This document shows, piece by piece, positions 1 to 64,000 of a DNA stretch of 64,000 bases (positions within the stretch are counted from its first letter, which is position 1; the number at the start of each line of letters is the position of its first letter). A program made the position numbers and the translations under genes. Origin of the DNA: Psococerastis gibbosa. Taxonomy: Eukaryota; Arthropoda; Insecta; Psocodea; Psocidae. The notes under the pieces were generated by a model. That model had not been told where the DNA came from and made no database searches. It saw only the letters and a list, made by a program, of their open reading frames with translations. The DNA is taken from the NCBI GenBank assembly GCA_963971405.1, contig OZ020489.1, positions 13,206,001 through 13,270,000 on the forward strand, given 5' to 3'.

Positions 1-63
1 AGGGAACAAGAACCATGTCAATTAGGGCATAAGTAGAGGATTTGGAGGTTACTGGTCTTGTCG

Positions 64-160
64 GGGCTTGTGGTCCAGCGGTTAAAAGGACGCCCCAGTT
101 TTGCGTAGATCGTTCGAATCCCACCAAGCCCAGTTTTTTCCATATCCTCTAATTTCGGTT
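64..160 (+). mobile_element. tRNA-derived SINE (family T), head region
   Basis: The first 70 bases fold like a tRNA: GGGCTTG at 64 pairs with CAAGCCC near 126, a D-arm-like GGTCCAGCGGTTAA follows, and a B-box (GTTCGAATCCC) lies near 112-122. The anticodon arm is degenerate. It runs on into a non-tRNA body (CATATCCTCTAATTTCGG) that recurs next to another copy at 8900-8920, so this is a SINE rather than a working tRNA gene. Confidence 0.7.
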
Positions 161-232
161 AAGGGAAAAAGTGTTGAGCTCAGAAGTACAACTAGAAAAA
201 GGAAGCTATGAGAAGGTAAAAGGGAACGGTAT

Positions 233-374
233 GGCGGGGTTTCCACATACGTCAATGGTCAACGAGAAATATGGTTTTGACGTGGTAGCAGACATTTTTA
301 GTATGTCTTTAATGTCTGGTAAAACGTCAATTTCATATTTCTCACTGACCATTGACGTATGTGGAAACCCCGCC
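233..374. mobile_element. Foldback MITE, GGCGGGG family
   Basis: A 142-bp near-perfect palindrome. It starts GGCGGGGTTTCCACAT and ends with the reverse complement, flanked by a possible 3-bp target duplication TAT. The centre holds GACGTGGTAGCAGACAT, a core shared with foldbacks at 7857, 27843, 28040, 42342 and 57439. A close copy lies at 42342-42478. Short target duplication and GG-ended TIRs suggest PIF/Harbinger-type mobilisation; that assignment is inference. Confidence 0.75.
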
Positions 375-732
375 TATTCAAACCATAGTCACCAATTTGG
401 TATGCTGATATTTAAAAGAATGGTGGAAGACCTGGAGCAAGTTGTTGCAGACCAACTCCTAGCGTTTTAACAGAATAAGAAACGTCTCTCCTGTGTGATG
501 ACAAGGTACCCACAAGAACTATACAAGCGCCATTTTATGCCAATCACAGTTGTCAAGAACAGACTGGACTGCAAATAAAAAAAGCTGAAATGAAGCTAAC
601 CCGAGTAACCCGTTTGAGAGCAGGAGGGGATAAGATCTGGAATCAAGTGGTGAGAAGATAGTTGGCGCGGTTGAGGAGGCAATAGTGGAGAGAATATCGA
701 GGAAGGCAACGAAATTAAAGGATATATAAAAA

Positions 733-805
733 CTGGGCTTGGCGGGACTCGAACCCACGATTTACGCCTTACCGGGGCGTCGTCTTAACCGCTCGACCAC
801 AAGCC
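733..805 (-). mobile_element. tRNA-derived SINE (family T), minus strand
   Basis: Read on the minus strand this begins GGCTTGTGGTCGAGCGG, has a perfect 5-bp anticodon stem (ACGCC/GGCGT), a B-box GGTTCGAGTCCC and closes with CAAGCCCAG. It is less decayed than the copy at 64 and faces it. The anticodon loop lacks the usual T at position 33, and the same 3' body follows as in other copies, so it is called a SINE. A tRNA pseudogene is the alternative. Confidence 0.65.
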
Positions 806-829
806 ATATAATACTGCAATATAATGAGG

Positions 830-1310
830 TCAGGCTTTACAAGACTCTAATCCTGCCCATCCTGGTGGTGAAGCATGGGCCCTGACAAAGAAAGAATCAA
901 GAGCGCTGCCTGTTTTCGAGAACAAGACGTTACGGAGAATATTCGGAAGAGTTTTTGAAAGCAACAGTTGGAGAATCCGAACGAACGAACGAAGAAATCC
1001 ACCAACTCTTCGGCTCGCCAGACGTCACACAAATAAAAGCAGAAGGCTCCAGTGGATGGGACACGTTGCCCGTATGCCAGGAGAAAGAACAGCACAAGCA
1101 GTATGGGTGGCATGTCCCAACAGAAGAAAACCTTTGGGCCGTCTGAGAGGACGCTATGGCGACCAGCTAAAGGAAGATGTGCAGGAAGTTGGCCTTCGGG
1201 CCGATGAGTGGCGTGGTCGGGCGAAGGACAGGATCCGTGATCCGTTGATGTGGTGTTGTGAATGCGGCCAAAAGTCCCCCAGGGCTGACAGCGCCAACTT
1301 AAGTAAGTAA
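830..1310 (+). mobile_element. LINE ORF2 C-terminal tail (5'-truncated, frameshifted)
   Basis: Three overlapping frames encode the usual end of an RTE/Jockey-like LINE polyprotein: LYKTLILPIL, KTLRRIFGRVFES, RTNEEIHQLFGSPDVTQIK, then WMGHVARMPGERTAQAVW and a basic GRLRGRYGDQLKEDVQEVG block ending RDPLMWCCECG. At least two frameshifts and no upstream reverse transcriptase mean it is a dead 5'-truncated copy. It finishes in an AAGT-rich simple tail near 1300-1312, as RTE-like elements often do. Confidence 0.8.
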
Positions 1311-1420
1311 GTGTAACGATGAAGGAAAGATATGAAGAATGGAAATGAAGATGTGAGAAGTTGGACGGGAACGGGATTCAAACCAGATTCCCTAGTAGTA
1401 GTAGTAGTATGGTTGGACAC

Positions 1421-1622
1421 GGTGTGGGCCCATATGACAGTGGACCTCCTGATTATAGTGGATTCCGAACCACTTGGGAAACACACTGAAGTCACACGAT
1501 TAGTTCGGAGGTGACCAGGACAAGTCCTACCATGTTTCCCTACCGGCACTGTGCACACTACCAAGTTATCTGTATCTTTGAACCTGCTCTGGTCCGCTGG
1601 ATTCAACTTGGTAAGGCGGCCG
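1421..1622 (-). mobile_element. SINE family A fragment
   Basis: It matches the ~360-bp SINE seen whole at 50556-50916. Shared landmarks are GGACCTCCTGATTATAGTGG, the B-box-like stretch near GGAGGTGACCAGGA, CACTGTGCACACTACCAAG and the terminal AACTTGGTAAGGC. The 3' tail portion is missing here. Confidence 0.7.
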
Positions 1623-1693
1623 GCCTAACCAGTCCCTACTTGGCAAGGAAGATTCCATCCCTTACAAATGGATTCGGGGTAGTAGGTACGCAC

Positions 1694-1869
1694 CTCATCA
1701 TCCCTCTTCCTCAAATCCGACTGAACTTCCTCCATCTCCTCCTGTCCCTCGTTAGCAGACATGTAGTAGCCATCCCTGAGCATTTTAATACCGAACAACG
1801 CGAACAGAAATGTAGATATGTAATACGTGTAAGCACGTGGGATATACGTAGTCAGCCAGCCAAAACCCA
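1694..1869 (-). CDS. TMEM165: TMEM165/Gdt1-family transporter, internal exon (partial gene)
   Basis: This exon continues the gene begun at 2680-2878. Acceptor TTTCAG|TGGG lies at 1870 and donor GAG|GTGCGT at 1694/1693. The split codon joins ...MTVLS-V-GFGWLTTYIPRAYTYY, which lines up with human TMEM165 MTCLS-VLFGYATTVIPRVYTYY. The exon then encodes a membrane helix (STFLFALFGIKMLRDG) and a charged cytosolic loop (EGQEEMEEVQSDLRKRDDE), matching the family's central acidic loop. The second half of the protein, with the second E-x-G-D motif (EWGDRS in human), is not found between 1 and 1690, which holds only repeats, so further exons must lie beyond the left edge. TMEM165 is a Golgi-resident Mn2+/Ca2+-H+ transporter needed for glycosylation; that role is known from the family, not seen here. 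Confidence 0.9.
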
Positions 1870-2359
1870 CTGAAACAGCCAAAAAATTAGTAAGTTATGC
1901 ATTCAATCAGAAACCCGCACTACCAGCGTTTTGAACTCGTATCTGTTACACAGCGCCAATGGTAAGTTTGTTACAGCTTAGCCATTATCGTTAGTAGTCG
2001 GTGTAGGTTGACATCGAGGACATATACTAGATTGCCAATGGCACAAAATTCCTACGGAAACAATATAAATTATGTCTGAAATCCATGGGGTCGTTAGCAT
2101 TGGGCTAGGGACCAATGGGCGACTTTAAGCAGGCCTAGGTCCATAAAAACGTCCTTCAGGACATTATTATTAATTATCAGTGTTTTGAATAAGATACAAT
2201 TTGACATGAAATGTTAATTGTAGAGTTATTAATTAGGTAAGAGACATTAAAAAAAATGTTCTTCTACATTTTGATGCACAGTATATGACCGCCACTATAA
2301 CACCGATACGGAATTCCTTACACCAGGACACCCTCACTCTCCATTTCTCCTACAGATCA

Positions 2360-2640
2360 ATTTCGATTCTTCTTCTTTAAATGCTTCATCTATCGAAGAT
2401 TCACGATCATCATGGTTGCTCTGAAAAGGGAAGTCGGTCTCTTGCCAAACCACTGCCTCAGATTTTCAACCAGAATGTTCTTCTTCTGCCGAAAGCCCTC
2501 AGTCTTTCCATCTTCCCTTGGATAATAACATTCAGAAGGCGATACTTTTCGTTCCTCATCACATGACTGAAGTATGTTAGTTTCCGTTTATTAACCGTCA
2601 GCAGCAACTCGGCTTCTGTATCCATTCGATCCAACCTGAT
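2360..2640 (-). mobile_element. LINE ORF2 C-terminal tail inside TMEM165 intron
   Basis: The minus strand encodes RMDTEAELLLTVNKRKLTYFS.VMRNEKYRLLNVIIQGKMEG followed by a GRRR-type basic block and RATMMIVNLR. This is the usual end of an RTE-like LINE ORF2 (consensus GHVMRNEKYRLLQVIIEGKIEGKR). It carries stops and no upstream domains. A related 3' end (AMMIANHR) occurs at about 41820-41880 on the minus strand. Confidence 0.7.
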
Positions 2641-2679
2641 ATTATTATATTGTCATCATCATTATATTGTCGCTCCTAC

Positions 2680-2878
2680 CTGAAAGAACTGTCATCGCTG
2701 CCAATGCAGCTATGGCGCCGGCGAAAACCGTGAGCCGGGGGTGCCGCATGGCCATGATGGCCGCAATGAAAAACGTTTTGTCACCCAGCTCCGATACTAT
2801 GATGACGGAGAAGGACGCGACGAACGCGTGGAAAAATCCTAAGCTAGTTTCCACGCCAGCAGTCGTGTCGCTCGGGCT
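2680..2878 (-). CDS. TMEM165: TMEM165/Gdt1-family transporter, internal exon with first cation-binding motif
   Basis: Acceptor TTTTCCAG|AGC lies at 2878 and donor TTTCAG|GTAGG at 2680. The encoded 66 residues begin SPSDTTAGVETSLGFFHAF, then VIIVSELGDKTFFIAAIMAM, RHPRLTVFAGAIAALAAMTVLS. The E-L-G-D-K-T motif is the cation-binding signature of the UPF0016/Gdt1 family, and the segment matches human TMEM165 nearly residue for residue (SVIIVSELGDKTFFIAAIMAM). Two membrane helices are visible, one holding the motif. The N-terminal exon with signal/lumenal region should lie at higher coordinates on the minus strand and was not identified; a tandem-repeat array starts about 50 bp upstream. The next exon is 1694-1869, across an 810-bp intron holding a LINE tail. 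Confidence 0.92.
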
Positions 2879-2926
2879 CTGGAAAATAAATGGGAAATTA
2901 AGTCGTGGAACTGTTTAAATCATTAG

Positions 2927-3665
2927 CAGCGGTCCATGGCCAACGGTACGAAGTACAGTAGTAGTACTTTAACGCGGCAGACCCATTGCAGTGTTACAAC
3001 ACAAGGTACTTACAATAAGTACTGTCCCCTGAACCCATTGCAGTATTATTTCCTATGCTCGTGAAACTAATTAAGTCTAAGCCACCTTCAACAGTGACCC
3101 ACGGCCAAGCCCCTATGTATAGCTCAGTAAACTGACGCAGTGAACTAAAGTACTTACAATGTAGTATCCCCTGGACCCATTGTACAGTTATTTCCTATAG
3201 GTACTCGTAGAATTACTCTTGAAACTAATCAAGTCCATGTCGCCTTCAACAGTGACCCACGGCCAAACAACGATGAATAACAGCAAACTGACGTGATAGT
3301 CCCATTGCAGTGATACTGTCCCTTGGATCCATTCTATTGTCATTTCCTATACTCGTAGTACTACTCGTGGAACAAGTTAAGTCTAAGTCGCCTTCAGCAG
3401 TGATCCATGGCCAAGCAACGATGTATAACAGTAAACTGACGTGGTAGACCCATTGCAGTTATACAACACAAATTACTTACAATTGAACTGTCCGCTGGAC
3501 CCATTGTAGTGTTATTTCCTATACTCGTAGTACTACTCGTGGAACTAGTTAAGTCTAAGTCGCCTTCAGCAGTGACCCACGGCCAAGCCACTATGTATAG
3601 CAGTAAACTGACGCGGTATACCCATTGCAGTCCCTCTATTATCACAGATACCATCTGAAACAAAA
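2927..3665. repeat. Tandem array, 148-172-bp unit, about 4.5 copies
   Basis: The landmark agtgacccacggccaag recurs at about 2927, 3093, 3251, 3399 and 3571. Each unit also holds GTAAACTGACG, CCCATTGCAGT, CTGGACCCATTG and TTTCCTATACTCGTAG. Units differ by small indels, so the array is not new. It lies immediately upstream of the TMEM165 exon at 2680-2878, probably within an intron. Short open frames across it are repeat products. Confidence 0.85.
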
Positions 3666-3945
3666 GTGTGGGGATTAGCGGCTCGTTGATAACACGGAAA
3701 GTATACATTTTTATATATTATTTTTATGTGTTCATCTACTATCATTATCATTAAGAACGACACAGATGAAGTAATAATACATTTCATCATCATATGACTG
3801 AACCAATCGAGTTTTTACCCACCCCTGGATCACCACAAAATAGGTTGGTTTATATTTTTTATTTAATGTAATACTCAAGTTATAACGATTTGGTCAGTCC
3901 AATTAGCAGAGGAGTACTTTATACATAGTACTATGAGGAGGTTTT

Positions 3946-4771
3946 GCTTTCCAATTTATACGTAGTATAAGGAAAGCTTTGTGATGGTCCAAATGTTCGA
4001 TTCCGAGATTTCAACGGATTTACACGTTTTGAGGTCCCAGGAACCCCAAAAAGTGGTTTTTACGAAATGTCTGTCTGTCTGTTCATCGATTTCCAGGCAA
4101 ACTACTCAGTCGTTTTTAATGAACTTTGGCATGTAGGTTCACAAAAATCATACATCGAGACAATTTTTTTATTTAGGACTAACTCAATTTGGGGGGGTTT
4201 ATTCTCAAAAAACTCCACAAAAAAACGACTAAAAAAATTATTTCTCAAAAGCGGCTCTAACGATTTCTCTTAAATTCACATATATTGTAGTCGTTATTAA
4301 TGTTAAAAAAATGCGGGGGGTCGCTTGCCCCTTGATAGTTAGATTCTGGGGGTAAAAAATAAAAATAACTCATTTTTTATGAAAAATGACTAAAAAGTAA
4401 CTTTTCTGCAGATCCTTTCTATCGATAATTTCTACCTTCAGGCATGTTTTAGGTGTTAAATTGAGTAACGAAACCGGACAGGTTGCTTTCCCAAAAATTA
4501 TTTAGTTTTGTGCAAACAATTTTTTTTTGAAAAATGACAGAAAATTCAGGCTCAAATGCATTGCATGCCCTGTCATAATTACTGTGTGGTAATGTATTGG
4601 TCTGACCTATCTATAATTTACCTCACCTCCAGTGACGTCAGGTGGACACCCCCCCCCCTGAGATATTCGAAATTTAACCATAGGAAAATTATTTACCATG
4701 AAATTACTCATTTTCTCCATCTACTAATTGATAAATTGGAAAGCATGTTCGAGTAAACTCGGACCGGTTCT
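3946..4771 (+). mobile_element. Element Q copy (reference copy, + orientation)
   Basis: An ~826-bp dispersed repeat starting GCTTTCCAATTTATACGTAG and ending at CTCGGACCGGTTC. The inverted match GCTTTCCAATTTAT / ATAAATTGGAAAGC near the two ends suggests terminal inverted repeats. Internal landmarks in order: a TGTCTGTCTG tract, a poly-G then poly-A block, CAAAAGCGGCTC, GTCGCTTGCCCCTTGATAG, CTTTCTATCGAT, TTCAGGCATG, CAGTGACGTCAGGTGGAC and a poly-C tract. The same order recurs in at least eight copies here. No transposase or reverse transcriptase is encoded, and the class is unknown to me. Confidence 0.75.
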
Positions 4772-4774
4772 TTT

Positions 4775-5396
4775 TAGTTTTGATGCAGTGGGTTATCCGT
4801 AAAACTAAAAAAAAATCGTACAAAGTGTAGTTTTACGGGTACCGGGTGGTAGCCATAGAACAATACAATACAAATGTTCGAGTCACTGACCAGAGCCAGA
4901 GCCGGATCGACCGTGTCACAATTGCAAAGAATTAATTGCAAGTAAAAACATAAAATATAATAAATTGTAAATAGCCACCCTAGAGGGTTTTGTACGAGAA
5001 AAAAGAAGAGGAGGCACTTAAACAGTCCAGCTCCTGGGGTCGTACTCATCCAATTTATACAGGGACGCGTCACTGTTAGCACGCGGCAACTGCTAGGTTG
5101 GTCTATTAAATGAGAAAGAAACCCGTCAAATTTTCAACTAACTTACAGTAAGCAGTGTAGGATACACACACAAATATGAAACCTTTACGGTTATGGTCCC
5201 GATTATGCCGATTCAGTAAGTTTCTGCCTTTTACGTGTTGAACATTACTGTTGTTGTCGGTACAAAACGATATGTTATAATTATACAAGCGGTTCCCGGC
5301 TGCTTCCATCACTTGCGCCTGCCGCGGGCGGCAGCTCGGCCTTCGGCTTCTGCTCATGTAAATTAATTGTGGTCACACGCAACACACACGCAGCAC
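4775..5396. other. Unique-looking stretch with a GC-rich patch
   Basis: Mostly AT-rich and featureless, but 5290-5355 is clearly GC-rich for this window. On the minus strand the patch starts an open frame (MSRSRRPSCRPRQAQVMEAA) that reaches a consensus donor CTTACT|GTAAGT near 5148. It could be a 5' exon or promoter region; no homology was recognised. Confidence 0.3.
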
Positions 5397-5605
5397 CAAC
5401 TGTCGGGATAAACGAAAATTAATGGTAGCGCACTCTGCCGCTAGATGTCAGTTGATGTCGGTTGGCGGTGGTAGCGCCAACTCTGTCGGGATAAACGAAA
5501 ATTAATGGTAGCGCAGTCTGCCGCTAGATGTCAGTTGATGCTTGTTGGCGCCAACTGTCGGGATAAACGAAAATTAAATGTAGCGCAGTCTCCCGCTAGA
5601 TGTCG
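5397..5605. repeat. Tandem repeat, about 75-82-bp unit, 2.7 copies
   Basis: CCAACT(CT)GTCGGGATAAACGAAAATTAA followed by GTAGCGCAGTCTGCCGCTAGATGTC repeats starting at about 5397, 5478 and 5552. The later units lose part of the TTGATGTCGGTTGGCGG spacer. No coding content. Confidence 0.85.
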
Positions 5606-5879
5606 GCAGTACCAGCAGCCATGTACACGCACCAATGTAAAATATTCCAAAATCAAATTATAAAAACATTCTCCAGTGGATGAAAGTGTTAATCTAAACC
5701 ATCCTCGAATATCCTTGAACACACACAACAATATTAAATAAAATAATAATAATAATATATTTATTTCCCAATTTTTACATCATAATCGGTCCAGTCGTTT
5801 GAGAGGAGGCCCGGAACATACACACGGACAGTCGAAATATATATATATTAAGATAAAATATATCAATCAATAAATAAAC

Positions 5880-6113
5880 AATTGATGAAGCAGTAGAATC
5901 TGGGATGATAGGTCGCGGTCGTTCTGAAAGCGTACGTCCAAACGTCTCGTCAACATCTGCGGTCGACATCTTCAGTGGAACTGCGTAGACTTTTAAGATT
6001 GTATCTTGAAGTTTCAGAAGTATGCTTTCAGAACTACCACGGCCTATCATCACGGATTCTACTTCTACAGCTTTATCGTGTAACTCCGGCCGTGAAAGCC
6101 ACTGTAATTATAT
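5880..6113. mobile_element. Foldback MITE, CACGGCCGGAGTTAC family
   Basis: The two halves are inverted copies: GATGAAGCAGTAGAATC..GGGATGATAGG..CGTTCTGAAAGC on the left, and GCTTTCAGAAC..CCTATCATC..GGATTCTAC ... TAACTCCGGCCGTGAAAGCC ending at TGTAATTATA on the right. Related copies lie at 9265-9422, 10441-10545 and 52640-52985. Confidence 0.7.
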
Positions 6114-7360
6114 CCATAAGAAGAAATTGTCACGATTCAGTGAAACACACTGTAGAGGTTGTACCTATTTAATAACAACAGGATTTGTATGCTATTGTTT
6201 TTTTACGCGAATTACTCAGAATGATATAACCATTCTCAAGATATATTACCTATACTATATTTACCTTCATTTTAGCATTCACGATAGATCACACATTTGT
6301 CTCATGTTTATTCACTCTCCAGTCAAGTTCTTGGGTATAATGTTCACAGCTAACTTTCATAAATCACAGATAAACAATTCAATCATTCTAATCTTTATGG
6401 AAAAAAACTAAGAAGTTCACACAAATATAAACAAACACATTCACGAAAAACATAAACTGATGTCACTTGCAGTGGCACAAGCTTCAGTAATGCATTTGGC
6501 TCACGTTTCACGTGGTCATTACGCAGCGAGTAACTATCATTACTTGACAGTACCACTAATAGCCAGGCATACTGTAACTCAATGGCAAGGTCTCCAAGAG
6601 GCTACGATACAAGTTGAGCGGGTTAAGGTAAAAGATCTATATATAGGAGAGATAGGACATTCGAGCGCGCCAAAAATATTTGTCTAAGAGGGAACATTAA
6701 TTTTTCCCGCGGACATGGTGTACATTTTATAGTGTCTCGTGCTGCCTAAAATGTAATCATGAAAATCAGCAGAGGTTTTATGCCTCCCGGGCATTACATG
6801 ATTAGGGTTAGCATGAAAACAAGACTTTATAGTCTTATTGTTCGCCTTTTGTTTATTTTCAATAAAATAGTTTTTCATTTCATTCATTCTCGCTACAAAT
6901 TTCAAATCGAACGGTATCAAACCCCTCAGGGCAAAACTAGGCGTGTCGCCTCGAAATCACCCCCTCTTTCCAACCATGTGCCATTCATGGCAATCGGGTC
7001 ATTTTGAAAAATTTCTCCATAAGAATGTATGGGTGGCGACGTCAGAGCCTCCGAGCACCTGTAATGCTTCCAATCGGCATTGATCCCGGGATAGCTGGAA
7101 AACTATTCCAAAAACACCCCATAAACCATATATCGTCGTGTCCGGGAAGAAATCCCGCGTCTGGACTTAGAAATTTGGTGTCTCTTGTTGCCTAAAAGCC
7201 TTGTAAATCACGAAAATCAGCAGAGGAGGTCTCATGAGCATTTCCCCTAAAAATTTCCCAATTAATTCATTCACTCAGTCAGCAGTCGCGGCTTTGATGA
7301 CAATACTCTTCGAATTGAGGTAGTTGACAACCGTGGACCGAAAACAACACGTACATACTG
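6114..7360. other. Intergenic, no gene seen
   Basis: AT-rich sequence with short, low-complexity open frames and no recognisable domain. A weak internal repeat (GAAAATCAGCAGAGG at about 6760 and 7215, with nearby tgtctcgtgctgcctaaa / tgtctcttgttgcctaaa) suggests an old duplicated element. Confidence 0.5.
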
Positions 7361-7364
7361 TTCA

Positions 7365-7450
7365 AAACAACTATGTATGTACGACACGTCTCCGATAGCA
7401 TGGCGAATAGACACTCGCACAAGGCACAAGAACGCTACCACCTATCCATC
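7365..7450. mobile_element. SINE family C fragment
   Basis: It contains TACGACACGTCTCCGATAGC, ATGGCGAATAGACACTCGCA and CTACCACCTATCCATCGAAG. These match the fuller copies at 15170-15370 and 44560-44715 (ACGACACGTTTCCGATCGCA, GTTACCACCTGGCCATCG). Confidence 0.6.
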
Positions 7451-7856
7451 GAAGTCTACTAAATAAAATAAATAAATCTATCAATTTCGAAAATATTGCG
7501 ACCAGGCATGTCTTTCCATTGGTCTGAATATAAAGACTATACCGCGCAGGTTTTTGCCCATCGTCACAAGCCCTGAATATTTCATCCGTGTATAATTTGT
7601 CGCCAACGATAAAATTAAATGTATAATTTATATTGTTGAATATTCTTTTAAGCATTTGAAAGCCTAATCTGGGGAAATCCTTTTGCATACAGTATATGGC
7701 CGCCAGAAGGGGACAAGGGGTAGCCATCATTGATATATCGTACATAAAATCAATTTGCCCAATCTTGGACAGGCACCCGTGCTAAGCGCTAATTTTGTCG
7801 TCACTGATATTCTTATGTCAATCGCGACAGATCAATGTTATTATTGATTTTCAACT

Positions 7857-7966
7857 AAGGTGCCCATTCCATTGACCGGCTAGGGCTATTTCCAAAACGG
7901 TGACGTGGTAGCAGACACTCAAGACTTAGGTGGGGTTTCCAACGTCAATGGTCAATGGAATGGGCG
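7857..7966. mobile_element. Foldback MITE, hybrid arms, GACGTGGTAGCAGACA core
   Basis: The left arm GGTGCCCATTCCATTGACC matches a right arm ending GGTCAATGGAATGGGCGCC. Next to the left arm is GGCTAGGGCTA..CGGTGACGTGG, as in the element at 57439. Next to the right arm is GTTTCCAACGTCAATGG, as in the element at 233. It abuts element Q at a shared TTA. Confidence 0.65.
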
Positions 7967-8243
7967 CCTTATACGTAGTATAAGGAAAGCTTTGTGATGG
8001 TCGAAATTTTCGATTCCGAGATTTCAACGGATTTACATGTTTTGAGGTCCCATGAACCAAAAAAAGTGGCTTTCACGAAATGTCTGTCTGTCGCTCCGTA
8101 TGTCTGTCTGTCTGTTCATCGATTTCCGGGCAAACTACTCTGTCGATTTTGATGAAATTTAGCATGTAGGTTTACAAAAATCATACCTCGGGACCACTTC
8201 TTTTTTCTTTGGGTCAACTCAATTTGAGGGGGTTTTATTCTAG

Positions 8244-8274
<31 letters not shown>

Positions 8275-8842
8275 TTCTCTAAAAAAATTATTTCTCCTAA
8301 ACGGCTCCAACGATTTCTTTTAAATTCGCAAATGTTGTAGTCGGTACTAATATTGAAAAAATGCGGGGGGTCGTTTGCCCCTTGATAGTTTGCTTCTGGG
8401 GGTAAAAAATAATAATAACTAAATTTTAATTAAAAATGACTAAAAAATAATTTTTCTGTGAAACCTTTCTATCGATGATTTCTACCTTCAGGCATGTTAT
8501 ATGTGTTAAATTGAGTAACGAAACCGGAGAGGTTGCTTTCCCAAAAAACTATTTGGTTTTGTGCAAAAAATTATCTTTTGAAAAAATGATAGAAAATTCG
8601 CGCTCAAATGCATTGCGTGTCCTGCCATTATTGCTGTGTAGTATGGTAGTATGTGTTGATCTGACCTATCTAGAATTTATCTCACCTCCAGTGACGTCAG
8701 GTGGACAACCCCCCCCCCCCCCCCCCCCGAGATATCGGAAATCTAACCATAGGAAAATTATTTACCATGAAATTACTCATTTTCTCTATCTACTAATATT
8801 GATACATTGGAAAGCATGTTCGAGTAAACTCGGACCGGTTCT
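7967..8842 (+). mobile_element. Element Q copy (+)
   Basis: Same order of landmarks as 3946-4771, with a 29-base poly-A block at about 8243-8271 and an 18-base poly-C run at about 8710-8727 preceding GAGATATCGGAAATC. The start is joined directly to the foldback at 7857-7966. Confidence 0.8.
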
Positions 8843-8882
8843 CATATATATATATTACACGTTATATTGCAGTATTATAAGA

Positions 8883-8935
8883 TCCCGCCAAGCCCAGTTT
8901 TCCTATATCCTCTAATTTCGGGTATAACGAGGTTA
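8883..8935 (+). mobile_element. SINE family T, 3' fragment
   Basis: CCCGCCAAGCCCAGTTTTCC followed by ATATCCTCTAATTTCGGG matches the tRNA 3' end plus SINE body seen at 120-165. The tRNA 5' half is absent. Confidence 0.6.
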
Positions 8936-9264
8936 CTTCTTCAAAGTTAATTTAATGTCAGTGTTATATATACCATATAATACTGCGGCTAATAAGCTAA
9001 TACCAAATGTCATAGTAGGCCCACAGGAGGTGAGAGTGGGTATTTTTAATGGTTTATAAGAGAAAATTAATAAATACAAGTATGTTTTCCAGAAGTCAAG
9101 AATCCGCCGCCAGAAACGTGGGACTATTGATTACCTGAGGCAAGACCAAGTATATGCGCATGGGGAGAGGAAACCTTACTGAGAATAGCCGCTTTGAAAA
9201 GGGAAATAACTTTCGGTATTTTGACCTGAGACAACGCTGATGTTAAAAGTCGAATTAAGTGTGC

Positions 9265-9422
9265 CAGTGACGAAACAGTAGAATCTAGGATGTTAGGCCA
9301 TGGTCGTTCTGAAAGCATACTTACAAACGTTTTGTCAACATCTGCGGTCGGCATCTGCAGTGGATCCCGGATTCTACTGCTTGGTCACGTAACTCCGGCC
9401 GTGAAAACCATTGTAATTATAA
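9265..9422. mobile_element. Foldback MITE, CACGGCCGGAGTTAC family
   Basis: ACAGTAGAATC..GGATG..CGTTCTGAAAGC on the left and GGATTCTACTG..CACGTAACTCCGGCCGTGAAAACC..TGTAATTATA on the right. It is shorter than the copy at 5880 because the central part is deleted. Confidence 0.65.
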
Positions 9423-9429
9423 GTGGGCC

Positions 9430-12120
9430 AATACTGCATATTTTCAAACAATACATAGGTAGCAGCTTTGTTTACTGCTGGAATGCTATTTCCGCGCCAA
9501 ATCGAACACCTTGGAGTTAGGTTCTTTTCTATTTCAACGATATACGCTTTAATATTTTTTTTCGGGATTCAAGAGTTTTGCCAGTCAGTGGAGGATACCA
9601 ACAACTCATTTTCGATTTTTTGGAGTTAATCGGTTTGCTAATTAGAGTATCGATATGTTAAATTTTGTCCCATTTTATTAGAACTAGCTTACTCCCTATT
9701 ACAAATTTCACTTCACTAAATCACACTTTTAATAGGATGTTAATTATTTGAAATTTTCAACGTCAAAAAACTGTCGATATTAAAATAAATTGATAAATGC
9801 ACTGACGAAAATTCCTCAAGTTAAGTGTAGGGAAGCTATAAAAACACAAACAACACTTGAGAAATGCTATCACCATTTGAGATGAACTATTACTTTCCCC
9901 GATAAGAACATCACGCGTGCGTCTGTCCAATCACCTTGCAATGCAACCTTGTTGCCCAAACTTCAACAACTTAAAACGTACTTTCCTACCTAGTTAAGGT
10001 CAGTTGTGCACCATCTTCGAGTGCAGCATTATGCAAAATCCAAGGATTTCCGGCTGATATCATATCAGCGAACGTTTACTGTGCCGAAATTTATTTATTT
10101 CGTTATATGGAACAGTTTTCTTTTAACATGAACATGTAGAGTGAAATAGAGAAGTGAGTGAATTTCGGTTTTAACATAGATTAAAGTTAGGTTCGAATAA
10201 AGTACATTAATAATTGATAGTTGGACGGGCCTAGTTTTTTTTTAATTAATTGCAAACTTGGGCTTGCTTTCACGCCCACCGAGTTATTTGTGGTGCACTG
10301 TGTGTTTTGTGAAAAGAGTGTGCTAGTGTGGGGACTAACAGCTATCGGGAGCGCACTGAACAAGTTTGCCCAGGGACCATCTAAAATAGCCAGCCTTTGC
10401 CTGTTTCATAAAGAAAGTGTGAGTGAGTTCGTGATATAATCACAAAGGCTTTCACGGCCGGAGTTACTTGATGAAGCAGTTTGGAAGTACGCTTTCAGAA
10501 CGACCACGGATCCCGGATTTTACTGTTTCATTGAGTTCGTGATGTGTGGCAAACTGAAACTCTATCGGGAGTACATGGCACAACGAGCTAGTCTAAAACA
10601 GTTTGCCTTTTCCCATGTCTTGCACAGTGTAGAATTGTGTGGCTTGGACAATTCGAGCATTGATGTGTTTATGTGACAATGGTAAGCATTGTCTTAGCTC
10701 TGCTGAAACGATACCAATAAAGTCCGTAAAATCAAGGGTTCAAAGTCCATAAAAAACCGTTAAAAAGGAAGCATTGCTCTCCTTAGCACAGTAAAAACCC
10801 TTATACACACTTAAGGACCGCTTTAGATTTAAATAAAGTAATAGAAAAAGAAAAGGGAAACCTTGGCTTATACGCGGACGGAAAAAACTGTGACACTTCA
10901 CATCAATTAGTTGTCTTTAAATAATCTTATTACACAAACGTTTCCGGGCCCCCACGAGAAAAAAAATCACACACCTGAGCAACGCAACTTCTTCCTACTT
11001 CCCCAAATTACCAACGATAGTAGAATGTTACTATTAATATGCACAAGGCCAAGTTCCTACAGTACTCTGTAATACACTCAACTCACTACTCATTCAAGGA
11101 GAAATTGATAAATGCTATCGTCAATAGGCTGACGGGGCGTAACGTTGTATAGCGCAGATATTACTATATTATATATACCTAGGTATATAATTCAATTTAC
11201 TAGAATTAATAGAAAATCGCAATACGCTAACTAACTAAATAAATAAATGTAAATAAATAAGTTGCGTTGCCAACAGACAAAGTCCAAAAAAGACATCACT
11301 TACAGTAAAAACGTAAAACATTACCCAAGAAACAAGCAAATTGAAAAGTGGGTGAAAAAAAATAGCATCTTATGGATTATAACTAAGTGTTTTTTTTCCT
11401 ATTATATAAAATTCCATTTACTCCCCTGCCCCTGCAGCTAATATGGGTAGTTTACCATAAATTACAAACTATGGTGAAATCCCTCCCCGGAGGAAATATT
11501 TAACAATTTATGTGCGAAATAGTAGGTTTCAGGTGCGATTAGTTATTGCCGTCAAATAACTTAATAGAGCCGAAGAAATTGTACACAGGACTACAGGTGG
11601 AGTCCACGAAACCGCTAAAAGGACGAATAACAAACGAATTGGGAGTCTCTAGATGATGGTCCGTCGTGCAAAATCGAGATGACTTGAGGAGTGTTGTTGA
11701 GCAGGCCAAACCCCATCCAGGGATGTAGAGCCAGAAGAAAATGTTGTAGAAGTGAACATAGGATGTGAAAATTTGGAACTGAAAAATGTGGCACCCGTCA
11801 GATTTGAAGTGAACACCTCGCGCATAACAAAATCGGACATTCTATTCCTCTTGGGCTATTTCATTTACAAAAAAACAATATGTACCCATTACGGATTGCG
11901 TGTCAAGGACATAACCACATCAGACAAATAAAGTTAAATTACCAATTGATCTAGTTACAATGTTGTTTGAACTTAATTACCATGCAATTGGAGAAGCAAC
12001 AATGCCCCATCAGAGACGGTAGACGCCTGTATCTCACCAAATAAAAACTAATTAATATCGTATCTATTTTTTAACTGTGATTTTTTAGTTTTGTATTGGT
12101 TGCCCGGAGAGAAGAATAAT
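9430..12120. other. Intergenic, no gene seen; one short MITE fragment
   Basis: AT-rich sequence with no supported gene. 10441-10545 holds a fragment of the CACGGCCGGAGTTAC foldback family (CACAAAGGCTTTCACGGCCG ... GATCCCGGATTTTACTG). The rest is unique-looking and low in coding signal. Confidence 0.5.
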
Positions 12121-12154
12121 ATGCCAATATGATTTGCAATGCAATACAGCAGAA

Positions 12155-12655
12155 ATGCTAAGAAGATCCTGCGGTGTAACGCTGAGCGACCAACGTAGAA
12201 ACCAAAATATAAAGCATGAGATGAGGACCCGTGACGTACAAGAGAAGCTAAGAGAAAAGAGGCTGACCTGCAGCCTGATCGAGGCGATTATAATACCGGT
12301 ATTTATTTAATCCCCTGGTATTAAAAATGTATAAATATAATTTTATAATGGAAAGTGCTATTCAAAATTTGTTTGTTTACAGTTATAATCCTAGGGTATT
12401 TATTTAACCCCGGTATTATAATCACCTCGATCAGGCTGCTGGTACACACGTACTATGTAGAGACGAAACTATCTAGTCAAAAGAGTAATGAACCGAGAAA
12501 TACAAGGGAGAAGATCACCAGGAAGGCCGAAATTTACACTGAGTAGAAAGATCGCCGGAGACATGAGAGGTTTGGGGCTCTCAACAGAGGACGCACACAA
12601 CAGGACTGTGTGGAAACGCTGCTGTCCTGCCGCCAACACTCCATGAGGATAAGTA
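12155..12655 (+). mobile_element. LINE ORF2 C-terminal tail, split by a MITE
   Basis: The first part encodes MLRRSCGVTLSDQRRNQNIK then HEMRTRDVQEKLREKRLT; after the MITE at 12271-12438 it resumes with VKRVMNREIQGRRSPGRPKF and KIAGDMRGLGLSTEDAHNRTVWKRCCPAANTP. This is the usual end of an RTE-like LINE ORF2. Removing the MITE and one copy of its CTG target duplication brings the two halves together. Frameshifts and missing upstream domains show it is a dead 5'-truncated copy. Confidence 0.8.
12271..12438. mobile_element. CAGCCTGATCG foldback MITE with CTG target duplication
   Basis: A 168-bp palindromic element: CAGCCTGATCGAGGCG at the left, its reverse complement at the right, and inner arms with ATTTATTTAATCCCC and ACCGG. 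It is flanked by CTG at 12268-12270 and 12439-12441 and interrupts LINE coding sequence, so the ends are exact. Copies: 20440-20597, 33012-33183, 34656-34813. A 3-bp CWG duplication suggests a CMC (CACTA/Chapaev-like) transposase source; this is inference. Confidence 0.85.
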
Positions 12656-13116
12656 AAAGTAGATTTGCAATGGGTTGCAGCCACTGAAACTAGGGACGAA
12701 AATTAAATATCACTTGCATTTTGATTTACAGGATAGCAAAATTAAAGGTGTAAACTTTTTGTTTCGTCAATGGACTGATAAAGCTTTCATAACTGAGGCG
12801 AATCAAGGCAATGTAATGCGAGTGTTCACCGGCATTTGCTTCGCTTGTTGAGAGCAGGCTTGCGAGCATAAGGCGTCACCTTAAAAGAAAACTGTCGTAA
12901 CTCAAAGAATAGACAAAAGGGGTATACCATTTTATAGAAGAATAATTATACTTATAAGTAGAACAATGAAATATCTTTGTTTGTTGCAATGAGCAGAAGA
13001 TTCTTTAGTGTTGAGGGCTAGGTAAAACGTTTTTTTCTTAATAAAACTCTCTCTCTTGCTAAATACTATTACAACTCAGTTTTCTTTGAAGGCAACGAAG
13101 TGACGGCTACTAGGCA

Positions 13117-13333
13117 ATGGCCAGTATAGTCCACGCAAAATGAGAAAAGTATGGACATGGAATGTTTTGATCCTGTACAACACCGTAAAAATATTCTTTG
13201 CACAATTTTTGTTATGCTTTGCATCCTATGCAAGAAGGTAACACAAAATGGGGCAAGGAATATTTTTATAGTGTTGCACAGGATCAAAACATTCCATGTC
13301 CATACTTTTCTCATTTTGCGTGGACTATACCCG
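13117..13333. mobile_element. Long-arm foldback element (~215 bp)
   Basis: The left arm AGTATAGTCCACGCAAAATG..GTATGGACATGGAATG..TTTTGATCCTGT is repeated inverted on the right as ACAGGATCAAAACATTCC..CATACTTTTCTCATTTTGCG..TGGACTATAC, with a short spacer. Open frames across it on both strands are mirror products. Confidence 0.8.
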
Positions 13334-13389
13334 TAAGCATTCAAACCTCAATATCCACTCTCTTCCCCTTGATCGAAATACAATCACAG

Positions 13390-13535
13390 CTTGCCTCTTA
13401 CATCTGTGCCAGTCTAAACACACCATGCGATCGGAGACGTGTCGTAACTCAACACGGGTACTAACCTACAGAGGCGACTGAAGAGATCAACCGGATGCAT
13501 TCATTAAATTGTTTGTATGCAATTAGCCTTTCATA
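13390..13535. mobile_element. SINE family C copy
   Basis: Inverted relative to the copy at 15170. It contains ATGCGATCGGAGACGTGTCG, TAACTCAACACGGGTACTAA, ACAGAGGCGACTGAAGAG and AATTGTTTGTATGCAATTAG. Confidence 0.65.
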
Positions 13536-14060
13536 AGAAAAAAGCATTCACAACCTTCCAACAAATCAAAATCAAATACAGCCTACCTTGTTCAAACTCA
13601 TTTTCGAAACATCACCTTGTTCAATCACCACTCTAAACAACCAATCGGAGATGTGATCACTTGTGTTTCCGTAAATGAACTGAAATGCCAATTAAGGAAG
13701 CTCTCAATTAAATGCTATTGAAGCGTAGGGAACGATCAGGAAGAGGGGTGAAGACAAGAGTCTCGTCGCAGATGATCTCCCAATCGAGCAAGGTTAAGAT
13801 GCAATCGGTTGAAACCAGTGACTAACTTAACCTAGACCGCCAAAATTCAAAAGCACAGCTGTATTCTCTTCAACCGTGACATTTGAGAGCTTCCCGTGCA
13901 AAAAGGCAGATTCTACGCAGCAGATCTGCTTAGAGATCTATTCAAATACATTGAAGCATATGGGTTGGTACTCAAAGGCAAATTCCATTGCAGTAGATTC
14001 ACTGGCGTATACATACATATTTAAATTAAATAAAAATATAAAAGACAAGATCGCCTCTAG

Positions 14061-14889
14061 AGGTGGGCCGTTCTTGGTTTTCTCGGGAACTTGCGTTCTC
14101 AGTTCAAGTGATTCAAAAGGAACAGCTCTTATTATGCGTTCTTTTAAGAACCGGTTCATGGCTTCCTCTCAATCCCAACCCAACACTGGCAACTGGTTCA
14201 CTGGTAGACGTTGATCGTTCCCTATACAGTTCCTAGAACCTGAGAACTAGTTCGCCAATGGTTAGCGTTCGTGAAAGGGAATTTCTACGTGTTCCCCGTT
14301 CTTTCTTATACTTGAAAGTAGAGTATTTAGTTCACAACAATCGTTATTATTCAGTGGAGTATAAACTTATTTTACGTAAGTTGTTGTTGTTGTTTCTAAC
14401 GCCTGCTTTCAGCATTTCTGCTTTAAGCAACCCTGTCAGCCTGGCGGGGGGAGTGAGTCTGTTTGAGGCACCCTAAGGGCAGACTCTTTCACCTCGGGGA
14501 AAGGGGAGTTGACTAACAGGGTGGACCTCCTGATTATAGTGGATTCCGAACCACTTGGGGAACATGGTAAAGTCACACAATTAAATCGGAGGTGACCAGG
14601 ATTCGACTTATACTGCCTAAGCGCGTTATCATGTCCCACCATGTTCCCCTGCCAACGCTGTGCACACTAACAAGTTGCCGCAGTTTGAAACATGCTCTGC
14701 TCTAATGGAATCAACATGGTAAGGCCGTTGGCGTTGGTAAGTGGCGACCACTTCATATACCGGATATCTCCATTTTGCATTGCGTTCTTAAAGAACCTAA
14801 TATTTTTGTAGTCGGGAACCGGTTCAACCAGTTCATGACTCAAGAACCGTTCTTAAGAACGACTCCAGTAAGAACGACACACCTCATTC
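14061..14889. mobile_element. hAT-like non-autonomous element with 8-bp target duplication
   Basis: Flanked on both sides by GCCTCTAG (14053-14060 and 14890-14897). The left end begins AGGTGGGCCGTTCTTGG and the right end reads AAGAACGACACACCTCATTC, so the termini are roughly inverted (AGGTG.../...CACCT) with a few extra bases on the right. Internal GAACCGGTTC-type repeats recur near both ends. An 8-bp duplication with such termini is typical of hAT elements. It carries no transposase and contains a nested SINE A. Confidence 0.8.
14385..14735 (-). mobile_element. SINE family A, nested in the hAT-like element
   Basis: The minus-strand copy runs from a TTG/CAA tail at about 14383 to the head GCCAACGGCCTTACCATGTT at about 14730. 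It carries GTGGGACATGATAACGCGCT, a B-box-like AAGTCGAATCCTGG and TATAATCAGGAGGTCCACCC. Confidence 0.85.
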
Positions 14890-15169
14890 GCCTCTAGCTA
14901 TCAACTTCTTGCTGCGGGGAGAGACCCGAGACAACATAGACTTCTAATAACAAAACCGCTTACCGCGCAATGTTGACCCGAAAATCTATTAGATTTGGCC
15001 AATGGGGGGGGGCTTATACACGCCACTGAGTAGATTTTAGCTAGGTGGGCACAACCTCCCAGCAGACCTGCAGCGTAGAATCTGTAATCTTTGTATCACG
15101 GCTAGGCAAGTAGCCAGGGTAAGCAGCGATAAGCTGTTCTGTCAAACGCTGTGTTATTTATTAATGAGG

Positions 15170-15370
15170 ATTTTTTTTTCTTCAAAAAAGATTATTCGCA
15201 TACAAACAATTCAATGAATGTATCCGAATAACCTCTTCAGTCACCTCTGTAGGTAATACCTGTTTTGAGGTACGACAGATCACCGATCGCATGATGAGTA
15301 GAGACTCACACAAGTACGAACAAGCTACCACTATGCCACCAATCACTAGAACTCTTGCTCGTATCATTTA
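15170..15370. mobile_element. SINE family C copy
   Basis: Contains TTCGCATACAAACAATTCAA, CGAATAACCTCTTCAGTCAC, TACGACAGATCACCGATCGC, AGACTCACACAAG and AGCTACCACTATGCCACC. The same order appears at 44560-44715. Confidence 0.65.
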
Positions 15371-15447
15371 GCCAATGGACTCACCGGGTTATGTGATTGA
15401 CTATACCAATAACATTTACGTACACTACGGTAACCAATGAGCTACAA

Positions 15448-15745
15448 GAATGGATGCAGACGACGTGAGATTCTTGTACTGCATTGTTTGCCTGAAAGTT
15501 GAACAAGTGTGGGCACAGCAATCGGAAGTCGTGTGCGCCCCAATAAGCAACAATGGATGCCGATTTCATGATATCCAGTTTCATATTCGTTGCAAGAAAG
15601 CTGAACATGTAGGTCGTGTGGACAGCAATCAGCAGTCGTACGCACCCCAATGAGCAATACTAATGGACGCCGACATCGTGAGATTCATGTTCCTCATTGT
15701 TGGCTCTAAAGTTGAACCAGACTAATAGCAAATCAGAAGTTCAGG
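15448..15745. repeat. Tandem repeat, ~108-bp unit, ~2.7 copies
   Basis: GGATGCAGACGACGTGAGATTC / GGATGCCGATTTCATGATATCC / GGACGCCGACATCGTGAGATTC mark unit starts at about 15451, 15553 and 15663. Each is followed by TGCCTGAAAGTTGAACA-like text and GCAATCGGAAGTCG(T)G(C)GCACCCCAAT. Units are quite diverged. No convincing gene uses them. Confidence 0.75.
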
Positions 15746-15749
15746 GGCT

Positions 15750-17135
15750 GACACAACTATCCGAGTTAAAGAAATGTGTAACCAGAGGGGCTCAATGTGA
15801 AACCTCAAGTTACTACTAGTATGTGTGGCGAACCTGGTTACAATAAGCCAAAGTCAGCCGTACGCTACACCCGACCGGTTTTCAAACAAAGAAAAAAATA
15901 AATCATACCTTGGACCAGTGGGGCACACTTTGTGCCGGATGAGCATACACTGCGTCTGAATCAAGCACGTCAAAACTATCAGATAAATCTTATCGGCGGT
16001 TTCTCAACAAGCACCGAGATTTCTGTACGAAAGTCGCAGCCGCTGTGTGGGTGCCCACAAGGTTGCCGGAGACATTGAGGATCATGTAAGTTACGGGATA
16101 GTAAAATCTACAGAATAAATGCATCTAATGCTCCGTTTACCCTATCCCAAAGTAGTTTCAATGCATCTGAAAGATGGCCACCAAGACTTCCAGCCCAAAT
16201 CAGTTATGACAGAAAATCCATGGCAAATTTTAATAACAAAAGTCTCCTGAGAAAATCGTGTCAGCATAAATTAAACCCTGTGACAGTGATTCTCTTGTGC
16301 CCATTATATCTATAGAAATGCTTCCGTAAGGAGTACAGGACGGCACCTCCATGTTCCACCCAGTATTCCTTACTGAGACATTTCCCATGATTGTGGGATC
16401 GGCCGTTAATGGCTACATGCTCCGAAGTTTATAAGAAGACAATATCATAGGCCACCACTACGCACCATAGTGAATCCAATATACAGAAAGTGCTAGGAAT
16501 TCTACTTAGACCGTAAGATGAGGCTACTGCCGGGTCTGGTTGTCCGAAAAGTGGTAATGTTATAATTCACCTTAACTGCCAAGCAAGCCTGTTGGCTAGT
16601 ATAACTTATCGGGCAAGTATTTAACAGACTCCTGCCAATTAGACTTTAAACCAACAGATTCTAAGATGGGAAATTAAAGCTCCAAGCATAGGACACTAAA
16701 ACAATGGAAATTCAAAATAATACCATACTTAAATTGTCGCCACACAGGATTGGCGTCACCCCTAAGATAGGAAATTAAAGCTCCAAGCAGCACACTAAAA
16801 CAATGGAAATTCAAAATACACTAGAAAAGGGTTTTTAAATGATTGAAACCCCTACGTGACTTTTTCCAGACATGGCAAATACTATGTCCCACAGAACACT
16901 GAACCCGACCGCTTGGATCTAGGTCAAGTTATTCCGAGAGACGACACGCTGCCCTAGCCCATCAATAATTCCTGGAAATATTTTCCAGTGTAATGACTGG
17001 AGTGACATTACTGAACTATTTCGTAGATTCAAAAAGGAGGTGCAGTGCTAAATATATCCCCGCGATGAATAGTAAATAGATTATTAAAAGGAATATTTCA
17101 AACCGACTGACTAAGGGCAGTTCAAAATTTCAGAC
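15750..17135. other. Intergenic; short direct duplication only
   Basis: No supported gene. A ~55-bp segment (GGAAATTAAAGCTCCAAGCA ... ACACTAAAACAATGGAAATTC) is present twice, at 16665-16718 and 16769-16821. Confidence 0.5.
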
Positions 17136-17139
17136 AGAC

Positions 17140-17485
17140 ATTGCATTTCTGCTTTAAGAAACACGGTCAGTCTGGCAGGGGGAGTGAGTCTATTCATTAA
17201 CTTAACCCTAAGGACCGACTCCCTCACCTTGGGGAGAATGGGAGTGGACTGACAAGGTGGACCTCATGATTATAGTGGATTCCGAACCACTTGGAGAACA
17301 TAATAAAGTCACACGATTAATTCGGAGGTGACCAGGACTCGACACTAACTGGTATAGTCTCAGTATCTTTTCCCACCATGTTCCCCTGCCAACGCTGTGC
17401 ACACTACCAAGTTTGCCGCAGCTTAGAACAGGCTATGTTCAGGAGGATTCAACTTGGTATGACCGTTGGCGGGCATTTATATTTG
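17140..17485 (-). mobile_element. SINE family A copy
   Basis: The minus-strand copy carries the diagnostic pieces ATTTCTGCTTTAAGAAAC, GGGGGAGTGAGTCT, GGACCTCATGATTATAGTGG and CAACGCTGTGCACACTACCA, and ends near TTCAACTTGGTATGACCGTT. Confidence 0.85.
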
Positions 17486-17489
17486 ATTA

Positions 17490-19250
17490 TTGATGTGATG
17501 GTGATGATGAATATTGATATTTAAAATACAGACAGATTCGCATGTATCCATTTAAAGTATACAATTATTTCAATTAGCATCACACAACATGATATTTAAC
17601 TACAATATTTATGTAGAGCTAGTGAGAAGGCGCACAAATAACTGTTTGAACTACGGGAAAGCTAGTAACCAACTGACACATTGACACTGCTTCTTTGGCA
17701 CCGTTTCAAGCTACTGCCACATAATTTGCCGCCCAGAGATATAATATGAAACACTGTATCATAGGGCAGTTTTTTCCGTCGGCTAGCCGCTAGAGACAAC
17801 ACGGTTTTTCCATTGAATTGGAAGACAGCTAGCTATAAATTCATTATAAATAAATAAATAAATACGCATTTATTTGCTAACAGACAAAGTCCAATACTAT
17901 GCAAATCTTCCGTTACTTGCCGATCGAACTATTAAATAAAATTAAGTAATGACTTTTTGTTTTATTACTAAGTCAGTCTAGCGGTTAATTAATTATGAAT
18001 CAATCAATCTACACACAGTATATTGAACAGTATTACGAATCATACAATAATATCAAAATACAGTCAATGCGCCTTAAAAAATTAGTTGTAACCTAATACC
18101 CTTACACCAACCAGCCACTTGGAAAGCCAAGGACCAGCTGAATGATTTACATGACCATGATGAATATAAACAGTATATATAAACACGCGAAGCAAGAACT
18201 CTCATTATACAGCGAGTTGCATGGCAACAATGGTTACTACGCATCAATTTAATTAACTTTTTATCCCTTAGTTCTTTCACGCTTTCTACTGTTATGTTTT
18301 TGGTTACGATTTATGGGCACTTATGTGTTAGGTCCATACTGGTGGTGTCTCTATCTCACCAGACCAATTGATCTTCTCAGCGTACCAGAAAATGTAGCCA
18401 ATGTGAGCAAACAACTTTACATATGAAAGTCAGAGTCATAACCACTACACCACATAGTCCTGAACTTTATGTCTTTATTCTATTTACATTCAGGGCCGGA
18501 TTTCTTGCTGGCCTATGACACAATCAGTACCGGTAGATTTACAAAGGCATATTACCATTTAACAAGAAATCAAAACCTACTGTGGGCACATCAGGTAACT
18601 AAACTACAGGCAGCGTGTCTAGCAAAGAAGCTTTGCACAATGCAACAACTAACTCGCATCAAATGAGACACTGTCAGTGTTATTCAAATTTCAGTTAGTT
18701 GGTTGATGCCGGAGAGGGTGTGTCAACGTACCAACACAAATGCTGCCCCAAAAGGCTGTTTATAGCTTATAGAACATATAATATAATATTAATTATATTT
18801 TCGAATAAATTAGGACGTTCTTCAAGAAACTAAACGGAATCTTTAGTCAATCAACTTTGACAAGGCGACAGCTGATTTGTGACCGTTTAACATTGGGTAA
18901 CAGCCAACAGAATTAGGGAAAATAGGGTGAGTTGAACCAAGGTTAAACCTAATAACTGAACATTCTATACAACGATGTTCTGCTGCACTATTATCAGATG
19001 CAAATGAATGCAATAAAGTTACATTGTTACTTAAGATTACGCACACTTAAGGTCACTCCGCAAATAGCAAATTTAGCTGTATTTACGTAGAATAATTATG
19101 TAATTGAGTAACTCATAAATCATGTATCCATCCTAAAGGCCAGACAAGATCAATTAATTTTGGCGCAAGGCTTAATCAAGTACGAGACAACCATCACCTC
19201 ACGGTTTAATGTATATTGAACAATAAACGGTTTATTCTGTATGAAACTAT
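17490..19250. other. Intergenic, no gene assigned
   Basis: AT-rich. One minus-strand open frame at 18843-19046 ends HRCIECSVIRFNLGSTHP...SALSKLID-like text. It could be a continuation of the exon at 19305-19475, since an AG precedes AEHRCIEC in the right phase, but the support is too thin to call it. Confidence 0.3.
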
Positions 19251-19304
19251 GAGTTTACATTAATATTGATTTGCAACTATAATACATTATTACAAGGTAC
19301 TTAC

Positions 19305-19475
19305 CCATTACTTTCTTAATCATCGCAAAACAAGCAAAATCGACAGCTTTAACTTTGTAGGTCGATGTAACAGGATCTTCCACGATGCAAAAAATTAGTG
19401 CTTCTCGATTTGTTTTCAATGGCATGAACAGTATTTCACTCACTAAACATTCAATGTGTGTTTCCTCTGCTCTTA
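19305..19475 (-). CDS. Unrecognised coding exon facing TOLLIP
   Basis: The minus strand is open from just after a stop near 19477 to a consensus donor ATGG|GTAAGT at 19305/19304. It encodes (EETHIECLVSE)ILFMPLKTNREALIFCIVE then DPVTSTYKVKAVDFACFAMI and KKVM. The text has a well-balanced, protein-like composition unlike the surrounding AT-rich frames. The start is uncertain: an in-frame ATG at MPLKTNREAL would make this a first exon about 0.5 kb from the TOLLIP start, giving a divergent gene pair; an AG acceptor near 19465-19470 would make it internal. I do not recognise the family. Confidence 0.5.
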
Positions 19476-19938
19476 ATTAGGAATATCTTGATGAAAATGC
19501 GCAATAAATGACTAAAAAATTTAAAATTAAAATTGTATTTGACAAGTTTCTAAATTTAAAATTTTCTCAAAGCGATAGCGATGGCGTATGGCGTCTACCA
19601 CCAGCCACGCCACATGTAAACTAATTTTCTTTTGACACGAATAAAGTTTATTTGAATAGTTATGCATGTAATTTTCTACAAAATTAATGCAATAAAATAC
19701 CAGAAATAAATTTTTCATCTATAATATTGCTATTTATATTTAAAATATTGGAAGTCAGTTCAATATCATGTCAAATTTGGAAATAAAAACTTTTATCGTG
19801 GCATAAGAAAAAATAACAAATCGCAAATCGCAATGAATGAAATGGTCAAAATAAAAAAAATTCCAGCTGATCAATAAATCAATAACTTTTTAGTTTTCAG
19901 CTTCCTTCAAAGTTCAAGTTCAATTCAAAAACCCAAAC

Positions 19939-19995
19939 ATGGCTATTGTTGCTGAACGTGAAATAAGTGATATTAATGACGAAAGAAGGAAAAGG
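19939..19995 (+). CDS. TOLLIP: TOLLIP first coding exon
   Basis: ATG in the context AAACATGG opens MAIVAEREISDINDERRKR and runs to a donor AAAAGG|GTAAAT in phase 0, which matches the phase-0 acceptor TTTTAG|GTATTC at 26106. The joined text ...DERRKR-VFVGELPPEF reads like the charged linker before the conserved GELPxxFL block. No better upstream ATG exon was seen nearer to exon 2. The intervening 6.1 kb is mostly transposon, which explains the distance. Confidence 0.75.
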
Positions 19996-22900
19996 GTAAA
20001 TGTCAATTTTCTTTATTAATTATAATCTGTTAGTTTTGGGACTAGAATCGTCGTTCATTATTTTTACTAAGCCTAAATCATTGAATATATAACACTATAG
20101 AATGGTCACGACGGTCAAATATTGCAAACAGGCTTTTCTGGTGAAAAACCTACAAACTAGAAAAAAGGTCGGACGTCCCGCTGGTGTCAGCCCATTGTGC
20201 AATTCGTCAGGGTCCAACTCGCCACATCTTTACCAGGGACGGACTAAAGACCCTCACTATGCAATACTCTCAATTTCTTCCTGCCCCTTCAATTGGCTGC
20301 CTACTTTAATAATGGCCAGTGGTATATACTGTATATATTTTGTTGCTTTCCAATTTATACGTAGTAAAAGGAAAGCTTTGTGATGGTCGAAATTTTCGAT
20401 TCCGAGATTTCAACGGATTTACACGTTTTCAGGTCCCAGCAGCCTGATCGGGGCGTTTATAAGACCGGTATTTATTTAATCCACTGGTAAAAAAAATAAT
20501 TTTATAATGGAAAGTGCTATTCAAAATTTGTTTGTTTACAGTTATAATCCTAGGGTATTTATTTAACCCCGGCATTATAAACGCCTCGATCAGACTGCAG
20601 GAACCCAAAAAAGTGGTTTTTACGAAATGTCTGTCTGCCTGTGCACCGATTTCCGGGCAAACTAAGCGCGCGGTCGATTTTGATGAAATTTAGCATGTAG
20701 GTTTTTATTTTGGGCCAATTCAATTTGGGGGGAGGGGGGTTTTATTCACAAAAAACTCCCAAAAAACGTCTAAAAAAATTATTTCTCAAAAACGGCTCCA
20801 ACGATTTCTTTTAAATTCTCATATATTGTAGTTGTTGTTAATGCTGACAAATTGCGGTGGGTCGCTTGCCCCTTGATAGTTTGCTTCTGGGGGTAAAAAA
20901 ATAAAAATAACTAAATTTTAATGAGAAATGACTAAAAAATAATTTTTCTGCGAAAACTTTCTATCGATGATTTCTATCTTCAGGCATGTTTAGGTGTTAA
21001 ATTGAGTAACTAAACCGGATAGGTTGCTCTCCCAAAAAAATATTTGATTTTGCACAAAAAATTATCGGAAATTTAACAACTGGAAAATCATTTACCACGA
21101 AATTACTCATATTCCCTATCTACTAATTTTGATAAATTGGAAAGCATGTTCGAGTAAACTAGGACCGGTTCTTTTATTTGACCTAGCATTGTACTTCTGC
21201 TCAGCATAGGCTTTCCAACAATAGCTTATTTTAGAATTGCAGATGATTTAATTAGACTTAATGGATCTACTGTAAAATGCTAAATCTACCTATTATTATT
21301 TTGAAGCCGTATATATGAGAGCTTCTTCAAATTCAAATTGGAATAATGCTAAGGCGGCTATTCCACTGGTCAATTATACTTCAAATTTGATTTTGTCATT
21401 GACGGAAAATCTTCAATGATGCTTTATTTATTTTTACACCACATTCCACTGGTTTTCAACAATTGATCATTTTTGTTATCAATTTTTTCCAAATTTGTAA
21501 GTTTGCCCTCAGTCTTTCTCAAAAAAACTAAAAAAAAAAACGTTTAAAAAAATTATTTCTCAAAAGCGGCTCCAACGATTTCTTTTAAATTCATATATAT
21601 TGAAGTCAATATTAATGTTAATAAAATGCGGGAGGTCGCTTGCCGCAAGATAGTTTGGTTCTGGGGGTAAAAAATATAAAAAAAAAATTAAGGAAAAATG
21701 ACTATAACAAATAATATTCGATGATTTCTACTTTCAGACATGTTTAAGGTGTTAAATTGAGTAACGAAACCGGACAGGTTGCTTTCCCAAAAAAATATTT
21801 ACTTTTGTGCAAAAAATTATTTTTTTAAAGATGATAGAAAAAAACGGTCACGAGGTATGATTTTTGTGGACCTACGTGCTAAATTTCTCTTAAATTAACC
21901 GAGTAGTTTGCCCAGAAATCGATGAACAGACAGAGTGTCAGACAGGCGGACAGAGCGATAGACAGACATTTTGTAAAAACCACTTTTTTGGGTTCCTGGG
22001 ACCTCAAAACGTGTAAATCTGTTGAAATCTCGGAATCGAAAATTTCGACCATGACAAAGCTTTCCTTGTATAGGTACTACGTATAAATTGGAGAGCAATA
22101 AATAAAGACTTTTGTTGTTGTTTCTATGACTAAACCAACCTAGCGGAGTTAGGGCTATAAAGCCCTCTCTTTCACTCAACTAGGAAGGCCCGGGACCGCC
22201 TGCTGCACATGCCCTCCGAAGCATGGCCATCCACTCATTACATCACCTTTCAGTTACCAACAGATTTTTAGCAATTATGAGTTAAACCAAAAAATATATA
22301 TATACAAATATACAACCAAATAATTCTATTGTAAGTAATGACAATTCAAAAAGAACCGGTCCGAGATTACTCGAACATGCTTTCCCATTTATCAACTACT
22401 TAGTAGATAGAGAAAATAAGTAATATCATGGTAAATAATTTTCTTTTGGTTTAATTTCGCATATCTCGGGGGGGGGGGGGGGGGGGGGGGGTTCACCTGA
22501 CGTCACTGGAGGTGAGGTAACCTCAATAAATTTAGAAATCTATAAAACTCCATTCTATCTAGTGTACGCTGTAACCATTTGGGAAGGGGGGGTGGGGGTC
22601 CGGAACCCAAGGACCCCCTCTGGCAATCGCCTAGGATATCACCAATCCCAAAGCACTGAATTAATCGATGGCATTGCATATTCTAGACCGGTCAGACAAC
22701 ACATTACCCCACAGGAATAATGGAATTTTGCCCAAAAAAAAATACTTTTTGGGAAAGCAACCTTTCTGATTTTCTTTACTCTTTTTAACACCTAAAACAT
22801 GCCTGAAGGTAGAAATCATCGATAGAAAGGTTTAGCAGATTTTTTTTTTTAGTCATTTTTCATTAAAATTTAGATATTTTTATTTTTTTACCCCCCGAAG

Positions 22901-25900
22901 CAAACAATCAAGGGGCAAGCGACCCCCCACATTTTATTAACATTAATAAGGGCTGCAATATATGTGAACTGAAAAGAAATCGTTGGAGCCGTTTTTGAGC
23001 AATAATTTTTTTAGACGTTTTTTTTGGAGTTTTTTGATAATAAAACCCCCCCAAATTGAGTTGGCCCAAAATAAAAAAAAATCGTCCCGAGGTGTGACAT
23101 TTATACGTAGTCTAAGGAAATTTTCGATTCCGAGATTTCAACGGATTTACACGTTTTGAGGTCCCAGGAACCCAAAAAAGTGTTTTTTACGAAATGTCTG
23201 TCGCTCTGTCTGTCTGTCTGTTCATCGATTTCCGAGCAAACTATTCGGCCGATTTTGAAGAAATTTTCCATGTAGGTACACACAAATCATACCTCGAGAC
23301 AGTTTTTTTTATTTCGGGCTAACTCAATTTGGGGGGGTTTCATTCTCAAAATACTCTAAAGAAACGTCAAAAAAATGATTTCACCAAAACGGCTCCAATG
23401 ATTTCTTTTAAATTCACACATCTTGTAGTCGTTATTAATGTTAACAAAATGCAGGGGGTCGCTTGCCCCTTGATAGTTTGCTTCTGGGGGTAAAAAAATA
23501 AAAATAACTCAATTTTCATGAAAAATTATTTAAAAATAATTTTTCTGCGAAACCTTTCTATCGATTATTTCTACCTTCAGGCATGTTTTAGGTGTTAAAT
23601 TGATTAACGAAACCGGACAGGTTGCTTTCCCAGAAAACCATTTGGTTTTGAGCAAAAATTTTGTTTTTTGAAAAAATTATTGAAAATTTACGCTTAAATG
23701 CATTGCGTGTCCTGCCATTATTGCTGTGTGGTATTGTGTTGGTCTGACCTATCTAGAATATAACTCATCTCCAGTGACATCAGGTGCTACAACCCCCCCC
23801 CCCCCCAAATATCGGAAATGTAACTATTTATTAAAATTATTTACCATGAAATTATTCATTTTCTCTGTCTGCTAATTTTGATTAATTGGAGAGCATGTTC
23901 GAATAAACTCGGACCGGTTCTTAGAGATGTAAAGAAAAAAACACACACAGTAATGCAGTAATGCACGTATTGGACTTATAATTATCTTGAAACATTTAAG
24001 TATAGGAAATTATTTATTTAATCTTCTTTCTTTTTCTTCGCTTTATCCCGGTTTGGGGTCAGCGACACGACAGGCGATTTTCCAGGCTTTTCTATCTTGA
24101 GCTGTTGCGGCTGAGATCCCACACGCTCCCATGTCAGCTCGAATCTTCCACTCTACTGTGATCTTTGGGCGACCAACATTTCTTCTGCCCTCCACTTGAA
24201 CCCGCCGCACTCTCTGTATAAGTTCTTCGGGGTTTCGTCTCTCAACATGGCCCCACCAAGCCAGCCGACGCTCACGTATTTTGTCAACGATACTATATTT
24301 AATATAAAAAGTATATTTGACTTCCAATCAAAAAGTCTAGTTCTAGAATAAATAAAGAATATAGTTAAATATAACGAGGCCCGTGAACTGCTCAGTGCTT
24401 TCTAAATGAGTAAATGCTGTACCTGGCCCTGTTCTGAAACAGGGATAAGGAAGGGTACAATGTGACTTGCAACCCCTAGCTGGACCCAGGTATGAAGCTC
24501 CGCGGGTGGTGCTTGCGTTGAGCAACAGTTCGCTGCCAAGTATCATCTTAGTTCGCGTTTCTATAGAATGGAATCGTAAATGCAGGGGCCTTTCTATAGT
24601 GTTATATATTCAATGGCCTAAATATTAAAACAGAGTCAATCCATCTTCAGATTCCCTCAGTCATTTCCTTCAGTCTGTTTATTGACATAATTGCACAATT
24701 TGAACTTATTTGTGCGATATTATTGATATCCCAGTTTACCAGGCAATGAAATTTGCTGGACACTAAATAAGTACCTACCTATACCCTTATTGACTTCGAA
24801 TGAATCATATTGCCAGCTGACCTCCTTAAATTGATAAGGAAAAACAACCAGATACTGATACAGATACACTAAACGCAAGGGAAATATACACTTGAAATAT
24901 AGAATGGCAGTTCAGAGTGCAAAATCGATATTACACGTAGGCGTGACAAAGTATTGTTCAATAAAATGGAAAGAGACAGTTGTAGTGAAAACGGTTTTTG
25001 CAAGAAGCTGAAAGAAAAATGCATGTGTTGCTATGAACAGTGGCGTCATTTCAGTTTTAGCTGGAGGGGGGGGGGGCAAGGCAAACTTTTTTTTACGACG
25101 CACCTTAAGCAAGAAATGAAGAAAACTAATTTCCAATGCCCCTTTACATGGCTTAATCCTTAGTATATGGTAAATTCCCGTCATTTAATAACCAGAGTCA
25201 AATTTATCGACCATTAGAAATACAGTGACAATAGAATCCGCGCACTTAGCTCGCAGTTGAAATTGCTACATTTTGACTATAATTAGCCGTGCCATTCCCT
25301 CTTAAGGCGAGAACTTCCAAGCTTAATCTCAGTCATAACTTTTTGCTCCTTCATTGTTTACGCTGCGAATGCCCATCTTTACTGCCTAGACAAATACTGA
25401 TAAAGACCATGACATGACCATTGATATGAATGTAGTCTGAACTGGGTTTCGTGTAAGCGACGAAAACCCATATTAATTGGGTGTGATTCAGTGAAATGAA
25501 GGAGTGATAATTGTAAGAGGACTACATATACATGTTTATGAACGGCCAAATTTTAAGGCTCTATAGTCCACTTCTCTAAGAACGTAAATTTATTTAATAT
25601 TCTCGTGTGCTTACTTACCTTAAGTTCATTCCAATGATATAAAGATATTAGTAAATGTTGTCCCAAGTTATGCTCTTTAAGGCCCAATCGCGTGATGGTT
25701 CAAGTAGAAAACCATTTTCAAGAGGTCTATAAACAACTATCTGCAGCATAGGTTTGAAAGCTTCTGGAGACTGGTAACGAAGCAGCCCCTCCCCCCTCCA
25801 ATGCACCCATTGTTAAACCCTCGGGACGCTCATCTATTGGCTATGAGTTGTCCCTGCATAAAAAGGACAGTTCCACTTGTAGCAGACCACAAACTATTTA

Positions 25901-28900
25901 AAGAGCACATGTGAAAAATAGGAGCCCTGCAGCCATTGGAGGGCACACTATGTCGCCGGTGAATCGGTATTAGTTTTCGCCTTCTAGTACTTATGATATT
26001 TTAATAGGTTTATTTACAGTGAAATCCGACTTTACACAAAAAGCAAGTGGCGTTGGTGCCCTGGGGGAGGGGTCCATTGATGTCAATAATTTAATGCTAT
26101 TTTAGGTATTCGTTGGGGAATTACCGCCGGAATTTTTGCGAGTCAATGCAGGAGGAGTTCCAACCGAACAGGAGAGGCAGGAGTCGGCAGATCGACAAGC
26201 TGCCATTTCTCTACAGCACGAAATTGCAAGAACTCCATACTCTCCGGGTCCTGTGGGAACGCTGAAACTAACCATACTTCAAGCCAAACTGGTGAAAAAC
26301 TATGGGTTGGTTCGAATGGATCCTTACGTTCGTATACGTGTTGGTCACGGGATTTACGAGACCAATTCAGATGCCAATGGTGGAAGATACCCAAAATGGA
26401 ACAGAGACATTCTTTGGTAAGTTTATAAAGTGTAAATTTGTTGCTCCAACGACCTGCAGCCCTATCATGGCGATTTCGGATTAAGATAACACCGGGGTAT
26501 ATTTTTTAATACGGCATTAGTAAGGTGTCATGTGATGATGTTAAATTAATAAATTATTGGAATTTAAGAAAATGGCTGTATTGTTTTATATTTGAAGGAA
26601 ATACTAATAAATATTAAAATGTACAGGTAGAATTTTGAAATATAATAAGAATTTTAATTAATGTGTTTACATCTAAGGGAGAAAAAATTGAAAGCTCACC
26701 AAAAATATAGGCGACGATTAATTTATCAATTTGAATTTCCCGCGCATTTTGCATTAATTTCTTTAGAACTATATTGAATAAACCCCAGTGTTACGTTAAT
26801 CCCAAATGAAGCTGCTGCTGAAGGGCTTTCATGAACCTAGGCCTACTCATAGTGTTAAAAAATTTTTTGGAACTGATATTACTTACAAGAAACCAGAGGT
26901 TGGCGCACTCAAACTTAGTAAATAAAACACAAAAAGGGCAAGACGGGCGTTATCTGAAAATGAAGAAGAAGTGTCTTGTTTGTTGATGTTGTAGTAGGGA
27001 AAATATATATAAATCAATGTAGAGCGTAATTATTTTCCTTTAGAAGTTTTTCTTATTTTTTATTACATGCATAGCCTAGCATAGAGGGTCGGCGCTAGTG
27101 CAAAATGTGTTCTGCATTATGATGTAATTTACAAGGGAAGAAGAAACCACTGCACGTGAAGCTGGTTCTGAGCTTGCCTGAAATCTCACTATACCTGATC
27201 GGCCAGAGCCGAAAGGGATTTTTTGATATTAATAATTTTTCATGCAAAAAAACATATTATTGTTAACCTATAAGCGATCTTATCTGGCATATTTAATTTG
27301 TACAACTATCAAGTAGTCTATTATTAGCCTACTATTTGTTCTTATTTATTCAGCTTGGTTCCGCAAGGAGTTACAAATATTGCCCTCGAAGTTTTCGACG
27401 AGTGTTCGTTTTCTCTGGATGAGCTCATTGCGTTCACGAACATTCCCATTCCGCGCTCTATTATGAGGGGTGAAACCATTGAACAGTGGTACCCATTATC
27501 GGGGAGGCAGGGTGAAGGCCTGGAAGGCTCTATCAACATCGTCTTGAGCTTCACTCAGGTATGTTCATTTTATTATCACAACAAAACTGTCGCTACAAAG
27601 ACAGGCCAAGTGCCTAGGACTAACGCACTATAACAGACACCCAAGAGTCGTACAAACAATTCATCAATATCTAATACATTAAAAAACACATCTCAATGAA
27701 TTAACACCGACAAACGTAGACTAGACAATAACGTTTGTAAAAACACACACTACTTATGAATTACTTACTTAATGTTAGGTTAGGCCTTTTTTCCGATTGT
27801 ATGCTGCACACGGGCTGAGCCCTGCAGCATATTATCATTGTAAGGCGGCAATTCCATAGACCTCGTTTTGCATAATGCCGGTGACATTGACGTGGTAGCA
27901 GACATTAAAGACTTATTAATGATGTCTGCTACCACGTCAATGTCACTTGCATTATGCAAAACGAGGTCGATGGAATTGGCGCTTTATTGATAGAATTTTG
28001 ATGAAAATAATAAAGTTATTGTATTGTACCTAGTGCCTTAGGCGCATAGTCCACCGACCTAGTTTTTGATAGTGAGCATGACATTGACGTGGCAAAAGAC
28101 ATTTTTTAGACTGTCTTTAATGTCTGCTACCACGTCATGTCATGCTCACTATCAAAAACGAGGTCGGTGGACTTTGCGCCATAGTTCCCGAAGTGTTTCG
28201 GAACCCAATATAATCAGTAGATCCACACTGTCAGTCAAGTTCCCTTCTCCCTGAGGGGAAGGAGTCAACTCTTAGGGTGCCTCAAGTTATTAAACAGACT
28301 CACTCCCCCTGTCAAGCTGACAGGGTTGCTTAAATTAGACGCTGGATCACAAACAACAAAACTATGCTAATTTGTACAAATACATGCGACGGAGCGCTGC
28401 CCGTAGTTTGTTTAACAGATTTGCATTTTTTGTTGCAGATGGGTCAATCGGGCTACTTTCCTGCTGTCGGCGGCACTCCTCTTTTGTCTTTCCCCCAGCA
28501 CGGTGGCATTACTGGGTTCCGACAGGTACTGCCGTTTGGCCCGTCCCCCGTCGCCCCGATATCCGTGGCTCCTCCACAGCCATCCGCAGAGGATGTGAAG
28601 CTGGTAATTGCCATACTTTATTATTACTTTATTTAAACATATAGTTGCAATGGTTTGTACACTGAAATGGAATGGATAGCAGCAGTTGCGCAGGGAAGAT
28701 ACAGAAACCGGATTAAAGGACCTATCTCAGATGAGTTGGGCTTGCCAGGGGAAGTCTTCAACGTGATGAAGCAAAAAATCTGGGATGATATCGTACTTCC
28801 ATTTAGGGTTTATAGACGCCGCCAGTGGTCATGAATAAAGGTGTATGTTTTGTTTTCAGATTGAAGACATGTTCCCTAATATCGAGAAAGATGTCATAAA

Positions 28901-28970
28901 GTCCGTGTACGAAGTTAACAGGTTCCAAAAGAACCAAACCGTTTATTCACTTCTTCAAATGGCTGAATAA
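19939..28970 (+). CDS. TOLLIP: TOLLIP (Toll-interacting protein), five coding exons
   Basis: Coding exons are 19939-19995, 26106-26416, 27354-27558, 28439-28603 and 28860-28970, all with GT-AG borders and matching phases, for 282 residues (human 274). Residues 1-69 form the N-terminal Tom1-binding-type region; exon 2 opens VFVGELPPEFLRVN, equivalent to human VYIGELPQDFLRIT. Residues about 70-191 form a C2 domain (GTLKLTILQAKLVKNYG, RMDPYVRIRVGHGIYET, WYPLSGRQGEGLEGSINIVL). Exon 4 is a Gly/Pro-rich linker (about 192-246). Exon 5 is a CUE ubiquitin-binding domain (IEDMFPNIEKDVIKSVYEVN ... SLLQMAE). The family couples ubiquitinated cargo and Tom1 to endosomes and dampens Toll/IL-1 signalling through IRAK. 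The frame is intact, so the gene looks functional. Intron 1 (6.1 kb) carries a 4.5-kb transposon and intron 3 three short insertions. A polyadenylation signal candidate lies at 29528. Confidence 0.95.
20347..21173 (+). mobile_element. Element Q copy within the transposon, internally deleted
   Basis: Begins GCTTTCCAATTTATACGTAG and ends AGGACCGGTTC. The MITE at 20440-20597 lies in its left part. Compared with the equivalent in copy 2, it lacks about 160 bp between TTTTGCACAAAAAATTAT and ATCGGAAATTTAAC, including the poly-C tract. Confidence 0.8.
20440..20597. mobile_element. CAGCCTGATCG MITE nested in element Q
   Basis: Starts CAGCCTGATCGGGGCG, ends inverted, and is flanked by CAG at 20437-20439 and 20598-20600. 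The uninterrupted target GGTCCCAGGAACCC is present in other Q copies (for example at 23160), which proves the insertion. Confidence 0.9.
21502..22087. repeat. Partial element Q array present only in transposon copy 1
   Basis: A + fragment of Q (from CTCAAAAAAACTAAAAAA to about 21840) is joined to a minus fragment (GGTCACGAGGTATGATTTTT ... ACGTATAAATTGG). In copy 2 the flanking words AATTTGTAAG and TTGGAGAGCAATAAAT are directly adjacent at 35880, so this 586-bp block was lost there or gained here. Confidence 0.75.
22107..22240 (-). mobile_element. SINE family B copy
   Basis: AACCAACCTAGCGGAGTTAG, GGCTATAAAGCCCTCTC and GGCCCGGGACCGCCTGCTGC match the minus-strand form of the tRNA-derived SINE seen at 58405-58560. 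The tRNA head is cut off. The same truncated copy sits at 35896-36045 in transposon copy 2. Confidence 0.75.
22352..23921. repeat. Head-to-head pair of element Q copies (1.57-kb inverted arrangement)
   Basis: A minus copy (GAACCGGTCCGAG at 22352 to GTCCCGAGGTGTGACAT at 23099) abuts a plus copy (TTTATACGTAGTCTAAGG at 23100 to CTCGGACCGGTTC at 23921). The outer ends both read GAACCGGTCCGAG, so the pair itself has long inverted termini. The halves are diverged, so this is not a recent palindrome or assembly fold. The same pair is at 36143-37799. Confidence 0.85.
24043..24300 (-). mobile_element. LINE ORF2 C-terminal tail in transposon copy 1
   Basis: Encodes VDKIRERRLAWWGHVERRNP then RRNVGRPKITVEWKIRADMG and AQDRKAWKIACRVADPKPG with a stop. 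The RRLxWxGHVxR and GRP motifs are those of RTE/Jockey-like ORF2 ends. It is flanked by TATTTAAT on both sides (about 24010 and 24295), a plausible target duplication. Confidence 0.75.
24624..26105 (+). other. Remainder of TOLLIP intron 1
   Basis: AT-rich intronic sequence with no recognised repeat or gene, ending in the acceptor GCTATTTTAG at 26105. A 10-base G run lies at about 25067-25076. Confidence 0.6.
26417..27353 (+). other. TOLLIP intron 2
   Basis: From donor TTTG|GTAAGT to acceptor ATTTATTCAG. A ~75-bp segment at 26731-26806 (TTTGAATTTCCCGCGCATTT ... GTGTTACGTTAATCCCAAAT) recurs at 57221-57298, marking an otherwise unnamed dispersed repeat. Confidence 0.7.
27843..27988. mobile_element. 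Foldback MITE in TOLLIP intron 3 (CTCGTTTTGCATAATG arms)
   Basis: A palindrome with outer TAAGGCGGCAATTCCATAG / CGATGGAATTGGCGCTTTA, arms ACCTCGTTTTGCATAATG and a core GACATTGACGTGGTAGCAG repeated inverted. It shares the core with the GGCGGGG family but has different arms. Confidence 0.8.
28040..28182. mobile_element. Foldback MITE in TOLLIP intron 3 (TTTTTGATAGTGAGC arms)
   Basis: Outer GGCGCATAGTCCACCGACC / GGTCGGTGGACTTTGCGCC, arms TTTTTGATAGTGAGCATGAC and the same core GACGTGGTAGCAGACATTAA. It lies 50 bp from the previous foldback and 3 bp from a SINE A fragment. Confidence 0.8.
28185..28360 (+). mobile_element. SINE family A, 3' half
   Basis: From CCGAAGTGTTTCGGAACCCA through GTCAAGTTCCCTTCTCCCTG and CTGACAGGGTTGCTTAAATT to a CAAACAACAAAAC tail. 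It lacks the tRNA-like head. Confidence 0.75.
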
Positions 28971-29700
28971 GTCAAATGACCCGAAAAATCAACATTCCTC
29001 GTCTGCTATCTATTTTTTTACCTCATGTACGTATTCTTCATATTTCATTTCAATTAATGCTTATTTGTGATTTTAACCAGAAATAAGTGCTATCGATGGA
29101 AGCCTTAATTTATCATTTCCTTGTTCCACAGCCGCAAAGGTGATCGTAGGGAAAAAATTATATAAAATACAAGCTGTCCGAAAAACCAACTATTTACCAC
29201 ATGGTTTTATTAATATTCTATAAAATTTGTTTTGTGTATCGGTACAGTATAATTGACTTTATCGCGTTGTTTCAGTGTAATAATATTTCAGATGAGAAAA
29301 TTTAAATTGTTTTTTGTGAATTTTTCACGAAAACATTTTCTTATCATTGAGGCTACGGAACGAGGAATTAGATTATTTATTTAAAATAATTCGGCCATTC
29401 TTTATTTAACCTATTTGACTGATCTTAGTTCCGCCTTCCTGTCTCCTACTATAATATGGTTTTGTCAGTTTTGACGGGTAAAGGTACAAAAGTAACTGAT
29501 TAATTATGTACAGTGATAAGTCCTAAGAATAAATCAAACTGTGAGCAATGTGATTTTAAAATAAAAAAAGTACTTTGGAAGGCAGTTGTTGGAACTCCCA
29601 GAAATGGACAGCTGTAGTGCAATTATAAATTTTTATTAGATCTTTAAAATGGCTGGTCTATAAAGTTTCTTTGTCTAATATCTTAAAGTTTCTCCAAATT
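28971..29700 (+). other. TOLLIP 3' untranslated region and downstream
   Basis: No gene. An AATAAA at 29528-29533 is the first canonical polyadenylation signal after the stop; further AATAAA words follow near 30040-30065. Confidence 0.5.
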
Positions 29701-29727
29701 AAGTCAATGTGTTTTAGAAAAAACTAC

Positions 29728-29957
29728 CGTAAATATCTATAAAAGTATATGTAAAACATATTCATCATGTCTTAAAAAAATGATGCTTTAATTTGGTGTT
29801 TAAATATACAATATCTTTATCGTCTACATGTCTAAAGCTACCGTAAATGGTAAATATCTATAAAAGTTTGTGTAAAAGATATTAATTCATCATGTCTGAA
29901 AAAAATGATGCTCTAATTTGGTGTTTAAATATACAATATCTTTGATTGTCTATATAT
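29728..29957. repeat. Tandem duplication, ~115-bp unit
   Basis: ACTACCGTAAATATCTATAA through GTTTAAATATACAATATCTT occurs at 29734-29820 and again from about 29850 to 29942, with ATTCATCATGTCT and AATGATGCT in both. Confidence 0.8.
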
Positions 29958-29959
29958 CT

Positions 29960-31490
29960 ATGACACATGTTCGCATCACCTGGAAGTAATGGAGAAATTA
30001 CCGTTGGTTTGGGGGATAGGAACTTAATAATGGAATCAAAAATAAAAATAAAAACTATTAAAATAAAAGGTTAACTTTCATTTCTTAAAATAGAATTTTA
30101 ATTGTCGTGATTTCCTCTGTAATTCTTATGGAAACTAATGTATTTTAATGACAAGGTCAATTCTTCTGTAGTCTTGGCTTCCTTCCCGTTTCTTTCGCTA
30201 AACCCGTTGATATTATTGTGAATATAATGTATTATTTATCCTTTTCTTAGTATTATTAAGGTCTGGAGTATAAAAGCGTGTTTTGCTACACTTCGTCAAA
30301 GACGATTGAGGCATTGAATAAATAAATAAATAAATTGAATTTACATCTTGTAGTCATTATCATCATCAACAGTCAGCTCTAGTCGCCCGGGTGTCATATG
30401 TATGCCTCCTCCACTCTCTCCTGGCTCTTTACTTCTGTTTATTCAGCACTTTCTGAGATGCCAGTCCCATCTTTCGACCTGTACCTCTTCCTTGGTCTTC
30501 TTCGTGTTTCCTCTTTCTTCCTCTAGCCACTTCCTCGCGCACACGCTGTTATCTATTGGCTTCACGTGTCTGTCTATTACACCACCAGGGCGATGCCCAT
30601 TGATCTGAACACTTTGGTCACGTGACAAATGAAAGAGCCAATCAGAGGCGGTCAAATATAAGTCCATCAAAACGTAGCCTTTTTGGCCGGGCGTGTTGGA
30701 CAGACCCGGTTAGTGCAAATTATTTTCCGAATTGATGGACTCTTTTAAAACGGGTAGCCTATTATTTTATATGGTATAGGCTTAATATTTCCACAAAATA
30801 ACATATACTGTATTTTTAATATGGATTTATGTAATTATTTGTATAGCATGCTAATAGCAGAACATTTCAGCTGTTCATTGCAAGCCCATTTCGGTAGGGC
30901 CTATACTGATTGGTATTTTCAACTAGTGAAAGAAAAGACTTAAGTAATGAATGATAAAACTGAATCTTGTGATGTGTATAGACTCTAATTTACTAATTTT
31001 CTGTATAATGGTGAACTAATACAATATTATTGACCTAATTTACGCTACTTATTATTTTTTCTCAACCAACGTAAGTTTTCCGACACTTAAATTTTTAACA
31101 TGGGCCTCGCCTATTTAGCTATTTCGCATGTTATGAGTAATCTGAATTAATTTATGTTCCCCAGGATTAACGTAAGAAACAGGCTACAATATATATTAGT
31201 TATATACAATTTCACAGGAAATTTTGAATAGACGAGAGTTCCATGTGGTAAACGAGACCGCGGAGTACTCATTCTACATCAAAATGCAGAAAAACATTTC
31301 TTCTGGTACATAAGATCTAAAGAATACAAAAAAATCTGCTTCTGCGATAATTATTTCCTGCGAAATTGACTTTTATACAATAGAATTACCATTATTATTT
31401 AGAGAGTTGTGAATTAACATAGGATAGGCATGTCTTCCAGTGGCAAGTCTATCAGATCGGCTTGGTAGGCAGCACCAAAACAGTCTAACC
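29960..31490. other. Intergenic, no gene seen
   Basis: AT-rich. 30400-30640 is more GC-rich and pyrimidine-rich and may be a decayed repeat, but no family was recognised. Confidence 0.45.
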
Positions 31491-31491
31491 C

Positions 31492-31820
31492 AGCGTTTCT
31501 CAACCTTTTTTACCTCACGGCACACTAACTGACAATCAAATTTACTTACGGCACACTATGTTATTATCATTTCATTACATTCAGTTAGGCAAAACTAGAA
31601 AATAGTAATACATGGTATGTTTACTAGGTTAAACAAATGAAAATTTTTTTAGTGGTAAAACAAATATTATAAAATGATTTAATGATGTTACAAACAAGAA
31701 AATGTTTTTCAAATGTAGGCCTATATATCCATTAAAAATTGTAGTAAAAATGAACTTAGAAATCTTTTTTTGCGGCACACCTACAGACCCTTTGCGGCAC
31801 GCACGCTGGTTGGAAACGCT
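31492..31820. mobile_element. hAT-like non-autonomous element (CAGCGTTTCTCAACC end)
   Basis: The left end CAGCGTTTCTCAACCTTTTT followed by CACGGCACACTA, and the right end TGCGGCACGCACGCTGGTTGG..AAACGCT, are the classic end structure of hAT MITEs (CAGNGTTTCTCAACC). The target duplication is not clear and the right end seems eroded. Confidence 0.65.
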
Positions 31821-31955
31821 CCCGCCACAGTGTTGGATAGTGTTCCGTAGTTTCCTCGGTCTCATTGCAGTGCTGGCAGACGGTAGGATCTCCATGACCC
31901 AGTTTGGCTATGTGGGCTCTGAACAGGCTACGTATTCTATAAAATCTATATAAGG
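31821..31955 (-). mobile_element. LINE ORF2 C-terminal zinc-finger fragment
   Basis: The minus strand encodes RSLFRAHIAKLGHGDPTVCQ then HCNETEETTEHYPTLW, a Cys-Cys-His pattern typical of the end of Jockey/I-like ORF2 proteins. Only this piece is present. Confidence 0.6.
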
Positions 31956-31959
31956 GACA

Positions 31960-33005
31960 TTCAGAGGAGGGAAAACCTTATAAGTGTAAAAATCAAATAT
32001 CTCATGAAATTTCAATGGTAGGGTTGTCAAAAATATCATGGCAAACAGATGAAATTTTTCTGAGCATTTTGATATGTACCGAGTCAACAGATTGGCCTCA
32101 ATTCTTCAATTTGATTCGTACAAAAAACGATTGGTTTGGTATTGTCGAGGCAAGAGTTCAAAACTATGGCCATTTATTGGTATTAGTGAAGGCCACATGT
32201 CATGATATCGAAATGTAGAGGAGCGTTTCTGCTAATTTAATGGATAAAAGATCTTTATCATGCCCATGTGCAGCTCAGAAACGAGGAATTAATTAATTAA
32301 GTCAAAAACACTCAGGCCCGCTCTGTTTACAAAATATTTGGGAATATCTGCCTTAAATTTCTCAGCCGGCTTTACAGTATGCGCAAGACCCCCGCGCAGG
32401 CGCATTGCTACCCGAATAACATTACATTTTGTAATTGGCCCTCTTCCAGCTTACCCGTGCAAGCGGTATATCCAAATTTCTAGTGAGTGACGCCCTATAA
32501 CCCTTCCTTGCATAATTGGATCTTGACTGTCCTATATAGCCTAAATTGCCGTAGTCCTGCGAAGGGGGTGTTATGTTTTGTTTATTGAAAAGGAAGAATG
32601 GATTTTTTGTTGAGGAAGGTCACTGAAAAGGTTAGTGAGCATTTCACAGCGTTATTATAGTTGCATTACAAGTAGGTTATTTTTTCTGAATTTAATAATA
32701 CTGAGAAATCTATAGTATTCCAGTGAACGTTAGTAATTTTTTTATTCAGGCCCGATCCGACGACGATAGGCTACTTATCATTTAAGTGGCGCTTATTGTT
32801 TTAATTATTATTATTATCGGTATTGAATCGGGTCACATAGGCTAACTAGGTCTGCCGATTCAATAATAACAACAACAATAATAATAAGATGATATCACTT
32901 ATCGTACGTACGCAACCACGATAGGATGGCACTTGAAACACTTTGTTTATTCGAAAACTTGCATAAGCCGAACACCGAGTTTTGCGGTTTTTATAAGTCG
33001 TGCTG
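31960..33005. other. Intergenic, with a possible short first exon
   Basis: Mostly without signal. At 32598-32630 an ATG in good context (AAGAATGG) opens MDFLLRKVTEK and runs to AAAAG|GTTAGTG, a possible donor, 200 bp downstream of a GC-richer patch. No later exon could be tied to it. Confidence 0.2.
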
Positions 33006-33011
33006 TTCCAG

Positions 33012-33183
33012 CAGCCTGCAGATCATGGCGATTATAATACCGGTCTTTATTTAATCCCCTGGTATTTAAAATGTAAACAAACAAATTTTGAATAGCACTT
33101 TCCATTATAAAATTATCTTGTTTTCATTTTTAATACCAGCGGATTAAATAAATACCGGTATTATAATCGCCATGATCAGGCTG
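33012..33183. mobile_element. CAGCCTGATCG MITE copy
   Basis: CAGCCTG..GATCATGGCGATTATAATACCGG on the left, inverted on the right (CCGGTATTATAATCGCCATG, ATCAGGCTG). The arm base differs from the other copies (CATGG for CGAGG) symmetrically on both sides. Confidence 0.85.
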
Positions 33184-34287
33184 CTGTTCGTGCTGGGTAG
33201 TAAATAAAGTAACATAATGTAATAAAGTATCAGTAGTTGTCGGATCGGGCCTCTGTGTTAGTCAACTATATGCAATTTAATTTAAATGGATGTGGAACGT
33301 AGATATTGATCACCCGTGGATTAATTGGTTGCCAATTTTATTTAATTTACTACATAAGTTACCTAACCTACAGTATAGGTAACTATAAATATAAAAGCCT
33401 ATACCTATTGTAATTTCAAACTAAGCAAAACGTCAAGCTCATTATCAGCTTGCTCTCAAACTACACCACCTTTTTGACAAGTCAAAATGTATTCTACCTC
33501 ATACTTAGCTTGAAATTCCAATAATCATAATTTACAATAGGTAACAGTTAGGTTTCCCATTATGCATAACCTTATTTTTGCAGGAGTTTGCTCTAAAGTT
33601 CCCACCATTTAACCACCCCTCATGTCAGACTCATAGAAATTTTGATTCCATTTAACCCTTAACTTAACGAGTCAAAAAGAGAACTTTCTTTTTCGCGTTT
33701 TTATGCATCACCCCAGTACCTTCCTATTGGTGGGTGGCTCCACCCATGATAGGTGCCCCTTCTTTCCCCATTGACAAGGGGAACCCATTAATTTTCCCCG
33801 TGTTTACGTGATTACTATAGTTTTAGCCTAAGGCTGTGTGTACTTTTGAAACTGACAGTATAACGTTATCACTAGCTGCACTGCCGTATGGCCGTTATCA
33901 AACACAGAAAATGTCTTTACAACAGGACGCTTTCCTGTGGTATGTGCCAATTAGTGGTTTTCGTTATCTATCGGGGGCCCCTTCGCCCGGAAATGGCGCC
34001 TCAACTTAATATATAGGGTACATACTGTATTATACGAGACCCGATTGTCTATGCTTTTGTACAGCCTACTGATGTTATTTTAATGGGTACAAGAAAAACT
34101 GCATACTGTGCAATGCTATTAATTAAAAAAGTACTTTAAAAATAGGTTGATATAAACGAAATATACCCACATATGTATATATCGTTATATACTTCGGAAG
34201 AAAAATGACACAACTCTAAATCTATTAATTTACAGAAATATTAATGTTAAAGTTTTTTTTTATAATGAATGAGGTTCTGTAGGGACA
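33184..34287. other. Intergenic, no gene seen
   Basis: AT-rich with no supported coding sequence or recognised repeat. Confidence 0.5.
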
Positions 34288-34564
34288 GTTTTGGCATTGA
34301 ATATATAACACTATAGAATGGTCACGACGGTCAAATATTGCAAACAGGCTTTTCTGGTGAAAAACCTACAAACTAGAAAAAAGGTCGGACGTCCCGCTGG
34401 TGTCAGCCCATTGTGCAATTCGTCAGGGTCCAACTCGCCGCATCTTTCCCAGGGACGGACTAAATACCCTCACTATGCAATACTCTCAATTTCTTCCTGC
34501 CCCTTCAATTGGCTGCCTACTTTAATAATGGCCAGTGGTATATACTGTATATATTTTATTGCTT

Positions 34565-35552
34565 TCCAATTTATACGTAGTAAAAGGAAAGCTTTGTGAT
34601 GGTCGAAATTTTCGATTCCGAGATTTCAACGGATTTACACGTTTTCAGGTCCCAGCAGCCTGATCGGGGCGTTTATAAGACCGGTATTTATTTAATCCAC
34701 TGGTAAAAAAAATAATTTTATAATGGAAAGTGCTATTCAAAATTTGTTTGTTTACAGTTATAATACTAGGGTATTTATTTAACCCCGGCATTATAAACGC
34801 CTCGATCAGACTGCAGGAACCCAAAAAAGTGGTTTTTACGAAATGTCTGTCTGTCTGTCTGTCTGCCTGTGCACCGATTTCCGGGCAAACTAAGCGGTCG
34901 ATTTTGATGAAATTTAGCATGTAGGTTTTTATTTTGGGCCAATTCAATTTGGGGGGAGGGGGGTTTTATTCACAAAAAACTCCCAAAAAACGTCTAAAAA
35001 AATTATTTCTCAAAAACGGCTCCAACGATTTTTTTTAAATTCTCATATATTGTAGTTGTTGTTAATGCTGACAAATTGCGGTGGGTCGCTTGCCCCTTGA
35101 TAGTTTGCTTCTGGGGGTAAAAAAATAAAAATAACTAAATTTTAATGAGAAATGACTAAAAAATAATTTTTCTGCGAAACCTTTCTATCGATGATTTCTA
35201 CCTTCAGGCATGTTTAGGTGTTAAATTGAGTAACTAAACCGGATAGGTTGCTCTCCCAAAAAATATTTGATTTTGCACAAAAAATTATTTTTTGAAAAAA
35301 TGATAGAAAATTCGCGCTGAAATGCCTTGCGTGTCCTGCCATTATTGCTGTGGGGTAATTAATGTGTTGGTCTGACCTATCTAGAATTTATCTCACTTGC
35401 AGTGACGACAGGTGGACAACCCCCCCCCCCCCCCCCCGGGGATATCGGAAATTTAACAACTGGAAAATCATTTACCACGAAATTACTCATATTCCCTATC
35501 TACTAATTTTGATAAATTGGAAAGCATGTTCGAGTAAACTCGGACCGGTTCT
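34565..35552 (+). mobile_element. Element Q copy in transposon copy 2
   Basis: Complete Q with the nested MITE at 34656-34813, a TGTCTGTCTG tract extended relative to copy 1, and the poly-C tract at about 35420-35437. Confidence 0.85.
34656..34813. mobile_element. CAGCCTGATCG MITE nested in element Q (transposon copy 2)
   Basis: Same position and CAG target duplication (34653-34655, 34814-34816) as in copy 1, so it is the same insertion event, inherited. Confidence 0.9.
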
Positions 35553-35895
35553 TTTATTTGACCTAGCATTGTACTTCTGCTCAGCATAGGCTTTCCAACA
35601 ATAGCTTATTTTAGAATTGCAGATGATTTAATTAGACTTAATGGATCTACTGTAAAATACTAAATCTACCTATTATTATTTTGAAGCCGTATATATGAGA
35701 GCTTCTTCAAATTCAAATTGGAATAATGCTAAGGCGGCTATTCCACTGGTCAATTATACTTCAAATTTGATTTTGTCATTGACGGAAAATCTTCAATGAT
35801 GCTTTATTTATTTTTACACCACATTCCACTGGTTTTCAACAATTGATCATTTTTTTTATCAATTTTTTCAAATTTGTAAGTTGGAGAGCAATAAA

Positions 35896-36045
35896 TAAAG
35901 ACTTTTGTTGTTGTTTCTATGACTAAACCAACCTAGCGGAGTTAGGGCTATAAAGCCCTCTCTTACACTCAACTAGGAAGGCCCGGGACCGCCTGCTTCA
36001 CATGCCCTCCGAAGCATGGCCATCCACTCATTACATCACCTTTCA
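35896..36045 (-). mobile_element. SINE family B copy (transposon copy 2)
   Basis: Same truncated SINE B as 22107-22240, with the same breakpoint after CCGAAGCATGGCC. Confidence 0.75.
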
Positions 36046-36142
36046 GTTACCAACAGATTTTTAGCAATTATGAGTTAAACCAAAAAATATATATATACAA
36101 ATATACAACCAAATAATTCTATTGTAAGTAATGACAATTCAA

Positions 36143-37799
36143 AAAGAACCGGTCCGAGATTACTCGAACATGCTTTCCCATTTATCAACTACTTAGTAGA
36201 TAGAGAAAATAAGTAATATCATGGTAAATAATTTTCTTTTGGTTTAATTTCGCATATCTCGGGGGGGGGGGGGGGGGGGGGGGGTTCACCTGACGTCACT
36301 GGAGGTGAGGTAACCTCAATAAATTTAGAAATCTATAAAACTCCATTCTATCTAGTGTACGCTGTAACCATTTGGGAAGGGGGGGGGGGTCCGGAACCCA
36401 AGGACCCCCTCTGGCAATCGCCTAGGATATCACCAATCCCAAAGCACTGAATTAATCGATGGCATTGCATATTCTAGACCGGTCAGACAACACATTACCC
36501 ACAGGAATAATGGAATTTTGCCCAAAAAAAAAAATACTTTTTGGGAAAGCAACCTTTCTGATTTTCTTTACTCTTTTTAACACCTAAAACATGCCTGAAG
36601 GTAGAAATCATCGATAGAAAGGTTTAGCAGATTTTTTTTTAGTCATTTTTCATTAAAATTTGGATATTTTTATTTTTTTACCCCCCGAAGCAAACAATCA
36701 AGGGGCAAGCGACCCCCCACATTTTATTAACATTAATAAGGGCTGCAATATATGTGAACTGAAAAGAAATCGTTGGAGCCGTTTTTGAGCAATAATTTTT
36801 TTAGACGTTTTTTTGGAGTTTTTTGAGAATAAAACTCCCCCAAATTGAGTTGGCCCAAAATAAAAAAAAATCGTCCCGAGGTGTGATATTTATACGTAGT
36901 CTAAGGAAAGCTTTGTGATGGTTGAAATTTTCGATTCCGAGATTTCAACGGATTTACACGTTTTGAGGTCCCAGGAACCCAAAAAAGTGGTTTTTACGAA
37001 ATGTCTGTCGCTCTGTCTGTCTGTCTGTCTGTTCATCGATTTCCGGGCAAACTATTCGGCCGATTTTGAAGAAATTTTCCATGTAGGTTCACACAGATCA
37101 TACCTCGAGACAGTTTTTCTTATTTCGGGCTAACTCAATTTGGGGGGTTTCATTCTCAAAATACTCTAAAGAAACGTCAAAAAAATGATTTCACCAAAAC
37201 GGCTCCAACGATTTCTTTTAAATTCACACATCTTGTAGTCGTTATTAATGTTAACAAAATGAAGGGGGTCGCTTGCCCCTTGATAGTTTGCTTCTGGGGG
37301 TAAAAAAATAAAAAATAACTCAATTTTAATGAAAAATTATTTTTAAATAATTATTAATTAATTAAATATAATAAATATAATAAATAAAATTAATTAATAA
37401 TAAATTATTTTTAAATAATTTTTCTGCGAAACCTTTCTATCGATTATTTCTACCTTCAGGCATGTTTTAGGTGTTAAATTGATTAACGAAACCGGACAGG
37501 TTGCTTTCCCAGAAAACCATTTGGTTTTGAGCAAAAATTTTGTTTTTTGAAAAAATTATTGAAAATTTACGCTTAAATGCATTGCGTGTCCTGCCATTAT
37601 TGCTGTGTGGTATTGTGTTGGTCTGACCTATCTAGAATATAACTCATCTCCAGTGACATCAGGTGCTACAACCCCCCCCCCCCCCCAAATATCGGAAATG
37701 TAACTATATGAAAATTATTTACCATGAAATTATTCATTTTCCTTATCTGCTAATTTTGATTAATTGGAGAGCATGTTCGAATAAACTCGGACCGGTTCT
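36143..37799. repeat. Head-to-head element Q pair (transposon copy 2)
   Basis: Minus copy 36143-36889 and plus copy 36890-37799, as at 22352-23921. The plus half has an extra AT-rich expansion (TTAATTAATTAAATATAATA) at about 37345-37400 not present in copy 1. Confidence 0.85.
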
Positions 37800-37861
37800 T
37801 AGAGATGTCAAGAAAAAAACACACACAGTAATGCACGTATTGGACTTATAATTATCTTATT

Positions 37862-38165
37862 ATACAAATCAGCGGATGTGCTATCCGAACTCCGAGCTCG
37901 AAGACTCCAATGGCTTGGCCATGTAGCGAGGATGGAACGTTCCAGAGCACCTCTAAGAGTACTAGACGCTTTGCCTGACGGTCAGAGAGGAAGAGGAAGA
38001 CCACGAAGAAGATGGTTCGACCAGGCCATGGTCGACCTAGATAAGGCGGGCATTGATCGTCAGAGCTGGAGAGAGACGGCGCATGACCGAAAGAGATGGC
38101 GAGCTTGTGTGTACGCGGCGAAAGGTCCCCCCGGACCCACCCAGCCACCATAAGTCAAGTTAAGT
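37862..38165 (+). mobile_element. LINE ORF2 C-terminal tail in transposon copy 2
   Basis: A clean frame encodes LSELRARRLQWLGHVARMER, then RGRGRPRRRWFDQAMVDLDK, SWRETAHDRKRWRACVYAAK and a stop, followed by an AAGTC/AAGTT simple tail. It is the best preserved LINE tail in the window, so probably young. The element is 5'-truncated to about 300 bp. Confidence 0.85.
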
Positions 38166-38501
38166 CAAATTATTTATTTAATATAAAAAGTATATTTGAC
38201 TTCCAATCAAAAAGTCTAGTTCTAGAATAAATAAAGAATATAGTTAAATATAACGAGGCCCGTGAACTGCTCAGTGCTTTCTAAATGAGTAAATGCTGTA
38301 CCTGGCCCTGTTCTGAAACAGGGATAATGAAGGGTACAATGTGACTTGCAACCCCTAGCTGGACCCAGGTATGAAGCTCCGCGGGTGGTGCTTGCGTTGA
38401 GCAACAGTTCGCTGCCAAGTATCATCTTAGTTCGCGTTTCTATAGAATGGAATCGTAAATGCAGGGGCCTTTCTATAGTGTTATATATTCAATGGTTTTG
38501 G

Positions 38502-40285
38502 TCACTAGGTTCTCTGACGACAACCCTATATCCACATTATTAAAAATGGCCGCCGTTTGCATGTGAAAACTAAGCTCTCGGCATCTAATTAATTCTTTTA
38601 ATATTTTTTATAATATTTTTACTATGCCTGGACCTTATTTCGCTGCATATAATTTAATATAGGCCTATATATTCTCCATGATTTATAGAAAAATATCACT
38701 TTAAAATAATACGTAATTAAAAATCATTTTAAAATAGTATTGAGGCTTATGGAAAAATCAAGGCTTTGATATCATTGCAACTGGTGCTGCCATCTACAAA
38801 ATGACGTCACAAATGAACCCCATTATGCTACCTGGCGGGTCCCGCCAAATAGAAAACAACACAGCTGCCCTCGCGCGGAAAATATACCTACACACTACAC
38901 GCGATAATGGACAAGCTTACCATTGATACAATGAAACGGGTGAATTGCGAAAGCATGACTTAACCAAGTACCGATACGAGTCGCTAGGTTGGCTTAGTTA
39001 TAGAACAAAAGTCAGTATTTTTTTATTTTTTTATTTATTTATTATAGGTTAATACATTTTTTTTCCAAATGGAAACCTTGCTTGGGAAGGCAACCCTTTC
39101 CGTTTTGTTACTATATTTAGCCACTATATTAACATATCTGTGAAGTTAGATAGCATCATCTGTAGAAAGGTTCTTCAGAAAAAACATTTTTTACTAATTT
39201 TCATTTCATTTTTTTTTTTAATTTTTGGCCCCCAGAACCAAACTATGAAGGGGGTAGTGACCCTAACATTGTTAATCTATAGATATATAACGACTACGCC
39301 TACAATATATATGAATTTAAACAAAATCGTTTGTAGCCATTTTTGGAGAAAAAAATATTAGCAGTTTTCTTGGAGTTTTTGGCTTGTGAAAACCAGGGTG
39401 AAAGACCGACCGACAGACATTTCGTAAAAAAAAAACACTTTTTTGGATTCATTGGACCCAGTCCCGGATTAATCCCCCTACCTACAAATTTTCATTAAAA
39501 AAAAAAAAGAAAAACGTAGTTGGCTGCCTAACCGTACTGGTTAGTTATACAGGGTGCGACAAAATAATTTCCTTTTTTGTAATGAGGGCCATTCGGTCGG
39601 TTGATATCGTATTGCAGTGCTAGCGGTCTCGTTCGAGAGGTGGGACTATAAAGTTTTGTCTTACATAGTTTTGTGGTTCAAATCAGTTAGAAGACGTCCC
39701 TCATTATCGATACATTTAGTTGTATCTGTCATGCTTTGGTGATTTCCTTTTTTTGGCAACAGAACAGCACAAAAACATACAATTAGTGCCACCTTCCCCC
39801 GCCAATTTCATAGTTTTTATAGTTTTAATTTAATTTTTTGATGAAATGTTTTTTTTTTTTTGCTTGCTGCTATTGTGGGGGCCCTTTTTAACGGTTTTTG
39901 TGTGGGGGCCCTGACGCCTGGGCCTCATAGCCTCGTGGTTAACCCAGCACTGATTGGACCTACAAACGTGTATAGATAGTTTCGCCACTGTCCCCTCCCC
40001 CCTTGCGACCCATTACAAAGAAAATAGTTGAAAAATTCCTATTGGTTGAGTCTCCAGGTTCTACTAAAACGAGCACCGGCGCGGTTAGTGTGATCTCCAC
40101 GGTTAAGCTCGGAGAGTTAGTCAGGGATTGTTGATGTTGTGAACTAATATAGTAACGGTACCTGCATGCAAGGAAAACAGTGTGTTTAACTTAACTTAAA
40201 CGAACTATAAGGTAAGCACAAATTAATTCAATTCATTTACAAATTCATCTATTAACTTTTTTTTTTTAATTTCTTAGATATACAG
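38502..40285. other. Intergenic with degenerate element Q fragment
   Basis: 39055-39460 holds an eroded minus-strand Q relative (GGCAACCCTTTCCGTTTTG, CTATGAAGGGGG, CCGACAGACATTTCGTAAAA, CACTTTTTTGGATTC). 38900-38985 shares ATAATGGACAAGCTTACCAT and GCGAAAGCATGACTTAA with repeats at 44380 and 63795. The rest is unremarkable. Confidence 0.5.
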
Positions 40286-40291
40286 GGCAGG

Positions 40292-40473
40292 CAAGGCCGT
40301 AGCCAGGATTTTTTCCGGGGGGGGGGGGGTTAGGAAATTTCATTGGTTATTACATAGTGGTTTTTATTTTTCCTCTCAAAATCCGATTCTATCTAGTTTC
40401 AAGCCATTTCATTTCGGGGGGGGGGGGGGGGGGGTGTTTGAACCCGCATGAACCCTCCTTGGCTACGGCCTTG
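40292..40473. mobile_element. hAT-like MITE, CAAGGCCGTAGCC family
   Basis: Starts CAAGGCCGTAGCCAGG, ends CTTGGCTACGGCCTTG, with poly-G tracts inside. The flanks AGGGCAGG and AGAGTAGG agree at 6 of 8 positions, a plausible aged target duplication. Relative of 61592-61777. Confidence 0.8.
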
Positions 40474-40734
40474 AGAGTAGGTAGGCTATAGTCTATAATG
40501 GTGTGTGTTACACAAACTATTTAGAAAACTACATAGCAGGAGGATTTCCATCCGCAGGGGGTTAAAATGGGAGCCCTTCCCGTCACCCAAGCTGTGGTGG
40601 TAGTTCATTATAAATTCTAGACTATAGCAGCTCGGGTGGGGAGGGGGATCAGGTGGTTTACCCCGGGGAAAAGTTAGAAAATTATAAAATACTATGAAAA
40701 GTGGGGTTTACTGCCTACCAGTACTTCTGGCTCT

Positions 40735-41258
40735 TCATCGATGTATGAACAAGCCACTCACTGATTTTTGTTGAAACTCGGTAGGTACATAGACCACGTA
40801 GGTATAGGTACAAAATAATTATATCTTGGGACAATTCATTATTTTTTACTTTGCGTTAACTCAATTTGGAGGAAGGAGGGCTTCAACGATTGTTTTTTAT
40901 TTTTATTTTTATAAATTCGTAGGTTGCTTGATTGCTCGGTTCAGAAGCATAAAAATGAAAAGATCCAATTTTCGTGAGAAAATACCCTACCTCATGGCCT
41001 TGCCCAGCGGGGTGGTCCAAGGGGCCCGGACCCCCCCCCCCCCCCAAAAATAAAAGGGCTTTACACAAATTTTAATTTTATTTCATATTTTAGGGATACA
41101 ATTTATCATTTTATGTTAACCTGTATTGTTTGATGAATTGGAATAAATTTATTTGAGTTTAAACACTAGATAGAATAGACTTTCATTAATAAATTACGTT
41201 AAAAAAAAATTCGACCCCCCCCCCTCCCACAAACCAAAACCTGGGGACGGCCTTGGCT
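40735..41258. other. Degenerate repeat fragments
   Basis: 40735-40900 resembles the left part of element Q (TTCATCGATGTATGAACAAG, TTGTTGAAACTCGGTAGG, GTTAACTCAATTTGGAGG). 41000-41258 resembles the poly-C part and right end of the CAAGGCCGTAGCC MITE family (CTGGGGACGGCCTTGG). Confidence 0.45.
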
Positions 41259-41259
41259 T

Positions 41260-42335
41260 ACCTAAAGTATATACTTTTATTAATCTCACAGCCTGCCTGT
41301 GGCTCATTTTTTATTGTAGCCTACAGTATTTATTCATGGCATCTATGTTAGCTTGTCAATATAATACAGCACTTTAGCTACCTCTCATTCAATGCAGCAA
41401 AACTTTAGGCTATATGTACTGTTGAACCAGCAATTGAAATGAACGAATCACCGAGTTTGTCCGATTTTATTAATTAATCTTTTGAATTCTTTTAATAAAC
41501 AAACTGCGTTTCGTTTGTTTTAATTGCTGGCCCAGCAGTATCACTCAGTAGCCTATCGCAGAATGTCACTTATTATAGTTGTTGAGAAATAGTGTCAAGT
41601 GCTTGCTTTAGCCAGAAATTAAAATAATGCCCCGTCATTGTCATGCAATATTAGCCTACCCATGTCACGCTATACAGTACATTATCTTTTCCTCATATTC
41701 AAGATTTGTAGGCCTACATACTGTACCCAGACAACCTTCACGGCTTCGAGCATGCATGCAAACTCTTTCGACAAATTTTTTAACTTGTGTGGCACTTGAA
41801 GGTAACCCTTCCTCAACTTTAAATGCCTGTTCTATCGATGATTGGCGATCATCATGGCAATTGATCTCACGATGATCATACTACAGTATATTGTAATGCT
41901 TTGGTTTCCGGTTGCCTTCCGCATCCTTATGCCGTTCTTCAATGAGCTCCTCCGCCTTCAGGGCCAGTTTCCCAACCCCAGGACAAAAGAGTACTCTGCA
42001 ACGAAAAGACTGTGTTTTTCGCTTTCGGCTCAAACTCGGTCCGCTACCTGTTCAGTGACCATTACGCGCTTCCATCTTCACCACGAGGAGGTACAGATTA
42101 CTGATTTTCGTGTCTTCTCCTCTGAGACCATTTAGCATGAGACCATTGAGATCACTGAGTCTCAGAAACTCAGCTACTTTGAAGACAAGGGACAAGTGGT
42201 AACCTTAATTTAGGCTAATTATTTCTCAAGCTTGGAGCCCATGAACACCATGATTTATATTTACAATTAATTGTATTCTAAAATTGAAAATTTAATTATA
42301 TCATACGATTCCTGCAGCACTCAGTATGAATTTGC
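41260..42335. other. Intergenic; weak LINE tail
   Basis: No gene. 41820-41880 on the minus strand encodes IAMMIANHR, a match to the end of the LINE tail at 2360-2640; the sequence upstream to 42130 is too decayed to assign. Confidence 0.4.
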
Positions 42336-42341
42336 TTCGGC

Positions 42342-42478
42342 GGGGTTTCCACATATGTCAATGGTCAATGAGAAATATGGTTTTGACGTGGTAGCAGAAT
42401 TCTTAGTATGTCTTTAATGTCTGCTAAAACGTCAATTTCACATTTCTCATTGACCATTGACGTATATGGAAACCCCGC
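42342..42478. mobile_element. Foldback MITE, GGCGGGG family
   Basis: Close copy of 233-374: GGCGGGGTTTCCACATATGT on the left and ATGGAAACCCCGCC on the right, flanked by TTC on both sides. Confidence 0.8.
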
Positions 42479-42917
42479 CTTCTGACACCGTGTATCCCAC
42501 AGAATATTAGGCCAAATTATGCGATTATATACACGTAATACCCGTGTTATTGAATTAATAAGGAACCAGCTCATCAATAAAATGAGATTATACTGTATAT
42601 TAACGGATTGTTATTAATCTCATTGGTCAACATATTGACAGTAGGTATGTAATTTATAGGTCAATGTCAACGTTAAACCTTACACGGACCAACACATCTT
42701 TTTTTGGTGTTGCAAATTTTGTATTTTTGGTTGCTTCTAACATACTCAACTTGAATATGCTTACGTGTATTTATCATACAAAGTATATGCATAAAAATGG
42801 ACATTCATAGTATATTGTGTAGCTTACTACTGTGTGTTTTAATGTCCATGCGATTTCACGACCCCTAAGTTTTTTATGATATTAATTTCCTTACTCAGTG
42901 TTTTACGTATGTGGTAT

Positions 42918-43273
42918 GCCAACGGCCTTACCCTGTTGAATTCATTAGAGCAGACCATGTTTCAAGCTGCGGCCAACTAGGTAGTGTGCAGAGCGTTCGC
43001 AGGGGAACATGGTGGGACATGATAACGCCGTGAGACTATACCAGTCAGTCTACGTGCGTGTCAAATCCTGGTCAGCTACGATTTAATCGTGTGACTTTAC
43101 CATGTTCCCCAAGTGGCTCGGAATCCACTATAATCAGGAGGTCCACCCTGTCAGTCAAGTCCCCTTTCCCCCGGGGTGAAAGAGTCTGCCCTTAGGGTGC
43201 CTCAAGTTAGCAATCGACTTACTCCCAGACTGACAGGGTTGCTTAAAGTAGAAATACTGATAGCAAGCGTTAC

Positions 43274-43319
<46 letters not shown>

Positions 43320-43322
43320 AAC
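42918..43322 (+). mobile_element. SINE family A, long copy with (CAA)n tail
   Basis: Head GCCAACGGCCTTACCCTGTT, then AGCAGACCATGTTTCAAGC, GTGGGACATGATAACGCC and GGAATCCACTATAATCAGG. It ends in about 16 CAA repeats (43272-43318), the 3' tail of this family. Confidence 0.9.
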
Positions 43323-43482
43323 ATTTGTGGTTTGTAAATAAAGAGCGTGCCACTACAACCCTTTGAGGAATTAGAGGCGGGTTGACGATCCGTTTTCTTA
43401 ATCACAGCCCTATTTGGGAAGTTGTCTTCAGCAGTCATTGTCTATTTTAGGTCTGTTTGCACATACATTATTATAAATAATA

Positions 43483-43660
43483 CCCTAGCGGAGTTAGGGC
43501 TATAAACTACTCAACTAGGATGACCCGGGACCGCCTGCTTTACATACCCTCCGAAGCATGGTCAGAAAATGGAGTAAATGTGGGACTCGAACCAACAACC
43601 TTTCGGGTGAAAGTTGGAGTCTGTACCACAACTCAACTTGACCTGGCTATGATTGATTAT
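43483..43660 (-). mobile_element. SINE family B copy
   Basis: On the minus strand it starts with a tRNA-like head (AACTTTCACCCGAAAGGTTG, then B-box GGTTCGAGTCCCACA) and ends CCCTAACTCCGCTAGGG. It is more complete than the copies inside the transposon. Confidence 0.8.
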
Positions 43661-44059
43661 TTATTTATTTATAGACTACTATTACTGCATATTTTATTGT
43701 CCTCGCGTCTTTGCCAATCTGGCTGTCTGAGGTTTTATTCTCTCTATTTTATTCTATGCCATCCGTTTTCTCAAGGTATTGTACGCAAAATTCGAATTTC
43801 TCACAAATATCAAGCCATTTCATAAGAATTAGGTTAAACTATTTAGGTACCATACTTTAATATTCGACTTTGACAACGATATTGCCCAGCTAGGGCTGAG
43901 CTGCAGGCTTGCATGGATTGCAGGCGGCAGATAGCGCCTCTCCTTCCATCGATTCCAGAACTTGCCCTTACCTGGTCACCTTTTGCCCTCCATTCGCACT
44001 CCATGCTCTAAAAATATTGTACACCAAATTCAAATTTCTCAAAAATACCGAGCCATTTG

Positions 44060-44555
44060 CAACGATGGCTAGGTGTTAATTATCATTATCATGGATAATA
44101 ATACGGGCTTTCAGTAACATTTTATTCCATTCCTCTGTGACCAATATTAACTGAGATATGAATTTTGTAAGATTTTGATCGGCCACCATCTTGAAGAAAA
44201 GCGGTGGAACTAGCTGGTTTACAAACCAGACCACGAAATGTATATGATACATTTTTGTACCAAGTTTCATCAAAATCGGATCATATCTACGGGAGTTACA
44301 GTGTTTCCTAAAATTGTTATCCATGCATAAATAGCCTCTTAGCCATATTGAAGGACGTTTTATGGACCAAAACCAACTCATAGTGGCCCATTGGTCCCTT
44401 GTTCAATGACAACGACCCCATGGATTTTGGACATTATTTATATTGTTTCCGTATGAGTTTTTGGCCATAGGCAAACTGGGATACGTCCTCGATGTTAACC
44501 TACACAGGACAAGCTGAGACAAGCTTACCAAACAGGCGAAAGCATGACTTTTTTT
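44060..44555. repeat. Dispersed repeat fragments
   Basis: 44230-44310 contains CCAAGTTTCATCAAAATCGG, a motif also inside element Q. 44385-44550 matches 63797-64000 (GGTCCCTTGTTCAATGACAA, TGGACATTATTTATATTG, CAGGCGAAAGCATGACTT). Confidence 0.6.
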
Positions 44556-44559
44556 TTTT

Positions 44560-44715
44560 TTAAAGATTAATCGCATACAAACAATTTAATGAATGTGTCC
44601 GATTGACCTCTTCAGTCGCCTCTGTGTTGAGTTACGACACGTTTCCGATCGCATGGCGTGTAAGGACTCGCACAAGTGCAAGCACGTTACCACCTGGCCA
44701 TCGAAGTCGACTTAA
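44560..44715. mobile_element. SINE family C copy
   Basis: AATCGCATACAAACAATTTA, GATTGACCTCTTCAGTCGCC, GTTACGACACGTTTCCGATC, ACTCGCACAAGTGCAAGCAC and CCACCTGGCCATCGAAGTCG; the best preserved member of the family here. Confidence 0.7.
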
Positions 44716-44719
44716 CCAA

Positions 44720-45590
44720 GTCCAGATACATACATACTCATATATTGTATTATATAACATTTTGAACGGGGGTGGTATTAGGCGCAGGGCATTATGAAAT
44801 GATGATAAGTTGTGATGATATTTTTTGTACGCCGAACATTGGTCGCGGTCTCAATTGGTAGATAAATCTCCCTAAAAATTCTTTTGGCAGCATTAGCCAT
44901 AGGATATGATTTAACAATTTACTTAAGCATTATACTGGTGAGATACAACTAGGCCTATATTCGACTTGGACAACGATATAGCCTATAAAAGCCAACCCCC
45001 ATGTAAGAAACAGGGGGGGCTCTAAACTTCAATTCAACCTTCTTCTCACTCCATACTCTCAAGGTATTGCAAAATAAATTCAATATTTTCAAAAGCATCA
45101 AACCATTTGGTTTTAGCATACTAGTGAGTTACTTCACGAAATTTGACTTTGACAACGGTATAGTCTATGCAAGCCAAGCTCCCTGTAAGATGCATCGGCC
45201 AGAGTTCTAAATTTAGAGTCAAGGCCGTAGCAGGCTACAAAAGTCTAATTATTGTGTAAATCCATCTGTAGTCTTCATCACTCGCTGCTCCTGTTCCAGA
45301 ACAATCGGTCATTTGCATGAATGGTCAATTATTCAGTCTTTACCCCGCAGCTGCTGCGAAATCTGGCATGGACATCAGTCCTCTGTCTCTCCTACAAATG
45401 GACCGTCCTTGAAGATCGTGTCACTTCACTCAAACCATGGTTCCCTTCATTATCTTATTCTCCAGTCGCCTCCAGAATATGATGACATCTGTTGCCTTGC
45501 TTTTTTTTTGCTTTCCTATTTATATACATTAGTATAAGAAAGAAGAGAAAGAATTCATCGCTAAAAGACTTATGAACCCGAAGAAAAAGA
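44720..45590. other. Intergenic, no gene seen
   Basis: Two weakly similar blocks (TTCGACTTGGACAACGATAT at about 44955 and TTTGACTTTGACAACGGTAT at 45140, also TTCGACTTTGACAACGATAT at 43864) point to an old dispersed repeat. No gene. Confidence 0.4.
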
Positions 45591-45597
45591 AGAATGT

Positions 45598-46037
45598 TGG
45601 GGTGTAAGACTCGCCACGTGGAACGTTAGAACCCTTATACAAAGCAGTAAACTGCATAACCTACTATACAAGAAATGAATTACACGAAGCTGAATGCTCT
45701 TGGAATATCTGAGATGAGATGGTCATATGGTGGCGATTTCTGGAAAGATAATTACATCATACATCCTGGAACTATTGAAAGCAAGCCAGGACAAGGGGGA
45801 GTAGGAATCGTCCTGTGCAAAGACTGGGGCAAAAGAGTCAAAGGGTACGTGCAATGTAGTGGCCGGGTGATCCTAGTCAAAATTGAGTCACATCCGGTAG
45901 ACACTAGAGGATGTCATGAAGAACTTAGGGTGCGACACCTATAATGGACTGAAAAAGACCGCACAAAACAGACAAGAGTAGAGGAGAAGAATACAACATT
46001 CACTGCAAACCAATCCCTAGTCTGCAACTCGAATAGA
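45598..46037 (+). mobile_element. LINE with large internal deletion (endonuclease joined to 3' end)
   Basis: The 5' part encodes the start of an AP endonuclease: RLATWNVRTLIQSSKLHNLL, then, after one frameshift, NALGISEMRWSYGGDFWKDN and GGVGIVLCKDWGKRVKGYVQ ... RVILVKIESHPVD. At about 45900 it jumps to the ORF2 3' end, with EDVMKNLGCDTYNGLKKTA-like text and HCKPIPSLQLE. The same 3' end lies inverted at 60440-60600. The reverse transcriptase is wholly absent, so this is a deletion derivative. Confidence 0.8.
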
Positions 46038-46039
46038 AG

Positions 46040-46705
46040 ATAACGAAAGTTTTGTGAAATTGTCGATTTCACGATTTCAACACGGATTTACACGCTTTGA
46101 GTTACCAAGAGGCAAGAACCCCAAAAGTGGTTTTTATAAAACGTCCGTCGGTCTATCTGTCTGTATCTTGATTCAGGGCCAAAATACTCGGTAAAATTTG
46201 ATGAAATTCGGCGTGTAGGTTTTCAGAAATATTGTCCAGGGATATTTTTTTTTCTTCATTTTTTAGGTAACCTCATTTTGGGGGTTTTATACACCCAAAA
46301 CACCACAAAAATGACTAAAAAAATGTATTCTCAAAAACGGCTCAAATGATATCTTTCAGATCCACATACGTTGTAGTCGTTAAATAATATTATGCAAACA
46401 AAATCCAATAAGTCGCTTACCCCTTGATAGTTTGGTTGTGGGGAAAAAAAATAGAAAGCGCAAAATGTTCATGAAAAATATACCTAAACAATTTTTCTAT
46501 GAAACCTTTCTATCGACGCTTTCCAACTCCAGTTTTAGATGTTCAATATAGCCTAGTAAGAAATCCAAAAAGGTTCCTTTCCCAAGCAATGTTTTGGTGT
46601 TGAATAAAAAAATATTTTTTAAAGAAATTATGGATGATTTGTGCCCCAATACTTTGCATATTCTGCCATTGTTACTGCATTGTATTATATTGGTCGGCCC
46701 GTTCT
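46040..46705 (+). mobile_element. Highly diverged element Q copy
   Basis: All Q landmarks occur in order but altered: TCGATTTCACGATTTCAACA, AAAAGTGGTTTTTATAAAAC, CTATCTGTCTGTATCTTG, CAAAAACGGCTCAAATGAT, GTCGCTTACCCCTTGATAG, CCTTTCTATCGACGC and CTGCCATTGTTACTGC. It is an older or sister subfamily. Confidence 0.7.
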
Positions 46706-46709
46706 TCAC

Positions 46710-48195
46710 TATGCAAAAAAAACCTCTTCTTCGTCAATTGACACGCCTTTTTTCAACCAATCGGAGTCCTTGCAGCCACGACAGGATTTGTTGTTGATTG
46801 GATATGCCCAAGGCGTGCTCTACTGGTCCAAGAAGACGTGGCTGGAGGCACCAGAAATTCAGAAAATTATTCCCTTGGAGTGAGAGTGAATCTCTCCTAT
46901 ATATAACTCTTTACTCTTGTACAGTCCGAAAATCAATGAAGGGTGGGAGACCTGGTACACTATTATGTCGTTCGCTTACGTTATAGCCTATTTATTCTAA
47001 CGTTTTTACCCTCTTTATTTTCACCCTTATCATCTATCAACCAAACCTCCCCTTAACGGCAGATATATAGTATGTGCCCACTTTAAATTCACCAAATTGT
47101 TACTGTTGTACGCTTTTACTTATTAAGTGACACTAAGACCCACAATGCGTAGAAAGGTTTTGTGAGGAATACTGGGGCACCGCTATGTATTTGTATATGG
47201 GGGCACAGCTTTACTACATAACTTAATTCCGAATTCTTTACCGTTTTTGTTGCTATGCAGTGAGGCCCCCCCCCCCCATGTTTCAATACATACCGGTGGC
47301 ACTCCCGTAACACTGTATCAGTTTGCAGCTATAACAGATGTAATTTGTGAGCAATCATTATGGTAATCAGGTATGTACATGTAAAATGTACATGGTAAAC
47401 AATCAAAGAATCTTGTTAATGATATAGCCGACACATGTAAAATAACGCTATCTATACTTTGATATCTAGTACCGCAACGGATGTACAGTACATTCGTTGG
47501 CTGCGATACCATAAGGACTATATTGATGATGTTGCGTAGGTGGTTGTCAATGCCGTAGGCTCTACGTAATGAGCTCCTTGACAATTTTTGAAAACCTATT
47601 TTAATGGATTAGTAGATTTTTTATCTCATGTAATAATTTATTGTCTAATCTGTCCATTTCATTTGGAAATGCTAATGACTGTAGATACAGTCATTGACAA
47701 GAAAATTTATTGACTTTACAAAGGCCGAGGACATCGTTTGAAAAGGCTTGGTAAGTGCTGCAGCACTTACTAAAAGCATTTGAACGCTGCATTACTTATC
47801 CTGCCTATACTTTATACCTAGGTCCACGAAACCTACCTCCCCACGCATTCTTTCCTACCATCTTAACATTAATTCCACCTAAGCGTATTTTAGTATGTTA
47901 TAGAGTACAGTCCATGATTATCTGACAAGTCATTCTCAAGTGACAATCTGTCGAAACCGGTCGTGACGATATTTTTATGTTTTATTTGTTTTTATGTGAT
48001 ATTTTACAAAGTTAACTCTCATTACAATGTGTTCAAAATATTACAAAGTTACAAAGGAGACGATTTTAGATATCTATACTATACTACAACAGTAGAGCTT
48101 AAAATAATAGGGTAAATTTATAGATAGTTCAGTATTTTTCTGATGCTTATATTTTAAACTACATGATTATCACAAGGCTCAGAACTTAAATTCAG
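46710..48195. other. Intergenic, no gene seen
   Basis: No recognised gene. It contains a 13-base C run near 47266 and CTGTCGAAACCGGTCGTGAC at about 47948, a phrase like that in the hairpin at 56640. Confidence 0.45.
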
Positions 48196-48200
48196 AATTA

Positions 48201-49569
48201 CTAGCAGCTACCATAATTGTAACCACATCCGGAGACAATAGGGGCAGCAACTTCAAGGCCACATCCACCATAGCCGATGGCTCCGGTAGGGTAGCCATAT
48301 CCCACAGACTCATTGTCGCAGCCGCATGGACCCTGGGCGCAGTAAGGGACTTTCTCAGTAACGTATCTGTAGGACTTCTTGATGTAGCGCTGGACAGAGG
48401 GGACAACGACGCGACGCTGCACTTGCTGGTTGTTGACGACGGTCTTGGTGCAGACGCAGTTGTCGTCGAGGACTCGGGTGGGAGGTGGGCAAGGGCCTGG
48501 GAGTTCAACGGTGGGGAGGGCAGGGCCACGGATTACGACGGGGGCTGCCTGTACGGGTGGGAGTGGGCCAGGGCAAGGTCCGCTTGAGATACGAGAGCCG
48601 CAAGATGAGCCGAGGTATCCAATGCCTGAGTATCCAGAGTCGACACAGCCGGTGGAAATGGGAGCAGAAATTCCGCCGCATGAGTATCCAGAGTCAATGT
48701 ATCCGCCAATGTTGCCGCATGAGTATCCAGAGTCGACACAGCCAGTGGAAATGGGAGCAGAAATTCCGCCGCATGAGTATCCAGAGTCAAGACAACCGGT
48801 GGAAATGCCGCCACATGGGTATCCAGAGTACCCTCCGCTTACAATGGGTCCAATATTGCCGCATGAGTATCCGGAGTCATAGAGCTAAAAAAATTGAGAG
48901 ATATTGTTGAGACTTATGTGACTCCATGTAGTGCTAAAAACGTTTATCAGTGTGTAACCTTTGATATGGTTGCACTCTTAAAAGTGGAAAAAGTTACCGC
49001 AATACTTAGTTGGCCTCATTCTCGGGTATCAAGTCAATGACTGCACGAACTGCTCGAAGCTCTGGTCAATCTATTGCTTTATCATTGGCGGCTATGACTG
49101 TTATACAGCTAGACAATGAAGAACGGTAGGAAAGTGTGGAGTTTAGATACTGGAAACCTACCTATGACACGCTATAGGCTAAATTATTAAGATTAGGCAC
49201 TATGGAAATTGGAATCTATTAAAAATAACTACCTAGCTGAAGTGTTGTAGTTATAGGCTGCTGACAGGGTTTAACCTGTTGGAAAAAGCTTCAATGGGGC
49301 AATCTCCTATTAAGAACAGTTACGGATGGATCGAATGAGTGGGGGAGCCCAGATTCATCAGAAAATGGCAAATATTTTGTTTTGGCGGCTTTATAAGTAC
49401 AGAGTATGTGCCGGCTATCAATCAAATATTGCAAAATTCTGAACCTTTGTACAAGGATGTACCGACAATATTTTCTTTGAAAAAAAAAGATGATGTTTCT
49501 TACCCCAAGGGAGCAGGCTTGAGCGGAAAGAGCAGCGCACGCTGCGAAAATGAAAATCTTTGAAAACAT
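48201..49569 (-). CDS. Secreted Cys/Gly/Tyr-rich repeat protein A (eggshell/cuticle/coat type)
   Basis: Two exons: 49504-49569 (22 codons, donor GGG|GTAAGA) and 48201-48884 (acceptor TTTTTTAG|CTC), giving 249 residues. Exon 1 is a signal peptide MFSKIFIFAACAALSAQA with predicted cleavage before CSLG. Residues about 23-105 are repeats built on DSGYSCG, alternating GGISAPISTGCV and GNIGG. Next comes a Pro-rich segment (GPCPGPLPPVQAAP, LPGPCPPPTRVL), then VCTKTVVNNQQ, a basic stretch (177-203, RRVVVPSVQRYIKKSYRY) and a Gly/Tyr/Cys tail ending at TAG. About 20 cysteines suggest disulfide cross-linking. A TATA box lies 50 bp upstream. Gene B at 53811 is a tandem paralogue. I cannot place the family; chorion, cuticle, silk or gland-secreted coat proteins all fit the composition. 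Confidence 0.85.
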
Positions 49570-49618
49570 CTTGAACGAAATAAGATGAGTGAGATGCCTT
49601 TGCCGTCGTTGCATCCGC

Positions 49619-49626
49619 CTTTTATA
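49619..49626 (-). promoter_or_regulatory. TATA box of gene A
   Basis: TATAAAAG on the minus strand, 50 bp before the ATG. It is followed by GGCAAAGGCATCTCACTCA, which is identical in the promoter of gene B, and the transcription start probably lies in that block. Confidence 0.75.
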
Positions 49627-49629
49627 CAA

Positions 49630-50538
49630 ATGGATCAGGAAATTAGAACTAAATAATGTATATGTCTACCTAATCGAAATCAGGAGTTTGTGTCGAATCT
49701 CTTCAGCAAAGCAATTAAGATAATTTATCATAGCCTACTAGGCTACAACAATGCTCTATATAGGTACCTACTTCTAGTCTTACCGGCAGCTGCCTATGCA
49801 TGATAGGCTGAAGTATGAGAAATAGGAAGTAGGTTGTATGTCCATTGAGGATAAGAATAATGTTGCAGGTACCTAGAATGAAACAATCCAGTTCTATTTG
49901 GGTTCTCGTGTCTACCGCTTACGTTGGAATATATTGCTGTTGTACCTGACAATGTTGATCAAATCAAATCGAAATAAATTACCAAAATACAGTTTACGGT
50001 TTTTGTCACTTTTCCCTAAGGGCTAGGTCCGTTTTAGGGTGGAAATTTTTACAACATCCTAAATACAATGCAGTTTAAAAATACAGTGTGCATGTTCCCA
50101 ACCAGTGACGGTCTGCGGACCACTCAGGCCGACAATGTGTCGCTGCGGACCATTCCTTACATCTATTATTATTAATTTTTTTTAAGAATTAGAAGGCTTT
50201 CTAGGATAGCACTACAAATTTAGCTTGCAGTATGATTTTTATGTACGATAAAGTTAATGTGAAACTTAAGCACGCATGTTTTTTACAGCCTGTTATATTT
50301 TTGGCTTAATGTTCTTGTTAATAACAACTCTTATGTCACCGCAGGCATTCTGGCGGACGGTTTGCCAGGATCTCGCGGACCACCGGTTGGGAACCAACAT
50401 CCTAACAGACATACAGTATATAGGCGTATTTTGTTACACGAATGCGAATTTGGATTACGTGATTTGGTGCATTTTGTTACCAAAGGGGGCAAAGCGTATT
50501 AAATGTTCGATTCTTCATCCGGATTAGTGATCAGGATT
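49630..50538. other. Upstream of gene A, no gene seen
   Basis: No coding signal. A fragment at 50100-50395 (CCAACCAGTGACGGTCTGCG ... GGACCACCGGTTGGGAACC) has inverted GGTTGGGA / CCCAACC ends like a decayed hAT MITE. Confidence 0.4.
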
Positions 50539-50555
50539 AGTATTATATATTCAAT

Positions 50556-50916
50556 GCCAACGGCCTTACCATGTTGATTCCATTAGAGCAGAGCATGTTT
50601 CAAACTGCGGCAACTTGGTAGTGTACACAGCGTTGGCAGGGGAACCTGGTGGGACATGATAACGCGCTTATGCAGTATAAGTCGAGTCTTGGTCACCTCC
50701 GATTTAATCGTGTGACTTTACCATGTTCCCCAAGTGGTTCGGAATCCACTATAATCAGGAGGTCTACCCTGTTAGTCAACTCCCCTTTCCCCGAGGTGAA
50801 AGAGTCTGCCCTTAGGGTGCCTCTAGTTAACAAACAGACTCACTCCCCCCGCCAGGCTGACAGGGTTACTTGAAATGCAGAAATGCTGAAAGCTGGCGTT
50901 TGAAACAACAAACAAC
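50556..50916 (+). mobile_element. SINE family A, complete, with 17-bp target duplication
   Basis: Flanked by identical 17-bp repeats AGTATTATATATTCAAT (50539-50555 and 50917-50933), which fix the ends. Starts GCCAACGGCCTTACCATGTT, carries an A-box-like TGGTAGTGTACACAGCG, a B-box-like AAGTCGAGTCTTGG and ends in CAACAAACAAC. 361 bp. Long target duplication and CAA tail show LINE-driven insertion. This is the best reference copy of the family. Confidence 0.92.
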
Positions 50917-50933
50917 AGTATTATATATTCAAT

Positions 50934-52635
50934 AATATTTCAACCCAGCTCGTTAGGTAGATCAGATATTCATTTTTTTTCTGATAAGTTTTTTTTAGTT
51001 TTGCCTCGATTTTGGCTTACAATAATTTGTTTACGGCCTAAGCTGACATCTTGGATTTGTGACGACTAACGTGTTAATGGTTAATATTATACTGTTGGTG
51101 TGACTTTTTATAAAGGGTTTATTTTTTTTAATGTAACTGCAAAGGTTTTCGCGGCCGGAGTCATATGAAGAATCAGTAGAAAATGGGCTGATGGTCCATA
51201 GTCGATATGAAAGTCAACTTCCATATTCAACTTTCAAATCAACCACGGCCCATAAGCCCAATTTCTACTGGTTCTTTATTTATTTTTTTAGTTAGTTGTT
51301 TTAAGTTATTTTTAATTGTGGATGATATTGATATCATTTCTTTTCTTCGAATTTTGGATTGGCGCCTTTAATTTGAATTCATGTCTACTGCTTAGAATAT
51401 AATATCTGAATATCACAATACGCTCATTTTGTTACATTTTTCCGCATTTTTCGGTTCTTTTCCTCCTGTTCCCTGATTGGTCCAACTTCTAATACGGATT
51501 TGTGTTCAAATGTAAAATATTCGTGTGACAAAATACGCCTTGTATAGAAGTTCTACTTTTAACTATTTTTATTTCAGAGCGTTTTGCGAATGAAAGTACC
51601 GTACATTGGCTGATATAATTATTCAAAATATAAAAAAATAACATATAAAAAATAATATAAAAATTGTTTTTAATTTTTGTTTTAATATTGAAATTTTTTG
51701 TTTTGTACCTATACTTAATTATAAAATTTTTGTGGGAGGGAGGGGGGAGGTGTCGATTTGACCCTCTACGCCCCGCTCGTCAAGGGCCCTGACTTAGTTG
51801 ATATCTAGCTGATTTAACTGAGCAGTGCCACACTTTTTGTAGGTGAGAAGCTAATAGGTCTAATAAATGTAGTACATATCATGACTTAAAAATTGACATA
51901 AAAGTCCACTTTAATAGCTTTACCGTACAATAACATTATAAGGAGTGTCTTTTTTTATAATTTTTCAATTAAAACTCGTTAAAGAAGATTGAAAATTATT
52001 ATTATTATTATTAAAAATTATTAAGCCTTGTTTAGCAGCACTGTATGAGTCTTTTGTCCCAAATAAGCGCTAGCTTGGGGATGCGGGATGTATTATTCTG
52101 TATGTTATTGTATTTTTGTAATATATGCTCCTTGTCCAGGGAATACTGGACATGGCAAAGTAAGAAGTAAGAATTACTTTTAAAAAATGTGGAATCGAAA
52201 TGGGTTTTAGGTCGCGGGATTTCGCACCCTGCGTTGACCTTTATAGGAATAAGCTAGCACAATGATTAAAATTACTAATTATTGGAGATTACTTTAGACG
52301 CACCATCTCAATCTCATTTGTCTATTATCGTAAAACCGCAGATCTGATTGTCTGTGGTTACAGCACGTACCGTATTTGTTGATCAAAAGGGCAATTCTGC
52401 AAATTACCAACAGTCTCGGTCAAATTAAATATCTCAATTACTTTTAAATAATATAAATAATATACAATAGCTACTGTAAAAGATAATGACTTTGAGTGCT
52501 CAAGGTACTATAAATACAATAGGTAATAATATAAGTAATACGGAATATTGCTTGCTAAATGAAGGCTACTATACCTACTGTAGGTACACCGTAATGAGAA
52601 ACTTATCTTATTGTCAATGATACATGCAAATTCTA
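50934..52635. other. Intergenic; one MITE fragment
   Basis: 51135-51290 resembles the CACGGCCGGAGTTAC foldbacks (AAAGGTTTTCGCGGCCGGAG, with AGTAGAAAATGGGCTGATGG inverted as CATAAGCCCAATTTCTACTG). No gene in the rest. Confidence 0.5.
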
Positions 52636-52639
52636 TAAA

Positions 52640-52985
52640 ATTACAAAGTTTTTCAAGGCCGGAGTTACGTGACGAAGCTGTAAAATCCGGGATGATAGGC
52701 CGTGGTCATTCTTAAAAAGTACTTCCAAATGTTTTGTCAACATCTGCGGTTGGCATCTTCAGTGGAACTGTCTAGACTTCTAAGATTGTATCTTGGAGGC
52801 TCCGCAGCAACTGTTTTGTTAAGTAGATACAATCTTACAAGTCGACGCAGTTCTACTGAAGATGTCGTTCGTAGATTTTGACGAAACGGTTGAAAGTACG
52901 CTCTCAAAACGACAACGATCTATCATCCCGGATCCTAGCGCTTCATCATGTGATTCCAGCCGTCAAAGACTTTGTAATTATACTT
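52640..52985. mobile_element. Foldback MITE, CACGGCCGGAGTTAC family (longest copy)
   Basis: Ends ATTACAAAG..AAGGCCGGAGTTACGTGACGAAG and CTTCATCATGTGATTCCAGCCG..CTTTGTAAT. Between them are two inverted modules: CATCTGCGGTTGGCATCTTC..TCTAAGATTGTATCTTGG and GATACAATCTTACAAGTCG..GAAGATGTCG. TA-rich flanks. Confidence 0.8.
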
Positions 52986-52989
52986 TTAC

Positions 52990-53760
52990 TTCGATTTAAG
53001 CAATGAAAATTTGTTTAATAAAATTAACTTATTTTCGGTATTATATAATTATGTGCGGACTCGTGCCACCCCATTTTTTTTAACTAAGCCTACTCCAACT
53101 GAAAGGGTTAAGAGGAAAACTTATTTCCTTTAATAGGAAGCCTACCGCGTTGACATTGGCCACCCCTGGATCAACCAAAAAAGTCGGTTTATATTTTATT
53201 TATTTAATTTAATACATAAGTTGTGACTAGTCTATTTAATTTACAGGGAACTATTTCACCCATAGAACTATGAGGATTTTTTTTTAGCTTATATGCAAGG
53301 GTTTTCCGTGAAAATGATAGGTAGGTACCTACCAGAAATTTACCGAATTATTAAATTCATGGATAAATGTATAAAATAGTCCTCTTCCAAATGAATGGAT
53401 CAAATAGTTATAACTTTAATATGAGGTACCTAGTACAGTGGTTATGTGCAATTTCAATTCATTTTAAATAAAGAAGTGATGCTTAAAAAATGTGGACTTT
53501 TGAGTTAGTACCTGAACTTGAAATTATTGATTCCTGTCTGAACGTTGCGTTTAATAAACGTACTGAATTCCAATTCAGATTAAAACGTAAGAGTATAGAT
53601 ACATTATGATTTTTGACGCATAGTTCAAAATAGTTGGGCAAATGAAGTGTGTTGCTTTCCCCCACAGTTATTGTAATATTTTGTCAGATTGTGCCTAGAA
53701 TAATAACTCCCTTTGCAATGAACTAAATATAAATAATTGGACAGTGATTTTTTGGACAAA
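52990..53760. other. Intergenic, no gene seen
   Basis: The first part (about 53155-53270) shares CACCCCTGGATCAAC..TCGGTTTATATTTTATTTA..TTTAATACATAAGTT with 3820-3890, an unnamed dispersed repeat. No gene in the rest. Confidence 0.45.
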
Positions 53761-53765
53761 ACCAA

Positions 53766-53771
53766 TTTATT
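53766..53771 (-). terminator. Polyadenylation signal of gene B
   Basis: AATAAA on the minus strand, 40 bp after the stop of gene B. Confidence 0.6.
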
Positions 53772-53810
53772 GCATATTCTTTTCAAATTTGGGCGCGAGA
53801 CTTCTTGAAA

Positions 53811-54978
53811 TTAGCAAATGGAGCCGTAATTGACACCACAGCCGGAGACAATAGGTGCAGCAACTTCAAGGCCACATCCACCATAGCCGATGGCTCCAGA
53901 TGGGTAGCCATATCCCACAGATTCATTGTCGCAGCCGCATGGACCCTGAGCACTGTAAGGCACCTTCTCAGTCACGTATCTGTAGGACTTCTTGATGTAG
54001 CGCTGGACAGAGGGCACAACGACGCGACGCTGCACTTGCTGGTTGTTGACGACGGTCTTGGTGCAGACGCAGTTGTCGTCGAGGACTCGGGTGGGGGGTG
54101 GGCAAGGGCCTGGGAGTTCAACGGTGGGGAGGGCAGGGCCACGGATTACGACAGGGGCTGCCTGTACGGGTGGGAGGGGGCCAGGGCAAGGTCCGCTTGA
54201 GATGCGAGAGCCGCAAGATGAGCCGAGGTATCCAGTGTCAAGGTAGCCTCCACCAATGTTGCCGCATGAGTATCCAGAGTCAACACAGCCAGTAGAAATG
54301 GGAGCAGAAATTCCGCCGCATGAGTATCCAGAGTCGAGATAGCTTCCACCAATGTTGCCGCATGAATATCCAGAGTCAATGTAGCCTCCTCCAACATTGC
54401 CGCATGAGTATCCTGAGTCATAGAGCTGAAAAGGGCGGATTTAGGGTTAGAAACTTCTGCACCAGGTGATGTAAACAAGTGCAAAGGTTAGGAAAGCAGA
54501 AGACGTCACTACAGTTTTGCGAGTTCACCATTTTGAATTATAAACAGCAAATATACGGTAATTTTATCTCAGTTATCGGGTGATATCAGTAGGTGTCAAT
54601 ATATAGTGGGGGATCGTCGAGATTTCGAAGCTGTTCCGGGATTTCTTTTGTCTGAATGAGTCACTGGAGATCAATTTGTAAAGTATTTCGTAAGTTACAT
54701 TTGTTAACAATTTGATATTAGTAGGAGGAATCTTTAGTATTATTATCAATTTCTATTTGTCGGGCGCCACCCAACTGATTGTTAAACGATCTTTTCCTAT
54801 GTCCTACAGAGATGCAGTTATTAAAATAATGCATCCAGTATATATTTTTCATTTTCATACTAGTGATACTGTGTATGTATATAGGCCTACATTAAAGTAA
54901 ATTTCCTCTTACCCCTACGGAGCAGGCTTGAGCCGAAAATGCAGCGCAGGCCGCGAAAACAAGAACTTGAGAGATCAT
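53811..54978 (-). CDS. Secreted Cys/Gly/Tyr-rich repeat protein B (paralogue of A)
   Basis: Two exons: 54913-54978 (22 codons, donor GGG|GTAAGA) and 53811-54425 (acceptor TTTTCAG|CTC), giving 226 residues. Signal peptide MISQVLVFAACAAFSAQA, then CSVG. The DSGYSCG repeat region is shorter than in A (four full units, with GNVGGGYI, GNIGGSYL, GGISAPISTGCV and GNIGGGYL linkers). From LGSSCGSRISSGPCPGPL to the end it is almost identical to A; differences include YSAQ for YCAQ, PSGA for PTGA and NYGSIC for NYGSC. Intron 1 (54426-54912) shows no obvious match to that of A. Both genes share intron position, phase and promoter motifs, so they arose by tandem duplication 4.2 kb apart. The conserved C-terminal half suggests gene conversion or strong constraint. 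Confidence 0.87.
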
Positions 54979-55025
54979 CTTGAATGAAGCAGTTGAGTGA
55001 GATGCCTTTGCCAGAATTGCGTTGG

Positions 55026-55033
55026 TTTTTATA
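55026..55033 (-). promoter_or_regulatory. TATA box of gene B
   Basis: TATAAAAA on the minus strand, 48 bp before the ATG, at nearly the same spacing as in gene A and followed by the same GGCAAAGGCATCTCACTCA block. Confidence 0.75.
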
Positions 55034-55276
55034 CCAATAATAAATCAGGAAATGGTATAATAATCGATATGTAGAGTTTGTGTTAAATCTCTTTATTGAC
55101 ATGATTAGCACTATAGCTGGTACAGTGTAGCATCTACTTCCAGGTCTTCGTAATAAGAAGAATCGTATGTGGTTAGTCCGTGTAGCAGGCAGGCACATTA
55201 AGAGTGTACGTCCCGTAGGAAATTGGCAGCCCGAAATTTAATATTTATTATTTAATTAACTAAGAAATTTATTAAA

Positions 55277-55842
55277 AGAACCGGTCCGAGTTTACTCGAA
55301 CATGCTTTCCAATTTATAAATTAGTAGATAGATATAATAATAATATAATAAGTTCCCAATGGTTAAATTTAAAATCCCTCAAGGGGAGGGGGGGGGGTCC
55401 ACCTCAATATATTAAAAACCCTTTAAAACTCAATTGCATATTGTAACAGTAGTAAAAATGACACATGGCACGTAATGTATTTTCCATAATTAAAAAATTA
55501 ATTTTTTGCACAGAACTAAATATTTTTTCGAGAATGCAACCTGTCCGGCTTTGTTAGCTATCCTATTTGAGTTAGCCCAAAATAAAATAAAATGGTCTCG
55601 AGGTATGATTTTTTTGAACCTACATGCAAAATTTCATTAAAATCGGCCGAGTAGTTTGCCCGGAAATCGATGAACAGATAGACATACAGACAGACATAGC
55701 CTACAGACAGACAGACAGACATTTCGTAAAACCAGTTTTCTGGGTTCCTGGGACCTCAAAACGTGTAAACCCGTTGAAATCTCGGAATCGAAAATTTCGA
55801 CCATCACAAAGCTTTCCTTATACTACGTATAAATTGGAAAGC
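55277..55842 (-). mobile_element. Element Q copy (minus, internally deleted)
   Basis: Begins GAACCGGTCCGAGTTTACTC and ends CTACGTATAAATTGGAAAGC. The central block with the GTCGCTTGCCCCTTGATAG landmark is missing. Both termini are intact. Confidence 0.8.
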
Positions 55843-55864
55843 AATAATGGGTCATTATAGTGGT

Positions 55865-56200
55865 TGAAGACTACTTTATGCATTATGTATAATTGGTGTT
55901 TTCTGTCCATTTCTTCTCGGGTGTCGCACAGAGGGCAGAAAGGTTCCGCTGCTACACCTATACGGTGAATATGTTTTTGAAGATGTCATGATCCGTGGTT
56001 AAACTAAGTTCAGCCACTGATTGGCATCTGGGTAGGTTCTTTGGCAGCCTGTCTATCTTCTGCTCTAGTTTTTCCCACGTTTTCCCAGCGGCGTCGGTCC
56101 TGTGAGGTGTCCTGCACTTGAGATGGTGTAGTAGTGAAATCCAAACCCGTAGCCTCGGGAGAGAAAAGATGTTGGTTCGTGTGAACGGTGTGCAATTAGC
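55865..56200 (-). mobile_element. LINE ORF2 C-terminal fragment with zinc finger
   Basis: The minus strand encodes WEKLEQKIDRLPKNLPRCQS, VAELSLTTDHDIFKNIF and, after a stop, LSALCDTREEMDRKHQL. This matches the conserved ORF2 end of Jockey/R1-type elements (LRLxTDHDxL...CPLCDxGEEMDRxHL). At least two stops. Confidence 0.75.
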
Positions 56201-56639
56201 CAATTTTTCCTCATTTCTTTTTTTTTTAATTATATGGTCCAGTTTGCTATTCATACAATTAAATTATTTTTAAATTTCCAAAAATAGTATGGAGCTCAAT
56301 AAATCCCCCCAAACGGGCTACCACATTTTCCCTCTTCCTTCAGGTTACATTACGATATGTACGAAATCTTCGCTGTAAGAATCAAGTGACACTGCTCATT
56401 TTCGTTGTTATTTACAGTGTGTACTCTGTTACTAGTCTATTCATTACTTACGGTATTTTAACTATTAGGTATTGAACTATATGCTGTCATAGAGTGCCTA
56501 CTCATTTTTTTAAATCTCGTTTGTGCGGGTCGCAATTTCACGCATTTTTGTGGGGGCCGTGGGCCTGTGCCCCAAGTGCCCATGGGTTAATCCGGCACTG
56601 TATTTCATGCATAATGCGCCATCTTAGGGGAGAGTAAGT

Positions 56640-56765
56640 TGAACGCAATGATCCACATTAAAACAATTATTAATGTCACCGGTTTCGGATACAATCCATC
56701 ATCAGATCCGAAACCGGTAACCGGTAATATTAATAATTCATTTACTGTGGATCATTGCGTTCTTA
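56640..56765. mobile_element. Hairpin element, GAACGCAATGATCCACA arms
   Basis: GAACGCAATGATCCACATTA..AATTATTAATGTCACCGGTTTCGGAT on the left and ATCCGAAACCGGT..AATATTAATAATTC..TGTGGATCATTGCGTTC on the right; loop ACAATCCATCATCAG. Confidence 0.75.
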
Positions 56766-56909
56766 CTCCCCCTAAGATGTTCCCCAAGTTCCACGAAGTC
56801 ACCAAGGAAATTCTCACAAGGATAATCCGCGCCATATCTTAAAACAAACATAAAAACCTTTCAAAACTTAATTTGCAAAAAAAACTCACTCCAACCTTGA
56901 CAGGTCTAA

Positions 56910-57131
56910 TCATTGACGCAAATGGGTTCTAATTTCGGTGCCCACCTGTATAGCGTCACGAGAACCATATTCGAGTGGATCAAGTATAATTTTCTCTAAC
57001 AGTCTATCTACATCATCGTATACACACTTAAGCTGCATCATACAGTGCATTTTGCCATATTTTGTCGCGTTTTCTTTATTTTCTTCACTCACGGGCTGCC
57101 ATGGTACAGGTCTTAGAGAACGCAGAGACAC
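56910..57131 (-). CDS. Possible terminal exon of an unrecognised gene
   Basis: The minus strand reads (RP)VPWQPVSEENKENATKYGK, MHCMMQLKCVYDDVDRLLEK, IILDPLEYGSRDAIQVGTEI, RTHLRQ and a stop. A pyrimidine-rich acceptor (GTGTCTCTGCGTTCTCTAAG|A) precedes it near 57114. The text is balanced and helix-forming, unlike neighbouring repeat frames. A consensus donor ATACAG|GTGGGC inside it would allow an alternative internal-exon reading ending at RDAIQ. No family recognised and no partner exons found. Confidence 0.4.
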   Translation of the reverse strand: MSLRSLRPVPWQPVSEENKENATKYGKMHCMMQLKCVYDDVDRLLEKIILDPLEYGSRDAIQVGTEIRTHLRQ

Positions 57132-57438
57132 CTATCATCTCTATCGAAATTAATTTTGGTAATATGAAATAGATTCCTGCGGTATTTTCAGGTACATTAA
57201 TGTTTCATGTTGATTAAATTTATTTGAATTTCCCGCGCATTTTGCACTCATTTCTTTAAAACAATTCAATAAGTCCCGGTGTTACGTTAATCCCAAATCG
57301 CTATAATAGGGCGGCTGGTTTACTTACTACAGCGAGTTATCAAGCCCCACTATTATCCCCTGCAGCTGATGCAGCTTCAACACAACCAAGTTTGCTGCAG
57401 TTAGGAAAAGGTTCTATTCTGGTGGATTCAACTTGTTA

Positions 57439-57834
57439 GGCGCGGTTTCCACCGACCGGCTAGGGCTAAATACAAATACGGTGACGTGGTAACAGACATT
57501 CAAGACTTAGGTGGGGTTTCTACCGACCTCGCATTGCAGAATGCAAATGACATTGACGGAAATGTTTGTTTTTCTTTTTATAGAAATCTATTAAAATATT
57601 TGTAATTAACATATCCCATGACGCCATTTTTTTAATTTTAGTTAGTTTGTTTGTAATTTTACTCTATGATCATTGATCAATTTTGACTATGGCATAGAGT
57701 AAAACAAAAATTTCCGTCAATGTCATTTGCATTCTGCAATGCGAGGTCGGTGGAGACCCCGCCTGAGTCTTGAATGTCTGCTTCCACGTCACCGTATTTG
57801 TATTTAGCCCTAGCCGGTCGGTGGAAACCCCACC
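57439..57834. mobile_element. Nested foldback: GGCGCGG foldback carrying a second foldback
   Basis: Outer element GGCGCGGTTTCCACCGACCG ... CGGTCGGTGGAAACCCCACC, flanked by TTA (57436-57438, 57835-57837), with arms GGCTAGGGCTAAATACAAAT and the core CGGTGACGTGG. A second palindrome, 57510-57764 (GGTGGGGTTTCTACCGACCT / AGGTCGGTGGAGACCCCGCC), sits between its halves with arms CGCATTGCAGAATGCAAATG, and its own centre holds TTTTACTCTATG / CATAGAGTAAAA, a third hairpin. TWA-type 3-bp target duplication fits Harbinger-type mobilisation. Confidence 0.85.
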
Positions 57835-57839
57835 TTATG

Positions 57840-58400
57840 GCCGTTGGCATCTTCTTGGACGAGTCAGTGTGAAAGACGTGGCAGGTCACATCAGAAAATT
57901 AAAAAAAAAATGGCGACAGCGAATATTTTATTATTTTCTCCTATGTAGAACTATAGATTACCGGTTCCTATTCCTAACATGGGCCTGTCACCACAACGTG
58001 GAACCAATTGCTTTTCACGTGTCATTACCCGACCTTGCACGTTTTGCGTAAGCAACACCACGACCCTGCTGCTTCCACGACCCTAGCCTCTCCTTGATAC
58101 CACGTTGGAATGCAGGGCACTCCTCCTCCCACCCGACACATTAAATGTCCCCACTGCTGTCGGATGTCGATGATTGTCAGTAGTCACCCTTAACTCACGG
58201 TGAGTGAGTCCTACTCCATTTTATAATTATACCAGTTTTGTAGTTTTCTTTTATAAACGCACTGAGAATTTTTAAAACAATATTTGTAAGTAGAAATCTT
58301 GATTAATTAACTTGAATTGTTACATACAATACTTTCTTTAGCTAATATTGTGGTAAGCAGGGCCCTACTAAGCTACTGCACTGAATATATATATTAATAT
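57840..58400. other. Intergenic, no gene seen
   Basis: Unremarkable sequence with no domain recognised in the short open frames. Confidence 0.45.
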
Positions 58401-58404
58401 ATAA

Positions 58405-58560
58405 TAATAGACTTCGACTTTCACCCGAAAGGTTGTTGGTTCGAGTCCCACACTGGCTACATTTTCTAGCCATGCTTCGAAGGGCATGTAAGCAGGCGAT
58501 CCCGGGCATTTCTAGTTGAGTGTAAGAGAGGTATTTATAGCCCTAACTCCGCTATGTTAT
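58405..58560 (+). mobile_element. SINE family B, tRNA-derived, + orientation
   Basis: ACTTCGACTTTCACCCGAAA, then GGTTGTTGGTTCGAGTCCCA (B-box), then GCCATGCTTCGAAGGGCATG, CAGGCGATCCCGGGC and ATTTATAGCCCTAACTCCG. The tRNA-like part is the 5' end, which sets the family orientation. Confidence 0.8.
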
Positions 58561-59410
58561 ATACATATGTAATAGGACAAAAAGTCAATATTTATTTATT
58601 TATTTATTTATTTATCGCCTCCTGAACGATTTCGTTCATTGAGAGTCAGCATAGGCCCGAATGGATTTCTTATGCATCTGCATTCTACATGGGGACTCAA
58701 AGAATTACTAATACAGAATTTGATAAGCTCAATATATTGTACTAGAAAATTATTTTGTAAAAATTATCTGCATAATAAAAACTGACAGGATACGATCTCT
58801 CAACCTCCGCTATATCGTGACGGTTGCTTTATTCCATTTGGGCCATAATGGAATACAACTTCTTTTTTACTTTTGATAAAAAAGTTAATCGCCTACTAAC
58901 AAGAAAAAATGACGTCTTCTTAATTCCTTAATGATTCCTCTCATTTTCCTCAAACTCACAACTCAATTTTTCTTAATATTATTGTGCTGAGTTTCTTCAG
59001 AAATTATTTAAAACACTGGCCATGGTGCTGTTTGTACTTTTATACTGACTTCAATTTACTTCTTTTTCAGGAGAGATAGCATATCTGGAAATGACACCAT
59101 TTCAACTTTGTCACATTGAAACTTAAGGCAACCGTCAACATCCAATCAATTGGAGCAAATATTTTGTTAAGGTAAGCAGTAATATATCATAAAGAGAAAC
59201 CCTAATTTTTTGGCGCAGTTAATAGTATACTGTAAGTAATTGTTAAATTCCCATAGAAAATGCTGAGATGACAAATTCATTAAAAAAAAATCCTGGTTAC
59301 GGACGAACTAATTTCATTCGCCCAAATACTCAGTTGCCAGTTGTTTACAAAATCTCTGTCTAAATTACAGCAAAATTTTTACTTTGTAGCACTAGTCACA
59401 TGCCTAATAC
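58561..59410. other. Intergenic, no gene seen
   Basis: A (TTTA)n run at about 58592-58615, otherwise AT-rich sequence without signal. Confidence 0.5.
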
Positions 59411-59411
59411 A

Positions 59412-59845
59412 CTATACATATACTGAATCAGGTGGCAGTTATATTGCAGAATTTTTCAACCTGGTGGATAATACGATATATTCATTCATTCGTGGGGCGT
59501 GACAAATTTGTCCCGCTTTTTACATGGGAGAAATCTGCTTCTATGAGCAAAATATAGGCTTGGCACAATGTATATAGCCTCAGTCACACGCACACATCCT
59601 TTCTAGCATAGTACTGAATCTTCATCTGTATCTACATATACTGAATCAGGTGGCAGTTACATTGCAGAATTTTTCTTCTTTCTGGTGGATAATGCGACAT
59701 ATTCATTCATTCATGGGGTGAGACACTTTTGACCCGCTTTTTACGTGGGGGAAGTCTGCTACGACGAACAAAATATAGGCTTGGGACAATGTATATACAG
59801 CCTACGTCACACGCACATTTCCTTTCCAGCATAGCATTGAATAAG
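59412..59845. repeat. Tandem duplication, ~215-bp unit, two copies
   Basis: ATATACTGAATCAGGTGGCA..CTGGTGGATAATRCGA.. ATATTCATTCATTC..CCCGCTTTTTACRTGGG..AAAATATAGGCTTGGRACAA recurs at 59418 and 59635. Moderately diverged. Confidence 0.85.
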
Positions 59846-59849
59846 TATC

Positions 59850-60435
59850 ATTCTAGAAGTAATTACTCCTCTAGGAGACCTTGCATGAAAATTGCATCCT
59901 ACCGCGACTAAATGGCCTACTCATATGATTCGTTCACTAATTGCATGTTATACCTGGAAGTATACAAACCCAATGTAATTTTACGTTTAAAAAAAAAAAA
60001 CATTATTTTTTATTTCACATACATAAAGAAATTTATAGTGTATACTAATTTCTGTTCTCATCAATGGAAAGTAAGAAAATGAAAACATATAGACGTTCTT
60101 ATGAACGTTGAGCGGGTTTTTGGTCCTTCGTGGTGGCTGAACTTTCAAGGTTGGAAAATTGCTCCGCTCGTGTGGCTTGTAATTAATTATAAGAACACCA
60201 ATAAGATTCGTCTTCAGGGTTGTAAGACAATACAAAATATGTATTTACACCAATGCTTTGTTTGGATTAGAATACAAGGATAATGTTTGTAATGGGCTAA
60301 TGATGTACTAGTACCAATATAAATGAACTGATTGGTAGGTTAAGAGCTAATCAGAGAATCCCACCACGCGTTTTTTTTTCTTCAAAATTCTCATGAATTA
60401 TGGTTTTCTTCTTCTCGAGTTGCACTCTAGTGATT
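59850..60435. other. Intergenic, no gene seen
   Basis: No supported gene or repeat. Confidence 0.45.
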
Positions 60436-60439
60436 GGTT

Positions 60440-60600
60440 TGCAGTGAATGTTGTATTTTCCTCTACCACTCTTGCCTGTTTGGTGCGGTCCTTTTCAGGC
60501 CTTTATAGGTGTCGCACCCTAGGTCCTTCATGACATCCTCTAGGTGTCGTCCTCTTGAGGTGGTGCCTTCAACCATAGCCTCTATGATGCTTATTATGTG
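60440..60600 (-). mobile_element. LINE 3' end fragment
   Basis: The minus strand encodes RGRHLEDVMKDLGCDTYKGL, KRTAPNRQEW-like text and HCKPITRVQLEKKK, the same ORF2 terminus as the piece at 45905-46037. Confidence 0.75.
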
Positions 60601-60668
60601 ATGATGTCTGATTATGGTACAAAGAGACATAAACGATTGTACATTTCCATGTATAGTATATTATATAG

Positions 60669-60773
60669 CTAGCACTAACACAGTTTTTTAAGGCGTGGAT
60701 CTAACCTAATCTTAACTTTCTTTACGCCTTCAAAAACTGTGGCCAAACTATGTTAGTGCAGGCTACATGCTAT
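60669..60773. mobile_element. Small hairpin element
   Basis: TAGCACTAACACAGTTTTTT..AAGGCGT on the left and ACGCCTT..AAAAACTGTGGCC..ATGTTAGTGCA on the right; about 100 bp. Confidence 0.6.
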
Positions 60774-61189
60774 GTATGAAATTGTTAGGGGACATTTCTT
60801 TAACTTTGAGCAGCCGTATATACATATATTATCGAATGTCCTATATACGCAGCGGGCAGACATTCGTTACCTAAACCACACACCCTGCCAAGCTTAATTG
60901 GCCATGGGCCGGTCACGGCAACGTTATTGAGTTTTGTTATCAAGACCGGAGTCATGCCGCACCTGTAGACAGAAACGTTCTAAACCAAAAACACCAGCAG
61001 TAACTAAATAAGGCATCACCTTCGCATACATACACACACACACACCGACCGGCGCAAATACTCGAAAGAGTCCTGCTCCTAAAAATTAATAAATAAATAA
61101 ATATATAAGTATATATTGTGGGGGGGGGGGGGTCCAATTTTCTGTCATATTGTAGTACTGCAAATCGAGTGTCTTCCCAACTCCCTGTT

Positions 61190-61530
61190 AATCTTCATTC
61201 TCCTTCTGAGGTCTCAATCTCATCGATTGGCTGGCAGCAACTCCCTGCATATCATCCTCCATCTCTCTTGGTCCTGCGTCCTCCTTCAGTTGATCTATGA
61301 ATTCCTTCCACTGTGATCTCAATGATAGTGTGTATTAAATGTTCATATCTTAACAAATGCTTTACCAATTTTTCTCTTCTACTTTTTACATGAGGCTGTC
61401 GCTCTTCTTCAATAGTCTCGAGCACTCTTTTATTCGTCACGTGGTCCCTCCAGCTAAACCAGAGCATCCTTATAGTATATAGAATTCGTATATCGTATAT
61501 ACTAGTAGAATTCAATATAGAATAAATCAA
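61190..61530 (-). mobile_element. LINE ORF2 C-terminal tail
   Basis: The minus strand encodes MLWFSWRDHVTNKRVLETIE, EERQPHVKSRREKLVKHLLR, YEHLIHTIIEITVEGI and, after a frame change, FIDQLKEDAGPREMEDDMQG. This is an RTE-like end (consensus KLVGHLLRHD.LIHTIIEGTIEGKRxRGRPRLxYIDQ). Confidence 0.75.
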
Positions 61531-61591
61531 AAATCATAGCAGCAAGGTTCACACTATTCACAACTCTCTCACAACATGTTGTAACTGAACA

Positions 61592-61777
61592 CAAGGCCGT
61601 AGCCAGGGAGAGGAGGGGGTTCATGGGGGTTCACCCCCCCCCCCCCCCCCCCCGACATGAAATGGCTTGATACTAGATAGAATCGGATTTTGAGAGGAAA
61701 AATAAAAACTACTATGTAATATCAAATTAATTTTCTGTACCCCCCCCCCCCCCGAAAAAATCCTGGCTACGGCCTTG
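61592..61777. mobile_element. hAT-like MITE, CAAGGCCGTAGCC family (186 bp)
   Basis: CAAGGCCGTAGCCAGG ... CCTGGCTACGGCCTTG, flanked by ACTGAACA and ACTGATCA (7 of 8 match). Contains two poly-C tracts and GAAATGGCTTGATACTAGAT, which also appears inverted in the copy at 40292-40473. Confidence 0.85.
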
Positions 61778-61779
61778 AC

Positions 61780-62636
61780 TGATCATAATGTAGAGTTCCA
61801 AAAAAGCAGTGTATTTCAACAAGTTGTGTCCAATAGTACCAGAGTACAATATATACTAAATAAATAAATAAATACAGTGCAAGGTCTGATTGCACCACAT
61901 TTCAATCACCTTCCTAAAGCAAACAAATTATCAATACAAAATTCATACTATTGTACTACGCTTCATCAGCTGATGTTGCCAATGGTCCCGCTCAAACATA
62001 GCAACAAATGAATGGTCCCTTTCAGTATTTCAGTACTTCAGCAGTATAGGCTAGGCCATTTGAGAATTATGCAAGTAGTTTCTAGAAATAGGTATACCAG
62101 GTAGACGTTCCAATGTCCGAACGACTGAAGAGGGCCTACTTGAGTCAACAACAACTGATGCAAGAAACATTAGCGTAGCATTTTCTATTTTACTGTAGTA
62201 CCCGCGTAAAGATTGCAAAATATAATTTTTTATAATTGAAAAGACACGACAAACAAACTATGAATGGCTGGTTGAGGTATATGCAAAGAGCGAAAGAGTC
62301 TTGGATAGTCATAGCCATAAGGATTGCCGATTTAAACGAGTCACTTTCAGGATCGGGTAATTCCTTTCAATTATTGAGGATTTGAAATCGATTCCTTAAC
62401 ATCGATTCTTTTTGTCAGTATCGATTGATACGATACAGTTACAGAGGAAGATACAGTTCGTTGTCATTATCTTGATGTTTTGATGGTAGATCGAAAAGAA
62501 TAATATCATAACATTTTTCTTACTCTAGCTGTATTTATAAGCGGATTGATTATAAACAACATAGGCTATATTGGAGCCGGCTAAGATGTGACCACATCTA
62601 CTTAAAAAGATTGTTAAAAAAACTGAGGCTCGGAGG
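61780..62636. other. Intergenic, no gene seen
   Basis: Contains a (TAAA)n run near 61858 and no recognised gene. Confidence 0.5.
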
Positions 62637-62893
62637 CAAGGGCGTAGCCGAAATTGGTCCCGGAGGGGGGGGGGGGGTGGCAGGTACTAAAATTCGATTA
62701 AATCGATTGGTTTTCGGGGAATTTTTGTAATATAAACATTCAAATCTTATTCATATACAGTACAATATACATTTAATTTCGATTCCCCGCACTTTTTTAA
62801 TTTTTTATATTGTGTAAATTCTTCGAAGAAAACACAATTTTAAATATTAGGGGGCGTGGCACCACCACCTGCACCTCTGTGGCTACGCCCTTG
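62637..62893. mobile_element. hAT-like MITE, CAAGGGCGTAGCC ends, host of the next insertion
   Basis: CAAGGGCGTAGCCGAAATTG ... GTGGCTACGCCCTTG. Its last 8 bases CGCCCTTG were duplicated when the element at 62894-63550 landed beside them. Variant of the CAAGGCCGTAGCC family, with G for C at position 6. Confidence 0.8.
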
Positions 62894-63550
62894 CATTGGC
62901 GTAAATTCCCAAAATTTCTGGGGGGAGGGCTTTAGGACCCCAAGACCTTCAACCCCCGGAGAAATAAAAAATCGATAACTGGGCCCAAATTAGTGAGATT
63001 TTACGCATATTATACCCTGGAGTCTCCCCCGAAGAAAAATTTTGAAAAAATTATCTGTAACATTGGGGTTTTAAGGATTTTATGTAATATATTTTTGTGA
63101 AAGTACTTGGTCAATATGTTGAATTTTTTCATGTCTTTCTTGTGAAATAAGCATACCAAGAATTAATTTCCCTTTCGTTGTTGTGGATACTATGCCTTTC
63201 GCCTCCATAACGTATTCGTCACCAGACTTCCAAAGTTTGCAAGCAGTACAATTGAGATAATTATTATTATGTCGAATAAAACTACCATTCAGGGGGGCCC
63301 GGGGGTCTCCCCCGTAGAAAAACTTTGAAAAAATAGCTCTGAAGTATTTGGGTTTTAAACATTTTGAGTAATATATTTTTTGTGAAAGTACTTGGTCAAT
63401 ATGTTGATTTTTTTCATCTAAAATAAGCATACTAAGAATTAATTTCCATTTCATTATTGTGGATACTATGCCTTTAGCCTCCATAATGTCTTTGTCACCA
63501 GAAATCCTGGGGGGGCTTAGCCCCCCAGGACCCCCCTATTTACGCCAATG
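62894..63550. mobile_element. hAT-like non-autonomous element, CATTGGCGTAAAT ends (657 bp)
   Basis: CATTGGCGTAAAT ... ATTTACGCCAATG with a perfect 8-bp target duplication CGCCCTTG (62886-62893, 63551-63558). The inside has two diverged direct copies of a ~200-bp block (about 63020-63220 and 63310-63510), which gives a 134-residue minus frame with a repeated MEAKGIVSTTTKGKLILGML-like phrase. No transposase domain recognised. Confidence 0.88.
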
Positions 63551-63629
63551 CGCCCTTGGTAGGAGGTGGAGGACTACTTATAAATAAATAAATAAATAAA
63601 TATTCACTTTTTGTTCCATTACTATGCCA

Positions 63630-63795
63630 ACCTAGCGGAGTTAGGGCTATAAGCCCTCTCTTACACTCAACAAACCCGGGACCGCTTGCTTTTCATGCCC
63701 TCCGAAGCATGGCCAGAAAATGTAGCAAGTGTGGGACTCGAACCAACTACCATTCGTGTGAAAGTCGGAGTCTTTCCACTACTCTACATGTCCTG
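63630..63795 (-). mobile_element. SINE family B copy
   Basis: CCAACCTAGCGGAGTTAGGG, GACCGCTTGCTTTTCATGCC and GTGGGACTCGAACCAACTAC (B-box on the minus strand). Confidence 0.8.
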
Positions 63796-63796
63796 A

Positions 63797-64000
63797 CTTA
63801 TCGTAGCCCATAGGTCCCTTGTCCAATGCCAACGACCCCGTGGATTTCGGACATTATTTGTATTGTGTCCGTATGAATTTTTGGCCATTCGCAAACTGGT
63901 ATACGTTCTCGATGTCGACCTACACCGGCTGCAAGGGATAATGGACAAGCTGAGACAAGCTTACCATTGACGCAATGAAACAGGCGAAAGCATGACTTAA
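63797..64000. repeat. Dispersed repeat, runs off the right edge
   Basis: Matches 44385-44550 and, at its end, 38900-38985: GGTCCCTTGTCCAATGCCAA, TTCGGACATTATTTGTATTG, AATGGACAAGCTGAGACAAG and CAGGCGAAAGCATGACTTAA. Confidence 0.7.

Follow-up and report, generated by a model that had tools for sequence, protein, structure and literature searches.

A 4.5-kb composite element near TOLLIP in Psococerastis gibbosa as a probable non-autonomous P-superfamily transposon

A 64,000-nucleotide stretch of the Psococerastis gibbosa genome (OZ020489.1, positions 13,206,001 to 13,270,000; hereafter the window) contains a 4.5-kb element with exact inverted ends, which is filled with other repeats and holds no recognised transposase gene. 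This raises the questions of which transposon family the element belongs to and which transposase could have moved it. While the initial annotation did not recognise the family, the P superfamily can be identified from the transposase gene that lies between the same two ends elsewhere in the genome, and the window element is almost certainly a non-autonomous member of this DNA transposon family. Its components and neighbours are given below in window coordinates, together with the corresponding positions in the transposase-bearing parent.

20071..20078, no strand: left target duplication GCCTAAAT (8 bp), exact
20079..20102, + strand: left terminal inverted repeat (TIR) CATTGAATATATAACACTATAGAA, 24 bp
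20079..20341, + strand: parent P element, left end (parent 1-263, 95-97%), without recognised coding sequence; holds most of a 93-residue frame
20342..21168, + strand: inserted copy of an approximately 830-bp repeat
20436..20598, no strand: MITE-like repeat nested within the approximately 830-bp repeat
21169..22352, + strand: parent P element, left internal region (parent 262-1437, 93%), older repeat copies included
22118..22229, no strand: SINE-like repeat (named so in the initial annotation), present in the parent already
22348..23922, no strand: two copies of the approximately 830-bp repeat in mutually opposite orientation, in the place of parent 1438-8788
23918..24004, + strand: parent P element, right part (parent 8789-8867, 84-85%)
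24005..24295, - strand: LINE-like tail inserted into the right part (assigned by eye)
24363..24615, + strand: parent P element, right end (parent 8862-9114, 95-96%)
24592..24615, - strand: right TIR, 24 bp
24616..24623, no strand: right target duplication GCCTAAAT (8 bp), exact
26106..26411, 27358..27555 and 28860..28967, + strand: three TOLLIP exons (tblastn with a human protein query)
34295..38494, + strand: another complete family copy, 4,200 bp long, with GTTTTGG at 34288-34294 and 38495-38501

Ends, target sites and distribution of the family

The exact inverted ends described in the initial annotation were confirmed, with 24 of 24 terminal bases pairing as a perfect inverted repeat. Within the window, the 17-base terminal core was matched 7 times at up to 3 mismatches, compared to 0.50 matches expected from shuffled sequence, and none of 100 shuffles reached 7 matches. 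Across the 409-Mb genome, allowing up to 2 mismatches, the 24-base terminus was found 154 times in forward and 163 times in reverse orientation, compared to 1 and 0 for the reversed pattern. In total, 112 left and 109 right family ends were counted. The mean divergence of ends from the consensus is 1.3-1.4%. The termini recur in approximately 110 places, and the copies that were read carry fitting, mutually different target duplications.

Tabulating these duplications, as had been proposed, revealed a length of exactly 7 bp in 40 of 44 copies, including the second window copy, and of exactly 8 bp in a single one, the window element itself. The 8-bp duplication initially reported is thus exact for this copy but departs from the rule of its family. 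In the remaining 3 copies the flanks are unequal, with 6 of 7 bases equal in L021 and L027 and one base extra or changed in L031, and when left and right flanks of different copies were paired, none of 1,806 mismatched pairings had equal flanks. Furthermore, the target sites tend to be palindromic: 39 sites showed on average 2.31 of 6 complementary pairs, compared to 1.58 in the flanks, a value that none of 5,000 random-centre sets matched, with the preference being uneven and 1 of 6 offsets lying below chance (6/39). A palindromic target has been reported for P (PMC4168063, in the sections drawn on here). When flanks were joined and compared with the fetched sequence only, matches across the junction were obtained for 4 of 43 copies (L017, L040, L044 and L046). 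Clear empty sites, i.e., related repeats without the element and with a single copy of the 7 bases, correspond to L040 and L046; the matches for L044 are mixed, some having small gaps at the site.

The three TOLLIP exons all lie downstream of the window element (20071-24623) on the + strand. The proposed location in TOLLIP intron 1 is therefore plausible, with the first exon not located by tblastn; genome searches with the Pfam C2 or CUE domains returned nothing for TOLLIP within the window. Among the papers searched, none contained the 17-base terminus in either orientation and none was recognised as describing the present family; a literature search on tandem P insertions yielded nothing of use.

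The parent element and its transposase gene

The search for full-length relatives identified the same ends around a P transposase gene in two elements: L050 (C19:30633456-30642569; 9,114 bp, duplication CTTCTGC) and L015+L016 (C2; 11,692 bp, duplication ACTTCGG), the latter of which also contains a nested piggyBac. It is this gene between the same two ends that assigns the family to the P superfamily. The inverted ends of the parent extend over 29 bp, and the transposase gene is encoded on the strand opposite to the parent's left-to-right reading; in L050, the recognised transposase frames and two THAP exons lie between approximately 3.65 and 8.68 kb. Pfam matches of the transposase comprise PF21787 (4.9e-35), PF21788, PF21789 and PF12017, of which the first three were found in L015+L016 and L049, while L050 holds a homologous gene. 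The domain set consists of THAP, a helix-turn-helix, and an RNase H core with a GTP-binding insertion. The THAP zinc finger appears to be split over two exons, as PF05485 scores 39.4 bits over the two joined L050 exons, while the single pieces score 19.9 and 22.5 bits, i.e., below the cut-off of 23.9. Moreover, the transposase matches the solved structure of its Drosophila P counterpart (6p5a; E 1.6e-37), and D230, D303 and E531 of the Drosophila protein, named as catalytic in the sections of PMC7776569 drawn on here, align with Asp, Asp and Glu.

The P transposase is enclosed by family ends in three elements, two of which have full ends on both sides, while the left end of the third is shortened. 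The transposase frame is in pieces in both L015+L016 and L050. L049 has a 679-aa open frame, with the upstream part in a different frame and the left end region lost after base 17, and a copy on C21 lacks the outermost 41 bases of the left end. Among the copies read, none unites an intact transposase gene with both ends, and parents belonging to the family itself are scarce, numbering 4 at no less than 96%. Among frames of at least 120 residues (stop-to-stop) in 39 paired loci and the 2 window copies, no other transposase candidate was recognised by eye; the frames from these loci that were checked against Pfam corresponded to P, piggyBac, and some LINE and gypsy. Length proved not to indicate autonomy. 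Only 1 of the 7 sampled paired elements longer than 8 kb (L009-L014 and L015+L016) harbours the P transposase, namely L015+L016, and the extra length corresponds to nested retroelement frames in L009 and L010 (Pfam scan) as well as L012 and L013 (LINE-like, by eye). A 24-kb pair of ends on C2 (11997174-12021135) was excluded as too long.

The window copy has kept both end regions of the parent and none of the recognised transposase gene. The retained sequence, approximately 1.4 kb on the left and 0.3 kb on the right (parent 1-263, 262-1437, 8789-8867 and 8862-9114), is devoid of recognised coding sequence; both ends are colinear with the parent and the end regions are 93-97% identical. Copies of the approximately 830-bp repeat, which is unrelated to the parent, occupy the place of parent 1438-8788, and the transposase gene has been replaced by these and other passengers. 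Sharing its ends with a transposase-bearing element while retaining no transposase sequence, the window copy is a non-autonomous, P-MITE-like derivative. This agrees with the earlier description of a large non-autonomous transposon that has exact ends and is loaded with other repeats.

Stand-alone copies of the approximately 830-bp repeat lie at 3944-4774 and 7969-8842 of the window, and 35 of 43 family copies are interrupted at the insertion point corresponding to 20342. Stretches similar to the MITE-like repeat were found at 12267-12439 and 33021-33186, and further copies of the SINE-like repeat at 43484, 58469 and 63591. Translated over 77 residues (24043-24276), the LINE-like tail has no Pfam match, and the second window copy contains a different LINE-like tail at the same place in the right part.

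The initial annotation had considered the 93-residue frame (20102-20383) and the region from approximately 24310 to be the only possible remains of the parent. The latter was close, with the parent's right end corresponding to 24363-24615, but 21169-22352 and 23918-24004 are parental as well. The frame itself is the parent end running into the inserted repeat and was rejected as a protein remnant, lacking a Pfam match at E 0.1 and any sparing of amino acids. Across 40 copies, 5 have an indel relative to the consensus and 4 of the others a stop, and 28 of 145 changes are synonymous (0.19, compared to 0.26 expected under random change), so that there is no sign of coding constraint.

Alternative origins and relation to known P elements

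The two window copies lie within 14 kb of each other and are 97-99.7% alike over long stretches, as would be the case if a segmental duplication of one stretch had produced both, with the equal flanking 8 bases arising by chance. However, the 112 left and 109 right ends dispersed over the genome, the 40 of 44 exact 7-bp duplications that differ between copies, and the existence of related repeats without the element make this origin practically negligible and identify a transposon. Target duplications of 8 bp are typical of hAT, and the duplication of the window copy, taken alone, would fit hAT or another superfamily with this length, in which case the long copies would carry the P gene as a nested passenger; indeed, these copies hold other nested transposons, such as the piggyBac in L015+L016, and in a variant of this explanation the P gene may have entered the parent aboard an older nested element. 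Yet the family rule is 7 bp, and three elements have the P transposase inside the family ends. Furthermore, a scan of L050 for inner ends (inverted 14-mers with up to 2 mismatches and a 7- or 8-bp duplication), which decayed ends could escape, was negative, and the family's own terminus revealed no inner ends around the P transposase gene. Membership in hAT was therefore rejected, and a nested origin of the P gene is very improbable.

Rather than by its own parent's enzyme, the large derivative could have been moved by the transposase of another P-like family. P-like transposase matches are numerous in the genome; most have 22-40% identity and several have long open frames, while the few parents of the family include no intact one among those found. 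Against this stands the identity of 93-97% between the derivative's end regions and those of its own parent, and we regard a foreign source as unlikely, albeit less so than the alternatives above. Assignment to the P superfamily is supported by the P-type RNase H core with its GTP-binding insertion, the catalytic D/D/E, the N-terminal THAP (with exons joined by inference), the short TIRs with 7-8 bp duplications, and the (uneven) palindromic target preference.

Within this superfamily, the transposase domains, catalytic residues and internally deleted copies resemble those of Drosophila melanogaster P (PMC7776569; 6p5a), and the TIR start CAT as well as ATAACA are common to the family and the Drosophila P terminus CATGATGAAATAACATAAGG (excerpt from PMC9682801). 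However, D. melanogaster P is described as 2.9 kb long, with a 31-bp TIR and 8-bp duplications (PMC7776569), while the present parent measures 9.1 kb. Drosophila, zebrafish and Anopheles P elements are described with 8-bp duplications (PMC7776569, PMC1562414), which sets Drosophila P proper apart from a family with 7 bp in 40 of 44 copies. The nearest known counterparts are P-MITEs of Anopheles gambiae and Galileo. In the sections of PMC1562414 drawn on here, the P-MITEs of A. gambiae are similar in combining inverted ends and 5'/3' regions of an autonomous P around a P-unrelated interior, in many copies; the P relatives in that genome measure 4,178-7,545 bp, have 27-31 bp TIRs and in most cases consist of three exons. 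These P-MITEs span 205-2,450 bp with 8-bp duplications, whereas the elements described here measure 1.5-9.7 kb and are flanked by 7-bp duplications; their parent is 9.1 kb long, and their interiors consist of nested repeats that can still be recognised. Galileo of Drosophila, in the sections of PMC4168063 drawn on here, shares the 7-bp duplication as a rule with rare 8 bp (three copies in D. willistoni; target consensus GTATTAC), the abundance of non-autonomous copies, and TE fragments in transposing copies. In contrast to the long foldback-like inverted repeats of Galileo, the TIRs of the present family are short (24 bp perfect in the window copy, 29 bp in the parent) and have a sequence of their own. 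We have thus identified a new family within the P superfamily, of a kind that is itself well known.

Mobilisation and significance

Based on the shared end regions, the window copy was probably mobilised in trans by the family's P transposase. The enzyme from P copies of the family would bind the derivative ends, the derivatives would be moved by cut-and-paste, and the target would be cut with a stagger of 7 bp, or occasionally 8 bp. The family suggests that loads of 4-10 kb, a LINE-like element among them, can be carried by P-type ends. It is conceivable, though we put this forward only tentatively, that P. gibbosa has a separate P-superfamily lineage with recent activity, whose non-autonomous form serves as a carrier and moves as a large composite together with other mobile elements. 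One example of such cargo would be a LINE-like element, whose frame comprises approximately 1,020 codons: it occupies the same internal position in two copies, and the two loci differ in their target duplications.

With this family, the P superfamily gains a member whose target duplications are 7 bp long. A repeat family that had gone unrecognised, although it is young and fairly numerous, is named and linked to a likely transposase source, so that approximately 100 copies, two of them near TOLLIP, become annotatable.

Ends and dispersal of the element family

The initial annotation had correctly described the composite element near TOLLIP as having exact ends and a flanking duplication: its terminal 24 bases are perfect inverted repeats (24 of 24 bases, CATTGAATATATAACACTATAGAA), and GCCTAAAT flanks it on either side as an 8-base target duplication. 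Within the window, the terminus core gave 7 matches with up to 3 mismatches compared to 0.5 in shuffles, and two of the remaining matches bound another complete copy.

Full family copies in the window
20079-24615, window copy of the element, 4,537 bp
34295-38494, second copy, 4,200 bp, 7-base GTTTTGG on either side

Near matches to the P terminus were also found on the minus strand at 50540-50556 (1 mismatch in 17) and 50918-50934 (2 mismatches in 17); these share one orientation, are separated by approximately 360 bases, and edge another repeat, which recurs inverted at 14465-14736.

Across the 409-Mb genome, in which the window is located on contig C14, the 24-base terminus is matched 154 times in forward and 163 times in reverse orientation with up to 2 mismatches, compared to 1 and 0 times for the reversed pattern. 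Longer end patterns, the reversed controls of which yielded 0 matches genome-wide, resolved 112 left and 109 right ends. Among the 100 of 317 terminus matches that were listed, all of them exact, 80 form 40 inward-facing pairs that are 1.5-11.7 kb apart (a pair 24 kb apart was excluded). Target duplications were evaluated in 44 copies, comprising 39 pairs in full, the 40th by its ends, the 2 window copies, as well as L049 and L050, which were found via their transposase. In this sample, which is thus selected for good ends, the duplication is exactly 7 bases long in 40 of the 44 copies and exactly 8 bases in 1, the window copy; the flanks of L021 and L027 agree at 6 of 7 bases, and those of L031 have one base extra or changed. 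When left and right flanks were taken from different copies, 0 of 1,806 combinations showed a 7-base match.

Joined flanks of 43 copies were furthermore compared with the sequence retrieved for this analysis. The host repeat of the L040 copy has insertion-free related copies that are 82-89% alike (e.g., window 50696-50917), and L046 is inserted in a SINE-like repeat, many relatives of which are uninterrupted; the insertion-free relatives of both sites contain the target bases once, exactly or slightly altered. The initial annotation had named a segmental duplication as the alternative to a transposon, depending on whether the termini recur with flanking duplications. They do, and the genome-wide dispersal of the ends, the duplications at the copies, and the insertion-free sites for L040 and L046 refute this alternative. 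Target sites also tend to palindromy, with a mean of 2.31 of 6 complementary pairs compared to 1.58 in the flanks, a level matched by 0 of 5,000 random-centre sets; the tendency is uneven across the six offsets (13, 17, 6, 15, 14, and 25 of 39).

Elements of the family with a P transposase gene

A search for full-length relatives with a transposase between the same ends, as proposed initially, identified two copies holding a P transposase gene.

Transposase-bearing relatives
C2:49121977-49133668, L015+L016, 11,692 bp, same two ends as the window copy
C19, L050, 9,114 bp, both 24-base ends, CTTCTGC on either side

On the minus strand of L015+L016, a 531-residue frame matches PF21787 (P-type RNase H domain, 4.9e-35), PF21788 (GTP-binding insertion), PF21789 (C-terminal RNase H part), and PF12017 (P helix-turn-helix). 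A nested piggyBac transposase (PF13843) in this copy is an extra insert, which L050 lacks. The THAP domain of L050 lies in two pieces approximately 1.9 kb apart, each of which is below the Pfam cut-off of 23.9 bits, while together they score 39.4 bits; we infer a splice joining them.

A protein search of the genome for P transposase (108 candidates, 81 scored) revealed four copies with at least 96% identity, on C2, C19, C15, and C21, as well as a broken relative on C3 (68-82% identity). The C15 copy, L049, has an open frame of 679 residues, with an upstream part in another frame, and lacks the left end region beyond base 17; in the C21 copy, the left end is missing its outermost 41 bases, and among the four close copies none was found to combine both full ends with an intact transposase gene. 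Compared with the Drosophila P transposase in 6p5a, the 679-residue frame gives a match with an E-value of 1.6e-37. Residues 230, 303, and 531, given as the catalytic triad in the part of PMC7776569 consulted, correspond by counting in the 6p5a chain to Asp in FDEM, Asp in VSDLG, and Glu in DIVEHFF, opposite which the L049 frame has Asp, Asp, and Glu. The many further P-like matches, mostly with 22-40% identity, are spread over many contigs and represent several other transposase families, some of which have open frames 600-1,165 residues long and equal scores at several loci.

That the P transposase gene is itself a passenger, nested within an element of other identity, is highly improbable. 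The interiors of L015+L016 and L049 contain no further match to the family's own 17-base terminus at up to 2 mismatches, and single matches at 3 or 4 mismatches are all on one strand. Most of the gap left by this test is closed by a scan of L050 for any inner inverted ends, which, while it might miss decayed ends, found the gene enclosed by no pair of inverted 14-mers, allowing up to 2 mismatches, that was flanked by a duplication of 7 or 8 bp, as was the case for five shuffles. The window element is almost certainly a non-autonomous member of a P-superfamily DNA transposon family, with nested passengers aboard. Its copies have common ends, common target duplications, and a tendency to palindromic targets, and a P transposase gene lies between the same ends. 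By analogy with the P-element literature, the transposase of full elements would bind both ends of non-autonomous derivatives, which would be moved by cut-and-paste, the target being cut with a 7-base, sometimes 8-base, stagger.

Interior of the window copy

The window copy was aligned to the parent, represented by L050 and L015+L016.

Parts of the parent kept in the window copy (84-97% in the alignment)
Parent 1-263, window 20079-20341
Parent 262-1437, window 21169-22352
Parent 8789-8867, window 23918-24004
Parent 8862-9114, window 24363-24615

Since L050 has its transposase frames and THAP exons within approximately 3.65-8.68 kb, outside the kept parts, nothing of the recognised gene remains in the window copy. 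A repeat of approximately 830 bp is inserted at parent position 263, a point of interruption in 35 of 43 copies, and is present twice more, in opposite orientation, between the positions at which the parent stops (1437) and resumes (8789). Some of the passengers are older, since the parent already contains a SINE-like repeat as well as part of the ~830-bp repeat. The alignment thus bears out the earlier view of a non-autonomous element with passengers from other repeats, as the recognised transposase gene is gone and repeats fill the interior. The 93-residue frame at 20102-20383, which had been raised as a possible parent remnant, holds up only in part: it begins in the left end of the parent, but continues into the inserted ~830-bp repeat and shows no sign of coding constraint. 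Stand-alone copies of this repeat (TTGCTTTCCAATTTATACG ... GGACCGGTTC) are located at 3944-4774, 7969-8842, and 55273-55844, the last being shorter and inverted.

Spread, cargo, and relation to known P systems

Mean divergence of the ends from the consensus is 1.4% across 40 left ends and 1.3% across 43 right ends, with 1.2% and 2.4% for the window copy and 4.3% and 3.2% for L050. Given this low divergence, the spread of the family looks fairly recent, and the family is young. With 3.7-4.7 kb in 26 of 41 copies (39 pairs and the 2 window copies), its members are rather large for a non-autonomous P derivative. Two copies, L012 and L013, contain a LINE-like element, whose frame has 1,020 and 1,019 residues, respectively, at the same internal place, while their target duplications differ (CCCCGAC and CTATAGA), which suggests that the composite transposed together with its LINE-like cargo. 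In the L010 copy, positions ~642-4208 (minus strand) hold a gypsy-type retrovirus-like insert with integrase PF00665 and Gypsy protein PF07253. At C19:6213742-6225473 (L051-L054), three family copies are arranged head to tail with ACTATAC at all four boundaries, as if by repeated insertion into the same target duplication or by multiplication through exchange.

Anopheles P-MITEs, as described in the part of PMC1562414 consulted, share the plan of this family, with P ends around a foreign interior and autonomous P relatives in the genome; however, they are 205-2,450 bp long and have 8-bp duplications, whereas 7 bp is the rule here. Galileo, according to the portion of PMC4168063 consulted, resembles this family in its 7-bp duplications with occasional 8 bp (three D. 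willistoni copies) and in that its transposing copies carry TE fragments; its ends, however, are long and foldback-like, in contrast to the 24-base inverted ends found here. The family's 17-base terminus did not occur in any paper of the literature collection searched. The window element is an ordinary kind of thing: its combination of features marks a new family, but to our knowledge each of these features has a precedent in the P superfamily.
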